Part shown: positions 1-64,000 of the stretch, in pieces
How positions within the stretch are numbered: position 1 is the first letter of the stretch
Layout: each line of letters opens with the position of its first letter
Source of the DNA: Aliiroseovarius sp. F20344
GTDB taxonomy: Bacteria; Pseudomonadota; Alphaproteobacteria; Rhodobacterales; Rhodobacteraceae
Length of the DNA stretch: 64,000 nucleotides
Reading direction: 5' to 3'
Assembly (NCBI RefSeq): GCF_023016155.1
Contig: NZ_JALKBG010000006.1
Span: 62,001 to 126,000, forward strand
Position numbers and translations under genes: made by a program
Notes under the pieces: model-generated
Told to the model about the DNA's origin: nothing
Database searches by the model: none
Seen by the model: only the letters and a program-made list of their open reading frames with translations

Positions 1-1879
1 AGAATGCGGTTTCTTTCAAGCCCGGCTCCATGTCGTCAGGAAGGTTGTGAGCAACATAGGCCGCCAATCCGACCTCGTGCCATGCCATGGATTTGTCGGT
101 CCCGGCCACTTTCACTTCGCCGCCTTCGATGACGATATCGTCTTCCGAAGCTTCCAGCGTATGCGCTGCGATCTTCTTCACCTTGGCTTCGACCTTATCC
201 ATTGCCTTGACGACGGCGGACATCCCAACCGGGCCGGAGCGGGAGCCATAGGTCCCCATCCCAAACTGCACTTTGTCGGTGTCGCCATGCACGATCGAGA
301 CGTTTTCGACAGGCAGGTCAAAACGGTCAGCAACAATCTGGGCGAAGGTCGTTTCATGCCCCTGTCCGTGGCTATGGCTTCCGGTCAGGATCTCAATCGA
401 GCCTACGGGGTTCACCCGTACCTCGGCACTTTCCCAAAGACCCACGCCCGCGCCCAGTGAACCTGCCGCTTTGGAGGGAGCAAGGCCGCAGGCCTCGATA
501 AAGGTTGAGTATCCGAGCCCACGCAGCTTTCCGCGTTTCGCAGCTTCTGCCTTACGCGCCGCAAACCCGGACACATCCGCCGAGTCCTGCGCCATTTGCA
601 GGATCTTCGGAAAGTCGCCTGCATCATACTGCATTAGCACCGGTGTCTGGTGCGGGAACTCCTGCACAAAGTTGCGTCGCCGAAGCTCTGCCGGGTCCAT
701 GCCCATTTCGCGCGCTGCGGTTTCCATCATCCGTTCGACCAGATAGGTCGCTTCGGGCCGTCCAGCCCCACGATACGCATCAACAGGAACTGTGTTGGTG
801 TAATAGGTGCGCACGTTGCAGTGGATGTTCTGGATGTTGTACTGGCCTGACATCAGCGGGGCATACAAATACGTCGGCACAGAGCTTGAGAAGAGCGACA
901 TATACGCGCCGATATTGGCAAGCGTGTCGATCTTAAACCCGGTTATTTTACCGTCCGCGTCAAATCCCATATGTGCGGTCGTCACGTGGTCACGGCCATG
1001 CGCATCGGTCAGGAAGGCCTCGGACCGGTCTGAGGTCCACTTGATCGACCGGTTGGTCTTCATCGATGCCCACAGGCAGGTGATTTCTTCGGGGTAGATG
1101 TAGATCTTCGCCCCAAAGCCACCGCCCACATCAGGTGCGATCACCCGCAGCTTGTGTTCTGGGGCGACGTTGTAGAAAGCCGACAAGACAAGCCGGGCCA
1201 CATGCGGGTTTTGGCTGGTGGTGTAGAGCGTATAGTGCTCTTCTGCGTCGTCATAGGTCGCAATCGCACTACGCGGCTCCATGGGGTTCGGCGACAGGCG
1301 ATTGTTGGTGATGTTCAGCGTTGTGACGTGGGCGGCATTTGCCAACCCGGCATCTGTCGCTGCCTCATCCCCAAGCTCCCAATCATAGATCTGGTTGCCT
1401 GGAGCGTTATCGTGAATTTGCGGCGCGCCATCTGCCATCGCGGCTTCAATATGGGCTGCGACCGGTAGTTCCTCGTAGTCGACTTCGACCGCTTCGGCAG
1501 CGATCCGGGCGAGCGCCTGGGTTTCAGCAATCACGACCGCCACCGCGTCCCCAACATAGCGCACCTTTTCGGTTGCCAAGGCAGACCATGCGCCCATGTT
1601 CATCGGGCTGCCATCTTTCGATGTAATCGCCCAACCGCAGATGATGTTTCCGATGCCGTCACCCGTTAGTTGCTGACCGTTCAACACATCAATCACACCG
1701 TCCATGGCCATAGCTGCAGAGGTATCAATCCCCTTCACCTTCGCATGTGCATAGGGGCTGCGCACGAAGGCGGCATAGGCCTGATTGTCGTTGCGAATAT
1801 CGTCTGTGTATTTGCCTTTTCCGGTTGTGAAACGCTTGTCTTCCTTGCGTTTGACCGGGGCTCCAATTCCATCTTTCAT
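1..1879 (-). CDS. coxL: Form II CO-dehydrogenase-like molybdenum hydroxylase large subunit (CoxL-like), C-terminus cut by window edge
   Basis: Molybdopterin-binding catalytic subunit of the xanthine dehydrogenase/CO dehydrogenase family. The frame opens with an ATG at 1879, preceded by a good GGAGG ribosome site, and runs open to base 1. About 626 residues are present and the C-terminus lies outside the window. The active-site loop reads AYRGAGRPE (around 757-782), the signature of form II (BMS-type) CoxL; the cysteine-containing AYxCSFR loop of true form I CO dehydrogenase is absent. It follows the iron-sulfur subunit by 20 bases and a FAD subunit (coxM) may lie beyond the edge. Form II enzymes have not been firmly shown to oxidise CO in roseobacters, so the substrate is uncertain; family assignment is secure. 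Confidence 0.9.
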   Translation of the reverse strand, partial: MKDGIGAPVKRKEDKRFTTGKGKYTDDIRNDNQAYAAFVRSPYAHAKVKGIDTSAAMAMDGVIDVLNGQQLTGDGIGNIICGWAITSKDGSPMNMGAWSALATEKVRYVGDAVAVVIAETQALARIAAEAVEVDYEELPVAAHIEAAMADGAPQIHDNAPGNQIYDWELGDEAATDAGLANAAHVTTLNITNNRLSPNPMEPRSAIATYDDAEEHYTLYTTSQNPHVARLVLSAFYNVAPEHKLRVIAPDVGGGFGAKIYIYPEEITCLWASMKTNRSIKWTSDRSEAFLTDAHGRDHVTTAHMGFDADGKITGFKIDTLANIGAYMSLFSSSVPTYLYAPLMSGQYNIQNIHCNVRTYYTNTVPVDAYRGAGRPEATYLVERMMETAAREMGMDPAELRRRNFVQEFPHQTPVLMQYDAGDFPKILQMAQDSADVSGFAARKAEAAKRGKLRGLGYSTFIEACGLAPSKAAGSLGAGVGLWESAEVRVNPVGSIEILTGSHSHGQGHETTFAQIVADRFDLPVENVSIVHGDTDKVQFGMGTYGSRSGPVGMSAVVKAMDKVEAKVKKIAAHTLEASEDDIVIEGGEVKVAGTDKSMAWHEVGLAAYVAHNLPDDMEPGLKETAF

Positions 1880-1899
1880 GTTCTTGTCCTCCGGTTCAT

Positions 1900-2373
1900 T
1901 CACATTTTCGAGGCGGCGTCTTCGACCGACTTCACGATGTTATGGTATCCTGTGCAGCGGCAGATATTGCCCTCCAGCTCGTCACGGATTGCGTCCGAGG
2001 TCAGCTCCTTACCCTCGGCCTTGTAACGGTTCACCATGTCGACGCTGGTCATGATCATGCCGGGGGTGCAAAAGCCGCACTGCAGGCCGTGATTGTCATT
2101 GAAGGCCTGCTGCATCGGATGCAGATCACCCCCATTGGCTAGGCCTTCGATGGTTGTGACATCCGCACCTTCCAGCGCGACGGCAAGGGTCGAGCAAGAC
2201 TTGATCGCCTTTCCGTCCACATGAACCACACAGGCACCACACTGACTTGTGTCACACCCGACATGGGTGCCGGTCAGGCGCAGGTTTTCACGCAGGAATT
2301 CCGACAAAAGCGTTTCGTCCGGGACGTCCCCGCTGACGGCTTTGCCGTTCACTGTCATGTTGATGTTGGTCAT
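1900..2373 (-). CDS. coxS: Molybdenum hydroxylase [2Fe-2S] small subunit (CoxS-like)
   Basis: Electron-transfer subunit of 157 residues that pairs with the large subunit downstream. The N-terminal plant-type ferredoxin domain shows CDTSQCGAC, and the C-terminal four-helix domain shows CGFCTPGM and GNICRCTGY, which together ligate two [2Fe-2S] clusters. I start it at the ATG at 2373 because GGAGG lies eight bases upstream and the protein then begins directly with the ferredoxin fold. The open frame extends to 2433 but that extension has no homology-like character. Located between coxG and coxL in one transcription unit. Alternative names from other pathways (xdhA, ndhS, cutS) are possible because the family is shared. 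Confidence 0.92.
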
Positions 2374-2429
2374 GTGATCCTCCCTATAAGGACGGGTCTT
2401 GATGCCCGTGTATTCAATGACCGTCGGGA

Positions 2430-2888
2430 TCAATCTCCCGGCGGATCTGTTCCAGTTAGATGATTGTGAAAATTATCGAAAAACTTGGTGGCGAGCTTTT
2501 TTGCCGTCGCATCAATCAAACGACTGCCAAGGCGGGCGAGTTTGCCGCCGACCTGAGCCTTGGCCATAAACTCCAGCACGGTTTCGTCGCCATCCTCGGT
2601 CAGAACGACGTCTGCTGCGCCTTTGGCGAAACCCGCGACACCGCCCTGTCCCTCGCCTTGGATGGTATAACTGGCGGGTGCTTCGATATTCAGAAGTTCA
2701 ATCGCGCCATCGAACTTGGCCTTCACCGGTCCGATTTTTTGCACGACCTTCGCAGTCATCGTGTTGGGCGAGGTCTGTTCGATCTCTTCGCAGCCGGGAA
2801 TGCAAAGCTTAAGCACATCGACATCGTTCAAAGCCGCCCAAACGGCTTCTCGAGGTGCCCCGATGCGATAGCTGCCAGTCATCTCCAT
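2430..2888 (-). CDS. coxG: CoxG-like SRPBCC-fold protein
   Basis: Protein of 152 residues with the CO dehydrogenase subunit G pattern: an N-terminal [18 protein letters not shown] segment, CIPGCEEIE, and a later [11 protein letters not shown]-like stretch, all typical of the START/SRPBCC helix-grip fold. CoxG proteins are thought to tether CO dehydrogenase to the membrane or carry a quinone; that role is known from the form I system and is only inferred here. It is transcribed with coxE upstream (83-base gap) and coxS downstream (56 bases). No clear Shine-Dalgarno precedes the ATG at 2888, and a start six bases further in is possible. Confidence 0.85.
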
Positions 2889-2970
2889 GACGGGTGGCGG
2901 AATTTAGAAATGTGCATGACAACCGATAATAGATACCGAACGATTCTTAGCAAGAAATTTTAGTTTCCGA

Positions 2971-4200
2971 TCAATGCACTTGCAGCAAATCTTGGTAGCG
3001 TTTCTTGTCGCCACTTGTCGCAAAAGCCTCGCCCAGATCAGCAAGGCTGTTCAGAGAGTGGCACCCATGAAAGCTGTCCACGATCGGCAGCAACGTACGA
3101 ATGCCAGCAGCCTTTGGAGAGAATTCATCATACCGCAAAAGCGGGTTAAGCCAGACCAGCCGATGGCAAGATCGCGCCAAGCGCGTGGCCTCGGCTCTCA
3201 GCAAATCAGTTTCGCCTCGTTCCAACCCATCAGTGATCAAAAGCACGACAGCGCCTTGCCCAAGCACGCGCCGCGACCAGTCGCGATTGAACCGAAAAAG
3301 CGCTTCACCAATCCGGGTGCCGCCTTGCCAATCCGGCGCATGGCGTCCCAATGCTTCAAGCGCTTGGTCGACATCCCTATGTGCCAAAGCCCGGCTTACA
3401 TTGGTAAGCCGCGTGCCAAATGTGAAACCGTGCACTTGTCCCCAATCCGACGTGGGCGACCATTTCAAAGCGTGAAGAAAATGCATCATCATGCGAGAAT
3501 AAGACGACATCGAACCCGAGATATCGCAGATCGCAACAAGATTGGGTGGTCGGTGTTTTGGAACCTTCAGCGACAGCTGATCAATCTCGCCGCCTTTGCG
3601 CAGTGAGCGACGCAAAACGGCGCGGGTGTCTGGGCGTCTACCGATTTTTGACGGTTTAAATCGCCGGGTCATCAACGGTGAAACAGGCAACGAAAGAGTG
3701 CGGATCAGTTTGGCCGCCTCGGCCTGTTCGTCGACGCTCATCTGTTCAAAATCTTGGTTTCGAAGAACCTCGTTTTGCGACCAGCTCAGTTGTGCATCTA
3801 CCTCGATCTCTTCGCGCTCAGGCTGGTCCTGAGGTTCGGACGCTCCATCCCACAGCGCCTCTGCTGCGCGTTTCTGGGCGGCCTTAGGTGAATTCTCTTC
3901 CTGCGCCATTACCTGCATCAAGGGTAGCATCGAGCGCACCATGCGTTCCAGAAACTCCGGGTCACGCCAGAACATCTGAAACACCTGGTGAAAGACTTCC
4001 AAGTGCTCTGGGCGTGACACCAGTGTCGCGCGCAACGCGTAGTAGTAGTCTTCTCGCTGTGTAAACCCGGCAGCGGCGACCGCCGATATCGCGCTTTTCA
4101 CCTGAGAGGTGCCGACCTTCAGGCCAGCCTTTCGCAACGCACGCACGAAATGGACGATGTTCTCAACAAGCCGACCTTCCGTTTCGTGCAAAGCCTGCAT
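2971..4200 (-). CDS. coxE: CoxE-like von Willebrand factor A domain protein
   Basis: Protein of 409 residues. The C-terminal half holds a VWA domain with the metal-site motif DISGSMSSYSRM (DxSxS) and a later TDGLERG loop; the N-terminal half resembles the helical region of CoxE/YehP proteins. CoxE works with the MoxR-type ATPase CoxD as a chaperone for maturation of the molybdenum-copper or molybdenum active site. The start at 4200 lies three bases after the stop of the ATPase gene, so the two are almost certainly translationally coupled. Function is inferred from family and operon position. Confidence 0.88.
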   Translation of the reverse strand: MQALHETEGRLVENIVHFVRALRKAGLKVGTSQVKSAISAVAAAGFTQREDYYYALRATLVSRPEHLEVFHQVFQMFWRDPEFLERMVRSMLPLMQVMAQEENSPKAAQKRAAEALWDGASEPQDQPEREEIEVDAQLSWSQNEVLRNQDFEQMSVDEQAEAAKLIRTLSLPVSPLMTRRFKPSKIGRRPDTRAVLRRSLRKGGEIDQLSLKVPKHRPPNLVAICDISGSMSSYSRMMMHFLHALKWSPTSDWGQVHGFTFGTRLTNVSRALAHRDVDQALEALGRHAPDWQGGTRIGEALFRFNRDWSRRVLGQGAVVLLITDGLERGETDLLRAEATRLARSCHRLVWLNPLLRYDEFSPKAAGIRTLLPIVDSFHGCHSLNSLADLGEAFATSGDKKRYQDLLQVH

Positions 4201-4203
4201 TGA

Positions 4204-5118
4204 TTACGACGCCTGCGCCAGCTGTTGACGTGCTTCGTTTAAGATACGCGTCGCCTCGGAACCGGCGATCTTGGCGATATCATCTTGGTACTTCAACAGC
4301 GCACCCAAAGTCTCGGACACCACTTCCGGCGATAGGGCGACGGCGTCCAGCGCGATCAGACAACGTGCCCAGTCGATGGTCTCAGCCACGCCGGGGTTCT
4401 TGAACAGATCTTCGCCGCGCAGCGCCTGAACAAAGGTGACGATCTCTTTCGACAAGGTCGCTGCACAATCGGGTACGCGCGCATGAAGGATGGCCAGTTC
4501 ACGTTCAAACGCGGGGTAGTCGACCCAGTGATACAGGCAGCGTCGTTTGAGTGCATCATGCACTTCGCGGGTTCTGTTCGAGGTTAGGATGACGACAGGC
4601 GGTTCTTCGGCCTTAACTGTCCCAACCTCTGGGATGGTCACCTGAAAGTCGGACAACGCTTCCAAAAGGAACGCCTCAAACGGCTCATCCGTCCGGTCCA
4701 CCTCATCTATCAATAAGATCGGGGGACCCTCGGCATGCGGCTCCATTGCCTGCAAAAGCGGACGCTTGATCATATAGTCTTGCGAAAAAAGTTCGGTCTG
4801 CAATTCTTCCCGACTGGCCCCACCTGATGCCTCGGCCGTGCGAATGGCGATCATCTGGGCTGCGAAGTTCCATTCATAAATCGCCGAAGCTGCGTCGAGC
4901 CCTTCGTAGCATTGCAGACGGATAAGCTGCCGACCAAGCATCGCAGCAAGCGCTTTGGCAATTTCGGTTTTGCCGACGCCAGCCTCACCTTCTAAAAACA
5001 GTGGCTTGCCCAGTTTCAGTGACAGATAAACCACCGTCCCCAGATCGCGCCCGCAGACATAGCCTTCGTCAGACAAGCCTGCGAGTGTGTCATCAATGCT
5101 CGCTGGAATGCCAACCAT
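4204..5118 (-). CDS. coxD: CoxD-like MoxR-family AAA+ ATPase
   Basis: AAA+ ATPase of 304 residues with Walker A GEAGVGKTE near residue 44, Walker B ILLIDEVDR, and the sensor segment VILTSNRTREVHDALKRRC. MoxR ATPases pair with VWA proteins to remodel and mature metalloenzymes; CoxD is needed for cofactor assembly in the Oligotropha CO dehydrogenase. It is the first gene of the minus-strand cox operon and sits back to back with the XdhC/CoxI gene, leaving a 125-base shared promoter region (5119-5243). Length and motifs are normal for the family. Confidence 0.9.
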   Translation of the reverse strand: MVGIPASIDDTLAGLSDEGYVCGRDLGTVVYLSLKLGKPLFLEGEAGVGKTEIAKALAAMLGRQLIRLQCYEGLDAASAIYEWNFAAQMIAIRTAEASGGASREELQTELFSQDYMIKRPLLQAMEPHAEGPPILLIDEVDRTDEPFEAFLLEALSDFQVTIPEVGTVKAEEPPVVILTSNRTREVHDALKRRCLYHWVDYPAFERELAILHARVPDCAATLSKEIVTFVQALRGEDLFKNPGVAETIDWARCLIALDAVALSPEVVSETLGALLKYQDDIAKIAGSEATRILNEARQQLAQAS

Positions 5119-5243
5119 GTCACCACCTCTTCAAGAGAATTCGCCTCATTTAAGCACTGGTGCACATGCCTGTCACGCGGGAAACGCTTGCGGTGTGTCC
5201 GCTGTGCCTTATGCTCGCAAGTTGCTGAATAAGATGAGGTCCC

Positions 5244-6170
5244 ATGGCTGTTCCTACCCTTGATGCAAGCTCGGTGATTGAACCGATCCGACAATTGGCT
5301 GCGTCCGATCAGCCGGGTGTATTGGCGATTATCACCAACATCGAAGGCCCATCCTATCGGCCGCTGGGTGCGATGATGGCAGTGTTTGGCGATAAGACAC
5401 GGGTGGGAACACTTTCTTCTGGATGCGTCGAAGAGGACATCGCTTTGCACGCCATGGACGCGTTGACGACGGGTCAACAAAGAACCGTTCTCTACGGTCT
5501 TGGCTCGCCTTACAAAGACATCCAGCTTCCTTGTGGTGGCGGGCTAGAGATCACATTGATCCCACGACCTGATAAGGCTGTGCTTGATACAATCTGCGAT
5601 CGCCATTCCAACAGACAAACAACGACGCTTTCGGTAGATCTTGGAACGGGCGCGATATTGATCACCGAAGGCGTCGCGACCGGGCGCGACGCGGATAGGT
5701 TCAATATCTGCATCGAACCTGAGCTGTTCTTCTATGTGTTCGGCAAAGGACCCGAAGCCACCACGTTTGCAGGACTTGTCCAATCCGCAGGCTACCCAAA
5801 CTTGCTGCTGTCCCCTGATGCCGAGACATTGACCATTGCAACGCAAGCGGGTTGCGAAACGCGCCATCTGATCTCGGCCCACTTCCCAGATGACCTGCAC
5901 CCCGATGCCCATTCTGCCATCCTGCTTTTCTTTCACGATCACGAATGGGAGCCCCCCATTCTACGCCAATCCATTCAATCAGAGGCGTTCTTCATCGGGG
6001 CACAAGGCAGCAAACGCGCGGCCGAGATGCGCAAGCTTGAGTTGGAAGCGCTCGGCGTATCGCAGGCTGATCTGGAACAGATAAAAGGTCCAATTGGGCT
6101 GATCCCATCCGTTCGGGACGCGCGCCGCCTTGCAGTAAGCGTGCTGGCGGATGTGCTGAACGAAAGATGA
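5244..6170 (+). CDS. XdhC/CoxI family molybdenum cofactor maturation protein
   Basis: Protein of 308 residues with the XdhC/CoxI pattern: N-terminal GPSYRPLGAMM and SGCVEEDIA (around residues 34-75), followed by a Rossmann-like C-terminal domain containing FFIGAQGSKRAAEMR. Members bind and sulfurate the molybdopterin-cytosine dinucleotide cofactor before it is inserted into xanthine-dehydrogenase-type enzymes. Divergent from the cox operon, so the partner is most likely the CoxL-like subunit. The ATG at 5244 is preceded by a modest GATGAGG-type site. The exact name (coxI, coxF or xdhC) cannot be settled by eye. Confidence 0.85.
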   Translation: MAVPTLDASSVIEPIRQLAASDQPGVLAIITNIEGPSYRPLGAMMAVFGDKTRVGTLSSGCVEEDIALHAMDALTTGQQRTVLYGLGSPYKDIQLPCGGGLEITLIPRPDKAVLDTICDRHSNRQTTTLSVDLGTGAILITEGVATGRDADRFNICIEPELFFYVFGKGPEATTFAGLVQSAGYPNLLLSPDAETLTIATQAGCETRHLISAHFPDDLHPDAHSAILLFFHDHEWEPPILRQSIQSEAFFIGAQGSKRAAEMRKLELEALGVSQADLEQIKGPIGLIPSVRDARRLAVSVLADVLNER

Positions 6171-6272
6171 TAACTGCGACTAGAGGTCTTTTATATAGAC
6201 CGACAACTACAGTCTCGCATGTGGTCCGCCGTCTGCAAAACTAGATCGTCTTCGTCGTCTAGGTCTGAATGC

Positions 6273-6301
6273 CACTGGAGGGGCCAAAAGCCCCTCCAGT
6301 G
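6273..6301. terminator. Bidirectional hairpin terminator between xdhC-like gene and proV
   Basis: Perfect 12-bp stem CACTGGAGGGGC / GCCCCTCCAGTG with a CAAAA loop, followed on the plus strand by CATTTTAG. It sits between two convergent genes and can stop transcripts from the plus-strand maturation gene; the minus-strand side lacks a clear U-tract. Confidence 0.8.
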
Positions 6302-6305
6302 CATT

Positions 6306-7367
6306 TTAGTATTGTCGTGCGCCCGCTTCTGACGCGACACGGGGCACCAAGGCCCGGACAAGGCTGGTCATTTCCAGCGTCCCGACGGGCTTGCCATCGC
6401 GGGTGACGACGTAAGCGTGCGAGGTATCTCCACCTGACTGCGCGATCATGCTTTCCAGCGTATCATCATAGTCAACTTCGCCATGGGCGTCTGGCGGCAC
6501 CACGTCGCCTTCCAAAGGTGTCATGATCGACCTAACACGCAAAACCCGTGCGCGATTGATGTCGCTGACAAAGTCTTCGATGTATGGATCGTTCGGGTTC
6601 AGTAGGATGTGCTGCGGCTCGCCTTGTTGCACGACATAGCCGTCCTTCAGGATGACCAAGTGATCGGCCAGTTTAAGCGCCTCATCAAGATCGTGGGTAA
6701 TGAAGATGATCGTCTTGTGCAGCTCTTTCTGAAGCTCCAGCAACAGGTCCTGCATGTCGGTGCGGATCAACGGGTCAAGCGCCGAGAACGCTTCATCCAT
6801 CAGCATGATTGGCGAGTTCGAGGTCAGCGCCCGGGCAATGCCCACACGTTGCTGCATGCCACCGGAAAGCTGGTGCGGATAGTGCCCGCCATATCCGTGC
6901 AGCCCCACCCGATCGAGCCATTTGTCGGCTTCTGGCAAGTACTCGCTTTTAGGCACCCCGCGCACCGCTAACGTGGTTCCTGCGTTCTCAGCCACGGTCC
7001 GGTGGGGCAGTAGGGCAAACTTCTGGAACACCATCGACATGGTTTCGCGCCGCATTTTGCGCAGCTGTTCTTCGTCGTAGGAAAGGACATCTTCGCCATC
7101 GACTTCGACCTGCCCGGCAGTGGGTTCGATCAGGCGGTTCAGGTGACGGATCAGGGTCGACTTACCGGACCCCGACAGCCCCATTATCACGGTGATCTCG
7201 CCTTCCTGCATATCGACATTGATGTCTTTCAGGCCCAGAACATGGCCGTGTTCTTTCAGAAGATCAGCCTTAGAGGTTCCGTCATAAACGTGTTTCAGTG
7301 CGCTTTCTGGGTCGGCACCGAAGATCTTGTACAGGTTACGGATCGAGACTTTGATTTTATTGGTCAT
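6306..7367 (-). CDS. proV: Glycine betaine/proline ABC transporter ATP-binding protein
   Basis: ATPase subunit of 353 residues for a betaine-type (OpuA/ProU) importer. It shows Walker A GLSGSGKST, the family signature LSGGMQQRVGIARAL and Walker B IMLMDEAFSALD, with a C-terminal regulatory (CBS-like) region after about residue 280 that senses ionic strength in some homologues. It ends an operon proX-proW-proV on the minus strand and starts 14 bases after proW. The substrate is likely a quaternary ammonium osmolyte; proximity to a methylamine-type catabolic cluster suggests a catabolic as well as osmoprotective role, which is inference. Confidence 0.9.
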   Translation of the reverse strand: MTNKIKVSIRNLYKIFGADPESALKHVYDGTSKADLLKEHGHVLGLKDINVDMQEGEITVIMGLSGSGKSTLIRHLNRLIEPTAGQVEVDGEDVLSYDEEQLRKMRRETMSMVFQKFALLPHRTVAENAGTTLAVRGVPKSEYLPEADKWLDRVGLHGYGGHYPHQLSGGMQQRVGIARALTSNSPIMLMDEAFSALDPLIRTDMQDLLLELQKELHKTIIFITHDLDEALKLADHLVILKDGYVVQQGEPQHILLNPNDPYIEDFVSDINRARVLRVRSIMTPLEGDVVPPDAHGEVDYDDTLESMIAQSGGDTSHAYVVTRDGKPVGTLEMTSLVRALVPRVASEAGARQY

Positions 7368-7381
7368 TTGTTCGTTCCCGA

Positions 7382-8413
7382 TCAGTGTTTCTGCGAAGCG
7401 TTGACACGGTCAAGTGCAGCTTTGGTCACGCGGTCAAGGATGATCGCCAAAAGGACAATCCCAAGACCGGACACAAGCCCCACACCCAGTTCAAGGTTGC
7501 GAATGCCGCGAAGCACAAGCACACCAAGCCCCGGCGCCGAGACCAGAGATGCAATTACAACCATCGCAAGGCTCATCATGATAGTCTGGTTCACACCGGC
7601 CATAATGTTGGGAAGGGCAAGCGGGATTTGCACGTTAAATAGCTTTTGCCTGTCCGTCATTCCGAAGCTGTCCGCGGCCTCGATCACTTCTTTGTCCACC
7701 AGACGGATACCCAGATCGGTCAGGCGGATGACCGGCACGATGGCGTAGAGAATAATGGCGATGCCATAGAGCTTTGGTTCCGTAACAGAGAACAAGAAGA
7801 TCAGCGGAATTAGATAGACGAAAGACGGAAGCGTCTGGAGCATATCTAACACCGGGATTGTCATTCTTTGAAGCCGGTCATTTCGTGACATGGCAATGCC
7901 TATGGGCACCCCTATTAAAACGCAAAGGAACGCACAGACGAAGATGATCGCGAGCGTTTGCATCGCGTGGTCATAGTGATCGACGAAGGCAAGAAACATC
8001 AGGCAGGCCACAACAAAACCGACCAGCTTAATGGACTTGGAGGCGTAGTATACGACTAGCCCAAGGATTGGGATCATGATCCACCATGGTGTGGCTTCGA
8101 AAGTCGCGAGCGCGAAATCCAACATCCAGCTTAGCGGTTGAGTGACCGGGTCCAAGATAAAACGCAATGCGTCCTTGGCAGACAAAAATGCATTCTCAAC
8201 GCCCTTGGTCACATCCCGAGACTGAGCGAATGATCCGCATGCCGCGTTAAGCTCGTCAAGCGATGGGAATGGAACATCCAGCATCGAAGTTTCTTCTTTG
8301 GCCCCCGCTTGTGCCAGCAGTTCCGCCATCGAGAGCGGAGCATCCGAAGCCCCGCTGCTATCGCACCATTCGCGCAGGCCAAGCCCGTCAAACAGGAAGT
8401 CGTAAGTCGCCAT
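7382..8413 (-). CDS. proW: Glycine betaine/proline ABC transporter permease
   Basis: Membrane permease of 343 residues. The first 100 residues form a hydrophilic extension as in ProW, followed by at least five to six membrane segments. The ABC permease EAA loop is visible as IEAADSFGMTDRQKLFNVQ with the downstream PLALPNIMAG. It lies between the ATPase and the binding protein genes. A 121-base gap with a hairpin separates it from proX, which would allow higher expression of the binding protein. Confidence 0.9.
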   Translation of the reverse strand: MATYDFLFDGLGLREWCDSSGASDAPLSMAELLAQAGAKEETSMLDVPFPSLDELNAACGSFAQSRDVTKGVENAFLSAKDALRFILDPVTQPLSWMLDFALATFEATPWWIMIPILGLVVYYASKSIKLVGFVVACLMFLAFVDHYDHAMQTLAIIFVCAFLCVLIGVPIGIAMSRNDRLQRMTIPVLDMLQTLPSFVYLIPLIFLFSVTEPKLYGIAIILYAIVPVIRLTDLGIRLVDKEVIEAADSFGMTDRQKLFNVQIPLALPNIMAGVNQTIMMSLAMVVIASLVSAPGLGVLVLRGIRNLELGVGLVSGLGIVLLAIILDRVTKAALDRVNASQKH

Positions 8414-8486
8414 GATACACTGCCCCTTCCGCCGTGTATGACACGAGCCAGACTCGTCTCATGTAAATTGAAAAATCACCTTTAGA

Positions 8487-8518
8487 TGTCGCCAGACCAA
8501 CGATGCGGCCCGGCGACA
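8487..8518 (-). terminator. Intercistronic attenuator hairpin between proX and proW
   Basis: Read on the minus strand, arms TGTCGCC and GGCGACA enclose a partly paired loop and are followed by a short U-rich stretch (GATTTTTC). It lies just after the binding-protein stop codon. Such hairpins commonly stabilise or partly terminate transcripts so that the binding protein is made in excess. Confidence 0.5.
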
Positions 8519-8534
8519 CCATGTGATTGCAGTG

Positions 8535-9509
8535 TTACTTGATCAACGCGGCAAGCTTCTCGCGTGCGCTGTCGTTGACCCAACCCGACCAGATGTCCGA
8601 GTTGTTGGTGATGAAGTAAACAGCTGCCTCTTCGGTCGAAGCTCCATTTTCGTCGGCCCAAGCAAGAACGCTATTCAGCACGTCAATGTTGAAGCTGACA
8701 TTCGACATCAGCGCGTCGATTTCGGGCTCGCGTTCAGCCAATGCCGAGGTCGCAACAGTCAACACAGGTGCAGGTGGGAAATCGGATACGCCAGGAGCGT
8801 CATTGTCCGCTTGAGCGTTCGCTTTGTGGACGGCTTCGTCAATCGGACCAATTTCGATTTTGGTCATTGGGTATTTGCCAAGCACAGCAGTCGGCGCCCA
8901 GTAGTATCCAAACCAAGGCTGCTTATCGTCATAAGCGGCGGCAATCGAGGTCGCCAGTGTCTCACCCGATCCGTGGTCAAAGATTTCCATCTTATCACGC
9001 ATGCCCAAAGCGGTAATGATGTTGTCGTTCACGATCCGGCAGCCCCAGCCGACCGGACAGTTGTTGAAACGACCGCCCACAAGATCAGGATTTGCCATGA
9101 TGTCTTGAACAGTCTTTAGCTCAGGATGTGCTTCAGCCAAGTATGATGGGATCCACCAACCTTCTACGCCACCGGGATCGAACACGGGGGTTAGCTCTTT
9201 GACTTTGCCTTCTTCCTTCAGCTTCGCATAGGCTTCGCCGGTCGAGTTTAGCCAAAGCTCGGTCACGATGTCAGGCTCTTGGTTCTCTGACAGAGATGCA
9301 ACGGCGGTCACGGTTGCAGATGGAACCAATTCAACTGTGCACCCATAGCCTTGCTCCATCAGGAACTTGGACACGTGTGTAATGATCTGGGATGAAGGCC
9401 AGTTCATCTCGGTGATCGATACTTCACCGCAATCAGCATAGGCTGCCGAGCCAGTTGACATTACGGCAACTGCCGCCATGCCTTTCACATTTTTCAGAAA
9501 CTTAATCAT
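8535..9509 (-). CDS. proX: Glycine betaine-type ABC transporter substrate-binding protein
   Basis: Periplasmic binding protein of 324 residues with a clear Sec signal peptide (MIKFLKN, hydrophobic core, cleavage after SAAYA). The mature chain begins with CGEVSITEMNWPSSQI and later carries DKQPWFGYYWAP, aromatic-rich elements typical of the OpuAC fold that form the cation-pi box for quaternary amines. The start at 9509 has GGGAGAA upstream. It is the first gene of the proXWV operon; 204 bases separate it from the stop of the M24 gene upstream, room for its own promoter. The exact ligand (betaine, choline, carnitine or another) cannot be read from the sequence. Confidence 0.88.
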   Translation of the reverse strand: MIKFLKNVKGMAAVAVMSTGSAAYADCGEVSITEMNWPSSQIITHVSKFLMEQGYGCTVELVPSATVTAVASLSENQEPDIVTELWLNSTGEAYAKLKEEGKVKELTPVFDPGGVEGWWIPSYLAEAHPELKTVQDIMANPDLVGGRFNNCPVGWGCRIVNDNIITALGMRDKMEIFDHGSGETLATSIAAAYDDKQPWFGYYWAPTAVLGKYPMTKIEIGPIDEAVHKANAQADNDAPGVSDFPPAPVLTVATSALAEREPEIDALMSNVSFNIDVLNSVLAWADENGASTEEAAVYFITNNSDIWSGWVNDSAREKLAALIK

Positions 9510-9713
9510 ATTTTTCTCCCGTTGGTGGTCTTTTCACGCCTTTTTCCCTGATTTTGCGGGTTGCTTGGCGCATTGACGCGTTACAAAGCTAGACACCTAC
9601 CTGCTTCACAGCAATTAGAATTAACTGCATCTAGCTTCAAAAAAATTGAAATCACGATATGTGAATTCATCGCCCGTATTATATTCTTCCTCCTGATATC
9701 TCTGGTTCACAAC

Positions 9714-10892
9714 TCAAAGAATGACTGGCAGCTCGCGTGCTGCCCGTTCCGTTAGCAAGGTTGATCCTTGCGCGCCGACGACGATGTTTTCTTCGTGTAC
9801 CATCATGTGTCCATTTCCGTATGACAGTGATGGCTCGATCGTCAGCACCATGTTTTCAACAAGGACTGTTTCGTCAAACGCAGCGTGCGAAGGTTGCTCG
9901 GTCAGCTGCATTCCCAGCCCATGGCCAAGCCGCCCGATATCGCCGCCAGAGCTGTCTATTTCGGAAATGACCGCCGACATCGCCATGAACAGATCGCGAC
10001 ATGTATTGCCGGGCTTCGCGGCCTCTATTCCGGCCTGCGTTGCCCGCCATAAAACGTCATAAGCACGTTTCGCATCATCGCTGGCATGGCCGATGGCCCA
10101 GTTTCGATCAAAGTCGCAGAAATAGCCATCCCATGTGCAACCCGTATCCAGCATAAGCACATCACCGCCGTGCAGAGGACGCTGCGACGGGGGCGAAATC
10201 ACATCGGCATATCCACCTTGATCTGCCGCGCCGACCACATAGGGCGCATCATCCGCCCCCAAGCCAATCGCGGCAAGACGGAACCGACGGAAAACCTCTT
10301 CCAGTGGCAGACCTTCATAGATCAGCTCGGGCACTTTGCCAAATGCGGTCGAACCTATCCCGCAAATATAGCCAAGCTTTTCGATCTCGGCGTCGGATTT
10401 GACCATGCGCAGACTCTGCACAAGGCCCGTTGCATCGCCCACATGTAGACCCGGCAGCGCCGCCATCAACCGCTCCCAATCGCCCAAGGGCATCCTGAGC
10501 AGTGTCTCGTGGCCCTTCATCACTCCGATCTTCTCACCGGTTTCAGAAAGTGGCGCCAACAGCTCAGTTAAAAGGCTGATCCCGTCGTCTTCCGGCGTCG
10601 GCGCGCTCCATGTCCGGATATCGTCAAGCCAGCTACGGCGCATCAGTTCGGCGCCGATCTCGGGGATCACAGCGACCGGCTTGCCTCTTGCCGGTACAAA
10701 CACAAACCATGGCCGCGTCGGGCTTTGCCAAAAGAGCGTGTGAAACCCGGTGAAATACCGCACCTCTTGTTCGCTCATCAGCAACAGGCCAGCGAGGCCC
10801 GTTTCGGCCATTTGCGCCTGCGCCTTGGCGGTGCGTCGACGAAACTCATCATCCGCAAAACCGCGCTCTGGAGCTGTGTTGAAATCCTTCAT
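9714..10892 (-). CDS. M24 family metallopeptidase/hydrolase (Xaa-Pro peptidase-like)
   Basis: Protein of 392 residues with an N-terminal creatinase-like domain and a C-terminal pita-bread domain. All five metal ligands are visible: two Asp in LDTGCTWDGYFCDFDRNW, His in GHGLGMQLTEQPSH, and Glu in TIEPSLSY and MVHEENIVV. Retained ligands argue for a metal-dependent hydrolase rather than creatinase, which lacks metals. I prefer the ATG at 10892; the frame can be extended only to a TTG at 10910. It follows the GntR regulator by 14 bases in the same direction and so is probably in the same regulon as the divergent dioxygenase operon. Substrate unknown: a peptide or an amide bond of an N-methylated compound are options. 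Confidence 0.8.
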   Translation of the reverse strand: MKDFNTAPERGFADDEFRRRTAKAQAQMAETGLAGLLLMSEQEVRYFTGFHTLFWQSPTRPWFVFVPARGKPVAVIPEIGAELMRRSWLDDIRTWSAPTPEDDGISLLTELLAPLSETGEKIGVMKGHETLLRMPLGDWERLMAALPGLHVGDATGLVQSLRMVKSDAEIEKLGYICGIGSTAFGKVPELIYEGLPLEEVFRRFRLAAIGLGADDAPYVVGAADQGGYADVISPPSQRPLHGGDVLMLDTGCTWDGYFCDFDRNWAIGHASDDAKRAYDVLWRATQAGIEAAKPGNTCRDLFMAMSAVISEIDSSGGDIGRLGHGLGMQLTEQPSHAAFDETVLVENMVLTIEPSLSYGNGHMMVHEENIVVGAQGSTLLTERAARELPVIL

Positions 10893-10906
10893 GCCAGTTC
10901 CGCCTC

Positions 10907-11689
10907 TCAAGCCTTGCCTTGATCTTGCCGGGACACAATCGCATGCGCTGAAAACTCGGCCATTTCACCGCGCCAGACCTGACGTCCGAAACAAAACGGA
11001 GTTCCCTTGTCATCGCGGATAACCTGTTCCAGCTCGATCACTGTGTGGCTGGAAGCGATGTTCAGTAGCTGTGCCTCGAATGCCTGCACGCCACGCATTC
11101 GGATCACGATATCGCCAGTGTTTGCCAACGTATTATAACTCTTCTCAAGGATCTGCGTCGTAGATTGCCGTAAATTACGGTTCAGAAATCCTGGGAAGCG
11201 TTCGGCGATCAGATACTCGGTTTCGATGAAAATCGGATGTTTTCCAGAATGAAAAAGCCGAGTGTATTCGAACACGCCGCACCCTTCGGGCTGCTCAAGT
11301 AGTGAAGCAAGACGTGTATCGGCAAAACTCTCGGCTGTTTCGACGACTTCAATCTCCAGATCAACTTCGCTCGCTTGGGCGGTTGTTACAAAGCTGACCA
11401 TATTGCTGACGTTGTAATTAAGCCGTTTGGGCGACACAAAGCGACCACGCCTGTCAGCGTTATAGACAAGCCCTTCGGTTTCCAACGCTTCAAGGGCGCG
11501 TCGGCCAGTCATACGACTGACCCCATATTGCTCTGAAAGGCTGCGTTCCGAGGGCAGAATGTCATGCACGGTCAGATCACCCCGATGGATCTGGTCGCGA
11601 ATTTCGTTGGCAATCTGAAGAAAACGCGGACCGACTGAAGACCCTACCTTACCGTCCTGTTTGCTTCGCCTATCTAGCAAAATCTGCAT
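10907..11689 (-). CDS. GntR family transcriptional regulator, HutC/UTRA type
   Basis: Regulator of 260 residues. A winged helix-turn-helix (residues about 25-90: LTVHDILPSERSLSEQYGVS then a recognition helix MTGRRALEAL) is followed by a UTRA effector domain. It is divergent from the PhyH-led operon and upstream of the M24 gene. Two identical 12-bp palindromic cores, TGGTATATACCA, in the 141-base divergent region are its likely binding sites. The Shine-Dalgarno of the ATG at 11689 is poorly spaced (GAGG directly adjacent), so the start may be leaderless or slightly different. Confidence 0.88.
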   Translation of the reverse strand: MQILLDRRSKQDGKVGSSVGPRFLQIANEIRDQIHRGDLTVHDILPSERSLSEQYGVSRMTGRRALEALETEGLVYNADRRGRFVSPKRLNYNVSNMVSFVTTAQASEVDLEIEVVETAESFADTRLASLLEQPEGCGVFEYTRLFHSGKHPIFIETEYLIAERFPGFLNRNLRQSTTQILEKSYNTLANTGDIVIRMRGVQAFEAQLLNIASSHTVIELEQVIRDDKGTPFCFGRQVWRGEMAEFSAHAIVSRQDQGKA

Positions 11690-11718
11690 CCTCGAATCAT
11701 GCCGTGTTTGGCAGCGTA

Positions 11719-11734
11719 TTTGGTATATACCAAA
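11719..11734. promoter_or_regulatory. GntR operator 1 (16-bp perfect palindrome)
   Basis: TTTGGTATATACCAAA is a perfect palindrome 30 bases upstream of the GntR start codon. Its core TGGTATATACCA recurs exactly at 11800-11811. HutC-subfamily GntR regulators typically bind GT-N(x)-AC palindromes of this kind, so autoregulation is likely. Confidence 0.75.
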
Positions 11735-11756
11735 CCAATCAAGGTATTTCTTTTTG

Positions 11757-11812
11757 TTGACACGCAGCGATCCGGTCTCGTTAACTGATACCGTTCATCT
11801 GGTATATACCAG
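11757..11812 (+). promoter_or_regulatory. Promoter -35 element and GntR operator 2 upstream of the PhyH operon
   Basis: A consensus-like -35 hexamer TTGACA lies at 11757-11762, with a weak -10 candidate TTAACT at 11781. Operator 2, the perfect palindrome CTGGTATATACCAG, occupies 11799-11812, between that -10 and the ribosome site GGAGG of the first dioxygenase gene. Its centre is 79 bp from the centre of operator 1. The position downstream of the -10 suggests repression relieved by an inducer. Confidence 0.65.
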
Positions 11813-11830
11813 TATCAGGAGGGATTCGAA

Positions 11831-12700
11831 ATGGGCTTGTTAACACAAGAACAAAAAGACACGTTTTGGCGTGACGGCGTGCTGGTTGTTGAAAATGCGG
11901 TTACTGTAGACGAGCTGATGGCGCTGAGAACAGAGTTTTCCAGCTGGGTAGAAGAAAGCCGCGCCCATGATGGAGATTATGGCGAAACGCTGGATGGCCG
12001 TCCGCGGTTTGACCTACAGCCGGGCCACAGCGCCGAGACTCCGGGCCTGCGTCGCGTGCAATCCCCGGAAGAAGTCTCCGAGGTATTTGCCAAAACCATG
12101 CGCACGGCCAATACCGTCGATTTCTGCGCCGAGCTTATTGGCCCCGGCATCCGCTTTCACCACGGTAAGGTAAACTCCAAACTGCCCGGCACCGCGACGC
12201 AAGTGAAGTGGCATCAGGATTTCCCGTTTGAACCTATGACAAACGATGACATGATTACGGCCTTGTTGTTCATCGACGACGTAACACTCGAAAACGGTCC
12301 GCTTGAAGTGCTTCCCGGAACCCACAAGGGTCCGATCCATTCGCACTGGCATGACGGTGTATTTACTGGTGCCGTTGACGACGCGATCATAGAAGCGCAA
12401 CACGACAAAATCGTGAAGTGCACGGGCAAGGCTGGATCCGTCTGCCTGATGCATGCCAATCTGCTGCATGGTTCGGCCCCCAACCTGTCGGATCAATCGC
12501 GTACGCTGTACATCACCACTTACTACGCGGAAGATGCGATTGAGCTCAGCCCAAACCACCTGCCCAGCACTTTGACCCATGAACTGGTGCGCGGCGAAGC
12601 CAGCGGGCGCGTGCGCTGCACTCCATACGAAATGGAGCTGCCCGCCGTTCCCAAGGCGACATCCTTCTTTGCGCAACAAGAAGGGGCAGACATGGGCTGA
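11831..12700 (+). CDS. Phytanoyl-CoA dioxygenase family Fe(II)/2-oxoglutarate oxygenase
   Basis: Protein of 289 residues. The iron triad is intact: H128 and D130 in KWHQDF and H213 in LLHGSAPN, with R224 in SRTLY for 2-oxoglutarate. PhyH enzymes hydroxylate small molecules, including osmolytes and phosphonates, and can drive N- or O-demethylation. It lacks the WHSDFETWH motif of ectoine hydroxylase, so EctD is excluded. It leads an operon with a racemase-superfamily enzyme, a DMGDH-like flavoprotein and a second PhyH, and has a strong GGAGG ribosome site. Substrate unknown; an N-methylated amino acid or betaine is a reasonable inference from the neighbours. Confidence 0.85.
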   Translation: MGLLTQEQKDTFWRDGVLVVENAVTVDELMALRTEFSSWVEESRAHDGDYGETLDGRPRFDLQPGHSAETPGLRRVQSPEEVSEVFAKTMRTANTVDFCAELIGPGIRFHHGKVNSKLPGTATQVKWHQDFPFEPMTNDDMITALLFIDDVTLENGPLEVLPGTHKGPIHSHWHDGVFTGAVDDAIIEAQHDKIVKCTGKAGSVCLMHANLLHGSAPNLSDQSRTLYITTYYAEDAIELSPNHLPSTLTHELVRGEASGRVRCTPYEMELPAVPKATSFFAQQEGADMG

Positions 12701-12725
12701 GGCCCTGTCCGATGGAACCCAAGCC

Positions 12726-13502
12726 ATGAGCACAGACGATCACATCGAAACGCTAGAGTTCAAGACCGATGACGGGCTTGGCGCACGTGCGTGCCTTGGA
12801 CTGATCGTGTTGCAAACCGACCAGACCATCGAGCATGAGTTCTCCACCGTTTTCGAACAAGTCAGCGACGTGGCGCTTTACAAAGCGCGCATTCCCAATG
12901 CAATGGATGTCTCGCCCGCCACGCTGCGCCAAATGGCGCTGGACTTGCCTCGCACTGCAGCGTTGCTACCACCAAGTTTTGATTTCGACGTGATCGGCTA
13001 TGCCTGTACGTCAGGAGCAACGATGATCGGCGAAGATCAGGTGGACGCCCTTATTCGCGAGATACACCCGGAGGCCAAAACAACCAACCCAATCACCGCG
13101 GTAAAAACCGCTCTTGGGACACTGGGGCTAGAGCGCATCGCGCTGGTCACACCCTATCCAGTCGATGTTACTTTGGAAATGCAGGACAACCTGCGGCGCG
13201 CCGGATTTCAGACCAACGCGGTGGCCTCGTTCAATCAATCCGACGATTTCACGGTGGCGCGGATCACCTCTGACAGCATTCTGAATGCTGTTCTGCGTAT
13301 TGGCGCGCGCGATGATATCGATGGCGTGTTCGTCTCGTGCACCAGTCTTCGCGCCCTGCAAGTGATCGCCAAGGCAGAAGACTTGCTCGGCAAGCCCGTT
13401 ATCTCCTCTAATCAAGCCCTTGCATGGCACATGATGCGGCGCGCCGGAGTGTCTGACATTCCCTCAAACGCTGGGCACCTTTTCAGCACCAACATTTCAT
13501 AG
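12726..13502 (+). CDS. Asp/Glu racemase-superfamily protein (maleate isomerase/EutA/arylmalonate decarboxylase-like)
   Basis: Protein of 258 residues starting at the ATG at 12726, 25 bases after the dioxygenase stop. Both catalytic cysteines of the superfamily are present: C94 in GYACTSGAT and C205 in VSCTSLRAL. This two-cysteine pattern fits maleate isomerase and the EutA-type proteins found in ectoine-utilisation clusters. Those proteins isomerise or racemise small dicarboxylates or related acids. The rest of the ectoine pathway genes are not seen here, so a different substrate is likely. The open frame extends upstream to 12579 but overlaps the dioxygenase and is not used. Confidence 0.8.
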   Translation: MSTDDHIETLEFKTDDGLGARACLGLIVLQTDQTIEHEFSTVFEQVSDVALYKARIPNAMDVSPATLRQMALDLPRTAALLPPSFDFDVIGYACTSGATMIGEDQVDALIREIHPEAKTTNPITAVKTALGTLGLERIALVTPYPVDVTLEMQDNLRRAGFQTNAVASFNQSDDFTVARITSDSILNAVLRIGARDDIDGVFVSCTSLRALQVIAKAEDLLGKPVISSNQALAWHMMRRAGVSDIPSNAGHLFSTNIS

Positions 13503-13516
13503 AACAGGACCAATTC

Positions 13517-15934
13517 ATGGCCAATACTCTTCCCTCCCACGCGCAGGTCGTGATCATCGGTGGCGGCATTCACGGCTGTTCCGTGGCGTACCACCTTGCA
13601 AAGGCAGGTTGGAAAGACGTGGTCCTACTTGAGCGGAAAACGCTGACCAGCGGAACAACTTGGCACGCGGCGGGGTTGGTTGGACAGTTGCAGGGCAGCC
13701 ATTCGACAACCGCCTTCGCCAGTTATGGCGTCGAGCTTTTGCAGGAAATCGAGGCCGAGACCGGTCAGAACCCGGGCTTCCGCCAATCCGGGTCTATTTC
13801 AATCGCGGTTAACGAAGAACGACTGGCCGAGTTGAAACGCAAAGCGGATTTCGCATCGCTGTTTGGTGTCGAAGCGCATTATATGGAAACGGCTGAAATC
13901 GCCGAGCGTTGGCCCCTGATGAACGCCGAAGGGGTCTTGGGTGGCATCCATATGCCGTCGGACGGTTCGGCCAATCCAATCGACTTAACTCAAGCGCTGG
14001 CCAAGGGTGCCCGTATGCACGGCGCCAGTATTCGCGAAAACATCAAGGTTGAAGAAGTTTTGACGGCAGGTGGCAAAGTCACCGGGGTCCGCACCGATCA
14101 GGGCACGATCACTGCCGATGTTGTGGTCAATTGCGGTGGTATGTGGGCGCGTGAACTGGGCCGCCAGAACGGTGTGGGCGTACCGCTCCATGCCTGCGAG
14201 CACTATTACCTCGTGACCGAACCCATTCCGGACCTGCCGTCTGACCTACCGGTGCTGCGGTCCTATTGCGATGGCACCTATTGGAAGGAAGACGCCGGCA
14301 AACTGCTGTTTGGTTTCGCACATTTTCACGCCAAGGCTTGGGCAAAGGATGGCATTCCCGACAGCTTTGAGTTCGACAGCCTACCGTTCGTCGAAGACGA
14401 TGTGATGGAAGTATTGGAACTTAGCATGAATCGGGTGCCAATCCTGCAAGAAACCGGCATCCGCACATTCTTTAACGGGCCAGAAAGCTATTCGCACGAC
14501 GGTCGCTTTACGCTTGGCGAAGCGCCGGACCTCAAGGGCTATTACGTGCTCGCCGGAGTCAATTCGACCGGTATTCAATCTGGTCCCGGCGCGGGCAAGG
14601 CGCTTGCCGATTGGATCATGGCGGGCCACCCACCGATGGACCTTGCCGAGATGGACCCCGCCCGCATCGAGGACTGGCAGGCGCGCGATCCCTACCTGCA
14701 AAAACGCTGCCCTGAAACGCTGGTGCTGACTTACGCGATGCATTGGCCCGGTCGTCAACGCGAGGCCGCGCGTAACCTGCGCCGCACACCGTTTTATCAC
14801 CCGATGAAAGCACGCGGTGCTGTCTATGCCGAGGCGCAGGGCTGGGAGCGCCCCGGCTGGTTTGCCCCAGATGGCGTTGAGCCGAAGTACGACTATTCCT
14901 TCCACCGCCCCAGCTGGTTCGAACACGCGCAAGCAGAGCAGATAGCTGCACGCGAAGGCGTAGCGATGATCGACTATTCGATGCTTGGAAAGCTGATGGT
15001 CGAAGGTCGAGACGCCGAAACCTTTCTGCAACGGGTATGTGCCAACGACATGGCCATGCCCGTCGGACGCGTGGCCTATTCACTGATGCTCAATGAACGT
15101 GGTGGTATTGAAAGCGATGTAACGGTGGCGCGTCACAGCGAAGACAGCTTTATGGTGATGAGTTCTATCTCTCACACCCGCCGTGATCGGGACCACCTGA
15201 CGCGCCACATCCAGCCCAATGAGGATGTCCGCCTGCGCGATGCGACGTCCTCTTACGGCGTGCTTTCTATTGCAGGGCCAAAAGCGCGTGATCTTCTGTC
15301 TGCGGTGACGGATATCGATCTGTCGGACGCGGCCTTCCCGTTCAACAGCTTCCAGTATTTCCACATCGGTCACGCACCGATCTTTGCGCAGCAGCTGTCC
15401 TACACCGGCGAACACGGCTGGGAGATTTTCATCACCCCAGACTTCGCAGAGCATGTGTTTGAAGTGCTCATGGAGGCAGGTGAACCTCTTGGCCTAAGGC
15501 TCGTTGGTGGCGAGGCGCTTAACGCGTTGCGCATCGAAAAAGGGTTTCTACACTGGGGGCACGACATGTCCTACACCGAAGCGCCGCACCAGGTCGGCCT
15601 TGGGTTCACCTGCAAACCAAACAAGGCGATCCCTTTCATTGGGCGTGACGCGTATCTCAGCCGCAAGGCCGAGGGTAAAGGCCCGTTCCTTTGCCACATC
15701 AAGCTCACCGAAACCGAGCCGCTGCTGCACCACAACGAGCCGGTCCTGCGCGACGGAAACGTCGTTGGCTTTGTCACAAGTGGGGCATTTGCCTACGCAC
15801 AAGATACCTCTGTCGGGTTGTGCTTTGTCTCGACATCCGAAGGCAGAGCGTCGCTGCTAAGCGGTGAGTATTCGGTCATGGTGGAAGGCAGGGCAATCCC
15901 CGCCCAGCTGAGCCTAAAGCCCTTCTTGGCGTAA
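13517..15934 (+). CDS. Dimethylglycine/sarcosine dehydrogenase-like FAD enzyme with aminomethyltransferase (GcvT) domain
   Basis: Protein of 805 residues with two halves. Residues 1-400 are a DAO-type FAD oxidoreductase with VVIIGGGIHGCSVAYHLA (dinucleotide site) and TTWHAAGL, where H50 matches the covalent FAD histidine of DMGDH. Residues about 430-800 are a folate-binding GcvT fold (SLMLNERGGIESDVTVARH). Such enzymes oxidatively remove an N-methyl group and pass it to tetrahydrofolate. It lies 14 bases after the racemase-like gene, inside the GntR-controlled operon. The neighbouring betaine transporter supports an N-methylated substrate, but dimethylglycine, sarcosine or another methylamine acid cannot be told apart by eye. 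Confidence 0.88.
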   Translation: MANTLPSHAQVVIIGGGIHGCSVAYHLAKAGWKDVVLLERKTLTSGTTWHAAGLVGQLQGSHSTTAFASYGVELLQEIEAETGQNPGFRQSGSISIAVNEERLAELKRKADFASLFGVEAHYMETAEIAERWPLMNAEGVLGGIHMPSDGSANPIDLTQALAKGARMHGASIRENIKVEEVLTAGGKVTGVRTDQGTITADVVVNCGGMWARELGRQNGVGVPLHACEHYYLVTEPIPDLPSDLPVLRSYCDGTYWKEDAGKLLFGFAHFHAKAWAKDGIPDSFEFDSLPFVEDDVMEVLELSMNRVPILQETGIRTFFNGPESYSHDGRFTLGEAPDLKGYYVLAGVNSTGIQSGPGAGKALADWIMAGHPPMDLAEMDPARIEDWQARDPYLQKRCPETLVLTYAMHWPGRQREAARNLRRTPFYHPMKARGAVYAEAQGWERPGWFAPDGVEPKYDYSFHRPSWFEHAQAEQIAAREGVAMIDYSMLGKLMVEGRDAETFLQRVCANDMAMPVGRVAYSLMLNERGGIESDVTVARHSEDSFMVMSSISHTRRDRDHLTRHIQPNEDVRLRDATSSYGVLSIAGPKARDLLSAVTDIDLSDAAFPFNSFQYFHIGHAPIFAQQLSYTGEHGWEIFITPDFAEHVFEVLMEAGEPLGLRLVGGEALNALRIEKGFLHWGHDMSYTEAPHQVGLGFTCKPNKAIPFIGRDAYLSRKAEGKGPFLCHIKLTETEPLLHHNEPVLRDGNVVGFVTSGAFAYAQDTSVGLCFVSTSEGRASLLSGEYSVMVEGRAIPAQLSLKPFLA

Positions 15935-15966
15935 TCTCACGGCAAATAAGGGAAAGGGCAAAGAGC

Positions 15967-16794
15967 ATGGGAAAGAAACTGACTGACGCGCAAATCGAAG
16001 CATTTCACCGTGACGGATTTGTATCCCCAATCGATGTCTTTAGCGAAGAAGAGGCGCTTCGACTGCGCAACGCGCTGGAATCCGCAGAACGGAAATGGCC
16101 TGAGGCCTTTCAGGGTGCGGCGCGTAACAATGCTCACCTGAACATCACCTGTCTGGATGAAATTGCCCACAACTCGAACCTCGTTGACGCAATTGAAGAC
16201 CTGATCGGGCCGAACATTCTGAATTACGGCACAGTCATCTTCATCAAAGAACCCAAGGATCCGGGCTTTGTCAGCTGGCATCAGGATGCGCGCTATATGG
16301 GGCTTGAACCGCATGTCGGAGTGACAGCATGGGTGGCGCTCTCAACCGCCGATGATGAAAGCGGCTGTATGCAGATGATTCCGGGCAGCCAACATGAGAT
16401 CAGAGATCACAATGACACTTATGGCGAGCAGAACATCCTCACCCGCGGGCAGGAGGTTCCCGATGTCGACGAAAGCAAAGCCGTCTCGACACCTTTGCGC
16501 CCGGGTCAGATGTCAATCCACAGCGCGCAAGTGATCCACAGCTCGCAGCCCAACCGCAGCAATGACCGCCGTATCGGTTTCGTCATTCAGTCCTACATAC
16601 CACCACATGTGCGCCAAACCGTAATGGAAACCGGCGCCCAATTGGTGCGCGGCACTGACACCGAGGGAAACTTCAAACCTCTGTCGCGCCCTAAAACGGA
16701 CATGCACCCGGAAGACCTGGCAGCAAAAGAATGGGTCAATGAAGTTTGGGCTGAGATTTTGTATCAGGGCGCTACGAGGCGACGGGACTATTAA
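15967..16794 (+). CDS. Second phytanoyl-CoA dioxygenase family oxygenase of the operon
   Basis: Protein of 275 residues with a complete active site: H105 and D107 in SWHQDA, H191 in VIHSSQPN and R201/R202 in RRIGF. It is only distantly similar to the first PhyH of this operon, so the two probably act on different intermediates. The ATG at 15967 follows the flavoprotein stop by 32 bases, with a GGGAAAGGG ribosome site upstream. It appears to be the last gene of the operon; no strong terminator was found immediately after it. Confidence 0.85.
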   Translation: MGKKLTDAQIEAFHRDGFVSPIDVFSEEEALRLRNALESAERKWPEAFQGAARNNAHLNITCLDEIAHNSNLVDAIEDLIGPNILNYGTVIFIKEPKDPGFVSWHQDARYMGLEPHVGVTAWVALSTADDESGCMQMIPGSQHEIRDHNDTYGEQNILTRGQEVPDVDESKAVSTPLRPGQMSIHSAQVIHSSQPNRSNDRRIGFVIQSYIPPHVRQTVMETGAQLVRGTDTEGNFKPLSRPKTDMHPEDLAAKEWVNEVWAEILYQGATRRRDY

Positions 16795-17538
16795 CTATCG
16801 GTTGCACCGGAATAGCTAGCGGAACAGGTGTCGCCCGACCTTGGCCAATACTGTATCATTCCATTTGAAACAATGCGCGCACAATAGAAATGCGCTATCT
16901 GAACTTCGGCGATTGAACGCTAAAAAGCGGATTGGCTGCCTTCTCCATGGCGCGCGTTGCTTTTCGCCAACTCGACCATACCGCAGCATCTGTCGGAATT
17001 GGGCTCAGAGCTGTCCTTCGCGGCAACAACCTCGAATGTCCGAAATGGGCCCGAAGCGGGCTTCACGCAACGGGTAAAATCCGCTTTGTGTATTTCCTCG
17101 GCCACCAACACAGAGCAATACGAATTTCGACAAAATGCAGTAAAACTGAATATATTGCACCGTTCACCATGCATTTCACCAACCCATCATTTAGTTCATT
17201 TCCGTCAACCTTAATGCAATTAAATCAACTGGCCGGACAAACTCATCTCGCCTATGGCATGCGGAAGGGCAGCGGTTCGACCCTGTTAGGTTCCACCAAA
17301 TCTCTTTCCCAATTTTGATAATGGTTTGAAGTGGTTAAGCGGCACTCGTTTACCAATCGCATACTTTGTCACCAATTTGCCTGAATTCCTGCTGCATTGC
17401 ATCCTTCAGATGATTGCTGACCATCTCAACAGAACGTGCGAATTTGCTTGGTACGCTCTAAATTGGTAGGAACACTTCGAAGATGCTGCCAAAATCAGGC
17501 GAGCGGTCCGAGATGCATTTGTCAACGCTCTGAAGTTT
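16795..17538. other. 744-base intergenic region without a convincing gene
   Basis: Open frames here are short, without ribosome sites or recognisable domains. The part around 16930-17100 (for example GAATGTCCGAAATGGGC) resembles the short decayed dispersed repeats often found between roseobacter genes, but this is only a visual impression. No tRNA, inverted repeat or insertion sequence end was recognised. Confidence 0.4.
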
Positions 17539-18909
17539 TTACCGGTCAACCTTCAATCCGCTGGGAACCTGTTCTGGAATTCGGCTGTTTTCAGCGTTTG
17601 CAGCGGCTCCCGTCAGGCTTTCTAAGAAGGCCACAAGGGCTGCGATGTCACTATCACTTCGCAACGCAATTTTGATATCAAGAGCACGAGCTTGCCGCGA
17701 CATCTCGATCTGGTCTTGCTGGATGACAAAATCAATGTCGCTCAGCCATGACACATTGGGTAGCGTCAGATCATCTGGTGCCCATGCATGACGCGCGGCT
17801 TCTGGGGCCATGTGGTGTCGTATCATCCGTTCCAGCGTCGGATAGGCCCCGTTATGCCCATACGGCCCGGTCAGAGCCACGTTGCGTAGCATAGGAGTGC
17901 GGAACCGATAGGCATCGTTCAGATCATCGGTCTCGCCCATCCGGCCTACATCGCGCGCATAAGGGTCGAACTTCCGCGTCCGTCCGGGGCCAAAAGCAGG
18001 TAGGCCCAACGCGTGAAACTGCTGGTCTGTTAACAGCGGCCCCGCGTGGCAACCACTGCACCCAGCGTCGCCAAAGAAAAGCTCCATGCCGTTCATCTGT
18101 TGTGGCGTCAAGGCCGCTTCATCGCCGCGTAGAAATGCATCAAACGGGCTGTCTAACGAAGTGAAATCCTGGACCATAAAATGCGCCAAGGCATCGGCAA
18201 TCTGGGTGATCGAGACGTCTTCCGCCTTCTCGATCTCGGAAAACGCCGCGACAAACCCATCGCCATAGGCCGGGATTGTGCGCACCCGTTTAGCAATAAT
18301 CGGCCACGCTGCATCGATGCGGTCGCGGGTTGCACCGATCACCTCGTTCTCACCGACATTACCAGCCATTTCGATGCTCGATGTCATCGGAAACAAAGCC
18401 TGTGCCGCCAGCACGGTCTCCAGCCCATCGGGCAGCCATTCTTCGGCGGGGGTGTTGAAGCCGTTGCCATAGATCGGATTCGCGCTGATCCGACCGTCAT
18501 GCATCAACACGCTGATGGATTTCGCGCCAAGGTTCCACAGCGCGGGTGCATTGCGAGGCACGCGTTTGACGATCTTGTCCGCCCCGCTACCTGATACGCG
18601 TTCCGGACCAAGCCCCAGCCCGCCTTCGCCCAGCCCCAAGGACAACCCGTCCGAAGTTCCAAATGCGGGATGATGGCAGGTTCCACAGCTAATATTTCTG
18701 TTCCCAGACAATATCTTGTCGTAAAATAGCAGGCGACCAAGCTCGGCCTTTTGGGCGTCGACGACCATGAAGTCGTCCATCGTCAGTGGCTTGGGCAAAG
18801 CGGGCACGTCGGCAAGCGCTGGCATGGTTAGACACAGGAAGGACGCAAGATGCGACAGACCTCGAAATCCGTGCTGATTGCGGCGGTGCTTGCGCTGCTT
18901 GCATTTCAT
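17539..18909 (-). CDS. Di-haem cytochrome c peroxidase/MauG family protein
   Basis: Periplasmic protein of about 456 residues with two haem-binding CxxCH motifs, CGTCHHP in the N-terminal domain and CSGCHAG in the C-terminal one, plus the family segments GRLLFYDKILSGNRNISC and FRTPMLRNVALTGPYGHNG. It reduces hydrogen peroxide or, for MauG-type members, carries out oxidative protein modification. The start is uncertain: the ATG at 18909 gives a basic n-region, a hydrophobic core and cleavage after MPALA. That makes its 5' end overlap the divergent Sel1 gene by 60 bases. The open frame continues further upstream but that part is antisense to the Sel1 gene. Confidence 0.85.
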   Translation of the reverse strand: MKCKQRKHRRNQHGFRGLSHLASFLCLTMPALADVPALPKPLTMDDFMVVDAQKAELGRLLFYDKILSGNRNISCGTCHHPAFGTSDGLSLGLGEGGLGLGPERVSGSGADKIVKRVPRNAPALWNLGAKSISVLMHDGRISANPIYGNGFNTPAEEWLPDGLETVLAAQALFPMTSSIEMAGNVGENEVIGATRDRIDAAWPIIAKRVRTIPAYGDGFVAAFSEIEKAEDVSITQIADALAHFMVQDFTSLDSPFDAFLRGDEAALTPQQMNGMELFFGDAGCSGCHAGPLLTDQQFHALGLPAFGPGRTRKFDPYARDVGRMGETDDLNDAYRFRTPMLRNVALTGPYGHNGAYPTLERMIRHHMAPEAARHAWAPDDLTLPNVSWLSDIDFVIQQDQIEMSRQARALDIKIALRSDSDIAALVAFLESLTGAAANAENSRIPEQVPSGLKVDR

Positions 18910-19341
18910 CCCGCCCACGCGGAAATCGAAGCCGCGCGCGATCTGATGGAGGCTGGGGAATTTGAAGCCGCCCGCGACGCACTTTGGACCGCTGCCCGGT
19001 CGGGCAATGCCGACGCGGAGGAGTTGATCGGGGTAATGTATGCCATGGGGCTGGGTGTCGAACGCGACGACCAACGCGCGTTTGAATGGTATCTGCGCAG
19101 CGCCATGAAAGGTCATCCCGGTGCGCAGTCCGGGATTGGTTGGTATTACGAGATCGGACGTGGCATGCCCGCCCCGGATCTGGTCCGCGCTTACATGTGG
19201 TACACGTTGTCGGCCATTGGCGGCGATCCCGACGCGGCAATCAGCCTTGAAGAGGTCGTAAAGAAAATGACCAAAGATGAGATCGAAAAAGCGCATATTC
19301 TGGTCGAGGATTACCGCGTCTGGATGTACCCGTTCCGGTAA
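18850..19341 (+). CDS. Secreted Sel1-like repeat protein
   Basis: Protein of 163 residues with a textbook Sec signal peptide (MRQTSKS, hydrophobic stretch, cleavage after HPAHA) and an AGGAAGGA ribosome site. The mature part contains tandem TPR/Sel1-like repeats: GNADAEELIGVMYAMGLGVE, then HPGAQSGIGWYYEIGRG, then PDLVRAYMWYTLSAIGGD. Such proteins are periplasmic scaffolds. It is divergent from the cytochrome c peroxidase and overlaps its predicted 5' end. Partner and role unknown. Confidence 0.8.
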   Translation: MRQTSKSVLIAAVLALLAFHPAHAEIEAARDLMEAGEFEAARDALWTAARSGNADAEELIGVMYAMGLGVERDDQRAFEWYLRSAMKGHPGAQSGIGWYYEIGRGMPAPDLVRAYMWYTLSAIGGDPDAAISLEEVVKKMTKDEIEKAHILVEDYRVWMYPFR

Positions 19342-19354
19342 ACCCGGACGGAAA

Positions 19355-19383
19355 AACGGCGCGAGGATCATCCCCGCGCCGTT
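19355..19383. terminator. Bidirectional terminator between Sel1 gene and dctP
   Basis: Nine-bp GC-rich stem AACGGCGCG / CGCGCCGTT between two convergent genes. An A-run precedes it and TTGATACTT follows, so it can serve both directions. Confidence 0.75.
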
Positions 19384-19388
19384 GATAC

Positions 19389-20447
19389 TTAGTTCAGGTC
19401 AGCGTCACGTGCACCGTTCACGTCTGCCTCGGCTGCGGCAACGGCATCGGTCAGCGCGGTGAAGATTTGATCCCCACGGGTCACGTTCGACTTGAACCAA
19501 TCATAGACCGGCGAAGCAGCTTGCTTGAACGCGTCTTTTTCGGCCGGAGTCGGAACATAAAGGTCTCCGCCACCTGCAACGAAATCTTCATAGGCTTGGA
19601 TCGACTTGCGCTTGGGCGAGGCGAAAGTGGCCTGCTGTAGAGCATAGAACCCGTCCACTACGACACGGCGCATGTCTTCCGGCATGTCCATGAACTTCTG
19701 GTTCGACATCCACCACAAAGCACCCATGTAGGCGTGGCCGTCCAGCGTCACATATTGCAGGCCCGCATCGGGGAACTTCATGCCCATGATATCGGTGATG
19801 CCGTTTTTAGATCCTTCAACGACACCAGTCTGGAAACTGGTGAACAACTCGGGCCATGGGATCGGAGTGGGCGACGCACCAAGGGCTTTAACCAGTTCCT
19901 GCGGAAGGTCAGCCACAACGGTACGGATCTTCAAGCCAGCCATGTCAGCCGGGGCCGCCACGCGACGTTGCGTGTTGGCAAAGTTGCGCCAACCGCCAGT
20001 GTTGCCAATGGTCATTAGGCGGATCGTGTCGCCGGAATCCTCAAGTGCCATGGCGCGCATCTGACGGGTAAAATCGCCCGATAGAACATGCTCGGCAATC
20101 CGGTCATCTGCCATCAGGTAGGGCAGGTCCAGAACTTGCACATATGGGAAAAGACCCGACGCCCCGCCCGAGGTCGAGATATAGATGTCGATGGAGCCAT
20201 CAGCCACCCCCTGAAGGCATTCCGCACCGTTCGAACACAGCTGCGTGCCGATAAACAGCTCGACCTCGATCGCGCCGTTTGATGCGGCTTCGACATAGTT
20301 TTTAAAGACGACTAGACCGTCATAGTCTTCGTCGTTTTCGTTCGAGTTAGCAGTCGCGCGGATCGTATAGTCCGCTGCAACAGCCGTCAGCGCCGAGCCG
20401 GCCACCAAGGCCGACAGCGCCACCGTCTTTGCCAGTTTCAAAATCAT
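19389..20447 (-). CDS. TRAP transporter substrate-binding protein, DctP family
   Basis: Periplasmic protein of 352 residues with a Sec signal (MILKLAKTV..., cleavage after TAVAA). The DctP fold is recognisable from LKIRTVVADLPQELVKALGASPTPIPWPELFTSFQTGVVEG split over residues about 165-205, including the carboxylate-binding arginine region. The start at 20447 has GGAGGAAA seven bases upstream. It ends a six-gene minus-strand operon with two monooxygenase components and an aldo/keto reductase, so its ligand should be their substrate, possibly a sulfonated sugar (inference). TRAP binding proteins need a carboxylate or comparable anion; a sulfonate would be unusual but known cases exist. Confidence 0.9.
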   Translation of the reverse strand: MILKLAKTVALSALVAGSALTAVAADYTIRATANSNENDEDYDGLVVFKNYVEAASNGAIEVELFIGTQLCSNGAECLQGVADGSIDIYISTSGGASGLFPYVQVLDLPYLMADDRIAEHVLSGDFTRQMRAMALEDSGDTIRLMTIGNTGGWRNFANTQRRVAAPADMAGLKIRTVVADLPQELVKALGASPTPIPWPELFTSFQTGVVEGSKNGITDIMGMKFPDAGLQYVTLDGHAYMGALWWMSNQKFMDMPEDMRRVVVDGFYALQQATFASPKRKSIQAYEDFVAGGGDLYVPTPAEKDAFKQAASPVYDWFKSNVTRGDQIFTALTDAVAAAEADVNGARDADLN

Positions 20448-20482
20448 GCGTGTTTCCTCCTGTTGCACGTAGTTTTTTATTT

Positions 20483-21952
20483 TCAGTTCAAGAACCCGGT
20501 AATCCGGGGAATGGTCAGCGAGATTTCCGGCACGAAGGTGATCAGGAAGATCACTGCAACTTCGACCGCCAGAAATGGCAGAATGGCTTTTGCAATTGTC
20601 GTCACCCTTTCGTGTGACACGGATGCCGCGACGAACAGGACCAGCCCCATGGGTGGCGTGGCAAGCCCCACAGTCAGGTTAACACACATGATGATTGCAA
20701 AGTGGACGGGCTCGACCCCGAGGCCCGCAAAGACAGGGCCAAGAATAGGGCCAAGGATGATGATCGCGGGGCCTGCATCCAGAAACATCCCGACGACGAA
20801 CAGCAAAAGGTTGATCAAAAACAATAAGATCAGCGGGTTCTCGGACAGGGTCAGGATGAACTGGGCCAAGATCTCGGGCGCGTGGGACAGGCTGACCACG
20901 GTTTTGAATGACATGGCCGCACCAACCAGCAGCAGCACCACGGCCGAGGTGATTCCTGCACGGGTGAAGACCTCGGGCAGGTCTTTCAGCTTCATCGTGC
21001 GTAGGACCATGAAGCCGACAAGCATCGCATAGGCGACAGCGACGGCGGCAGCCTCGGTCGGGGTGAAGACACCGGCAAGGATACCGCCAAGGATCAGGAT
21101 TGGCGTTTGCAGCGGCACCACCGCGCGCTTGCAGACCACGCGGAATTCGGGGCTGACCATGCGGCGCAAACCCAGCATCAGACCGTGGGCCAGCAGAACT
21201 GCGCCCAAGAAGACCAACCATTTCGATTGCGCGCTGTCCTGAGAGGGCACGAACTGCGCCAACAGAAGCCCAAGGTTCAAGCGCACCAGCACGAAGGAAA
21301 ACCAGCTTTCCAACCCGCTGATTTCCACGTGTTCAAAGGTCACGCGGCGCGCGGCCGGCAAGTCGTACTTGTCAGCCATGACGCGGACCATAATCATCAG
21401 GCCCACGCCGACCAACACGCCGGGCACGATGCCTGCTAAAAATAAAGCCGCCACGCTTTCGCCCATTACATAGGCATAGATAATCATGATGCCCGAGGGC
21501 GGGATGATCGGCCCAATGACCGAACTTGCCGCGGTGACGGCTGCGGCGAAACGGCGGGAATAGCCTTCGCGCTCCATCGCGGGAATCAGCATGGACCCAA
21601 GCGCCGAAGTGTCAGCGACGGCAGACCCAGACAGCCCGGCAAACAGGATCGAGGACAGAATGTTCACCTGCGCCAGACCTCCGCGCAGATGCCCCATCAA
21701 AGCTTGCGAGAACTCGACCAGTCGCACGGTGATCCCACCCCGGTTCATCAGCTCGCCCGCCAGCATGAAGAAGGGGATCGCCATCAGCGGGAAACTGTCC
21801 ATCCCGTTATAAAGGTTGCGATACAGAAGCGTGATGTCGCGTTCTTGCCCGTTCAGCCAGAGCAAAGCGCCCGGAGCGGCCAGAAGGCAGAAGAAGACCG
21901 GCAGGCCGACCAGAAGAAGGAAAAGGAAAAGGGGAAGGAACCAGATCAACAT
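20483..21952 (-). CDS. TRAP transporter large permease, DctM family, with an internal insertion
   Basis: Integral membrane protein of 489 residues, longer than the usual 420-430. Family hallmarks include FPLMAIPFFMLAGELMNRGG near the N-terminus and GVFTPTEAAAVAVAYAM in the second half. The extra length sits at about residues 205-275 and looks like an additional hydrophilic and hydrophobic segment before the second transport domain. It overlaps the DctQ stop codon by one base (TAATG), indicating translational coupling. It drives sodium-coupled uptake together with DctQ and DctP. Confidence 0.9.
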   Translation of the reverse strand: MLIWFLPLFLFLLLVGLPVFFCLLAAPGALLWLNGQERDITLLYRNLYNGMDSFPLMAIPFFMLAGELMNRGGITVRLVEFSQALMGHLRGGLAQVNILSSILFAGLSGSAVADTSALGSMLIPAMEREGYSRRFAAAVTAASSVIGPIIPPSGIMIIYAYVMGESVAALFLAGIVPGVLVGVGLMIMVRVMADKYDLPAARRVTFEHVEISGLESWFSFVLVRLNLGLLLAQFVPSQDSAQSKWLVFLGAVLLAHGLMLGLRRMVSPEFRVVCKRAVVPLQTPILILGGILAGVFTPTEAAAVAVAYAMLVGFMVLRTMKLKDLPEVFTRAGITSAVVLLLVGAAMSFKTVVSLSHAPEILAQFILTLSENPLILLFLINLLLFVVGMFLDAGPAIIILGPILGPVFAGLGVEPVHFAIIMCVNLTVGLATPPMGLVLFVAASVSHERVTTIAKAILPFLAVEVAVIFLITFVPEISLTIPRITGFLN

Positions 21953-22542
21953 TACTCGGCCCCTCCCGTTTCAAGGCCGGGTCGCTCTGGCAGCTTTTCA
22001 CCCTGCCCAAGAAAACGAACGAAACGTTCCAACAGGAGTTCGATATTCACAAGGATCAGCAGCACGATTCCGATGAAAATCGACAGCATCATCCAGCTGC
22101 GCGGAATGCGATACCATTCATCAAAGCTGAGCGAGGTGGGAAGGTAAAGCGACGCGGTTGCGAAGCGTCCACCAAGTCCGGTGACCTCTTTATATCCGAT
22201 CTGAACGCCGACGATCAGGACCACCAAACAGATCAGCAGCAGCACAAACTGCAAGATATGCATGGCTTTGCCCTTGATCACTGCGTCGATAAAGTCGATT
22301 GCCACAAACCCTCCGTTCCGGAAGGCAGTTGGAGCCATCAGTCCCGTCATCCACAGCATGAAAAAGCGCGCGGCCTCGTCCGGCCACGGCAGGGCGTTGC
22401 CCAAAACATAACGAAAGAACACCTGAATAAGGATCGCGATTACCATTACCGCAATGGCGAACACGCCCACCCAACGCCCGACCGCAAGAAGCCCGGTGTT
22501 CAGCGGACGCAATACATCCAAGACAGCAAAGACTGCCTTCAT
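21952..22542 (-). CDS. TRAP transporter small permease, DctQ family
   Basis: Membrane protein of 196 residues with four hydrophobic segments and the DctQ pattern LPWPDEAARFFMLWMTGLM in the second segment region. Its stop overlaps the DctM start. It lies 57 bases downstream of the flavin reductase, on the same strand, so transporter and enzymes are probably co-transcribed. Its function is to complete the TRAP permease. Confidence 0.88.
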   Translation of the reverse strand: MKAVFAVLDVLRPLNTGLLAVGRWVGVFAIAVMVIAILIQVFFRYVLGNALPWPDEAARFFMLWMTGLMAPTAFRNGGFVAIDFIDAVIKGKAMHILQFVLLLICLVVLIVGVQIGYKEVTGLGGRFATASLYLPTSLSFDEWYRIPRSWMMLSIFIGIVLLILVNIELLLERFVRFLGQGEKLPERPGLETGGAE

Positions 22543-22599
22543 CGCGCTTCTCTCCTCCCATTGTGCACCCCAACCTCCTTTGGGATGCGTGCCGTGCCT

Positions 22600-23127
22600 T
22601 TATTGTTTAGCGACGGCGATCTGGCCCATCTGGCCTTTATAGAATGTCAGGGCGTCTCCATCTTCGCGCATGGTGGCGCGGTCAACATGTCCCAGAACGA
22701 TCGCGTGATCGCCCCCTTCGTAAATGGCGGACCGAGTGCATTCGAACCGCGCAAGGCAATTGTCCAGAATGGGCACGCCCCAGTCGTTCACCTGATGATC
22801 GATCCCTGCCAATCCGAATGCATCCTTGGCAACCGCCCAGCACAGGTCGTCCTGTTCGGCCGAGAGGATGTGGATCGCATAATGATCTGCGCGTTCGAAA
22901 TGCGGAAACCGGCGCGAGTTTTTGTCGGGCGACCACAACACCAAAGGCGGGGTCAGCGACACGGACGTAAAACTGTTCGCCGTGATGGCCACCGGTCCGT
23001 TTTCCGAGGCGGCGGTGACGATGGTCACGCCGGTGGCAAAACGCCCAAAGGCGTCGCGCAGCAGGCGGGTGTTGTTGGGATCGGGCACAAAGCTGAGCTT
23101 CCCCCCGACCGAGTGTGCTGACATCAT
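22600..23127 (-). CDS. Flavin reductase family protein (FMN reductase component, SmoA-like)
   Basis: Protein of 175 residues of the DIM6/NTAB flavin reductase family: FGRFATGVTIVTA near the N-terminus, ITANSFTSVSLTPPLVLWS in the FMN-binding core, and a C-terminal GGDHAIVLGHVD. It supplies reduced FMN to a partner monooxygenase. Its start overlaps the aldo/keto reductase stop by four bases (ATGA), and the luciferase-like monooxygenase is one gene further upstream, so it is the reductase half of a two-component oxygenase. The same trio occurs in the sulfoquinovose monooxygenase (smo) cluster of Agrobacterium. Confidence 0.87.
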   Translation of the reverse strand: MMSAHSVGGKLSFVPDPNNTRLLRDAFGRFATGVTIVTAASENGPVAITANSFTSVSLTPPLVLWSPDKNSRRFPHFERADHYAIHILSAEQDDLCWAVAKDAFGLAGIDHQVNDWGVPILDNCLARFECTRSAIYEGGDHAIVLGHVDRATMREDGDALTFYKGQMGQIAVAKQ

Positions 23128-24014
23128 GGGACCTCCTTGCCGAGGGCGGCTTCGTAAAGGGTGAACCAGGCTTCGCGATCAAGGCTAACGTTCTCGGCGT
23201 CCGAGATCGACTTGATACGGTCCAGATTGTTGGTGCCAAGTACCGGCAGGATACGGGCGGGATGGTGCAGCAGGAAGGCGATCGCTACTGCAGCGCGGTC
23301 GACACCTTGGTCGGCGGCGATCCGGTCCAGACGCTCGGCCAGTTGGCCTGTACCGGTCATCAGGCTGCCGCCGCCAAGCGGAGACCATGCCATAACCGGA
23401 TGATCATGTTGTTGATGAAACGCCAGATCCCCATTGGTGAACGGCGCAATCTCAGCCAACGAGATCTCGATCTGATTGGTGGCCAGTGACGTCTTCATGG
23501 CAGATTGCAGCAGCTGCCAATCCCACGGGCGGAAGTTCGATACGCCTACGGCCCGCACCTTGCCCGAGGCGACCAAATCATCCAGTGCCGCTCCGGTTTC
23601 GTTGTGATCCATCAGGGGGTCCGGACGGTGAATCAACAGAAGATCCATGTGATCAATGCCCATCTCGGTCAAAGACCGATCCACCGAAGCCTCGATATGC
23701 GCACGCGAGGTGTCGTAGTATTTAACCGGCTTGTCGGAATAGACCCCGATGGGCGCAACGATATCGCATTTCGTCACAATCTCGATCTGGTTGCGCAACG
23801 CTGGATTGGCTTTCAGCGCCCCACCCAACACGGCCTCGGCACCGTAGTCGCCATAGATGTCGGCCTGATCAATGGTGGTGATCCCCTGATCCAGACAGGC
23901 TTGGATCTTGGCCTCGACATATGCGGGCGAGGTGTCTGCGTCGTCAGCCACACGCCACATGCCATAAACAAGACGGCTGAAGCTCAGCCCGGTTGTAATC
24001 TCGACACGGTTCAT
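23124..24014 (-). CDS. Aldo/keto reductase (YdhF/SmoB-like)
   Basis: Protein of 296 residues starting at the ATG at 24014. The AKR catalytic elements are visible: DQADIYGDYGAE with the catalytic tyrosine, the lysine in EIVTKCDIV, and the LLIHRPDPLMD and GVSNFRPWD segments. The C-terminal AALGKEVP resembles the YdhF branch. In the smo pathway the SmoB reductase of this family reduces 6-oxo-glucose to glucose after desulfonation. It overlaps both neighbours by one to four bases, so the three enzymes are translated as a unit. A different aldehyde substrate is possible. Confidence 0.87.
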   Translation of the reverse strand: MNRVEITTGLSFSRLVYGMWRVADDADTSPAYVEAKIQACLDQGITTIDQADIYGDYGAEAVLGGALKANPALRNQIEIVTKCDIVAPIGVYSDKPVKYYDTSRAHIEASVDRSLTEMGIDHMDLLLIHRPDPLMDHNETGAALDDLVASGKVRAVGVSNFRPWDWQLLQSAMKTSLATNQIEISLAEIAPFTNGDLAFHQQHDHPVMAWSPLGGGSLMTGTGQLAERLDRIAADQGVDRAAVAIAFLLHHPARILPVLGTNNLDRIKSISDAENVSLDREAWFTLYEAALGKEVP

Positions 24015-25168
24015 CAGCGGCGTTCTCCGATACCAAGAGGGGTTTGAGGGGTGGAAGCCGGCACGCGCCCATAGGCGTGCGGCAACGAGCAAGTATTCAG
24101 ATGTGGCATGACGCGGGCGCCAAAATGCTTGGCTTCGTCAATATGGGGATAGCCCGACAGAATAAACGCGCGCATTCCCATTTTTTGATAGGTTTCCAGC
24201 TTAGACAGAACTTGATCGGTTGACCCGACCAAGGCCGCGCCACAGCCCGATCGTGCACGGCCTACGCCGGTCCACAGATGCGGCTCGATAAAGCCGTCAT
24301 CATCGGCGACGTCACGGTTCTTGGATTGATGCGACACGCCCAGAGACTTCGCGTCCAGCGCCCGTTCGCGGATCGCACGGCCCTGTTCGTCGTCCAATTT
24401 GGACACGATATAGTCCGCGTATTCGCGGGCCTCGGCCTCGGTGTCGCGAACGATCACATGAACGCGCAACCCGTAATCCAGCGTGCGGCCATAGCGTTCA
24501 GCCACCGCGTTCACGGCTTTCATCCGGCCTTCCAATTCTTCCATCTTCTCGGGCCACATCAAATAGACGTCGCAATGCTGCCCGCACAGTTCCAGCGCAT
24601 CCGGAGAATAGCCACCGAAATACAAAAGCGGCCCACCGGTCTGATAGGGGATCACTGGATCGGTGGTCAGCCCTTCGAAATTGTAGACCTCGCCTTTGTG
24701 AATGATCTCGCCTTGGGTCCAAGCCTGTTTCAGGATCTCGACCACCTCGCGCGAGCGTTGATAGCGATAGCTGCTTTCGTCTTTTTCGCCCGGAAAATCG
24801 GACGAGATGATGTTTACCGTTAGCCGGCCTTCCAACATGTGATCCAGCGTCGCGATGGTGCGCGCCAGCATGATGGGCTGCATTTCACCACAGCGCACGG
24901 CGGCCAGCATGTTGATCTTATTGGTGATCGGCGCACATCCCGCCACGAAGCTGAGCGTGTCCTGTCCGACCTGATAGGAAGAAGGGCACAGGATGTTGCG
25001 AAACCCTTGCGCCTCGGCTTCTTTCACGATGTTCGAGCAATGCGCCCAAGACGACCGCAAATCCCCGTCTGGCACACCCAGAAACTGATAGTCATCCGAA
25101 CAAAGTGCGGCAAACCACGAGACTTCAACAGCATCCAGATCGGCAGATGTCACCGGTACGACGGTCAT
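24014..25168 (-). CDS. LLM-class FMNH2-dependent monooxygenase (alkanesulfonate/sulfoquinovose monooxygenase-like)
   Basis: Protein of 384 residues of the bacterial luciferase-like family. Features of the SsuD/SmoC group include LTVNIISSDFPGE, the flavin-site region VYLMWPEKMEEL, and GVGRARSGCGAALVGSTDQV followed by FILSGYPHIDEA. These enzymes use FMNH2 and oxygen to cleave C-S bonds of sulfonates, releasing sulfite and an aldehyde. I start it at 25168, which has a GGAGG site; the frame extends to 25231 without support. As first gene of the operon, with an FMN reductase and aldehyde reductase following, a sulfonate desulfonation step is the best inference. Confidence 0.88.
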   Translation of the reverse strand: MTVVPVTSADLDAVEVSWFAALCSDDYQFLGVPDGDLRSSWAHCSNIVKEAEAQGFRNILCPSSYQVGQDTLSFVAGCAPITNKINMLAAVRCGEMQPIMLARTIATLDHMLEGRLTVNIISSDFPGEKDESSYRYQRSREVVEILKQAWTQGEIIHKGEVYNFEGLTTDPVIPYQTGGPLLYFGGYSPDALELCGQHCDVYLMWPEKMEELEGRMKAVNAVAERYGRTLDYGLRVHVIVRDTEAEAREYADYIVSKLDDEQGRAIRERALDAKSLGVSHQSKNRDVADDDGFIEPHLWTGVGRARSGCGAALVGSTDQVLSKLETYQKMGMRAFILSGYPHIDEAKHFGARVMPHLNTCSLPHAYGRVPASTPQTPLGIGERR

Positions 25169-25215
25169 CGATTCCTCCCAAAATCTCGGTTTCCTTAACA
25201 CTTGAATAAACTGAG

Positions 25216-25244
25216 AATTGATGTAGATCAATGGTGTATCAATT
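25216..25244. promoter_or_regulatory. Inverted repeat in the divergent monooxygenase/GntR promoter region
   Basis: AATTGAT (25216-25222) and ATCAATT (25238-25244) form a 7-bp inverted repeat, with an extra ATCAAT half site at 25227-25232 between them. It lies in the 90-base gap shared by the divergent GntR regulator and the enzyme operon, so it is a candidate operator. Confidence 0.5.
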
Positions 25245-25258
25245 TCGAAATGTGATCC

Positions 25259-25969
25259 ATGTCAAACCCAGACCTCACAAGCTCGGCCTTGCCTCTGTAT
25301 CTGCAGATCAGCGAAACCCTGATCCGCGAAATTGCAGCCGGTCGTCTGGTGGATGGGGAACGCCTGCCGCCCGAACGCGAGCTGGCCAAGCAATACGGAA
25401 CCACCGTGCGCACATTGCGCAAATCACTATCCGAGCTTGAAAACCAAGGCATGCTGGAACGTGTTCAGGGGTCGGGGAACTATGTGCGTGCTACCCAGAT
25501 GGGGCGCAGCGTCTATTCCATGTTTCGGCTCGAACTTCCTGAAGGTGGCGGGCTGCCAACAGCGGACATCCTTTCGGTGCATGACATGGAAAAGCCCTCC
25601 GACTTGCCCGTGTTTGGAACCTCGAATCGCGGCACACGGATTCGCAGGATGCGCTATCTGGACGAAGTCGTGATTGCCGTGGAAGAAATCTGGCTGGATC
25701 ACGATGCGGGCCGGGTAGACCGCTCGAAGCTGTCTGAATCGCTTTACCACTACTATCAGAAGCAACTTGGCTTCTGGATCCGGCGCGCCGAAGACCGCGT
25801 CTCGATTGGCGTGGTTCCCGATTGGGCGCCGGAGTTGTTCGGCAAACCCGCTGGCGCGACCGTCGGCTACATCGAGCGACTCAGTTGGTCACAGGACCGC
25901 GCACCTGTCGAATTCTCGCGAACGTGGTTCGACCCTGATCAATCCATCTATATCCAACGCCTCACCTAG
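25259..25969 (+). CDS. GntR family transcriptional regulator, UTRA type
   Basis: Regulator of 236 residues: winged helix-turn-helix at residues about 10-75 (GERLPPERELAKQYGTTVRT, then a recognition helix and wing GSGNYV), followed by a UTRA effector domain. Divergent from the TRAP-monooxygenase operon and nine bases ahead of a Gfo/Idh/MocA gene in the same direction. It most likely controls both by sensing the transported substrate or a breakdown product. Confidence 0.87.
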   Translation: MSNPDLTSSALPLYLQISETLIREIAAGRLVDGERLPPERELAKQYGTTVRTLRKSLSELENQGMLERVQGSGNYVRATQMGRSVYSMFRLELPEGGGLPTADILSVHDMEKPSDLPVFGTSNRGTRIRRMRYLDEVVIAVEEIWLDHDAGRVDRSKLSESLYHYYQKQLGFWIRRAEDRVSIGVVPDWAPELFGKPAGATVGYIERLSWSQDRAPVEFSRTWFDPDQSIYIQRLT

Positions 25970-25977
25970 GAGACACT

Positions 25978-27087
25978 ATGACCAAACCCACCACCTACGG
26001 GATCATCGGCTGCGGCATGATGGGTCAAGAGCATCTGCGCAACATCGCGCTTCTACCAGACACACAAGTCGGCGCGATCTTCGAACCTAATGCTCAGATG
26101 CGCGCGGAAAGTGCCCGCTTTGCGCCGGATGCGCAGTTCGTTGATAGTCTGGAGGATATTCTAGCGATCGAGGCGTTGGATTGCATACTGATCGCCAGCC
26201 CGAATTTCTGCCACGTGGACCAGTTGGAAAAGATCGCCCGGATCCGCCCGCTTCCGATCCTTGTGGAAAAGCCGCTTTATACCGACCCGCAGGATCTGGC
26301 ACGCATTAACGATTTCGGCGCCACTTATACCGCACCGGTTTGGGTTGCGATGGAATACCGCTATATGCCCCCTGTTGCCGCGTTTCTTGAGAACGCAGTG
26401 GAGGCGACCGGCGGGATCAAGATGCTGACCATCCGCGAACATCGTTTTCCCTTCTTGGAAAAGGTCGACGACTGGAATCGCTTCAACGCTAAATCGGGCG
26501 GTACATTTGTTGAGAAATGCTGCCACTTCTTTGACCTGATGCGCCTGTCGCTTGGGTCGGAACCCGTGCGCGTGATGGCGTCGGGTGGGCAAGATGCAAA
26601 CCATCTTGACGAGAGCTATGACGGGCAAGTGCCAGACATTCTGGACAACGGGTATGTGATCGTTGATTTTGCCAACGGCGCGCGCGCGATGTTGGAACTG
26701 TGCATGTTTGCGGAAGGGGCCGAATACCAGGAAGAGATCGCGGCGGTTGGTCCAAGTGGTAAAATCGAAGCGCTGGTACCCGGACCGGGTCGATTCTGGC
26801 CTGAACATCTGGGCGCGGCCCCGACACCCAAACTGATCCTGTCCCCCCGCGATCCAAAGGGCCCAGTTGAACAGGACATCCCCGTGGATCCCGACATCCT
26901 AGATGCAGGCGACCACAATGGCTCGACCTTTTTTCAGCATAAGTACTTTCTGGAACTGGTGCGCGGCGAACGTTCAGCACCTGAGGTCAGCCTGACCGAC
27001 GGTAAGATGGCCGTTCTGATGGGGATTGCCGCCCAGAAGTCCATACAAGAAAAGCGATCAGTCGAAATGTCAGAGATCAGCTACTAA
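25978..27087 (+). CDS. Gfo/Idh/MocA family NAD(P)-dependent protein (oxidoreductase or NAD-dependent glycosidase candidate)
   Basis: Protein of 369 residues. The N-terminal Rossmann fold carries IIGCGMMGQEHLRNIALL, followed by VEKPLYTDPQD with the usual EKP lysine, and a C-terminal substrate domain with GGTFVEKCCHFFDLMR. It lies directly behind the GntR gene, implying co-regulation with the divergent monooxygenase operon. Most family members oxidise or reduce sugars or cyclitols. An NAD-dependent sulfoquinovosidase family of the same fold has been described, so a role in releasing sulfoquinovose from its glycoside is a testable idea, not an observation. Confidence 0.8.
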   Translation: MTKPTTYGIIGCGMMGQEHLRNIALLPDTQVGAIFEPNAQMRAESARFAPDAQFVDSLEDILAIEALDCILIASPNFCHVDQLEKIARIRPLPILVEKPLYTDPQDLARINDFGATYTAPVWVAMEYRYMPPVAAFLENAVEATGGIKMLTIREHRFPFLEKVDDWNRFNAKSGGTFVEKCCHFFDLMRLSLGSEPVRVMASGGQDANHLDESYDGQVPDILDNGYVIVDFANGARAMLELCMFAEGAEYQEEIAAVGPSGKIEALVPGPGRFWPEHLGAAPTPKLILSPRDPKGPVEQDIPVDPDILDAGDHNGSTFFQHKYFLELVRGERSAPEVSLTDGKMAVLMGIAAQKSIQEKRSVEMSEISY

Positions 27088-27454
27088 GACCAAAATGCAC
27101 TGTTTCAACGTGATGTTGCTATCCCATAAGGGTAGCCGCAGGAGCATGGCGAGTTTAGCTTAATGATTCAATTGTTGTTCAAGTCTACTTCAGAGCATTT
27201 GGAACTCGAGTTTCCTTACTGCACTAGCGTCTGAACTTGGACGAGATAGAAGATCTGCATGCGTAAGAAACACTAAAGCACTTTAACGCCCAAGAAGGCC
27301 TGCATGAGACTGATTTTGAATCTACGGCTCCATGACCTTTGCGGCACCGGGCGTTTGATCCAGAAACCACCTTGTTGTTGAAGTTTGTTCCGAGCATCAT
27401 TCCAAACCAACATTTCTGTGGAATTTAGGCCTTCGAAGTTAGAAAGGATTCCCG
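27088..27454. other. 367-base gene-free region upstream of the LuxR-type gene
   Basis: No open frame with a ribosome site, no RNA gene and no strong terminator were recognised. The DNA is more A+T rich than the flanking coding sequence and may hold the luxR promoter and decayed sequence. Confidence 0.35.
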
Positions 27455-28150
27455 ATGGAAATTAAGGAAATCGATCTGGAATCTTGCAGTGTGCAAGAAG
27501 CGGCTCGGCGGATAGCCGATGCCTATCACGTTGATTATGTGACACTTCATCTCTTCCGTTCAGGCGAGGATGCCCAAAACAAACCTTATGTTCGCACGAA
27601 CTACCCAGACGCTTGGGTCAGCCACTATTTGCTGAACGACTATGTGCGCATCGATCCTGTCTTGCAGATGGCGGAGCGGATCGCCGGACCCTTCTGCTGG
27701 TCCTCCATCACTCCAAAAGGTGAACAAGTGGACATGATGGAACAAGCAGTCAAACATGGTCTGGGCCGGTCAGGGTTCAGCGTACGTCACGTCGATGCCA
27801 TTGGCCGTCGGAGTGTGCTGTCGTTCAATGCACATGACGCAAAAGGCGGCGATTGCTGGGACCCCTATCTGGATGAGATGCGCGAAGGGCTGATCCATTT
27901 GGCGCGTAAGGTCCATCACAAGGCGTTGGCTGAGATTTACGTGGACGGCGAGGTGTTTCCACAACTGTCCCCGCGTGAGATCGAATGCCTGAAATGGACG
28001 GCTGAGGGCAAGGCCCATACCGAAATCGCAATCATCCTCAGCCTGTCGGAGCATACGGTGAGGGGCTATTTGAAAGATGCGCGTACGAAGTTGGATTGTG
28101 TCACGCTGGCCCAAGCCGTCTCCAAAGCCTCCTCGATTGGACTGATATAA
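27455..28150 (+). CDS. LuxR-type quorum-sensing regulator (solo)
   Basis: Protein of 231 residues with an N-terminal autoinducer-binding domain and a C-terminal LuxR helix-turn-helix. W54, Y58, D67, P68 and W82 have exactly the spacing of the acyl-homoserine-lactone pocket residues W57, Y61, D70, P71 and W85 of TraR. The HTH carries LSPREIECLKWTAEGK and the recognition helix LSLSEHTVRGYLKDA. No luxI synthase lies in the window, so it would respond to a signal made elsewhere or by other cells. The downstream NTF2-like and hydrolase genes point the same way and may be targets. Confidence 0.87.
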   Translation: MEIKEIDLESCSVQEAARRIADAYHVDYVTLHLFRSGEDAQNKPYVRTNYPDAWVSHYLLNDYVRIDPVLQMAERIAGPFCWSSITPKGEQVDMMEQAVKHGLGRSGFSVRHVDAIGRRSVLSFNAHDAKGGDCWDPYLDEMREGLIHLARKVHHKALAEIYVDGEVFPQLSPREIECLKWTAEGKAHTEIAIILSLSEHTVRGYLKDARTKLDCVTLAQAVSKASSIGLI

Positions 28151-28198
28151 AGAGCGACCGGTTCCTCCGCGCTTTATTCTGATCCCTCATCTCCCAGC

Positions 28199-28214
28199 CC
28201 CCTCAATTGAGGGG
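28199..28214. promoter_or_regulatory. 16-bp perfect palindrome between luxR-type gene and NTF2-like gene
   Basis: CCCCTCAATTGAGGGG lies 49 bases after the regulator stop and 80 bases before the next start codon. It is followed by only a short ATTT, so it is a weak terminator at best. Size and symmetry also fit a regulator-binding site (lux-box-like), though it lacks the usual CTG/CAG core. Confidence 0.45.
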
Positions 28215-28294
28215 ATTTCAAGGAATGAGCTTGCCGCCTAACTTCTGTCCTGTACCGCACAAGCGAACGCTCAACAGCGAAAGGACAAGACACG

Positions 28295-28666
28295 ATGCAA
28301 GCAGATGACCTGCGCTCCGCAATCCAAACCTATTTCGAAGCCATCCACGAATGTGATGTAGAGAAGCTGGATAAGGTCTTTCATTCCCAATCGAGCCTCT
28401 TTGATGCGGATAATGGCGAGATTTTCGTCGAATCCATTGAGAGTTTCCGTAACGATGTAGCCGGTCGGACTTCGCCACAAAGTGTTGGCCAGCAGTTGGA
28501 GGCCGAGATCTTGATGATCGACTTTCTGTCTTCCCTTAGCGCGACCGTGAAAATCCGCATCCGAGCGCATCAGAACGTGTTCGTCGATCACCTCGCCTTC
28601 GTGAAGGGGAGCAAGGGTTGGAAGATCGTTTCGAAAGTCTGGCACCTTGAACAGGTCATCGCGTGA
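28295..28666 (+). CDS. NTF2-like/SnoaL-fold protein (putative lumazine-binding type)
   Basis: Protein of 123 residues with an NTF2-like alpha+beta cone: helical start (IQTYFEAIHECDVEKL), FHSQSSLFDADNGE, and C-terminal strands FVKGSKGWKIVSKVWH. This matches the group annotated as putative lumazine-binding or nuclear transport factor 2 family, which is functionally diverse. An AAAGGA site precedes the ATG. Its stop lies 41 bases before the alpha/beta hydrolase. No catalytic role can be assigned. Confidence 0.75.
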   Translation: MQADDLRSAIQTYFEAIHECDVEKLDKVFHSQSSLFDADNGEIFVESIESFRNDVAGRTSPQSVGQQLEAEILMIDFLSSLSATVKIRIRAHQNVFVDHLAFVKGSKGWKIVSKVWHLEQVIA

Positions 28667-28706
28667 TCAGCTGGAGTTTCTGGCCCATCAAGTGAAAGGA
28701 ACAACC

Positions 28707-29765
28707 ATGTCCACATTCAAAAAGCTTGCAAGATTGTCTTCGGTTGTTGGTGCCGTAGTCGCAATCACTTGGGGCGGGTACGAGATTTTTCGTCCTGCCT
28801 ATGACGGAGCCGTCGGCATCACGAAAGGCAAGGCCTATGCCCGGGTTCGTGACACGCATATTGCCTTCGATATTTGGTATCCAGCCCAGCCTGGCGGTAA
28901 GGCAGTGACCGTCGGTGGAAACGGCGTGTTCTTCGGCACAGAAGCAGGGCGCTTTGCACCGCTGCGGGACGGCAAGTTTCCCTTGGTGATCATTTCACAT
29001 GGGGCAGGTGGAAACGCTGGCCAGTTCGGCTGGATCGCGTCGGAATTAGCGGATAACGGCTATGTTGTCGTCTTACCCAACCACCCGGGCACGACCAGCG
29101 GCAATGCCTCTGCCGAGGCCGCCGTGCGGGTCTGGGAGCGACCACAGGACGTGACAGCGGTGCTTGATCACATGACAAGCCGCCAAGTTGAATTTGCGTA
29201 TGTGGACTTTAACAGAACCGCTGTTCTCGGATTCTCTGCAGGCGGCTACACGGCCTTGGCCGTCTCAGGCGCACGCGTTGACCCGGATCGGCTGCAGAGG
29301 TTTTGCGACGAGAGCGATCATGGCATGTCGGACTGCTCATTTCTAAAGCATTTCGGGGTCGATCTGCACCAGATGGACCTGTCTCCGGCGGCGCAAGATT
29401 TGCGTGACGAGCGTGTGAAGAGTGGCGTCATCGTTGATCCTGGGATCATTGGCACCATTACAGAGGAAAGCCTTGCGGACATCAACATCCCGCTCTTTGT
29501 TGTCAACCTCGGGACCGACGAGAGTGTCCCATCCGGCGTTCATGCTTTGGAGGCGTCCGAGCGAATTCCCAATGCGAAGCACTTGTTCGTACCAGACGCC
29601 ACGCATTTCAGTTTCCTTGCAGAGTGCAAAAAACGCGGCCCCGAGATCCTCAGGAAAGAAGGCGAGCCAGATCCACTGTGCAAGGACGCAGGTGGTCGTA
29701 GTCGGGGCGAAATTCACGATGATTTGGCTCGACGAGTGATTGCATATCTGGATCAATACACTTGA
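28707..29765 (+). CDS. Membrane-anchored or exported alpha/beta hydrolase (dienelactone hydrolase-like)
   Basis: Protein of 352 residues beginning at the ATG at 28707, which has AAAGGA upstream; the frame extends to 28647 but without a ribosome site. Residues about 8-26 are a hydrophobic anchor or signal. The hydrolase core has VIISHGAGGNAGQFGW (oxyanion region) and the nucleophile elbow LGFSAGGYTAL; the late DATHFSF supplies the likely catalytic histidine. It resembles the platelet-activating-factor acetylhydrolase/dienelactone hydrolase group. An acyl-homoserine lactone or ester substrate is conceivable given the LuxR neighbour, but this is speculation. Confidence 0.8.
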   Translation: MSTFKKLARLSSVVGAVVAITWGGYEIFRPAYDGAVGITKGKAYARVRDTHIAFDIWYPAQPGGKAVTVGGNGVFFGTEAGRFAPLRDGKFPLVIISHGAGGNAGQFGWIASELADNGYVVVLPNHPGTTSGNASAEAAVRVWERPQDVTAVLDHMTSRQVEFAYVDFNRTAVLGFSAGGYTALAVSGARVDPDRLQRFCDESDHGMSDCSFLKHFGVDLHQMDLSPAAQDLRDERVKSGVIVDPGIIGTITEESLADINIPLFVVNLGTDESVPSGVHALEASERIPNAKHLFVPDATHFSFLAECKKRGPEILRKEGEPDPLCKDAGGRSRGEIHDDLARRVIAYLDQYT

Positions 29766-30010
29766 ATTTCTGCTTTGCGTGAGTATTCGCAGCGACTACT
29801 AGGACGGGTCAACGACAGCTTTGGGCCAGCAGAAGAGTATCAACCATACTAAAAATCGTTTTATCGTGCGGCTCATTCCGGTCTGTCACGAAGGAGTTGT
29901 CACTTTCTAGACGAGTTCAGTGATCTAGTTTTGAGCGACCCTATTTTACAGGTCCACTCAGGTAGGGCCGTTAAGGGACCGACGCGATCTGCAGCGATTG
30001 ATAGTACCAA

Positions 30011-31000
30011 TTAGATCAGATCAACTGGTCCTCCTTGGGCGAGGGACCCTGCAGCTGCATCAGCCAAAAGTTGTGCTTGCAATCCATCGAACAAGTTCGG
30101 AGACGGAACATTTCCCGTCGTGATCGCGTCAATGAAATGGCGCATTTCAGCCTGATAAGCTGCTTCATAGCGTTCCAGGAAGAAATGCTGTGCTGGGGGC
30201 CTTGTGAAGCCGGATGCTGTTGCCATTTCCACCGTGGTTTCATGCACGTTTTCCGCACGAAGCATTCCACCGGACCCATGCACTTCGATCCGTTGATCGT
30301 AACCGTAACTGGCGCGACGCGAGTTGGTGATCTGGCAGATCTTACCGCTGGCGGTCGTCAGTGTGACGGCAGCTGTGTCCACGTCTCCGGCCTTGCCAAT
30401 CTCGGGATCCACAAGCGATGAACCGACGGCATAGACGCGGATCAGTTCTTCGCCCAGCAGGAACCGCGCCATGTCCAGATCGTGGATCATCATATCCCGA
30501 AACAGTCCGCCCGAGCTTTTGATATAGCTGACTGGGGGCGGAGAGGGGTCGCGCGACTGGATCGTCACAATCTCAACATCTCCGATCTGTCCTTGCCGCA
30601 GGCGGGATTGCAGGTCGGCAAAGTTTGGATCAAAGCGCCGATTGAAGGCCGTCAGGAACGGCACGCCAGCGTCTTCTACAACTTTCATGCAATCGCGGAT
30701 GCGATCTGCCGACAGGTCTACTGGTTTTTCACAGAAAATGGCCTTGCCTGACCGGGCTGCCGCATGGATCAGGTCGTAATGCGTGTCAGTCGGGGTGCCG
30801 ATGACCACCGCGTCCACGTCTGAGCTTTCGATCAGGGCTAATGAATCCAGCACCTTGGCCCCCGTGCGGTCCGCCAAGGCCTGGGCCGGTTCAGCGAATG
30901 CATCCGCAACTGCGGTTACAGTGGCATCCTCGATCTGGCTGATCGAGCGGGCATGTACTTGACCAATCCGGCCGCAGCCCAGAAGTCCGATCCGTGTCAT
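30011..31000 (-). CDS. iolG: Inositol 2-dehydrogenase, Gfo/Idh/MocA family
   Basis: Protein of 329 residues with the N-terminal dinucleotide site GLLGCGRIGQVHARS, the catalytic lysine region FCEKPVDLS, and GGLFRDMMIHDLDMARFLLG, which closely follows the usual IolG pattern (DxxxH with the catalytic Asp and His). It oxidises myo-inositol to 2-keto-myo-inositol with NAD. It is the last gene of the minus-strand iol operon and starts one base after the aldolase stop. The 245 bases downstream (29766-30010) hold no recognisable gene. Confidence 0.88.
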   Translation of the reverse strand: MTRIGLLGCGRIGQVHARSISQIEDATVTAVADAFAEPAQALADRTGAKVLDSLALIESSDVDAVVIGTPTDTHYDLIHAAARSGKAIFCEKPVDLSADRIRDCMKVVEDAGVPFLTAFNRRFDPNFADLQSRLRQGQIGDVEIVTIQSRDPSPPPVSYIKSSGGLFRDMMIHDLDMARFLLGEELIRVYAVGSSLVDPEIGKAGDVDTAAVTLTTASGKICQITNSRRASYGYDQRIEVHGSGGMLRAENVHETTVEMATASGFTRPPAQHFFLERYEAAYQAEMRHFIDAITTGNVPSPNLFDGLQAQLLADAAAGSLAQGGPVDLI

Positions 31001-31001
31001 C

Positions 31002-31832
31002 TTAGGCTCCTTTGAACGCTTGTAGGACCTGGCGGGTCGCAGCCATCACCGGGTCGTGTGTTTCTTTCAGAATTTGTACGCGATCGAACCGCGCTGGGTC
31101 AGCGTTGACCGCTTCGCGCAATGCATTTCCGAAGGCCATGCGCAGCTCGGTGCCGATGTTAAACTTGCAGATTTTCGACCCGCGGGCGAGGGCGGTGCGC
31201 TGCGCGACCGGCACGCCGGATCCGCCATGGATTACCAGTGGCACGTCGGTCAGCGCCTCAATCGCGCGGATGCGGTCAATGTCCAGTCCGCCTTCCTTGT
31301 CCTGCTGCAAATGTACGTTCCCGACCGAGATCGCCATCGCATCCACGCCGCTGTCGCGGGCAAAGGCTGCGGCTTCCTCGGGGTCCGTTCCTGCAGACCC
31401 TTCGCCACCGGAATAGCCGACAAAGCCGATCTCGCCTTCACAGGAAACACCTGCTGCATGCGCCATTTCAGCAATCGCGGCGGTCTCGTCGATGTTTTGC
31501 TGAAGCGGTTTGCGCGACCCGTCAAACATCACCGAAGTGAATCCGCTGTCTATCGCTTCGCGGCATTCGTCAAACGTGTAGCCATGGTCAAGATGTGCTA
31601 CGACAGGGACAGTCGACCCTTCGGCCAGGTGGCGGAACATCTTGCCCAGTACGGGTAGGGGCGTGTGTTCGCGGCAGGACGGGCCCGCCTGCAAGATGAC
31701 CGAGACACCCTCGGCCTCGGCTGCTGCCACATAGGCGCGCATCTCTTCCCAGCCCAGCGTGACCAGACCGGCAACGGCGTAGCCTTCCTTCAGCGCGGGC
31801 TGAAGGACATCTTTCAACGTCACAAGGGTCAT
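31002..31832 (-). CDS. iolJ: Class II ketose-bisphosphate aldolase family protein (IolJ-like)
   Basis: Protein of 276 residues with class II aldolase zinc-site elements: AHLDHGYTFDEC, CEGEIGFVGYSG, VIHGGSGVP and the phosphate-binding NIGTELR. In the inositol pathway IolJ splits 6-phospho-5-dehydro-2-deoxygluconate into malonic semialdehyde and dihydroxyacetone phosphate. Its start overlaps the iolB stop by four bases. Position between iolB and iolG makes the IolJ role likely, although alphaproteobacteria often use another aldolase or a fused IolC for this step. Confidence 0.82.
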   Translation of the reverse strand: MTLVTLKDVLQPALKEGYAVAGLVTLGWEEMRAYVAAAEAEGVSVILQAGPSCREHTPLPVLGKMFRHLAEGSTVPVVAHLDHGYTFDECREAIDSGFTSVMFDGSRKPLQQNIDETAAIAEMAHAAGVSCEGEIGFVGYSGGEGSAGTDPEEAAAFARDSGVDAMAISVGNVHLQQDKEGGLDIDRIRAIEALTDVPLVIHGGSGVPVAQRTALARGSKICKFNIGTELRMAFGNALREAVNADPARFDRVQILKETHDPVMAATRQVLQAFKGA

Positions 31833-32686
31833 TTGAACTTGGCCACCATATCCATGATGCCAGGAATGGTTTGAAGCTGTGCTTCATGCGTTGGCTGGAA
31901 ATACTGCTTCAGCGACCGCTGGCTGAGCCCACCCAGAATAGTGAAGTAGTACATCTGGTACCCGGGCAGAACCGCGCAGGGGTGATACCCCTTGTCCAAC
32001 ATGATCGTGGACCCATCCATGATGTGATAGGCGTCGCCGGGCTTGTTGTCTTCGCGCTGCAACATCTGCACGCCCGAGCCGTAGTTCGGCTTAAAGCGGA
32101 AGTTGTAGGTCTCGTCATGACGGGTCTCGATCATGCCGCCCTGCGGGTGCGGGCGGTCGGTGTCGTGCTTGTGCGAGGGAAAGCCAGACCAACCGCCTTC
32201 TCCGACAGTGTAAAGCTCGCTGACCAAAAGGCGTCCTACGCGGTCATGGTGGTTTGCGCCAAGGATGTGTTTGATCTTGCGGTGGGTCTTGGTGTCATCC
32301 GATCCATACTGCACGACGTCCAGGTCGGCCTCGCGCACGTCGAACGGCTCTAGCACTTTGTCGTATTTAGCACCGGCGATGAAGGTCTCGGTCGCGTCGG
32401 TCTTGCAGGTGATACGAACCTTGGCACCGACTGGCACATACACGCCCTCTGGTTCGCCATCCCAGACGTCTTCGCTACGGTTGCCGAGATCCGGATAGGC
32501 GGCACCTTCAATGTCAACATCGACCGTGCCTGTGGCGGGCACAATGCAGGTCTCATAGCCGGGTACGGCGTATTCGAAAACCTCACCCTTCTTCAGTTTC
32601 ACGATGTTGAAATAGTTCAGTGGGACCAGCGCATTGTCCGCATCCACGATGGGTTTGTTCTGGTTGTCATGAGGCGCAATATGCAT
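31829..32686 (-). CDS. iolB: 5-deoxy-glucuronate isomerase
   Basis: Cupin protein of 285 residues with features of IolB: GWSGFPSHKHDTD and ETYNFRFKPNYGSGVQML metal-binding strands, then HPCAVLPGYQMYYFTILGG near the C-terminus. It converts 5-deoxy-glucuronate to 5-dehydro-2-deoxy-gluconate. A GGAG ribosome site precedes the ATG at 32686. Operon position between iolC and the aldolase confirms the assignment. Confidence 0.93.
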   Translation of the reverse strand: MHIAPHDNQNKPIVDADNALVPLNYFNIVKLKKGEVFEYAVPGYETCIVPATGTVDVDIEGAAYPDLGNRSEDVWDGEPEGVYVPVGAKVRITCKTDATETFIAGAKYDKVLEPFDVREADLDVVQYGSDDTKTHRKIKHILGANHHDRVGRLLVSELYTVGEGGWSGFPSHKHDTDRPHPQGGMIETRHDETYNFRFKPNYGSGVQMLQREDNKPGDAYHIMDGSTIMLDKGYHPCAVLPGYQMYYFTILGGLSQRSLKQYFQPTHEAQLQTIPGIMDMVAKFK

Positions 32687-32698
32687 TGGGCTCTCCTT

Positions 32699-33673
32699 TC
32701 ATTTCGTGGGGCCGGGATGCGAGGCCAGAAAGGCCTCAAGCTCGGCGGTTGTGGGCATGGCATTGGCACAGCCGGGATTTGAAACGACGATCGAGGCGCA
32801 GGCCGACCCGCGCAGAACTGCATCACGCAAGCTGTGACCTGCTGCGATCGAGGCAAGCAGTCCAGCCATGAAACTGTCGCCCGCGCCGTTCGGTTTCACG
32901 GCGGTGACTGGGAAAATGCCGGTGCGAATTTCTTCGCCACCTGCAAGTGTAATGGCGCCTTCGTGCCCCATCTTGTAGATCACCATGCGCCCTTCGGCGG
33001 CCAGTGCACGTGCTTTGTCCAAGCCCTTTTCGATGCCTCCGGCCATGAAACCGAACTCTTCATCGTTTCCGACGATTAGGTCGCTTGCCTCTCCGGCGCG
33101 GGTCAAAACCTCGGCGGCCACTTCGGGTGAGGGCCAGGAATAGGGGCGGTAATCGATGTCGAAGATGATCGGCAACACTGCATCTCGCGCCTTATCGAAG
33201 GCGTGAAACGTTGCGCTGCGCGAAGGTTCAGCGGCAAAGACGGTGCCGGCGGTGATCAGGGCCGAGAAGGCGTTGTAGTTGACCGCATCCATATCCGCCG
33301 CGGTCACCTGAAAATCGGCTGCCCCGTTGCGATAAATGACGTTCTGGAAATCTTCGATACAGCTTTCATACACCGCCAGAGACGTGCGGGCTTCTCCGCC
33401 TACAGCTCGGACATAGGTCGTGTCCACGCCATAGTCGCGCAGGCGGTTGCGGCAAAACCGGCCCACCGCATCATCGGAGACGGAGGTGATCAGCGCAGCC
33501 TCCCCACCAAGCTTCACAAGCCCCGCGCAGATGTTGGCCGAAGACCCGCCCAGATCGGCGCGAAATGTCGTGGCATCTTCACTTTTAGTGCCAATTGGAT
33601 CGGCGAACATGTCCATGCCCGCGCGTCCGAAAACTGCAAAACGATTGCCTTTGATGCCGTCAATCAGTGTCAC
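32699..33673 (-). CDS. iolC: 5-dehydro-2-deoxygluconokinase, PfkB family
   Basis: Sugar kinase of 324 residues. The N-terminal PfkB signature appears as DLGGSSANICAGLVKLGGE and the C-terminal ATP/catalytic motif as NGAGDSFMAGLL. It phosphorylates 5-dehydro-2-deoxygluconate in the inositol pathway. Its start overlaps the stop of the PhyH dioxygenase gene by four bases, so the oxygenase and the kinase are translationally coupled. Confidence 0.92.
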   Translation of the reverse strand: MTLIDGIKGNRFAVFGRAGMDMFADPIGTKSEDATTFRADLGGSSANICAGLVKLGGEAALITSVSDDAVGRFCRNRLRDYGVDTTYVRAVGGEARTSLAVYESCIEDFQNVIYRNGAADFQVTAADMDAVNYNAFSALITAGTVFAAEPSRSATFHAFDKARDAVLPIIFDIDYRPYSWPSPEVAAEVLTRAGEASDLIVGNDEEFGFMAGGIEKGLDKARALAAEGRMVIYKMGHEGAITLAGGEEIRTGIFPVTAVKPNGAGDSFMAGLLASIAAGHSLRDAVLRGSACASIVVSNPGCANAMPTTAELEAFLASHPGPTK

Positions 33674-34509
33674 TTGCGACCCTCTGTGTTACCTGCCCGC
33701 GCTGCATCCAACACCTCGGGATAGGGATAATTCAGGCCCAGAAGTTGGCGCATATCCGGGCTGGCTTGATCCAGGAACTCTTTGGGAAGGGCTGCCGGCA
33801 TATCTTCCATGGGTTTGACCCATTTGGGCAAATATTGGATCAAGATCGCGCTGCGATCGTGATCGGCATTGTTCGGCATCGCGCAGTGCCACGTCACGCC
33901 GTAGAACAGCGCGACTTCGCCGGGCTCTCCTGTCATCTGTTCGCAGCGCTCAAAGAACTTGTCTTCGGCAACGGGATAGCGGAGCTCTTTCTGCGATCCA
34001 GGCACATAGCCGGTCGCACCGCTTTCTTTGGTAAACGGATCCAGCAGGACCGATACCTGCGCATTCATCGGGAACGAGCCGTTGAAGCCAACCGGGTGTG
34101 TTTCAGGTTTGTGAAAGTCCCAGTAAGGGTAATCCACATGGGGCTCCTGACCCGGTCCACCCGGCAAGATGCGGTTGGCTGCAATCGATCCCATGATGAA
34201 CTCTGTACCCAGAAACGCGCGCAGAATTTCCAGTAGCTTGGGGTGTGCGGCCATACGCGAAAAAACCTCGCCTTTTGCCAGAAGGTTCCAGACGCGGCGT
34301 TGTAGGTTCAGCTTACCCTCTTCTTCCGCGGCACCCTGAAAATGTGTGACTTTTTCGGCGGTTTCCTCGGAATGCGCCATCACGATTGCGCGTGCATTGG
34401 CGATTTCTTCAGGAGTGAACAAGCCGGAGATGCCGACGGCCCCTCCGCCGTGCAGAAGCTCGTCGATGATGTCGTTGGGATTGGCCGTCTCGGCGGTAAA
34501 GCGTTTCAT
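33670..34509 (-). CDS. PhyH-family Fe(II)/2-oxoglutarate dioxygenase embedded in the iol operon
   Basis: Protein of 279 residues from the ATG at 34509, which has GAAAGGG upstream. The active site is complete: H124 and D126 in PHVDYPYW, H208 in TWHCAMPN and R219 in DRSAIL. It overlaps iolD by one base (TGATG) and iolC by four, so it is a genuine part of the operon rather than a passenger. A dioxygenase is not part of the standard inositol pathway. Removal of O-methyl groups from pinitol- or ononitol-type inositols, or hydroxylation of a related cyclitol, is inferred from context only. Confidence 0.85.
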   Translation of the reverse strand: MKRFTAETANPNDIIDELLHGGGAVGISGLFTPEEIANARAIVMAHSEETAEKVTHFQGAAEEEGKLNLQRRVWNLLAKGEVFSRMAAHPKLLEILRAFLGTEFIMGSIAANRILPGGPGQEPHVDYPYWDFHKPETHPVGFNGSFPMNAQVSVLLDPFTKESGATGYVPGSQKELRYPVAEDKFFERCEQMTGEPGEVALFYGVTWHCAMPNNADHDRSAILIQYLPKWVKPMEDMPAALPKEFLDQASPDMRQLLGLNYPYPEVLDAARAGNTEGRK

Positions 34510-36377
34510 CACACACCCTTTCGTTGTTTGCTGCGCGAGGCTTCCCAATCGACATGGGCAGTGCGTACGTTTTCATCGTCGGTGATGTGTGGTGTGCCGA
34601 CTTCCCACCAGGCGTGACCTTCGGTGGTCCAGCCCTCGTAGGGGTCCACATCCATCACGATCACATAGGTCTTTTCCGAGGCCTTGGCGCGTTTGAACGC
34701 CTCGCTGAGTTCGGCAGGGTTCGAGACCTTCTCGGCTGTTGCCCCCATCGACGAGGCATGCGCCACGAAGTCGACGCCGAAGGGTTGCGGGATCGTCGGG
34801 CAGTCTTCCAGCAGATTATTGAAGCTTTCGTTGCCGGTATTGTTCTGAAGCTTGTTGATGACCGCGAAGCCACCATTGTCCAGAACCATGACGATCATCT
34901 TCTTGTCCGACAGGACGCTGGAATAGATGTCCGAGTTGAGCATCATATACGAGCCATCGCCGCAGAAGGTGATTACGTCTTGATCGGGCTCCATCTGGGC
35001 TTGGGCGATGCGTGCGCCCCAAGCGCCCGCAATCTCGTACCCCATGCAGGAAAAGCCGAACTCGACATCGACGGTTCCAATGTCGAGCGTGCGCCAGTTG
35101 GCGGTCACCTCGGCGGGCAGTCCGCCAGCCGCTGCAACCACGCGGTCGCGCTTGTCACACAGAGCGTTCACAACGCCAATGGCCTGCGCATAGGAATTCG
35201 GTCGATTGCCGTAGGAAACGTTCTTGGTAACGTAGTCGTCCCAGCTTTTCCGCTCGGCCTGTGCAAATGCCACCCAGTCTGCAGGGGCTTTGTAACCGCT
35301 TGCAGCACCTAGTGCTGCAAGGCTGAGTTTCGCGTCACCAACGACAGGCAGAGACATATGCTTGCCTGCGTCATGCCGCGCTGCGTTGATCGAGATGAAC
35401 TGTGCATCCTTGTCAAATGCCGTCCACGATCCGGTGGTGAAGTCCTGCAGGCGGGTGCCGACGGCGACGATCACGTCTGCTTTCTCGGCAATCGCGTTGG
35501 CACTGTCCGATCCGGTGACGCCGATGGGCCCGATGTTCAGCGGATGGTTGGCCAGCATGTTGGCGCGTCCGGCGATGGTCTCGACCACGGGGATGTTGTG
35601 GGTTTCGGCAAAGGTGGTCAGTTCGTCGACAGCGCGCGAATACTGCACGCCGCCACCTGCGATGATCATGGGACGTTTGGCGTCAGCAAGGGCAGATACC
35701 GCGTCTGCGATCTCGGCCTCATCTGGGGATTGTCGCCGAATACGATGCACTTTCTTGTCAAAGAATTTGACCGGATAGTCAAAGGTCCAGCCCTGCACAT
35801 CCTGCGGAAGGCCAAGGAAGGCCGGGCCGCAATCGGCAGAATCCAGCAAGGTGGCGATTGCGGCCGGCAGCGACTGGATCACTTGGGCCGGGTGACTGAT
35901 ACGATCCCAATAGCGGCTGACGGGCTTGAACGCGTCATTCACGCCAAAAGTCGGATCGTAGAAGTTCTCCATCTGCTGCAGCACAGGGTCGGGCAGGCGG
36001 GTCAGGAACGTGTCCCCGCAAAGGAGCAGCATGGGCAGGCGGTTGGCGTGGGCCAATCCGGCGGCCGTCAGAAGGTTCGCGGTGCCCGGACCAGCGCTTG
36101 CCGTGCAGAACATGAAACGCTGGCGCAGCCATGTCTTGGCATAGCCTGCAGCCGCGAATCCCATGCTTTGTTCGTTCTGTCCGCGATACAGTGGCAGTTC
36201 ATCACGCACAGTGTTCAAGGCCTCGCCCAGACAGGTCACATTGCCATGTCCGAAGATGCCAAAGCCGCCGCCACACAGGCGCATTTCTTCTCCGTTGATT
36301 TCAATGAACTGGTTGGAAAGCCAGCGAATGATCGCCTGAGCGGTTGTCAGGCGGATGGTGTCGTCTTGCGCAGACAT
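34509..36377 (-). CDS. iolD: 3D-(3,5/4)-trihydroxycyclohexane-1,2-dione acylhydrolase
   Basis: ThDP-dependent enzyme of 622 residues. N-terminal pyrimidine-binding domain with YRGQNEQSMGFAAAGYAK, and a C-terminal ThDP-binding motif beginning FCGDGSYMMLNSDIYSS and ending with VLDNGGFAVINKLQNN. It hydrolytically opens the inosose-derived dione ring to 5-deoxy-glucuronate. I start it at the ATG at 36377; the open frame reaches 36680 but that part overlaps the divergent gene and its promoter. It leads the minus-strand iol operon, downstream of a LacI-type operator at 36455-36472. Confidence 0.93.
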   Translation of the reverse strand: MSAQDDTIRLTTAQAIIRWLSNQFIEINGEEMRLCGGGFGIFGHGNVTCLGEALNTVRDELPLYRGQNEQSMGFAAAGYAKTWLRQRFMFCTASAGPGTANLLTAAGLAHANRLPMLLLCGDTFLTRLPDPVLQQMENFYDPTFGVNDAFKPVSRYWDRISHPAQVIQSLPAAIATLLDSADCGPAFLGLPQDVQGWTFDYPVKFFDKKVHRIRRQSPDEAEIADAVSALADAKRPMIIAGGGVQYSRAVDELTTFAETHNIPVVETIAGRANMLANHPLNIGPIGVTGSDSANAIAEKADVIVAVGTRLQDFTTGSWTAFDKDAQFISINAARHDAGKHMSLPVVGDAKLSLAALGAASGYKAPADWVAFAQAERKSWDDYVTKNVSYGNRPNSYAQAIGVVNALCDKRDRVVAAAGGLPAEVTANWRTLDIGTVDVEFGFSCMGYEIAGAWGARIAQAQMEPDQDVITFCGDGSYMMLNSDIYSSVLSDKKMIVMVLDNGGFAVINKLQNNTGNESFNNLLEDCPTIPQPFGVDFVAHASSMGATAEKVSNPAELSEAFKRAKASEKTYVIVMDVDPYEGWTTEGHAWWEVGTPHITDDENVRTAHVDWEASRSKQRKGV

Positions 36378-36454
36378 GTCAGCGTGTCTCCCACGGGAAA
36401 AATCAGTGCGGTGCCGAATGCGGCTTGCGGGGTTTCGATTCTCAGGATACAGTT

Positions 36455-36472
36455 TTTGCAACCGGTTGCAAA
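36455..36472. promoter_or_regulatory. LacI-type operator 1 between iolD and the divergent dehydrogenase
   Basis: TTTGCAACCGGTTGCAAA is a perfect 18-bp palindrome of the LacI/GalR kind (central CG in CCGG). The same 18 bases recur at 40747-40764 beside the lacI-type gene. It lies in the 122-base divergent promoter region and probably controls both directions. Confidence 0.85.
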
Positions 36473-36499
36473 TTGTTTTCAAACGAAAGGGGCATCCAC

Positions 36500-37603
36500 G
36501 TGACTCAGATCGGCATTGGCATTCTTGGTGGCGGCTACATGGGTAAGGCGCATTCAGTGGCCATGGCTGCCGTCGGAGCGGTGTTTGGGACCACGTTGCG
36601 ACCGCGACTTGAGATGGTCTGTGCTTCATCCCCTGAAAGCGCCGAGCGCTATCGACAAGCCTATGGTTTTGCCCGAGCAACCGACGATTGGAGCGCGTTG
36701 GTAGAAGATGACGCGGTTGAAGCGATAGTCATTGCGACACCGCAAGAAACCCATCGGCAGATCGCCGAGGCCGCCTTTGCCTTAGGGAAGCCCGTCTTCT
36801 GTGAAAAGCCCTTGGGGGCGTCGCTGGGTGATAGTGCAGCCATGGTGGCTGCGGCTGAAAGCTCGGGCGTCACGAATATGGTTGGTTTCAACTACATTCG
36901 AACCCCTGCCAGCCAATACGCACGAGCCTTGATCGAAGCGGGTGAAATCGGAGATATCACTTGGTTTCGAGGTGAACACACCGAAGATTTCTATGCTGAT
37001 CCACAGGCTCCAGCAAGTTGGCGTACCAGTGGTATGGCCAACGGGACAATGGGCGACCTTGCGCCACATATGGTGAATGCGGCGCTTGCTCTGCTTGGTC
37101 CGATTTCCAAGGTCATGGCCGAAGTCGAAACCGTTCACATCGACAGACCGGGTGGACGCGTCACCAATGACGACCACGCGCAGATGATGTGCCGCTTTGA
37201 AAATGGTGCGATGGGTCAGATGTATTTCAGCCGCATAGCGACCGGGCGCAAGATGGGCTATGCCTACGAAATCTCCGGCACTAAGGGCGCGATCCGCTTT
37301 GATCAGGAAGATCAGAACGCACTATGGCTGTATCGGATGGACGATCCCGAACCCGAGCGTGGCTTCCGCAAGATCCTGACTGGTCCAGCCCATCCCGACT
37401 ATGCGCCTTTCTGCCAGGGACCGGGGCATGGCACCGGGTATCAGGACCAGATCATTATCGAGGCACGCGACTTTCTGTGTGCCATCGAAACCGGTGCGGA
37501 TGTGTGGCCCACATTCCGCGACGGGCATGAAGTGAACCGGGTGATTGCGGCGGGGCTAGCCTCGTCTGACGATCAAACCTGGAAAGATATCAACGACTTC
37601 TGA
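36500..37603 (+). CDS. Gfo/Idh/MocA family dehydrogenase of the inositol cluster
   Basis: Protein of 367 residues starting at GTG 36500, with GAAAGGGG upstream; the frame extends to 36344 but would overlap iolD. N-terminal site GIGILGGGYMGKAHSVAM, catalytic region CEKPLGASLGD, and RTSGMANGTMGDLAPHMV in the substrate domain. Probably oxidises an inositol isomer or related sugar acid; it is clearly distinct from the IolG-like protein of the other operon. First gene of a three-gene plus-strand unit under the shared LacI-type operator. Confidence 0.85.
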   Translation: MTQIGIGILGGGYMGKAHSVAMAAVGAVFGTTLRPRLEMVCASSPESAERYRQAYGFARATDDWSALVEDDAVEAIVIATPQETHRQIAEAAFALGKPVFCEKPLGASLGDSAAMVAAAESSGVTNMVGFNYIRTPASQYARALIEAGEIGDITWFRGEHTEDFYADPQAPASWRTSGMANGTMGDLAPHMVNAALALLGPISKVMAEVETVHIDRPGGRVTNDDHAQMMCRFENGAMGQMYFSRIATGRKMGYAYEISGTKGAIRFDQEDQNALWLYRMDDPEPERGFRKILTGPAHPDYAPFCQGPGHGTGYQDQIIIEARDFLCAIETGADVWPTFRDGHEVNRVIAAGLASSDDQTWKDINDF

Positions 37604-37622
37604 GCATCGGAGACACTAAAAG

Positions 37623-38516
37623 ATGAGCATCAGAATTGGCAACGCACCCTGTTCCTGGGGTGTTGAATTTGCGGATGATCCGCGCAACCCGACATGGCGA
37701 TCCGTCCTGAAAGACTGCGCCGAGGCAGGCTATAAGGGTATCGAATTGGGTCCTGTTGGGTTTATGCCAGAAGACCCCGCCGAGCTGGGTGAGGCTTTGG
37801 CCGAACACGATCTGGAACTGATCGGCGGCGTTGTGTTTCGCGCCTATCACGACCCCTCGGCGTGGGACGATGTTCTGGACGCCACGCACCGCACAGCGCG
37901 TGCATTGAAGGCACATGGCGCGCAGCATCTTGTGCTTATCGATTCGATCTCGCCCCGTCGCGCGCCGACCGCTGGCCGGGCTGGCGAAGCCGAACAAATG
38001 GACAAGGCCGAGTGGGTGGCCTATCGCGACCGGATCGCCGAAAGCGCCCGTATTGGCACTGAAGAATATGGCCTGACCGTTGGCATCCATGCCCACGCGG
38101 CGGGTTTTATGGACTTTGAGCCAGAGCTTGAACGGTTGCTCAACGAGGTGGACGAAAGCCTTCTGAAAATCTGTTTTGACACGGGTCACCACTCCTATGC
38201 CGGGTTTGATCCCGTGGCGTTTATGAAGCGCCATGTCGGACGGATTTCCTATATGCATTTCAAGGATATCGATCCGAAGGTGAAAGCCGACGTGATCGAA
38301 AACCGCACCGGGTTCTATGACGCCTGCGGGCAGGGGATCTTCTGCAATCTGGGCGAGGGCGATGTCGACTTCCCGGCTGTTCGCCAAGTGCTATTGGATG
38401 CAGGGTTTGAGGGCTGGTGCACTGTCGAACAAGACTGCGATCCGACGCTTGATCCGGATCCGGTGGGCGATGCCCGCAAGAACCGCGAATATCTGGAATC
38501 CATCGGCTTCAAGTAA
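37623..38516 (+). CDS. iolE: IolE-like myo-inosose dehydratase/TIM-barrel isomerase
   Basis: Protein of 297 residues, AP-endonuclease 2 (xylose isomerase-like) TIM barrel. Metal-site elements include the glutamate in YKGIELGPVG, IHAHAAGFMD, CFDTGHHSY, MHFKDID and GWCTVEQD. The late GEGDVDFPAV matches the IolE pattern. In the pathway IolE dehydrates 2-keto-myo-inositol. It is the only IolE candidate in the cluster; IolI- or IolH-type isomerase activity is the alternative. Located 19 bases after the dehydrogenase. Confidence 0.8.
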   Translation: MSIRIGNAPCSWGVEFADDPRNPTWRSVLKDCAEAGYKGIELGPVGFMPEDPAELGEALAEHDLELIGGVVFRAYHDPSAWDDVLDATHRTARALKAHGAQHLVLIDSISPRRAPTAGRAGEAEQMDKAEWVAYRDRIAESARIGTEEYGLTVGIHAHAAGFMDFEPELERLLNEVDESLLKICFDTGHHSYAGFDPVAFMKRHVGRISYMHFKDIDPKVKADVIENRTGFYDACGQGIFCNLGEGDVDFPAVRQVLLDAGFEGWCTVEQDCDPTLDPDPVGDARKNREYLESIGFK

Positions 38517-38528
38517 GGAGGTACCATC

Positions 38529-39662
38529 ATGACGAAATTGAAATGGGGCATGATCGGTGGCGGCGAAGGCAGCCAGATTGGCCCGGCGCATCGCCTTGGC
38601 GCCCTCGCGGATGGCCGTTTTGAATTCACCGCAGGCGCTTTGGATCACCGCCCGGATGTAGGCCGCGAATATGCGCAGCGTTTGGGCGTTGCAGCGGACC
38701 GTGCCTATGGCAATTGGGAAGAGATGCTGGCAGGCGAAAAAGATCGCGATGATCGGATCGATCTGGTCACTGTTGCCACGCCGAACGCGACGCATTTCGA
38801 GATCACTAAGAGCTTTCTGGAAGCTGGCTTTAACGTGCTGTGTGAAAAACCGATGACTATGACGGTCGAAGAAGGTGAGGAGATCGTCAAAGTGGCCGCG
38901 AATTCTGGGAAGATCTGTGCCGTAAACTATTGCTATTCAGCCTACCCGATGGTGCGGCAGGCGCGTGCAATGGTACGCGCTGGTGAGGTCGGCAAGATCC
39001 GTCTGGTCGTCACCAGCTTCAGCCATGGGCATCACGGCGATGCAACGGACGCGGACAACCCGCGTGTCCGTTGGCGCTATGAGCCTGAAATGGCTGGGGT
39101 TTCTGGGCAATTTGCCGATTGCGGCATTCATGCACTGCATATGGCGAGCTTCATTTGTGATGACGAGGTTCAGCGCCTCTCGGCCGACTTTGCTTCGACA
39201 ATCCCGTCACGGGTTCTGGAAGATGACGCTATGGTCAATTTCCGCATGGAAGGCGGCACCGTTGGGCGGCTCTGGACGTCGTCGGTGGCCATTGGCCGAC
39301 AGCACGGGTTTGACATTCAGGTGTTTGGCGAGACGGGCGGTCTGCGCTGGGCGTCCGAGCAACCCAACCAGCTGGTCTATACCCCGATTGGTGGCCGCAC
39401 CCAGATCATCGAGAAGGGCGAAAGCGGTCTGCATGAGGACGCGCAGCGCCTAAGCAGGGTCGCCATTGCCCATCCCGAGGGCTTCCCGCTGGCTGTCGCC
39501 AACATCTATTGCGATCTGGCCGATGCCATTTCCGGCGCAGATCGCGACGGGTTGCCCAATGCGGCTGATGGTGTTCGGTCTATGGCCGCCGTCCACACGG
39601 CTGTGGCGTCGGCCAAGGATGGTGGTGCCTGGATGGATGCCCGTCCGCCGATATTCCGATAA
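38529..39662 (+). CDS. Third Gfo/Idh/MocA family dehydrogenase of the inositol cluster
   Basis: Protein of 377 residues. N-terminal GMIGGGEGSQIGPAHRLGAL shows a variant dinucleotide loop (GGGEGS) typical of a subgroup often linked to inositol or sugar acid clusters; CEKPMTMTVEEGE carries the catalytic lysine, and SGQFADCGIHALHMA the substrate-site Asp and His. A ribosome site AAGGAGG precedes the ATG. It lies 12 bases after iolE. Likely oxidises another inositol stereoisomer (scyllo or D-chiro) or an intermediate. Confidence 0.85.
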   Translation: MTKLKWGMIGGGEGSQIGPAHRLGALADGRFEFTAGALDHRPDVGREYAQRLGVAADRAYGNWEEMLAGEKDRDDRIDLVTVATPNATHFEITKSFLEAGFNVLCEKPMTMTVEEGEEIVKVAANSGKICAVNYCYSAYPMVRQARAMVRAGEVGKIRLVVTSFSHGHHGDATDADNPRVRWRYEPEMAGVSGQFADCGIHALHMASFICDDEVQRLSADFASTIPSRVLEDDAMVNFRMEGGTVGRLWTSSVAIGRQHGFDIQVFGETGGLRWASEQPNQLVYTPIGGRTQIIEKGESGLHEDAQRLSRVAIAHPEGFPLAVANIYCDLADAISGADRDGLPNAADGVRSMAAVHTAVASAKDGGAWMDARPPIFR

Positions 39663-39664
39663 GT

Positions 39665-40663
39665 CTACGGCGCGGGGCGCAATGTGCCCCGCTCGACCAC
39701 CGAGCAGGGGAAGATCCGGGCTTCGGGATAGCGGTCCGGTTCATCCAGCATCGCAACCATCAGCTCGATAGACGAGGTCACGATCTGCCGAATGGGCTGG
39801 TGGATTGTGGTCAGGTCGATGTTTTCCCATCGCGCCATTTCCATATCGTTCAGGCCGATAATGCCAATGTCCTCGGGGACGCGTAGATCGCTGTCTTCGA
39901 TGGCGGACAGGGCGCCGATCGACAAAACGTCATCGCCACAGAAATAGGCTTGAGCGGGATTGGATTCTATCAACCTCAGCATCTCTTTCCGTCCCGCTTC
40001 GAACGAGTACGCTTCTGCGAAAGAATGGGTGGCCTGAATGTCCGGATGCCTGGTCATTTCTGACTTGAATCCGGCAAATCGGTCCTGTGTCGATGTCGCA
40101 TCTTCAGGACCACCCATAAATCCCACATGAGTATATCCACGTGCGGTCAAAGCCTGCGCGGCCATGCGTCCACATTCCACGTTATCGATGCCGACCACAT
40201 GGACCTGTGGTGCAGACGAGGAACGGCCAAAGCTGTGTACAACTGGAACGCCGGCATCGCGGAAGGCTTTGGCAAATCCGGGTGGCAATGTGGAAGAAGC
40301 GACAACAACGCCATCAACAGAATACTGGCGCATCATCTGTACCGAGGTTTCGGGATCCGTTTCGTCGGACAGGTTGACCAGAAGGGGGCGCAAGCCCCGA
40401 TCCTGAAGCCCGCGTGTGAACAGGTCGAACACTTCAAGGAAGATGGGGTTGTGGAAGTTGTTCGAGACAAGACCAATAAGCTTGGTGCGTCCCGTGGTCA
40501 GAGAAGAGGCGAGAGCATTAGGGCTGTACCCAAGTTCACGCGCGGCCTTCTCGACCTTGCGCCGCATTTTGTCGGATACCGAGGCGCCATCAGTAAAAGT
40601 GCGCGATACGGCAGAGCGGGACACTCCTGCGCGTTCTGCAACCTCTTTCAACGTAACGGCCAT
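39665..40663 (-). CDS. LacI family transcriptional regulator of the inositol cluster
   Basis: Regulator of 332 residues. N-terminal LacI helix-turn-helix TLKEVAERAGVSRSAVSRTF with hinge helix SPNALASSLTTGRTK, followed by a periplasmic-binding-like effector domain. It is convergent with the preceding dehydrogenase gene (two-base gap) and divergent from the ABC transporter. Palindrome TTTGCAACCGGTTGCAAA next to its start and in the iolD promoter region defines its probable regulon: both iol units and the transporter. Confidence 0.9.
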   Translation of the reverse strand: MAVTLKEVAERAGVSRSAVSRTFTDGASVSDKMRRKVEKAARELGYSPNALASSLTTGRTKLIGLVSNNFHNPIFLEVFDLFTRGLQDRGLRPLLVNLSDETDPETSVQMMRQYSVDGVVVASSTLPPGFAKAFRDAGVPVVHSFGRSSSAPQVHVVGIDNVECGRMAAQALTARGYTHVGFMGGPEDATSTQDRFAGFKSEMTRHPDIQATHSFAEAYSFEAGRKEMLRLIESNPAQAYFCGDDVLSIGALSAIEDSDLRVPEDIGIIGLNDMEMARWENIDLTTIHQPIRQIVTSSIELMVAMLDEPDRYPEARIFPCSVVERGTLRPAP

Positions 40664-40743
40664 ACTTTGTTTGCCTTCTTAACTTGCCTCTGCGATCCTT
40701 TTAGCGGGTTTCGGTAGTCTCTGCAGTAGGAAATACACTTCAC

Positions 40744-40767
40744 CATTTTGCAACCGGTTGCAAAATG
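40744..40767. promoter_or_regulatory. LacI-type operator 2 between the regulator and the ABC transporter
   Basis: A perfect 24-bp palindrome whose central 18 bases (40747-40764) are TTTGCAACCGGTTGCAAA, identical to operator 1. It sits between the divergent lacI-type gene and the binding-protein gene, 85 bases before the latter's start. Confidence 0.87.
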
Positions 40768-40851
40768 AAGCTGGATGTGTTTTACTTTGAGTCGGAGAGG
40801 CGGAGAAGACCGCTCTCGCACCGTGAAAAAGGTGAATTTTGGGAGGAAATC

Positions 40852-41802
40852 ATGACTTCACTTACGAAGAAACTCGCGCTTGCGGCCGCCGTGGTTGCAG
40901 CGCCGCTGATGGCGGCGACCACTGCCTCGGCTGAGGGCGAGAAATACATTCTTGTCAGCCACGCACCTGACAGCGACAGCTGGTGGAACACCATCAAGAA
41001 CGGCATTGCGCTTGCTGGCGACCAGATGGGTGTCGAGGTTGAATACCGTAACCCGCCGACTGGTGACTTGGCTGATATGGCTCGCATCATCGAACAGGCT
41101 GCAGCTTCTGGCCCGAACGGCATCATCACGACACTGTCTGACTATGATGTTCTGTCCGGTCCCATCAAGGCTGCTGTTGATAGTGGTGTTGACGTAATCA
41201 TTATGAACTCGGGTACACCAGATCAGGCACGTGAAGTTGGTGCTCTGATGTATGTCGGCCAGCCGGAATATGATGCAGGTTATGCCGCCGGTCTGCGCGC
41301 CAAGGGTGACGGGGTCGGTTCGTTCCTGTGTGTGAACCACTATATCTCTTCTCCTTCTTCGACCGAGCGCTGCCAGGGCTTCGCAGACGGTCTGGGCATC
41401 GAACTGGGCAATCAGATGATCGACTCCGGCCAAGACCCGTCAGAGATCAAGAACCGCGTGCTGGCCTATCTGTCGGCCAATCCGGACACGAATGCTGTTC
41501 TGACCCTTGGACCGACTAGTGCGGATCCAACGCTGTTGGCGCTGGAAGAGAATGGTATGGCCGGTGACATCTACTTCGGCACCTTCGACCTCGGCGAAGA
41601 AATCGTCAAAGGTATCAAATCCGGTGTGATCAATTGGGGCATTGACCAGCAACCTTTCTTGCAGGCCTACCTGCCGGTTGTGGTTCTGACCAACTTCCAC
41701 CGTTACGGCGTATTGCCGGGCAACAACATCAACTCAGGCCCCGGCTTCGTGACAGCGGACGGTCTGGAAAAAGTTGAGATGTTCGCAGGCGAATACCGCT
41801 GA
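40852..41802 (+). CDS. Sugar/inositol ABC transporter periplasmic binding protein
   Basis: Protein of 316 residues from the ATG at 40852, with GGGAGGAAA upstream; the frame extends to 40765 but without a signal. A Sec signal (MTSLTKKLALAAAV..., cleavage after ASA) is followed by a type I periplasmic-binding fold of the ribose/RbsB class: DSDSWWNTIKNGIALAGDQM and the second-domain SGVINWGIDQQPFLQAYL. In context its ligand is most likely myo-inositol or another cyclitol; the Caulobacter inositol system is of the same type. First gene of the transporter operon. Confidence 0.88.
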   Translation: MTSLTKKLALAAAVVAAPLMAATTASAEGEKYILVSHAPDSDSWWNTIKNGIALAGDQMGVEVEYRNPPTGDLADMARIIEQAAASGPNGIITTLSDYDVLSGPIKAAVDSGVDVIIMNSGTPDQAREVGALMYVGQPEYDAGYAAGLRAKGDGVGSFLCVNHYISSPSSTERCQGFADGLGIELGNQMIDSGQDPSEIKNRVLAYLSANPDTNAVLTLGPTSADPTLLALEENGMAGDIYFGTFDLGEEIVKGIKSGVINWGIDQQPFLQAYLPVVVLTNFHRYGVLPGNNINSGPGFVTADGLEKVEMFAGEYR

Positions 41803-41813
41803 TATTCTCCCAA

Positions 41814-41843
41814 AGGGCGGCCGGAGTAATTTGGCCGCCCTTA
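41814..41843 (+). terminator. Intercistronic hairpin after the binding-protein gene
   Basis: Ten-bp perfect stem AAGGGCGGCC / GGCCGCCCTT without a following U-tract. It lies between the binding-protein stop and the permease start and probably stabilises the upstream message so that binding protein exceeds permease. Confidence 0.6.
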
Positions 41844-41875
41844 TTCCATCCTGACTAAGGACACAGAGGCACACC

Positions 41876-42997
41876 ATGTCCAATGCACCCACCAAATCCG
41901 CGGTTGACGAAAGGATCAAATCACGATCCCGCTTCCGCGAAGCGATGATCCGCCCAGAACTGGGCGGGATTGTCGGCACCGTAGCCGTCTTTACCTTCTT
42001 CCTGCTGTTTGCCTTCGATAGTGGCATGTTCAACAGCCAAGGGATCATGAACTGGTCCACTGTTTCAGCTCAGTTTATGATCATCGCCGTTGGCGCCTGT
42101 CTTCTGATGATTGCAGGCGAATTTGACCTCTCGGTTGGCTCGATGATCGGGTTTGCGGGCATGTTAATCGCCATTTTCAGTGTGACACTCGGCTGGCCGG
42201 TCTGGATGGCGATCCTATTAACTTTCGCAATGTGTATCGCGATCGGGGCACTGAACGGATACATCGTGATCCGTACAGGCCTGCCAAGCTTCATTGTTAC
42301 ATTGGCTTTCCTCTTCATCCTGCGTGGTTTTGCTATCTTCCTTCCTCAGGTGATCGAGCGCAAAACCATCATTGGTGGGATCAAGGATGTTGCTGAAGGT
42401 GACTGGCTTGCGCCGATCTTTGGTGGAAAGATTCTGACAGGTCTGTTCCAGTGGATGGGTGACGCAGGCATCATCGCTGTGTTCGAACGCGGCAGCCGTA
42501 AAGGCCAACCTGTTGTTGACGGCATTCCCATGCTGATCATTTGGGCCATCATTCTGGTCATCTTTGGTCACGTCCTGCTGACCAAGACTAAATTCGGCAA
42601 CTGGATCTTTGCCGCAGGCGGCGACGCCGAAGCCGCCCGCAACTCGGGTGTGCCGGTCAACAAGGTCAAGGTTCTTATGTTCATGTTCACCGCATTCTGC
42701 GCAACCGTCTTCGCCGTCTGTCAGGTGATGGAGTTCGGATCGGCCGGTGCTGATCGCGGGCTTCTCAAAGAATTTGAGGCGATCATCGCTGTGGTCATCG
42801 GTGGTGCTTTGCTGACAGGAGGCTATGGATCCGTCCTTGGTGCTGCCCTCGGTGCGCTGATTTTCGGCGTCGTCCAGCAGGGTTTGTTCTTTGCGGGTGT
42901 CGAAAGCAGTTTGTTCCGCGTGTTCCTTGGGTTGATCCTGTTGGGCGCCGTGATCCTGAACACCTATATCCGTCGCATCATTACAGGGGAGCGTTGA
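41876..42997 (+). CDS. Sugar ABC transporter permease (FrcC/RbsC-like)
   Basis: Membrane protein of 373 residues with eight to ten hydrophobic segments. The family-specific region GACLLMIAGEFDLSVGSMIGF and the late EFEAIIAVVIGGALLTGGYG identify the ribose/fructose/inositol-type permease. It ends one base before the ATPase start. The N-terminus is hydrophilic for about 35 residues. Confidence 0.9.
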   Translation: MSNAPTKSAVDERIKSRSRFREAMIRPELGGIVGTVAVFTFFLLFAFDSGMFNSQGIMNWSTVSAQFMIIAVGACLLMIAGEFDLSVGSMIGFAGMLIAIFSVTLGWPVWMAILLTFAMCIAIGALNGYIVIRTGLPSFIVTLAFLFILRGFAIFLPQVIERKTIIGGIKDVAEGDWLAPIFGGKILTGLFQWMGDAGIIAVFERGSRKGQPVVDGIPMLIIWAIILVIFGHVLLTKTKFGNWIFAAGGDAEAARNSGVPVNKVKVLMFMFTAFCATVFAVCQVMEFGSAGADRGLLKEFEAIIAVVIGGALLTGGYGSVLGAALGALIFGVVQQGLFFAGVESSLFRVFLGLILLGAVILNTYIRRIITGER

Positions 42998-42998
42998 T

Positions 42999-43787
42999 AT
43001 GAATCCGGAAAAAGCTCCAATCATCCAAATGAAGAACATCGAGAAGCATTTCGGTAGCGTTATCGCGCTGGCAGGAGTCTCGCTCGAGGTTTTTCCCGGG
43101 GAATGCCACTGCCTTCTTGGCGACAATGGTGCCGGTAAATCGACCTTCATCAAAACCATGTCCGGCGTGCATCAGCCGACTCACGGTGAGATCTTCTTCG
43201 AGGGCAAGCCGATGAGTTTTGGTGACCCGCGTGATGCGATTTCAGCAGGGATTGCGACGGTGCACCAGCACCTCGCGATGATCCCGTTGATGTCGGTCAG
43301 CCGCAACTTCTTCATGGGCAACGAGCCGGTGAAGAAGGTCGGGCCGCTCAACTTCTTCGATCATGACTATGCTAATCAGGCCACCATGGATGAGATGCGC
43401 AAGATGGGCATCAATCTGCGTGGTCCTGATCAGGCCGTGGGCACCTTGTCGGGGGGCGAACGTCAGACGGTCGCGATTGCGCGCGCTGTGCATTTCGGTG
43501 CCAAGGTGCTGATCCTGGACGAGCCAACCTCGGCCTTGGGTGTCCGTCAGACAGCAAATGTGCTGGCCACGATCGACAAGGTCCGCAAACAAGGAATCGC
43601 GGTGGTTTTCATCACCCACAACGTGCGCCACGCGCTGGCGGTCGGGGACCGGTTCACCGTGCTCAACCGTGGCCAGACTTTGGGAACGGCCCAACGTGGA
43701 CAGATTACGCCTGAAGAGCTGCAGGATCTGATGGCCGGCGGTCAGGAACTTGTTGCCCTAGAAGGGAGCCTCGGCGGTACCGTGTAG
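42999..43787 (+). CDS. Sugar ABC transporter ATP-binding protein, single-domain (FrcA-like)
   Basis: ATPase of 262 residues with Walker A GDNGAGKST, signature LSGGERQTVAIARAV and Walker B VLILDEPTSALG. It has only one nucleotide-binding domain, as in the FrcBCA fructose system, in contrast to the fused double-domain RbsA/IatA proteins. A strong terminator follows, so it closes the transporter operon. Confidence 0.9.
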   Translation: MNPEKAPIIQMKNIEKHFGSVIALAGVSLEVFPGECHCLLGDNGAGKSTFIKTMSGVHQPTHGEIFFEGKPMSFGDPRDAISAGIATVHQHLAMIPLMSVSRNFFMGNEPVKKVGPLNFFDHDYANQATMDEMRKMGINLRGPDQAVGTLSGGERQTVAIARAVHFGAKVLILDEPTSALGVRQTANVLATIDKVRKQGIAVVFITHNVRHALAVGDRFTVLNRGQTLGTAQRGQITPEELQDLMAGGQELVALEGSLGGTV

Positions 43788-43822
43788 GGGCTGTTGGCCC
43801 CTACGCTTGACACAAAGCAACG

Positions 43823-43856
43823 AAAAAAGGCGAAGCTTTCAGGCTTCGCCTTTTTT
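43823..43856 (+). terminator. Rho-independent terminator after the ABC transporter operon
   Basis: GGCGAAGC and GCTTCGCC arms (extended by A6/T6) around a TTTCAG loop, ending in TTTTTT. Classic intrinsic terminator 35 bases after the ATPase stop. Confidence 0.92.
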
Positions 43857-44030
43857 GGATATCGGTGGCATAAAGTGATTGTTTCGAACTGGTCCAACAG
43901 CACCGCTTCAGACCATAGCTTCAGATTTTCTAACGCTTCCCAAGCCTGTCACATTGCTTCGAATGTGTGCGTTACGCCGTTGCGAATGTGATCTTCCAAC
44001 AATCGCGGGCCAGCAAAAGGTCCATTATGG

Positions 44031-44298
44031 GCTGATTTATGGCACGACCTTCCCGGGCACCGCGGCCACGCCCAACAACGGGCCGGGCTATGCCGAGATT
44101 GCATAGGCTTATGGTGCAGAGGGCGTGCGGAATTCGTCCGCGGAAGAGCTGCTTCCCGCGCTTAAGGCCGCGATTGTCAGCGGCAAGCCCACGGTTTTTG
44201 ACGTTCCTGTGATCAACAACCCGACGCCCACAACGGGGCATTGGAATATCCTTGATATCTATTCGCCGGACAAGCACATGTCTCACGTCGCAACCTAA
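44031..44298 (+). pseudogene. Remnant of a ThDP-dependent enzyme (acetolactate synthase-like C-terminus)
   Basis: Reading in one frame gives LIYGTTFPGTAATPNNGPG, then YAEIA, an in-frame TAG at 44104-44106, then AYGAEGVRNSSAEELLPA, ALKAAIVSGKPTVFDVPV and a C-terminal tail ending at TAA 44296-44298. This matches the end of the C-terminal domain of acetolactate synthase-type enzymes. No start, no N-terminal domains and an internal stop show decay. It is not a copy of the intact iolD upstream. Confidence 0.75.
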
Positions 44299-44337
44299 AA
44301 CCGACAGCCGGGGCCACGCGCCCCAGCCTTTCATTGG

Positions 44338-44481
44338 GTGATCGCGAGCTATACCGACGAGATCGGCGCGGAGCTGATCATTACAGGCGCAAGCCGCCCC
44401 GGAAGCGAGGGCTATGCGCTTGGCTCAACCGCGCCGCGACTGACAAGACGCGCACCATGTTCAGTTCTTGTGATTAGTTAA
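44338..44481 (+). pseudogene. Remnant of a universal stress protein (C-terminal end)
   Basis: The frame from 44338 reads DEIGAELIITGASRPGSEG then YALGSTAPRLTRRAPCSVLVIS and stops at TAA 44479-44481. This contains the UspA ATP-binding pattern G-x2-G-x9-G-S/T region and the family C-terminus. The N-terminal two thirds are missing and no start codon context is present. Confidence 0.7.
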
Positions 44482-44642
44482 CCAAATACAGCAGCTGCCC
44501 GTCCGGGTTGGAAAGGAGACAAGACGCGACCGAATGACTCTATTTGATTGGCTCGATTTTACTGTAAGTGCATGATCGGCCTTTGGTCCGTCGGGACGAT
44601 ATTTTCAGTGGTCGGTAGGCAGTAGACCGGCCCCGTCAGAGA

Positions 44643-44673
44643 AGTTTAAAGATCTGCTCTGATCCTTTAAACT
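44643..44673. repeat. Inverted repeat in the decayed region
   Basis: AGTTTAAAG (44643-44651) and CTTTAAACT (44665-44673) are perfect 9-bp inverted arms. It may be a terminator or a remnant. The rest of 44482-44769 shows no recognisable gene. Confidence 0.4.
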
Positions 44674-44769
44674 AGTGCCATAAGTAAGCGATTTTAGTGA
44701 TGAGAGCGGCCGATGTGCCGCTTCCGATCATTGCGAAGTCTAAAGTAAAAAACCTCAATCCGCGCAGCT

Positions 44770-45048
44770 CTATTCAACCAATTCAGCCACCAACATCACA
44801 AAATCAGCCGCCCCAGTTTCAAGTTTCTCCGTGATCAGACTTGAGCCGACTGGTGCGACGCCTGTGTTAAGTAGGGTGGGCCGTCCTGGTTGTTTGAGAT
44901 GAATTCGAGTTCGTTTTTCATCACCGTCACCTACCATTTTCGTTCCGTCTTTTGACGTGAGTATGAATGTGCATTCCGAGATACTTGGGTTGGTGCATTT
45001 AGATGCGGCTGGCGTTTCGCAAGCAAGATTAGGCTTGCAGGGTTTCAA
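44770..45048 (-). CDS. Hypothetical small cysteine-containing protein, doubtful
   Basis: An open frame of 92 residues beginning only with TTG at 45048; no ATG and no good ribosome site. It contains four cysteines in its first 30 residues (CKPNLACETPAASKC) and no recognisable domain. Being in a region of gene decay it may be a fragment of a secreted protein or simply chance. I list it with low confidence. Confidence 0.25.
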   Translation of the reverse strand: MKPCKPNLACETPAASKCTNPSISECTFILTSKDGTKMVGDGDEKRTRIHLKQPGRPTLLNTGVAPVGSSLITEKLETGAADFVMLVAELVE

Positions 45049-45138
45049 TATCTGTGGCTTGCATTAATGACCGGTGGTCATTAGCGTAATATCTGGTGAC
45101 AAACTGCTCGAACCGCAGCCAATGAAGGGACGATTGCG

Positions 45139-45597
45139 ATGAAGCTTACCGTGAATGGTGTTGCTCATGATGTGGATGTCGAAGAAGACATGCCGCTTTT
45201 GTGGGTTTTGAGGGATGAGCTGAAAATCGACGGGCCAAAGTACGGCTGTGGGGTTGCGGCTTGTGGGGCGTGCACGGTGCATGTGGATGGCGTCGCCGTA
45301 CGATCGTGCCAGACATTTTTAGGCGATGTGGATGGTCCGGTGACGACAATGGAAGGGCTGGGTAATCCCGACGAAATGCACGCGGTACAGGCCGCTTGGC
45401 TGACCCATCAGGTTGCGCAATGTGGGTATTGTCAGGGTGGGCAGATGATGCAGGCTGCGGAGTTGCTGGCCAACAACTCTGCGCCGACGGACGAAGATAT
45501 TGATGATGCCATGTCTGGCAACCTGTGCCGCTGCGGCACCTATCCGCGTATCCGCGCTGCGGTGAAAACCGCCGCCAAATCATTGCAGGAGGGCTGA
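45139..45597 (+). CDS. [2Fe-2S] small subunit of an IorA-type molybdenum hydroxylase
   Basis: Protein of 152 residues. Ferredoxin domain [16 protein letters not shown] and C-terminal [13 protein letters not shown] and [12 protein letters not shown] motifs ligate two [2Fe-2S] clusters. The QCGYCQ and CGTYPRI variants fit the isoquinoline 1-oxidoreductase alpha/aldehyde dehydrogenase branch. Two bases separate it from the large subunit. Both subunits are needed to oxidise an aldehyde or N-heterocycle. Confidence 0.88.
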
Positions 45598-45599
45598 TC

Positions 45600-47834
45600 A
45601 TGGGACGTATCGGAACCATTGCGCGTCGTACATTCCTTGTCGGATCCGCAGCACTTCTGGGCGGGGTTGCCTTTGGCTATTACAAGTACAAACAGCCCGA
45701 GGACAATCCGCTGGACGATGATCTGGCAGATGGCACTGCCGCCCTGACGCCATATGTCCTGATCAACGCAGATGGGGTGACGCTGATCACCCCGCGTGCG
45801 GATAAAGGGCAGGGGGCGTATTCGGTTCAGGCGGCATTGATCGCCGAAGAGCTGGACGTGGATTTGGATCAGATCAATGTCGATCCCGGCCCGCCTTCGG
45901 CTGCTTATTGGAACACCGCGATTGCGGCCGAAGGTGTGCCCTTCCCCTCGACCGACCGAGGGTTCGCAGCCGAAACCATGCGTGGCTTCATGGGCGCTGT
46001 GATCAAGCTGATGGGCATGCAGATCACCGGCGGCTCGACCACCGTGCCGGACGGGTTTGAAAAGCTACGGGTTGCCGGGGCTGTGGCGCGTGAGACGCTG
46101 AAAGCGGCTGCGGCGGAGATGTCTGGCCTTGCGGTCACGCAGCTGAAAACCGAACGTGGTGCGGTTGTGCTGCCCGATGGCAAGCGCATTCCGTACGAGG
46201 CGCTGGCTGCCAAAGCTGCCGAGATTGAGCCGGTGACGGATGTGGCCCTGCGCCCCTCGACCCAGTGGAAGTTGGTGGGAAAACCCATGCAGCGCGTTGA
46301 TATGGTGGCGAAATCCACGGGTACGCAAAGCTATGGGATCGACATGCGGATGGAAGGCATGGTGCATGCTGCCGTGCGTGTGAACCCCCGCAAAGGCGGC
46401 GAGGTGATCTCATTCGACGCGACCCAAGCGGAAGGGATGCGCGGCGTTCAAAAGGTGATCCCGGTCACCGGCGGCGTGGGCGTGATTGCCGACAACACAT
46501 GGCGCGCGTTTCAGGCTGTCGATGCGATCGAGGTCGAATGGGGTACGGCGCCCTATCCCGCTGAGCAATCCGAACATTGGCAGGCGCTCGCCGACACGAT
46601 TGATGCCGGCGATGTGGACGCAACGCCTCGTGATGACGGAGACGTTGACAGGGCAGGGACCACGGTCGAGGCCGAATACCGCGCGCCCTATCTGGCCCAC
46701 GCGCCGCTTGAACCGATGAATGCCACGGTGCTGGTCACGGATGACCGCGTCGATGTCTGGACCGGTAACCAAATCCCGCGCATGACGCAGGCCAGCGTCG
46801 CCAAGATGACCGGCATGGACGCCGATGACGTGCATGTGCACATCCTGATGATGGGCGGCAGTTTCGGGCACCGTCTGGAAGACGAGGTGGTGAAACGCGC
46901 GACCGAACTGGCGATGGCCATGAAGGGCACGCCGGTCAAACTGACCTATAAGCGCGAGGAAGACACGCTTCAGGACTTCACCCGCCCCATCGCGATGATG
47001 CGCGGGCGTGGAGCTGTGGCCGATGGCAAAGTGACCGCGATGGAGATCAAGGTCGCCTCGCCCTCGATCATGGACAGCCAGATGGTTGAACGTCAGGGCT
47101 TCCCGGTTCCGGGTCCAGACACCACGATCACGCAAGGCCTGTGGGATCAGCCCTATGCGATCCCGAACTACCGCGTGATCGGCTATCGTGCACCGAAGTT
47201 GGGGCCGGTCAGTTCATGGCGCTCGGTCGGGGCGTCGCAAAACGGGTTCTTCCATGAGAATTTCCTGAACGCGCTAATTCATGAAGCCGGGGCCGACCCG
47301 GTCGAGGAACGCTTGCGCTTGATGACGGACAACCCGTCGCGCAAGACGTTGGAAGCCGTGGCCGAAATGTCAGGCTGGGGCGGCGAACTGGCTGCGAACA
47401 AAGCCCGCGGCGTGGCCTTCTGCCTGTCCTTCGGCACCCCTTGCGCGCAGGTGATCGAGATCACCAATGGCGAGGAGGGCATCACGCTGGATAAGGTTTG
47501 GGTCGCTGCCGAAGTGGGCAAAGTCGTCGATCCAATCAACTTCGAAAACCTCGTCGCAGGCGGCGTGATCTGGGGCCTTGGCCACGCGATCAACAGCCAG
47601 ATTACCTATGCCGATGGCATGGCCGAGCAAGAGAACTTCTTTGACTTCGAAGGTCTGCGCAACAACCAAGCGCCCGAGATTTTCGTGCGCGGGATGGAGA
47701 ATCGGGATTACGTGACTGGTGTGGGCGAACCCCCCGTGCCGCCCGCAGCACCTGCTCTGGCTGAGGCGATTTTCCGGGCGACGGGGGAAAGGCCGACAGA
47801 GATGCCGTTTGGCGAGAGGTTTGGGTTTGTGTGA
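45600..47834 (+). CDS. IorB-type molybdopterin-binding large subunit with twin-arginine signal
   Basis: Protein of 744 residues from the ATG at 45600. The N-terminus IARRTFLVGSAALLGGVAFG is a Tat-type signal, so the enzyme is probably exported folded, carrying the small subunit with it. Molybdopterin-binding segments include GGSFGHRLEDEVV and SSWRSVGASQNGFFHENF, typical of isoquinoline 1-oxidoreductase beta. The substrate may be an aldehyde or aromatic N-heterocycle. A longer frame begins at 45525 inside the small subunit and is rejected. No cytochrome c gene accompanies it here. Confidence 0.88.
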   Translation: MGRIGTIARRTFLVGSAALLGGVAFGYYKYKQPEDNPLDDDLADGTAALTPYVLINADGVTLITPRADKGQGAYSVQAALIAEELDVDLDQINVDPGPPSAAYWNTAIAAEGVPFPSTDRGFAAETMRGFMGAVIKLMGMQITGGSTTVPDGFEKLRVAGAVARETLKAAAAEMSGLAVTQLKTERGAVVLPDGKRIPYEALAAKAAEIEPVTDVALRPSTQWKLVGKPMQRVDMVAKSTGTQSYGIDMRMEGMVHAAVRVNPRKGGEVISFDATQAEGMRGVQKVIPVTGGVGVIADNTWRAFQAVDAIEVEWGTAPYPAEQSEHWQALADTIDAGDVDATPRDDGDVDRAGTTVEAEYRAPYLAHAPLEPMNATVLVTDDRVDVWTGNQIPRMTQASVAKMTGMDADDVHVHILMMGGSFGHRLEDEVVKRATELAMAMKGTPVKLTYKREEDTLQDFTRPIAMMRGRGAVADGKVTAMEIKVASPSIMDSQMVERQGFPVPGPDTTITQGLWDQPYAIPNYRVIGYRAPKLGPVSSWRSVGASQNGFFHENFLNALIHEAGADPVEERLRLMTDNPSRKTLEAVAEMSGWGGELAANKARGVAFCLSFGTPCAQVIEITNGEEGITLDKVWVAAEVGKVVDPINFENLVAGGVIWGLGHAINSQITYADGMAEQENFFDFEGLRNNQAPEIFVRGMENRDYVTGVGEPPVPPAAPALAEAIFRATGERPTEMPFGERFGFV

Positions 47835-47922
47835 ATGGAAAGGCCGAGCAACCGGCCTTTTCACTTTTCTATCAACAGGCTAAAACGCAACCACACGTAA
47901 AAGTTGTTGGGTTGGCGCGATT

Positions 47923-48366
47923 ATGCTCTTTTATGCTTGGAAAGACCGTTACGTTTGGAAGTGGGACGCGGCACTATTTCTGACGTGGACGATCTTCTTT
48001 GCGTCACTGATCGCCAAAGTGCCATTACTGATCTCTGCGCTTATTGCGGGCTATGCGATACTACTTAATATTCGATACTCAATCTGGCTTTGCGATAATC
48101 GAGAGCGCATAGAGTATGCCTCCTCGCTAGCTAGATCGACAATGTTCCCGTCAACTCCCCGCAAGGATAGAATACAACTCAGGTTCCATCTGATATTGCA
48201 TATTCCTATGTTTCTACTCTCGGCTTTTGTCGTGCGTATAGCTGACATTGGGTTCCACAATGCAAGTTCTGCTGTTGGCGCATTTCTTCTATTTGTTGTG
48301 AGTCTCGTTGGTGTGACAGGTGTCATTCACACCTGTGTTCGGAGAGTTAAGGACAATCCACACTGA
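47923..48366 (+). CDS. Hypothetical small membrane protein
   Basis: Protein of 147 residues with about four hydrophobic segments (AALFLTWTIFFASLIA, LLISALIAGYAILL, ILHIPMFLLSAFVV, AVGAFLLFVVSLVGVTG). No known family recognised. Base composition is more A+T rich than neighbouring genes and no strong ribosome site is seen, so it may be recently acquired or not a gene. It is convergent with the next small membrane protein. Confidence 0.5.
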   Translation: MLFYAWKDRYVWKWDAALFLTWTIFFASLIAKVPLLISALIAGYAILLNIRYSIWLCDNRERIEYASSLARSTMFPSTPRKDRIQLRFHLILHIPMFLLSAFVVRIADIGFHNASSAVGAFLLFVVSLVGVTGVIHTCVRRVKDNPH

Positions 48367-48404
48367 TTTCGACGCGTTCCTACACCTTTAGGCGGCCCGG
48401 GACT

Positions 48405-48692
48405 TTACTTGGTGGTGAACAGTTTCAAGACAGAGATAACAAACAAAATCCAAATAATGGCAACTACGAGTAGATAGGGAATGCCTGCACCGAGATAGAA
48501 CAGTGCACTAAAGTAGCCCTCAACACTTCCAAGGTAGTTGGCAGGAAAACCACTACACAGAGTTCGCTCTGGCAACCAGGTTCCGCCACACCATTTCAAT
48601 TGCCACGCCAAGACCACAAACAGTGGGCTGCCAAGTGTGAATGCCAAGATACCCCACATTCCAGCAACTATTGCTTTCGAACGTTGAATCAT
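48405..48692 (-). CDS. Hypothetical small membrane protein downstream of uvrB
   Basis: Protein of 95 residues starting at the ATG at 48692, which has AGAGGTGA eight bases upstream within the end of uvrB. Two to three hydrophobic segments (IVAGMWGILAFTLGSPLFV, YLLVVAIIWILFVISVL) with a cysteine-containing loop (WCGGTWLPERTLCSG) between. No family recognised. It lies eight bases after the uvrB stop and could be co-transcribed with it. Confidence 0.55.
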   Translation of the reverse strand: MIQRSKAIVAGMWGILAFTLGSPLFVVLAWQLKWCGGTWLPERTLCSGFPANYLGSVEGYFSALFYLGAGIPYLLVVAIIWILFVISVLKLFTTK

Positions 48693-48699
48693 CTGCCAA

Positions 48700-50886
<2,187 letters not shown>

Positions 50887-50910
50887 GCGAATCTCTCCAC
50901 CCCCAAGAAT

Positions 50911-50925
50911 GGTCACTTTTTGTTC
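50911..50925 (-). promoter_or_regulatory. Near-consensus LexA/SOS box upstream of uvrB
   Basis: GGTC-N7-GTTC (GAAC-N7-GACC on the coding strand) differs by one base from the alphaproteobacterial SOS box GTTC-N7-GTTC and ends 25 bases before the uvrB start. SOS control of uvr genes is common in the group. Confidence 0.5.
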
Positions 50926-51022
50926 TTCTTCAAGGGCGCTTAACCACGGATTAATCAGAATCTCCCCATAATTGGCGAGTTGAGGAGTTAAGTAATTTAT
51001 CGCAACTTCATAAACATACCAG

Positions 51023-51297
51023 ACATGGTGCAAAAACCATATAAAAACCCAGCAATCAGTGAGCGATTTACTGTGCTGGTTTTTGCACATGTAAACTGGA
51101 TTCAAAATCTCGTAAGTCCCTGTACAATAATAATAAAACAGGGAAAGTGTTTCCAAAAAAATGCAATTAGAGGTGTATTTAGTGCTTGCCGAGGTCTGGG
51201 CATTGCGATAGCGTTATCGGGCAAGCAGCAGAACGGACTGCCGGTGGCGACGATACACCCACCCCACCCCTCGCTCCCTCGTCGTTTACCGGCAGTC
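51023..51297. other. Hairpin-rich intergenic region between uvrB and the NDUFS4-like gene
   Basis: At least five inverted repeats fill this stretch. GTGCAAAAACCA/TGGTTTTTGCAC (51028-51039/51077-51088) encloses CCAGCA..CAGT/ACTG..TGCTGG. CCCTGT/ACAGGG is at 51118-51143, partly sharing bases with GGAAA-GTG-TTTCC followed by A7 (51142-51154). GCTTGCC/GGCAAGC (51184-51226) encloses CGATA/TATCG. GACTGCCGGT with CGACGA pairs with TCGTCG and ACCGGCAGTC (51236-51297). No protein or known RNA family was recognised; a structured non-coding RNA, terminators or a remnant element are options. Confidence 0.5.
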
Positions 51298-51448
51298 ACT
51301 CTGCATTCTCCCTAAAACCGCACTCACGGAACCTACTGGGCAGAAATGCTCGCACTTGTGTTAGTTGGCCCCGTCACAATTCCAATTCCGCCTTGAATTG
51401 CTGCGTCGCATGACGGATAACCAACCCAGTTTTGGAAGGAGATGCCAG

Positions 51449-51760
51449 ATGCGTGCTCGTATCTATCAACCCGCTCGCAATGCGATGTCGTCGGGGATGG
51501 GGAAGACCAAAGTTTGGATTCTGGAATATGCCGCTGACGAAGCCCGAGATATTGATCCGCTGATGGGATGGACGGGGTCTTCGGACACGCAAAGTCAGGT
51601 ACGTTTGAAATTCCAAAGCAAGGAAGCCGCCTTGGACTACGCCAAGGAACACGGCATCGATGCGACGATTACGGAGCCGCACAAGCGCAAGCCGAACATA
51701 CGGGCAGGCGGATATGGCGAAAACTTTGCCACCAACCGACGTGGTCCCTGGACGCACTGA
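51449..51760 (+). CDS. ETC complex I subunit, NDUFS4-like
   Basis: Protein of 103 residues from the ATG at 51449, with GGAAGGAG upstream. It begins [19 protein letters not shown] and contains [36 protein letters not shown] and a C-terminal [12 protein letters not shown], the pattern of the accessory subunit NDUFS4 (18 kDa) found in alphaproteobacteria and mitochondria. It stabilises the N-module of NADH dehydrogenase. It is encoded away from nuo genes, as usual for the group, and followed by a strong terminator. Confidence 0.93.
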
Positions 51761-51779
51761 AGCGCTGATCAGGCCAACG

Positions 51780-51805
51780 AAAACCCCGCTTTCATGCGGG
51801 GTTTT
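51780..51805. terminator. Bidirectional terminator after the NDUFS4-like gene
   Basis: Ten-bp stem AAAACCCCGC / GCGGGGTTTT with a six-base loop, between convergent genes, with A- and T-runs on both sides. Confidence 0.92.
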
Positions 51806-51819
51806 GCATTTTCAGATAC

Positions 51820-52578
51820 TTAGAAATTCAAGAAGCTGCGAGCCGCTGCTTCGAACTCACGCGGCTTTTCCGCATGCAACCAGTGCCCAACGCCTGGAAT
51901 CTTGGCTTGCTTGGCCGCTGGAAACAGCGCTTTGATCCGTGCCCGATATTCTGGCAGGACATAGTCGGAATCAGCACCTGCCAAAAACAAAGTCGGACCG
52001 TCGAAGGTCGCTGAGATTTCGGGAAAACCGACGATCTTGACCATCTCAGTCTCGAGTGTATCCAAGTTAAGTCGCCACTGACGCTCTTTCACATTCAGGG
52101 ATTGAAGCAAAAATGCTCGGACGGATGCATCCCCGAGCATCTCAGCCAACTGACGATCCGCATCCCCGCGCGTGTTTACTTGGTTTAGGTCAATCGCGCG
52201 CATCGCTTCGATCATGGATTGCTGACTGTGTCCGTAAGCCACCGGAGCGATGTCCGCGACCACAAGCCTGTTCACCAAGGTATTGTCTTCAAGCGCAAGA
52301 ATCATCGCGGCTTTCCCACCCATGGAGTGGCCGATAACATCCGCCTGCCCCCCCAAATGATCGATCACCTCTGCCAAGTCCCCGGCCATGTCGTGATAGC
52401 TCTGCGTGTCAAACCGTGGGCTTTCGCCGTGGTTACGCATATCCACTGACACCACTTGCCGTTCATCAGACAGGCGTTTGGAAATCACATTCCAGTTGCG
52501 GCCAGAGCCGAAAAGCCCATGCACAATAAGGACAGGGGGGCGGGCGGTGTCAGTTCCGAATGTCTGCATCGTAAGCAT
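51820..52578 (-). CDS. Alpha/beta hydrolase (YbfF-like esterase)
   Basis: Protein of 252 residues. Oxyanion region LIVHGLFGSGRNWN, MRNHGESP, nucleophile elbow IGHSMGGKAAM, acid in GADSDYV and the catalytic histidine in GVGHWLHAEKP. This order matches YbfF-type acyl esterases that act on short acyl or acyl-CoA thioesters. It stands alone between a terminator and a divergent gene. Physiological substrate unknown. Confidence 0.88.
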   Translation of the reverse strand: MLTMQTFGTDTARPPVLIVHGLFGSGRNWNVISKRLSDERQVVSVDMRNHGESPRFDTQSYHDMAGDLAEVIDHLGGQADVIGHSMGGKAAMILALEDNTLVNRLVVADIAPVAYGHSQQSMIEAMRAIDLNQVNTRGDADRQLAEMLGDASVRAFLLQSLNVKERQWRLNLDTLETEMVKIVGFPEISATFDGPTLFLAGADSDYVLPEYRARIKALFPAAKQAKIPGVGHWLHAEKPREFEAAARSFLNF

Positions 52579-52702
52579 ACAGTCTGATACCCTGACTTCC
52601 TTGGGCTTTGAACCCGGAAATATCGGCTGGATTGGTCTTCGAATTTGTTTTCTTTGAAGTTATGGTTGTCGCACTGGCCGTCGTTTTTCATCGGAGATTG
52701 AG

Positions 52703-53065
52703 TTGGACATTACAGCGCGTACCGAACGCCTTGCACAGCTTCTGGAAGATCGACTGGATGTTCGTGGCAAGGGTTTCGATGCGAAGCTGCGACGGGCAGG
52801 GCGGCTTCTTCCCAAACATCTTCGCATGAAAGGAAGGCTGCTGGCGGATGCAAGCGCCCGCGCGAACCACCCGCGGCTTTTGCGGCAACTGGACGAAGCG
52901 GCGCTGGATTTGGCCGCGACCGATCTGGAAAACTACTTGCTGAACATTGACCCGTGGGATCGCCGCAGGGGCATTGCGGTGAATGTTAGCGCGGGGTTGG
53001 TGTTCAACCTTCTGATAGTGGCGGTTGTGGTGGTGGCCGTGTTGCTTTGGCGCGGGTTTCTTTAG
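52703..53065 (+). CDS. Conserved-type hypothetical protein with C-terminal membrane segment
   Basis: Protein of 120 residues beginning with TTG at 52703, preceded by CGGAG. The first 90 residues are charged and helical (LAQLLEDRLDVRGKGFDAKL, LPKHLRMKGRLLADA) and the end is a single hydrophobic anchor (VFNLLIVAVVVVAVLLWRG). No function recognised. The architecture suggests a tail-anchored cytoplasmic protein; a strong terminator follows it. Confidence 0.7.
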   Translation: MDITARTERLAQLLEDRLDVRGKGFDAKLRRAGRLLPKHLRMKGRLLADASARANHPRLLRQLDEAALDLAATDLENYLLNIDPWDRRRGIAVNVSAGLVFNLLIVAVVVVAVLLWRGFL

Positions 53066-53079
53066 AACCCTAAAATGCA

Positions 53080-53105
53080 AAACGCCCCCAAAGCTGGGGG
53101 CGTTT
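53080..53105. terminator. Bidirectional terminator before glyA
   Basis: Ten-bp stem AAACGCCCCC / GGGGGCGTTT with loop AAAGCT between convergent genes. Confidence 0.93.
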
Positions 53106-53131
53106 CCAAGTCAACTTTCGTGATCTCTGGA

Positions 53132-54424
53132 TCAGAGGTTCGGGTACATCGGGAACTTGGCGCAGAGATCTGCAACCTTGGCTTTTACAGCCTCTTCCAC
53201 GGCGCCATTGCCTTCTTCACCATTGGCAGCCAGCCCGTCGACCACTTCCACGATCAGGTCGGCGATCAGGCGGAACTCGTCCTCGCCGAAACCACGGGTG
53301 GTGCCTGCCGGGGTGCCCAAACGGATGCCCGAGGTGACCATCGGCTTTTCAGGGTCAAATGGGATGCCGTTTTTGTTGCAGGTGATGTGCGCGCGGCCCA
53401 AGGCCTTGTCGACGATGTTGCCGGTCACACCTTTGGGACGCAGATCAACCAGCATCACATGCGTGTCTGTGCCGCCGGTCACGATGTCCAGACCTCCCTT
53501 GATCAGTTGATCAGCCAAGGCTACGGCGTTTGCGCGCACCTGCTTTTGATACGATTTGAACTCGGGACGCAGGGCTTCGCCGAAGGCAGCAGCCTTACCA
53601 GCGATCACATGCATCAAAGGTCCGCCTTGAATGCCCGGGAAGATGGCCGAGTTCACTTTCTTCGCGATCTCCGCATCGTTGGTAACGATCATACCACCGC
53701 GCGGACCACGTAGGGTTTTGTGGGTGGTGGTGGTGGCTACGTGGGCGTGCGGGAAAGGCGAAGGATGCTCGCCCGCCGCGATCAAGCCTGCGATATGTGC
53801 CATGTCGACCATCAAGTAAGCGCCAACCGAATCTGCAATCTCGCGGAACTTGGCGAAATCGATGACGCGCGGAATGGCGGAACCACCTGCAATAATCAAG
53901 GCAGGCTTGTGTTCGGTGGCCAGCTCTTGGATCTGATCATAGTCGATCAGGTTGTCATCTTTGCGAACACCATAGTGAATGGCATTGAACCACTTGCCCG
54001 ACTGGTTTGGTTTGGCGCCATGTGTCAGGTGACCACCTGCAGACAGGTCCATACCCAGAATGGTGTCGCCGGGCTTGATTAGCGCTTGGAACACACCTTG
54101 GTTGGCTTGGCTGCCAGAGTTTGGCTGCACATTGGCAAAGTCACAGCCAAAAAGCTCTTTCGCACGATCAATCGCCAGATTTTCGGCCACATCTACATAC
54201 TGACAGCCGCCATAATAACGACGACCGGGATAGCCTTCGGCGTATTTGTTGGTCAGAACCGAGCCCTGTGCCTCCATCACAGCCGCTGAAACAATGTTCT
54301 CAGATGCGATCAGCTCAATCTCGTCGCGCTGACGGCCAAGCTCATCAGTGATCGATTTGTAAAGCTCGGGGTCGCGGGTCGCGAGGGATTCGGTAAAGAA
54401 ACCTGGGTCACGGGTGGCAGACAT
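53132..54424 (-). CDS. glyA: Serine hydroxymethyltransferase
   Basis: PLP enzyme of 430 residues that interconverts serine and glycine with tetrahydrofolate. It shows [20 protein letters not shown] near residue 60, [13 protein letters not shown], and the PLP lysine in [16 protein letters not shown]. Single gene between a terminator and the divergent nadK. In this organism it also links one-carbon units from the methylamine-type flavoprotein to biosynthesis (inference). Confidence 0.98.
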
Positions 54425-54592
54425 GCGCGTTTTCCTTCGATTAGGCTACGATTTTCAGATTTCCTATCGGAAACATGCCATGTCGCAAAGACTAGAAAGC
54501 GACGCGGCGACGGAAAGACGCGGCATTATCTGGTGATTTGTGGAAACATGTGCTTGTTTCGGAAACGAAGGCCGCCAATCGGGACATTTGTC

Positions 54593-55354
54593 ATGAGTCA
54601 GAGAATCGCGTTCGTAGCCAGTGATACGACCATCGCACAGGCCGCGCTTGAGGAATTGGTGGCGCGTTATGGAAACGTAGCGGCGGACCAATCCGACATC
54701 ATTGTTGCTTTGGGCGGGGACGGGTTCATGCTGCAAACCTTGCACGGCACTCAGCATCTTCCGGCTCCGGTTTACGGGATGAATTGCGGAACGGTCGGTT
54801 TCTTGATGAACGAATACGCGCCTGACGGCTTGGTCGACCGTTTGATCGTCGCTGAGGAAGAGGTGATCAATCCGCTTTCGATGCGCGCGGAAGGCGCGGA
54901 TGGCAAAGTGCACGAGGCGCTGGCGATCAACGAAGTCAGCTTGCTGCGCGCGGGTCCGCAGGCGGCAAAACTTCAGATCAGCGTTGATGGCCGTGTTCGC
55001 TTGAACGAGCTTGTCTGCGACGGTGCGCTGTTGTGTACCCCCGCTGGATCGACCGCCTATAACTACTCGGCCCACGGACCGATTTTGCCGATTGGGTCGG
55101 ATGTGCTGGCTCTTACAGCTATGGCCGCTTTCCGTCCGCGTCGTTGGCGCGGTGCTCTTCTTCCGAAAAATGCTGTTGTCCGGTTCGATGTGTTGCAATC
55201 CGACAAGCGCCCGGTGATGGCGGATGCGGATAGCAGGTCCGTCCCGAATGTGGTGTCTGTCGAAATCAAATCTTGTGGCGACATCGAGCACCGCATCCTC
55301 TTCGACCCAGGACATGGGCTGGAAGAGCGGTTGATACGCGAGCAGTTCGTCTAA
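54593..55354 (+). CDS. nadK: NAD kinase
   Basis: Protein of 253 residues from the ATG at 54593. The ATP/NAD site shows IIVALGGDGFMLQTLHG (GGDG), INEVSLLR (NE/D motif) and CTPAGSTAYNYSAHGPIL. It phosphorylates NAD to NADP. The N-terminal Rossmann-like part is short, normal for the alphaproteobacterial form. Divergent from glyA. Confidence 0.95.
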   Translation: MSQRIAFVASDTTIAQAALEELVARYGNVAADQSDIIVALGGDGFMLQTLHGTQHLPAPVYGMNCGTVGFLMNEYAPDGLVDRLIVAEEEVINPLSMRAEGADGKVHEALAINEVSLLRAGPQAAKLQISVDGRVRLNELVCDGALLCTPAGSTAYNYSAHGPILPIGSDVLALTAMAAFRPRRWRGALLPKNAVVRFDVLQSDKRPVMADADSRSVPNVVSVEIKSCGDIEHRILFDPGHGLEERLIREQFV

Positions 55355-55358
55355 CAAA

Positions 55359-55384
55359 AAACGCCCCCGAAACCGGGGGCGTTT
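55359..55384. terminator. Bidirectional terminator between nadK and prpE
   Basis: Ten-bp stem AAACGCCCCC / GGGGGCGTTT with loop GAAACC, between convergent genes, five bases after the nadK stop. Almost the same stem as the terminator before glyA. Confidence 0.93.
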
Positions 55385-55402
55385 CTGTTTATTGGGTTAG
55401 AC

Positions 55403-57286
55403 TTAGTAGCCCAGAGACGCCAGCGCATCCTTGATCTCGTCCAGAATGGCCGGGTCGTCGATGGTTGCGGGCATCTTGTAGTCCTTACCGTCTGCGATCG
55501 ACACCATGGTAGCCCGCAGGATCTTTCCCGAGCGGGTCTTGGGCAGACGATCCACAACCACGCAGAGCTTGAAGGCGGCAACGGGGCCAATCTTCTCGCG
55601 CACCAGTTTGACGCATTCGGCGGTGATTTCTTCATCCGGACGATCTGTGCCAGCGTTCAAGCAGACCATGCCAAGCGGCAATTGGCCCTTCAGCTGGTCG
55701 GTCACGCCGATCACGGCACATTCTGCCACGTCGGGGTGCGAGGCCAAAACCTCTTCCATGCCGCCGGTCGACAGGCGGTGGCCTGCCACGTTGATCACGT
55801 CATCGGTGCGCGCCATGATGTAGACATAGCCGTCTTCGTCGATGTAGCCCGCATCGCCGGTTTCATAGTAGCCGGGGAAGGTGTTCAGGTAGCTCGACTT
55901 GTAGCGCTCTTCCGCGTTCCACAGTGTCGGCAACGTTCCGGGGGGCAGGGGCAGCTTGATGGCAATTGCACCCAGTTCGCCTGCGGGCATTGGGTGACCG
56001 CCTTCGTCCAATATCTGCACATCAAATCCCGGCATCGGAACCGAGGGCGAGCCCAGTTTGATCGGCAGCTCTTCGATACCAATCGGGTTGGCCGCGATGG
56101 CAAAGCCGGTTTCGGTCTGCCACCAGTGGTCCACAACTGGCACATTCAGCTGTTCCTGCGCCCAGACGATGGTGTCGGGATCAGCACGTTCACCAGCCAG
56201 ATAAACCTGCTTCAGGCAGCTCAGGTCGTATTTCTTGACGAACTCGCCCTTCGGGTCCTCGCGCTTCACCGCGCGGAAGGCGGTGGGGGCGGTGAAGAAA
56301 GACTTCACGTTATGCTCGCTGATCACGCGCCAGAAGGTGCCTGCGTCGGGCGTGCCGACGGGTTTGCCTTCAAACACGATGGTCGTGTTGCCATGCACCA
56401 GTGGACCATAGGTGATGTAGGAGTGCCCCACGACCCAACCCACATCCGAGGCCGCCCAGAACACATCGCCCGGATCGACGTTATAAAGGTTCTTCATAGT
56501 CCAGTTCAGAGCAACCAGATGACCGCCGGTGTGGCGGATGACGCCCTTGGGCTGACCTGTGGTGCCCGAGGTATAGAGGATATAAGCCGGGTGGTTACCC
56601 TCGACCGGGACGCAATCTGCGGGGGTGGCGGTGGCTTCCATTTCGGCCCAGTCGAAGTCGCGGCCGGGGATCAGCTCGGCGGGGTGCTCTTCGCGTTGTA
56701 GGATCAGGGTGAAGTCCGGTTTGTGCGTGCTTAGATCAATCGCTCCATCCAGAAGCGGCTTATAGGCCACCACGCGGCCCGGCTCCAACCCGCAGGACGC
56801 CGCGATGATGGCTTTGGGCTTGGCGTCGTCGATGCGCACGGCCAGTTCGTTCGAGGCAAAACCGCCAAACACGACCGAGTGCACAGCGCCGATACGCGTG
56901 ACGGCCAGCATGGCGACCAGGGCCTCAGTCACCATCGGCATATAGATGATGACGCGATCGCCTTTGGTGACGCCTTTTTCTTTCAGCGCGCCTGCAACCT
57001 TGGACACACGGTCCTTCAGTTCGGCATAGGTGGTTTTCGACTGACGTCCCGTGATCGGGCTGTCATAGATAATGGCGACCTGATCAGCGCGCCCGTTTTC
57101 GACGTGCCGATCAACCGCGTTGTAGCAGGTGTTCACCATACCGTCCGAGAACCACTCGTATAACGGTGCGTTGTCGTCAAAGAGCGCTTTGGTTGGGGTC
57201 TTATCCCAGCTGATTGCTTCGGCCGCGTCCATCCAGAATTTTTCAGGGTTCGCTTGCCAAGCGGCGTAAACGTCTTTGTATGCCAT
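55403..57286 (-). CDS. prpE: Propionyl-CoA synthetase (acetate-CoA ligase family)
   Basis: AMP-forming ligase of 627 residues. Adenylation motifs YILYTSGTTGQPKGVIRH, WWQTETG, YYETGDAGYIDEDG and the C-terminal LPKTRSGKILR, whose lysine is the usual acetylation target. The overall pattern (FWMDAAEAISWDKTPTKALF at the N-terminus) fits PrpE rather than Acs. It activates propionate formed from, for example, DMSP or odd-chain acids. Start chosen at 57286 because GGAGG lies nine bases upstream; 57295 is too close. The promoter region carries several TTTGCAA elements. Confidence 0.93.
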   Translation of the reverse strand: MAYKDVYAAWQANPEKFWMDAAEAISWDKTPTKALFDDNAPLYEWFSDGMVNTCYNAVDRHVENGRADQVAIIYDSPITGRQSKTTYAELKDRVSKVAGALKEKGVTKGDRVIIYMPMVTEALVAMLAVTRIGAVHSVVFGGFASNELAVRIDDAKPKAIIAASCGLEPGRVVAYKPLLDGAIDLSTHKPDFTLILQREEHPAELIPGRDFDWAEMEATATPADCVPVEGNHPAYILYTSGTTGQPKGVIRHTGGHLVALNWTMKNLYNVDPGDVFWAASDVGWVVGHSYITYGPLVHGNTTIVFEGKPVGTPDAGTFWRVISEHNVKSFFTAPTAFRAVKREDPKGEFVKKYDLSCLKQVYLAGERADPDTIVWAQEQLNVPVVDHWWQTETGFAIAANPIGIEELPIKLGSPSVPMPGFDVQILDEGGHPMPAGELGAIAIKLPLPPGTLPTLWNAEERYKSSYLNTFPGYYETGDAGYIDEDGYVYIMARTDDVINVAGHRLSTGGMEEVLASHPDVAECAVIGVTDQLKGQLPLGMVCLNAGTDRPDEEITAECVKLVREKIGPVAAFKLCVVVDRLPKTRSGKILRATMVSIADGKDYKMPATIDDPAILDEIKDALASLGY

Positions 57287-57384
57287 GGTGCACATCCTCC
57301 AATTTCCCTCGAAACCAGTGTTACGCCCCGAAGGCCAGTTCGGGCAAGAACCGCATTCGACGTAGCGTCATATTATCGCGGAAA

Positions 57385-57494
57385 ATTTGCAGGCTGGAGG
57401 AATATTGCCTGCAAATTTTTGCAAACCCCTATGAATTTAGGGGTTGGAGTTTGAAAAAGGCGAGATTTGCAAAATTGCAAACCTCGCCTTGCAA
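57385..57494. promoter_or_regulatory. Cluster of TTTGCAA-type elements upstream of prpE
   Basis: Within about 110 bases there are ATTTGCAGG (57385) with its mirror CCTGCAAAT (57408), TGCAAATTTTTGCAAA (57410-57425), TTTGCAAAATTGCAAA (57466-57481) and TTGCAAA (57489). Short-chain acyl-CoA responsive regulators (ScfR type, such as PccR of Rhodobacter) bind paired TTTGCAAA boxes near propionyl-CoA genes; the spacing here differs from the PccR motif as I remember it. Binding-site role is inferred. Confidence 0.6.
57424..57490 (-). terminator. maeB terminator and adjacent hairpin
   Basis: On the minus strand AAGGCGAG/CTCGCCTT extended by TTTGCAA/TTGCAAA (57457-57490) forms a 15-bp near-perfect hairpin followed by TTTTTC, 22 bases after the maeB stop. 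A second hairpin, AACCCCTA/TAGGGGTT, occupies 57424-57445. The terminator loop overlaps one TTTGCAA pair. Confidence 0.75.
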
Positions 57495-57511
57495 AGTTTT
57501 GTGAGGAATCG

Positions 57512-59785
57512 TTAGCCGTAATGCGCGACAGGCGTGCCGGCGATTGCCGACATATTCAAAAGACCTCGTGCCGTTATCGAGGGCGTAACGATATGTGCGC
57601 GGTTGCCCATACCCATCAGGATCGGCCCAACCTCAAGCCCGCCGCCTTTGACCTTCAACGTGTTACGCACAGCACTTGCCGCATCTGTATTGGCAAAGAC
57701 AAGGACGTTGGCGGGACCTTCAAAGCGCGCAGACGGGAATAGGCGTTGCCGTACTTCAGGATCCAGGGCGGCGTCGACGTGCATCTCACCTTCATAAGCA
57801 AAGTCGCGAGGGGCGGCGTCCAGCAGCTCAAGTGCTCCGCGGGCACGTTCGCCACTGTCCCCGCCGTGGTTGCCAAACTGCGAGTAGGAACACACTGCGA
57901 TCTTTGGGTCGACCCCAAAGCGGCGCACATGGCGTGCGGCGGCGCAGACGGTTTCTGCGATTTGCTCGGCGTTCGGTGTGTTGTGAACATGCGTGTCCGC
58001 AATGAACAGGGGCCCGTCTTGCAAGATCATCAAGCTCAGTGCGCCGACCGGATGCAGCGCTTCGTATCCAAGGATTTGCTGAATATAATTCAGGTGCCAC
58101 AGGTATTGGCCAAATGTGCCTGCGATCAGGCTGTCCGCTTGGCCAAGATGCACCATGATGCTTCCGATGGCTGTAGTGTTGGTGCGTAGGATTGCCTTTG
58201 CCAAATCTGGCGTAACACCTTTACGCTCCATAAGTTCATGGTAGGCACCCCAGTAGTCCCGATACCGATCATCGCGCTCCGGGTTCACGATCTCGCAATC
58301 CCTGCCGGGAACCATCGATAGACCGGCACGTTCACAGCGGCGTTCGATCACATCGGGGCGCCCAATAAGGATCGGCGCATCTGTTGTTTCTTCCAGCATT
58401 GCATTGGCGGCGCGCAACACACGCTCGTCTTCGCCTTCGGCAAAGACGATGCGGCGCTGGGCGGTTGCTGCGGCCTCGAATACTGGACGCATGATAAGGG
58501 CGGACTTGAAAACAGATCCGTCCAAACGTTCCTTATAGGCGTCGAGATCCGGGACAGGGCGTGTGGCCACGCCGCTTTCCATGGCAGCTTTCGCAACCGC
58601 GCTGGCAACGACGCCCATCAGGCGGGGGTCGAAGGGTTTGGGAATCAGGTAGTCTTCGCCGAAGGTCAGCTGCTCACCCTTATAGGCGGCAGCCGCTTCG
58701 GCCGAGGTTGTTGCTCGCGCAAGGGCCGCGATGCCTTCGATGCAGCCTAGTTGCATTGCGTCGTTGATCTCGGTCGCGCCCACGTCCAGTGCGCCACGGA
58801 AGATGAAGGGGAAGCAAAGGACGTTGTTGACCTGATTTGGAAAATCCGAACGGCCGGTGGCAATGATCGCGTCGGGTGCAATCTTGCGTACTTCATCGGG
58901 CATGATTTCGGGCGTTGGGTTGGCAAGGGCAAAGACAATCGGTCGCTTGGCCATCTTCTTGACCATTTCCGGCTTCAACACGCCCGGACCAGACAGTCCA
59001 AGAAACAGATCGGCACCTTCGATCACATCGTCCAACGTCGCGGCGCTTTGACCTTGTGCATATGCCGCTTTCTGAGGCGTCATATCTTTCTCGCGGCCTT
59101 CATAGACCAGCCCTTCAATGTCGCAGAGCCAGACGTTCTCGCGCTTCACGCCAAGTTTCAAAAGCATGTTAAGGCAAGCGATGCCCGCAGCCCCACCGCC
59201 GGTCGAGACTACTTTGATCTTGCTGAAATCCTTACCCGTAACTTGAAGTGCGTTTGTCGCCGCAGCGCCAACAACAATTGCCGTGCCGTGTTGATCATCA
59301 TGGAAAACCGGGATGTTCATACGTTCGCGACAGATTTGTTCAACGATGAAACAATCGGGGGCTTTGATGTCTTCCAAGTTGATCGCACCGAAGCTCGGCT
59401 CCATTGCACAGACAATTTCTGCCAACTTCTCGGGATTGGATTCGTTCAGCTCGATATCGAAACAATCGATATTGGCGAATTTCTTGAAAAGGACGGCTTT
59501 GCCTTCCATTACCGGCTTCGAGGCCAGCGCGCCGATATTGCCCAAACCCAGCACGGCCGAGCCATTGGTCACGACCGCTACCAAATTGCCGCGTGCCGTG
59601 TAACGGCTTGCGACAGAAGGATCTTTCGAGATTTCCGTGCAGGCCTCAGCAACGCCAGGTGAATAGGCAAGGCTCAGGTCGCGACCGTTTGCCATTGGCT
59701 TGGTCGCGCGTATCTCAAGCTTACCTGGCTGCGGAAATTCGTGGTAATCCAGCGCGCGTTTGCGCAGATAACGGTCTTCGGACAT
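57512..59785 (-). CDS. maeB: NADP-dependent malic enzyme with C-terminal phosphotransacetylase domain
   Basis: Protein of 757 residues. N-terminal malic domain with [13 protein letters not shown] and [15 protein letters not shown], an NAD(P) site [17 protein letters not shown], and from about residue 430 a phosphotransacetylase-like domain ([19 protein letters not shown]). Such fusions decarboxylate malate to pyruvate; the C-terminal part regulates assembly by acetyl-CoA rather than acting as a transferase. It faces the same way as prpE and is separated from it by a terminator. Confidence 0.95.
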
Positions 59786-59996
59786 CAGGGCCTCCCAAGG
59801 CGAATGCTGGATAGTTTAACTTTAAACTACCTTCCCTCGGCACTGCGATACACCAATGACCTAAGGGCAATCAAGTCTGCTATCTTCACCTTAGCACGGC
59901 ATTCCCCTGCGACCAGCCCTTGTCATCTGGTTTGCACTTGCATCCGGTGAAGCAGAGGTTCAGGGTTGCTGGATAGATATTTTACAGGAGCGGATC

Positions 59997-60389
59997 ATGT
60001 CGCTGTTGGATGCTGCCAAAGCCGTGCGTGAAAACGCACATGCCCCATATTCGAACTTCAAAGTTGGCGCGGCGCTGCGCACAAGCGCCGGCGTCGTTCA
60101 TGTAGGGTGCAACGTGGAAAACATCGCCTATCCCGAAGGCACATGCGCCGAGGCGGGGGCCATCGCGGCCATGTGTGCGGCAGGCGAGCGCGAGATTGCA
60201 GAAGCTCTGGTAATCGCAGACGCTCCGTTGCCGGTCACGCCTTGCGGTGGTTGCCGCCAGAAACTAGCCGAGTTCTCTGGTCCAGACGTGAAAATCACCA
60301 TGATGACGATGGGGGGTGAAAGCCTGACCATGTCGATGGCTGAACTTCTACCCGGCGCGTTCGGCGCTGAGCATATGGAGAATACATGA
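59997..60389 (+). CDS. cdd: Cytidine deaminase
   Basis: Protein of 130 residues, homotetrameric type. The zinc site is seen in YPEGTCAEAGAIAAM (CAE) and TPCGGCRQKL (PCxxC), and the substrate loop in PYSNFKVGAAL and GCNVENIAY. It deaminates cytidine and deoxycytidine. Its stop overlaps the deoB start by four bases, making it the first gene of the cdd-deoB-add-upp operon. Promoter presumably lies in the 211-base gap after maeB, which holds no other gene. Confidence 0.95.
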   Translation: MSLLDAAKAVRENAHAPYSNFKVGAALRTSAGVVHVGCNVENIAYPEGTCAEAGAIAAMCAAGEREIAEALVIADAPLPVTPCGGCRQKLAEFSGPDVKITMMTMGGESLTMSMAELLPGAFGAEHMENT

Positions 60390-61600
60390 CCCGCGCGTTT
60401 CTAATTGTACTGGACAGCGCCGGATGTGGTGGCGCGCCTGACGCTGACAAGTTCTTTAATGACAAGACGGTTCCAGACACCGGCTCAAACACGTTGGGTC
60501 ACATCGCTCAGGCCTGCGCAGAAGGCCGGGCCGAGGACGGACGATCTGGCCCTTTGTTAGTGCCCAACCTTGATGCCCTTGGTTTGGGTGCTTCAATCCG
60601 CTTAGCATCCGGCGATGTAACGCCGGGCCTGGACGCGACACCAACCGGGTTGTGGGGGGCAGCTGAAGAGGTCTCGCCCGGTAAGGATACGCCAACCGGG
60701 CATTGGGAAATTGCGGGTGTGCCCTTGCCTTGGGATTGGGGATATTTCCCCGATACCGTTCCGGCATTTCCCAAGGATCTGACCGACGCGATCTGCAAAG
60801 CTGCCGGGGTTGATGCGATATTGGGCGACAAGCACGCTTCGGGCACTGTAATTCTGGACGAGTTGGGCGGAGAGCATCTGCGCACCGGCCATCCGATCGT
60901 ATATACCTCGGTCGACAGCGTGATCCAGATCGCCGCCCATGAAGAGGTGTTTGGATTGGAACGTCTTTATGCGTTGTGCGAGGCGATTGCCCCAATGGTG
61001 CACGAGATGCGGGTCGGTCGTGTGATCGCACGCCCCTTCTTGGGGTCCGAGGCGGAAGGGTTTACCCGAACAACGAACCGTAGAGACTTTGCCATGACCC
61101 CACCTGACCCCACCTTGTGTGATTGGGTGGTTTCTGCGGGTGGACAAACACACGCTATCGGAAAAATAGGCGACATCTTTGCGCATCGTGGCATCTCGTC
61201 CGTGAAAAAAGGGGCGGATGCGGATTTGATGGAGCATCTGGTAGAGTCTTTCGAGACCGCAGAAGATGGTGATCTGGTCTTCGCCAACTTCGTTGAGTTT
61301 GACACCAAATATGGCCACCGTCGGGACGTCGCGGGCTATGCGCGCGCGTTGGAGTGGTTTGACAGTCAGGTACCGCGCATCTTAGAGCAAATGCGGGAAG
61401 GTGACTTGGTGCTGTTCACCGCAGACCACGGTAACGACCCCAGCTGGGTTGGCACAGATCACACACGTGAACGGGTTCCGGTTGTTGCGGCCGGCCTTGG
61501 CCTTAAAGAAGTGGGCCATGTTGGATTTTCAGATATAGGTGCATCGGTTGCCGCTCATCTTGGGCTAGACGTGCGCGGAGCGGGAAGGTCATTCCTATGA
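60386..61600 (+). CDS. deoB: Phosphopentomutase
   Basis: Protein of 404 residues of the alkaline phosphatase-like fold. Metal and active-site segments include LIVLDSAGCGGAPDA at the N-terminus, PTGHWEIAG with the phosphorylated threonine, and FTADHGNDPSWVGTDHTRE near the C-terminus. It interconverts ribose/deoxyribose 1- and 5-phosphate, feeding nucleoside pentoses to central metabolism. Overlaps both neighbours by four bases. Confidence 0.96.
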   Translation: MTRAFLIVLDSAGCGGAPDADKFFNDKTVPDTGSNTLGHIAQACAEGRAEDGRSGPLLVPNLDALGLGASIRLASGDVTPGLDATPTGLWGAAEEVSPGKDTPTGHWEIAGVPLPWDWGYFPDTVPAFPKDLTDAICKAAGVDAILGDKHASGTVILDELGGEHLRTGHPIVYTSVDSVIQIAAHEEVFGLERLYALCEAIAPMVHEMRVGRVIARPFLGSEAEGFTRTTNRRDFAMTPPDPTLCDWVVSAGGQTHAIGKIGDIFAHRGISSVKKGADADLMEHLVESFETAEDGDLVFANFVEFDTKYGHRRDVAGYARALEWFDSQVPRILEQMREGDLVLFTADHGNDPSWVGTDHTRERVPVVAAGLGLKEVGHVGFSDIGASVAAHLGLDVRGAGRSFL

Positions 61601-62589
61601 GTTTTGCGCAGTTGCAAAAAGCCGAGCTGCACTTGCACATTGAAGGTGCTGCGCCGCCTGAGTTTATTCGATCCTTAGCTAAGGAGAAATCGGTCGATCT
61701 GTCCGGTATTTTCACCGAAGACGGTGGCTATGCCTATCGTGATTTCTGGCACTTCCTTGAAGTCTATGAAGCGGCGACTTCGGTCCTAACAGGGCCAGAA
61801 GAGTTTGGGCGTCTGACCAAGGCTGTGTTGGAAACCTGCGCGGAGCAAGGGATCATCTACGCTGAAACATTCCTGTCGCCGGATTTTTGTGGCGGGCGTG
61901 ATGTGGCGGCTTGGAAGGACTATCTGGCGGCCATTCAGGAAGCTGCAGCAGACGCTGAAAGAGATGCCGGGATCACATTGCGGGGCATTGTGACCTGCAT
62001 CCGCCATTTTGGTCCCGAACTGGCACGCGAAACCGCGATCTGCGCGCAGGAAACAGCCGGCGGCTTTATCACAGGGTTTGGAATGGGCGGGGATGAGAAA
62101 TCCGGAAGCCAAGGTGACTTTTCCTACGCCTTCGACATGGCACGCGAAGCCGGGTTACAACTGACCACACACGCGGGCGAATGGAATGGACCCGAAGAAG
62201 TGCGCGCAGCCCTTGACGACCTGAAGGTCGAACGGATCGGCCACGGTGTGCGCGCGATCGAGGATTTGGCGCTGGTGGATCGCTTGGCGGAAGACGGGAT
62301 CACGCTTGAGGTATGTCCGGGCTCAAACGTGTTCCTTGGCGTTTACCCCGATCTGGCGTCCCACCCGATTGCCAAGTTGCGTGAGCGCGGCGTGAAGGTC
62401 ACGGTTTCAACCGATGATCCGCCGTTTTTCCGCACGGATATGAACAAAGAATACGAGGACCTCGCGCGCCAGTTTGGCTGGACATCCAAGGATTTTCATG
62501 ACCTGAATTTGGTCGCCGTCGACGCAGCTTTCTGTGACGACGCCACGCGAAACCGCATCCGCAAGCAATTGGAGAAGCAAGATGTATGA
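61597..62589 (+). CDS. add: Adenosine (or adenine) deaminase
   Basis: Protein of 330 residues. Zinc ligands and catalytic residues: [27 protein letters not shown] and [10 protein letters not shown]. It deaminates adenosine to inosine. The DDPPFF variant also occurs in some adenine deaminases, so the substrate preference is not fixed by eye. Overlaps deoB by four bases and upp by eight, confirming a tight salvage operon. Confidence 0.92.
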
Positions 62590-63214
62590 TCATCTGACCG
62601 TCGTCGATCACCCCCTGATCCAGCACAAACTGACCCTGATGCGCGACGAGGCCACGCCGACCAGCCTGTTTCGTCAGTTGTTGCGCGAGATAAGCCAACT
62701 TTTGGCATATGAGGTAACGCGCGAGCTTCCCATGACTACCAAACGCATCAAGACGCCGATGCAGGAAATGGATGCGCCCGTTTTGGCAGGTCGCAAGTTG
62801 GCGCTCGTGTCGATCTTGCGTGCCGGTAACGGGCTTTTGGATGGCGTATTGGAGCTGATCCCATCGGCCCGCGTTGGTTTTGTGGGTCTTTATCGTGATG
62901 AAGAAACGCTGGAGCCGGTCGAGTATTACTTCAAGGTTCCAGAAGCAATCGATCAGCGCTTGGTGATTGCGGTGGACCCCATGTTGGCCACGGGCAACAG
63001 CTCGGTCGCGGCGATTGATATGCTGAAGAAAGCGGGTGCAAAGGATATTTTGTTCATGTGCTTGTTGGCTGCGCCGGAAGGTATTGCACGCATGAAAGAA
63101 GCGCATCCCGATGTGCCGATCATCACAGCGTCGCTGGACGAAAAGCTGAACGAAAAGGGCTATATCGTGCCGGGTCTTGGGGATGCGGGCGACCGTATGT
63201 TCGGGACGAAGTAA
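62582..63214 (+). CDS. upp: Uracil phosphoribosyltransferase
   Basis: Protein of 210 residues starting at the ATG at 62582, with GGAGAAG upstream inside the end of add. PRPP-binding loop [30 protein letters not shown] and the C-terminal uracil-binding [17 protein letters not shown] are all present. It converts uracil and PRPP to UMP. The frame upstream to 62534 is not used. Confidence 0.96.
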
Positions 63215-63249
63215 CCGAAGCGGTTGTTGCGGTGGGTGGCTGCGTACAG

Positions 63250-64000
63250 CTACTCGCCGCAGATGCCTTGCAGCCTGATCCAGTCATCGTCCGTCAGAAG
63301 ATCACGTGCGCTGGTGATGGGTGTTGGATCCGCTTCAATCAGATCCAAAGTTGTTTCACCCGTCAGATCGAGCGCATAGGCATAGGGGGTGGACGGGACG
63401 CCTTGGCCCCCAAAGCGGTTCAACAGGGCTGTTGTCGGCAGATCTGATTGCGGGGCGATCAAGATATCCTCGGCGTATTGATCAATAGACGCATCTGGCA
63501 GGTCGCCGGTTGTCAAAAGACGCACCGTACCGCGAAGCTCTACGTGATCCAAAAGGGGCAAAAGTGGGTCTGTTGTTTCCCGGCGCAGCTCTTCTGCCAG
63601 CAGGAAACCGGCAATCACGTCCGGATGTTCGAAATCTTCAATCAACGCGCGGTTCACAAGGGTGATATTGCCCGGAAGGTGCTTGCTGGTTTGCACCCCA
63701 CTTGACAGAACCACGACATGAAGTGCTGAGTTTCCGGTCACGTTTCTGGCCAATCGGCTTAACACAACGCGCCCATCCCGCCCTCGGCATTCTTGCCCGG
63801 TGATCCGTCCAATCCGTGCCATGATCCGTTGTCCCAGCGCCGCCCGCGTGGCTTCGGGAACAACGGACACCGTGTAACTACGAAGTGCGCCGGGCAGCCA
63901 GAAAACGGTCAGAAGCAGCAAGGACAGAAGCGCACCCGCTGTCACCCAATGACGCAACCGACCGGGATGAGGGCGGCGACGCTCGATCAGTTTGCGCACT
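63250..64000 (-). CDS. Membrane-anchored protein of unknown function, 5' end at window edge
   Basis: At least 249 residues; the first candidate start is GTG at 63999, so the true start may lie outside the window. The N-terminus is basic, followed by a membrane anchor at about residues 19-38 (WVTAGALLSLLLLTVFWLPG). Afterwards comes a segment EHPDVIAGFLLAEELRRE that resembles the helix carrying HExxH in M48 peptidases, but the histidines are missing, so catalytic activity is unlikely. It is convergent with upp, with 35 bases between. Function unknown. Confidence 0.65.
   Translation of the reverse strand, partial: VRKLIERRRPHPGRLRHWVTAGALLSLLLLTVFWLPGALRSYTVSVVPEATRAALGQRIMARIGRITGQECRGRDGRVVLSRLARNVTGNSALHVVVLSSGVQTSKHLPGNITLVNRALIEDFEHPDVIAGFLLAEELRRETTDPLLPLLDHVELRGTVRLLTTGDLPDASIDQYAEDILIAPQSDLPTTALLNRFGGQGVPSTPYAYALDLTGETTLDLIEADPTPITSARDLLTDDDWIRLQGICGE

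Follow-up and report, generated by a model that had tools for sequence, protein, structure and literature searches.

A predicted GntR-regulated gene block for uptake and breakdown of a putative N-methylated zwitterion in Aliiroseovarius sp. F20344

The window analysed here, i.e. the whole stretch of 64,000 nucleotides from Aliiroseovarius sp. F20344 (contig NZ_JALKBG010000006.1, positions 62,001–126,000), contains a block of five enzyme genes and one regulator gene, for which the literature search found no description of such a gene set. The question is which compound these enzymes act upon and whether they do so within one pathway. Among the methylated nitrogen compounds turned over by marine bacteria, many still lack assigned catabolic genes, and the block poses a directly testable gene-to-metabolite problem. 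In the host it belongs to a conserved, tightly regulated and, it seems, unstudied gene set for import and breakdown, of which the window carries a part only, and which probably allows the bacterium to feed on a small, methylated, nitrogen-containing compound that other organisms produce.

The block and the adjoining transporter

The block is arranged in two divergent arms with the genes in each arm spaced by 14–32 bp. The minus-strand arm covers the prolidase-like M24 metallohydrolase with all five metal ligands (9714–10892 from its ATG start, the ORF as listed beginning at a TTG at 10910) and the GntR/UTRA regulator, recognized by its family profile (10907–11689). The plus-strand arm consists of PhyH1, an Fe(II)/2-oxoglutarate oxygenase of the amino-acid/ectoine hydroxylase type (11831–12700), the EutA/arylmalonate-decarboxylase-like, two-cysteine racemase/isomerase (12726–13502), the DMGDH-like flavoprotein of the DAO+GCV_T type with C-terminal folate-binding domains (13517–15934) and PhyH2, a second Fe(II)/2-oxoglutarate oxygenase and optional member (15967–16794), both oxygenases exhibiting their motif. 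All six genes lie where the original prediction had placed them, with intact motifs and family matches far above chance. The completeness of the active sites, also claimed there, is borne out by the orthologue sets—cleared of matches with internal stops or under the score and length cuts—in which the active-site residues are invariant across every row: H128/D130/H213 in PhyH1 (30 rows), H105/D107/H191 in PhyH2 (9 rows), C94/C205, numbered from the Met start, in the EutA-like protein (63 rows), D249/D260/H324/E353/E367 in M24 (45 rows) and H50 in the flavoprotein (72 rows). For PhyH1, AlphaFold gave a poor model (pLDDT 67.6), which was set aside.

Concerning the EutA-like protein, it possesses the fold and both catalytic cysteines of the two-cysteine Asp/Glu racemase–maleate isomerase superfamily, arylmalonate decarboxylase having just one of the two. 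For the dicarboxylate-type intermediate proposed originally, similarity to the maleate isomerase fold is the sole basis. The flavoprotein shows the DAO + FAO_M + GCV_T + GCV_T_C architecture of the DMGDH/sarcosine dehydrogenases and their conserved N-terminal histidine, a residue with a role in covalent FAD attachment. With regard to the N-demethylation proposed originally, the DMGDH architecture with its folate domain stands, the reaction itself being a prediction drawn from it. Creatinase is not known to possess such metal ligands. Creatine was considered and rejected, the M24 protein retaining its metal ligands and creatinase (1chm) scoring 44.9 bits vs 109 for the dipeptidase PepE.

The expected betaine-type ABC transporter does adjoin the block (6306–9509, minus strand). 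It comprises the ORFs of an OpuAA/DmpV-like ATPase (6306–7367), found beside the block also in relatives, and an OpuAB/DmpW-like permease (7382–8413), together with a substrate-binding protein of the OpuAC family (8535–9509), most like DmpX (56.8% identity to PDB 7yle). The DMSP pocket is recognizable in the binding protein with its Trp cage, Thr, Glu and Tyr kept and the onium cage intact; seven of the eight DmpX residues (W35, T64, W84, E113, W152, A153, Y200 and W202) are preserved, the exception, A153G, not being specific, because Gly occurs at this position also in 20/21 free relatives. At the sequence level, the pocket is therefore consistent with the onium/betaine-type substrate originally predicted. 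In R. pomeroyi DSS-3, DmpX is reported to bind DMSP and to show little affinity for TMAO, betaine, choline and carnitine (PMC10030565).

The predicted operator and the block in relatives

The predicted GntR operator, TGGTATATACCA, is perfect and occurs twice between the GntR and PhyH1 genes, once on the GntR/M24 side (11721–11732) and once on the PhyH1 side (11800–11811). These are its two copies in the 3.36-Mb host genome, none being found elsewhere, while the backward control word has four sites in the same genome. It was present in all 45 GntR-bearing loci, 71 of its 72 sites lying at most 250 bp from GntR, and the reversed control word was seen 0 times in the same loci; in such loci the operator serves as a genomic marker. 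Both the 45/45 recurrence and the location of the sole two host-genome sites corroborate the idea of one shared GntR regulator. The operator itself had been overlooked in the original prediction, as had the optional status of PhyH2 and the M20 and diaminopropionate ammonia-lyase (DAPAL) genes.

The comparison covers 80 loci gathered with the flavoprotein as the sole query, the counts being taken from tblastn, because the ORF caller overlooked genes (e.g. EutA in L078). An EutA-like gene was found upstream of the flavoprotein in 64/80 loci, immediately so in 46 and with M24 intervening in 18. The other 16 divide into six undecidable at contig ends and ten without an upstream EutA, although two of the latter (L088 and L123) are also undecidable, since their sequence stops ~1.1 kb upstream and M24 lies within that interval; in five loci (L107, L111, L119, L144 and L164) PhyH1 directly precedes the flavoprotein and EutA is absent. 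The upstream EutA shares 34 to 75% identity with that of the window, so that it may be swapped. The flavoprotein and its partners recur in records bearing the names Ruegeria pomeroyi, Leisingera, Roseovarius, SAR116, Luminiphilus and Oceanospirillaceae. Across records assigned by name to the alpha- and gammaproteobacteria, conservation holds for the gene neighbourhood, but not for the exact six-gene block as a unit, because PhyH2 is present in 8/80 loci only and M20 and DAPAL are missing partners.

Contigs of Luminiphilus and Hellea have genes for an M20 amidohydrolase and a DAPAL inside the same gene run. The single run PhyH1-MFS-PhyH2-M20-DAPAL-EutA-M24-DMGDH was seen in L122 and L130, and the same run starting at the MFS gene in L124 and L127, where PhyH1 was not found; overall, DAPAL occurs in 18/80 loci and M20 in 15/80. 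The host has both at a second locus, outside the block, with an Lrp/AsnC-type gene present and the GntR operator absent. At genome level, the DAPAL orthologue is enriched where the DMGDH orthologue is found—4/6 vs 18/289 (p=3e-4) with a cut picked after seeing the scores, and 4/6 vs 33/289 (p=0.003) at the search threshold. On the other hand, two genomes with the flavoprotein (G075 and G187) gave no DAPAL match. In G184 an M20-DAPAL pair is at a separate locus, M24 and EutA not being beside it, an arrangement counted in favour of one regulon. The DAPAL lysine and two aspartates, residues with functional roles, are kept in 18/18 rows; the protein exceeds the cut-offs of NCBIfam PRK08206 (471.8 vs 276) and TIGR01747 (284.3 vs 274) and stays below that of TIGR03528 (319.6 vs 532).

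As for uptake, the DmpX-like transporter adjoins the block also in relatives such as L076, L078 from Ruegeria pomeroyi SZCCDBG043 and L082 from Marivita cryptomonadis CL-SK44. Genes of an Ehu-like transporter were counted in 25/80 loci (by sequence clusters, with a single binding protein and a single permease from them scanned) and DmpX-like ones in 7/80, never both together, this exclusion not being claimed significant because of Fisher p=0.064.

Some further neighbours, suggestive only, belong to a sulfur lead: besides the cystathionine beta-lyase in L043, there is a 78% match in L093, ~6 kb from the flavoprotein, and a molybdopterin oxidoreductase occurs in L039 with a cluster mate in L108. 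A urea/guanidino lead was abandoned: counted by sequence clusters, just two of the 80 loci (L100 and L138) have a gene of the arginase family close to the flavoprotein, and urease genes follow the flavoprotein in another two (L107 and L111), which is too few.

One regulon and its possible substrate

Based on the above results, the explanation given somewhat better than even chances is a regulon that is induced by its substrate, one small N-methylated zwitterion resembling ectoine or betaine, and that serves to take this compound up and break it down. GntR would repress both divergent arms through the two operators and presumably let go on binding the substrate or an intermediate. The compound would be imported by the DmpXWV-like transporter, or the Ehu-like one in other species; PhyH1, with or without PhyH2, could hydroxylate it or oxidatively remove a first N-alkyl group, and the M24 metallohydrolase with the M20 amidohydrolase encoded elsewhere may cleave C–N bonds to yield a free amino acid. 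Judging from its fold and two cysteines, the EutA-like enzyme may invert a stereocentre, the DMGDH-like enzyme, from its architecture, would oxidize N-methyl groups and pass the carbon to folate, and the second-locus PLP lyase of the DAPAL type would release a keto acid and ammonia. A specific version, put forward only as a speculation with a low chance of being right, is an undescribed marine osmolyte—an N-methylated, N-acylated 2,3-diaminopropionate related to BMAA—the first onium methyl of which would be taken by a PhyH-type 2-oxoglutarate oxygenase and the rest by the DMGDH-like enzyme, DAPAL then giving pyruvate; the literature search found no paper joining BMAA and DAPAL.

Several other explanations have to be weighed. 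That the block degrades DMSP or a sulfonium relative imported by the DmpX-like transporter agrees with the 56.8% identity of the binding protein to RnDmpX and its kept pocket, and sulfur-type neighbours in a few relatives—a BisC-type S/N-oxide reductase in L083, a 3-mercaptopyruvate sulfurtransferase-like gene in L132 (249.5 of 250 bits) and a cystathionine beta-lyase in the sister cluster L043—are suggestive only as a lead to the substrate. It is nevertheless considered improbable, given the different, Ehu-like transporter genes in 25 loci, the amino-acid chemistry (DAPAL, EutA and DMGDH) that DMSP does not need, and the 20 DmpX-like transporter regions outside the block, one of which has M24 and none any other block gene. 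Marginally less credit is given to there being no single pathway, but two or three unrelated scavenging reactions under a shared regulator with the flavoprotein and EutA as the sole true pair: the remaining members are indeed absent from many loci, yet the shared operator, the single gene run in distant taxa and the complementary loci argue against it. Homarine or another pyridine betaine, in line with the homarine-like molecule suggested originally, would be compatible with an onium transporter and an N-demethylase, but the suggestion gained no support. According to PMC13390433, a homarine pathway appeared in Nat Microbiol in 2026 and is said to involve Mgd; no block gene is assigned to the Mgd family and none is an evident ring-cleaving enzyme, and although this argument is weak, such a substrate is considered very unlikely.

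A variant of the ectoine/5-hydroxyectoine pathway would have PhyH1 hydroxylate ectoine, M24 open the ring, M20 deacetylate, and EutA with the PLP lyase finish the conversion, the flavoprotein being a side activity. PhyH1 profile scores are near EctD, the EutA model scores 176.3 bits, an EhuB-like binding protein in a relative reaches 176.3 of the 190.9 needed, and the second-locus M20 has some likeness to DoeB2 (328.7 of 550). The equivalog scores, however, fall short for EutA (TIGR02990, 176.3 vs 318 bits), for M24 as EutD/DoeA (TIGR02993, 47.6 vs 613 bits) and for PhyH1 as EctD/ThpD (TIGR02408, 64.8 vs 336.5 bits), and EutE (TIGR02994) has no match in the host genome. Moreover, M24 retains metal ligands that are absent, by eye, from the DoeA-like protein of the host (577 of 613 bits), which is encoded in a separate cluster with ArgE-type and class III aminotransferase genes, and an N-methyl oxidase has no reason in an ectoine pathway; this variant is judged as doubtful as the DMSP one.

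Relation to known systems

With glycine betaine/dimethylglycine demethylation, the block has in common the folate-linked DMGDH-type flavoprotein, the upstream oxygenase and the onium-binding ABC uptake. The first methyl of glycine betaine is removed by a Rieske oxygenase, whereas the block has PhyH, and M24, EutA, M20 and DAPAL are not known to play a role in that route. The likeness to the diaminopropionate ammonia-lyase YgeX consists in the score over the NCBIfam PRK08206 cut-off and the kept lysine and two aspartates; in contrast, the host DAPAL is encoded outside the block, accompanied by M20, M24 and EutA paralogues. From the DmpXWV DMSP transporter (PDB 7yle), which the binding protein resembles in sequence and cage residues, the present one differs in adjoining a catabolic block, dmpXWV not being co-located with known DMSP genes according to PMC10030565; whether some DmpX-like transporters import something other than DMSP is a question that arises here. 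Finally, ectoine/5-hydroxyectoine catabolism (Ehu/Ueh, EutABCDE, DoeAB) offers a similar superfamily mix, shared by the block and its partners—EutA-type racemase, M24 hydrolase, deacylase, PLP lyase, PhyH hydroxylase and, in relatives, Ehu-like uptake—from which the block is set apart by scores under the tested equivalog cut-offs, a metal-binding M24, an added N-methyl oxidase and a GntR-UTRA regulator in place of the MocR/GabR-type one described in PMC8739950.

Gene content, layout and conserved residues

As originally predicted, all six genes of the block (9714-16794) are present according to the ORF table and the Pfam/NCBIfam scans, namely those of an M24 protein (Peptidase_M24, 112 bits), a GntR regulator with UTRA, two PhyH-family proteins, PhyH1 and PhyH2 (each at about 99 bits), a protein resembling EutA/arylmalonate decarboxylase, and a flavoprotein of 805 aa carrying the domains DAO, FAO_M, GCV_T and GCV_T_C. 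They form two divergent arms, the leftward GntR-M24 and the rightward PhyH1-EutA-DMGDH-PhyH2, with intergenic gaps inside the arms of 14-32 bp (25 bp between PhyH1 and EutA if the latter starts at the ATG 12726). The ABC transporter expected beside the block, at 6306-9509 (-), continues the leftward arm 204 bp past M24, and its binding protein is DmpX-like.

The active sites, which had been described as complete, proved to be kept in all rows of the orthologue alignments (matches with stops or under the score/length cuts left out): PhyH1 H128/D130/H213 in 30/30, PhyH2 H105/D107/H191 in 9/9, both cysteines of the EutA-like protein in 63/63, all five M24 metal ligands, assigned by alignment to the Xaa-Pro dipeptidase 1pv9, in 45/45, and the flavoprotein H50 in 72/72. 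The roles of the individual residues are presumed from their families. The nearest fold to the predicted EutA-like model (pLDDT 93.7) is maleate isomerase (TM 0.83), followed by arylmalonate decarboxylase and then allantoin/hydantoin racemases. By profile, the closest matches of PhyH1 are leucine hydroxylase, ectoine hydroxylase and another PhyH protein, and by single-sequence search 7e01; PhyH2 is nearest to 6zyk, and the flavoprotein to DMGDH (471 bits) and DMG oxidase.

Elsewhere in the host genome, a DoeA-like M24 protein (577 of 613 bits), in which no M24 metal ligands were seen by eye, lies with an ArgE-type deacetylase and a class III aminotransferase at about 200900-204700 of contig C8 (L159 7932-11733), near an OpuA-like transporter; this is probably the ectoine-type cluster of the host. 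In the window, beyond the block, 17539-22542 (-) holds an ORF of the di-haem cytochrome c peroxidase/MauG family together with a TRAP transporter of the DctP family, and another PhyH protein at 33673-34548 (-) adjoins KduI/IolB- and PfkB-family genes at 30014-33686, a cluster that by eye looks like inositol catabolism.

Distribution of the block and of its partner genes

Loci were collected using the flavoprotein alone as query, the best 80 of 419 relatives being taken. Among these 80, an EutA-like gene is found upstream of the flavoprotein, on the same strand and within 1.6 kb, in 64 (46 directly, 18 with M24 interposed), is missing there in 10 and is undecidable in 6. The same best 80 contain EutA in 65 loci, GntR in 45, M24 in 44, PhyH1 in 29, diaminopropionate ammonia-lyase (DAPAL) in 18, an M20 amidohydrolase in 15, PhyH2 in 8 and an OpuAC-type protein in 7; for the 40 with full flanks, the counts are EutA 37, GntR 32, M24 28, PhyH1 13, DAPAL 12, M20 11, OpuAC-type 4 and PhyH2 2. 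In three of the 80 (L076, L134, L138), as in the window, PhyH2 is the gene immediately 3' of the flavoprotein.

A flavoprotein orthologue occurs in 6/295 genomes of the family sample (one genome per genus) and, at 91-100%, in 2/21 genomes of the genus, three additional ones having a 49-50% match; none of the other block genes was found in the two regions read around those matches. The 91% relative (L165) carries the transporter, M24, GntR, PhyH1, EutA and the flavoprotein, and no PhyH2. The class sample (385 genomes) gave one genome outside the family, in which the 19.9 kb read holds PhyH1 along with the flavoprotein but none of EutA, GntR and M24. From the locus, family, genus and class samples, the block is thus patchy and accessory; of the six-gene unit in the original prediction, the core neighbourhood recurs, but PhyH2 mostly does not.

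The M20 and DAPAL genes lie outside the window. After an MFS gene (Pfam MFS_1), PhyH2, M20, DAPAL, EutA, M24 and the flavoprotein form a single run in Luminiphilus (L124, L127, L130) and Hellea (L122), PhyH1 preceding it in L122 and L130 and not being found in L124 and L127. In seven loci (L081, L085, L096, L099, L108, L112, L142), M24-DAPAL-M20-GntR stands opposite the arm ending in EutA-DMGDH. The host has M20 and DAPAL at a second locus (L063) with paralogous M24 (71%) and EutA (45%) and an Lrp/AsnC-type gene, and genome G184 has the pair at a separate locus (L161), with neither M24 nor EutA within the 19.5 kb read. Across the 295 genomes, DAPAL orthologues at 480 bits, a cut picked once the scores were seen, occur in 4/6 flavoprotein genomes vs 18/289 others (p=3e-4), and at the search threshold in 4/6 vs 33/289 (p=0.003), both p-values ignoring the relatedness of the genomes. 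In DAPAL, the residues matching K77, D120 and D189 of 4d9g, one lysine and two aspartates, are kept in 18 rows.

Several loci show further neighbours. Two MAG contigs from alphaproteobacteria (L107, L111) have urease genes 3' of the flavoprotein (urease alpha confirmed in L111), and a Puniceispirillum and an Oceanospirillaceae contig (L100, L138) have an arginase-family gene close to it. A 490-aa cysteine-synthase-like PLP protein, assigned by domain scan in L083 and by cluster or by eye elsewhere, is immediately 3' of the flavoprotein in L083, L108, L125 and L129 and also within L039 and L136, being followed in L083 and L108 (the latter by cluster) by a BisC-type S/N-oxide reductase. The flavoprotein appears split in two ORFs in L119 (3952-6375) and L139 (from 10266), either as a pseudogene or through assembly error. 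A sister cluster without flavoprotein (L043 7420-13533) has PhyH1 (79%), EutA, an ArgE/DapE-type M20, cystathionine beta-lyase and a class IV aminotransferase.

Putative operator and binding protein

The perfect palindrome TGGTATATACCA occurs twice in the GntR-PhyH1 gap, at 11721 and 11800, and the host genome has no further site with up to one mismatch; the transporter and the M20-DAPAL locus of the host have none of their own. Since the control, the same word read backwards, has 4 sites in that genome, it is the location of the palindrome and not its count that is unusual. Among the 80 loci, the operator is present in 46, including 45/45 of those bearing GntR, in agreement with the single shared regulator proposed originally; all but one of the 72 sites are at most 250 bp from GntR, the exception being 90 bp ahead of an EutA-like gene in L084. 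Neither GntR nor operator is present in the remaining 34 loci, several being truncated, and the reversed word has no match in the 80.

The binding protein matches PDB 7yle at 406 bits and 56.8% identity, with the four-Trp cage, Thr, Glu and Tyr kept and Ala153 replaced by Gly. We take 7yle, an entry named in PMC10030565, to be RnDmpX. The seven kept residues recur in the ten block-linked binding proteins examined, the window counted, except that the match in L076 is partial and the first Trp lies beyond it. The same pocket is seen in 20/21 free relatives and so does not discriminate block-linked from free proteins. The binding-protein tree requires four changes between these labels, at least two of them forced, a pattern that would fit either repeated recruitment or a single gain and losses. 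DmpX-like proteins occur in 59 genomes, own counted; 20 regions were read at the top-scoring matches in other genomes (3 at 71-75%, 17 at 56-64%), and these hold no operator and M24 once. Ehu-like genes are found instead in 25 of the 80 loci, labelled by sequence cluster (one binding protein at 176.3 of 190.9 bits for EhuB, one permease confirmed), and no locus of these 80 has both types.

Proposed pathway and known systems

In the full-text literature covered, which includes few subscription papers, no description of the gene set or its SPO locus tags was found, the sole match for SPO2436-SPO2440 being an unrelated paper on spinach. SPO2441 is mentioned in four papers; among PMC10030565, PMC10130141, PMC9038784 and PMC9723723 it is given a day:night ratio of 16.4-fold and is described as raised in early diatom growth. 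The Ruegeria pomeroyi locus examined here (L078) is from strain SZCCDBG043, not DSS-3.

The block is best explained as a regulon for the import and breakdown of an N-methylated ectoine- or betaine-like zwitterion. An onium compound would be imported and then hydroxylated, or relieved of its first N-alkyl group, by a PhyH enzyme; hydrolysis by M24/M20, inversion by the EutA-like enzyme, folate-linked demethylation and elimination by a PLP enzyme may follow. Flavoenzymes of the DMGDH type are not known to act on quaternary nitrogen as oxidases, so an oxygenase step would be required if the substrate is quaternary. The DAPAL, scoring above its NCBIfam cut-off, points to a 2,3-diaminopropionate-like end product, and hence to the possible, though improbable, case of an undescribed osmolyte built on N-methylated, N-acylated 2,3-diaminopropionate. 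Judged by analogy, the gene set looks parallel to that of hydroxyectoine catabolism, from which the block would differ by the addition of an N-methyl step.
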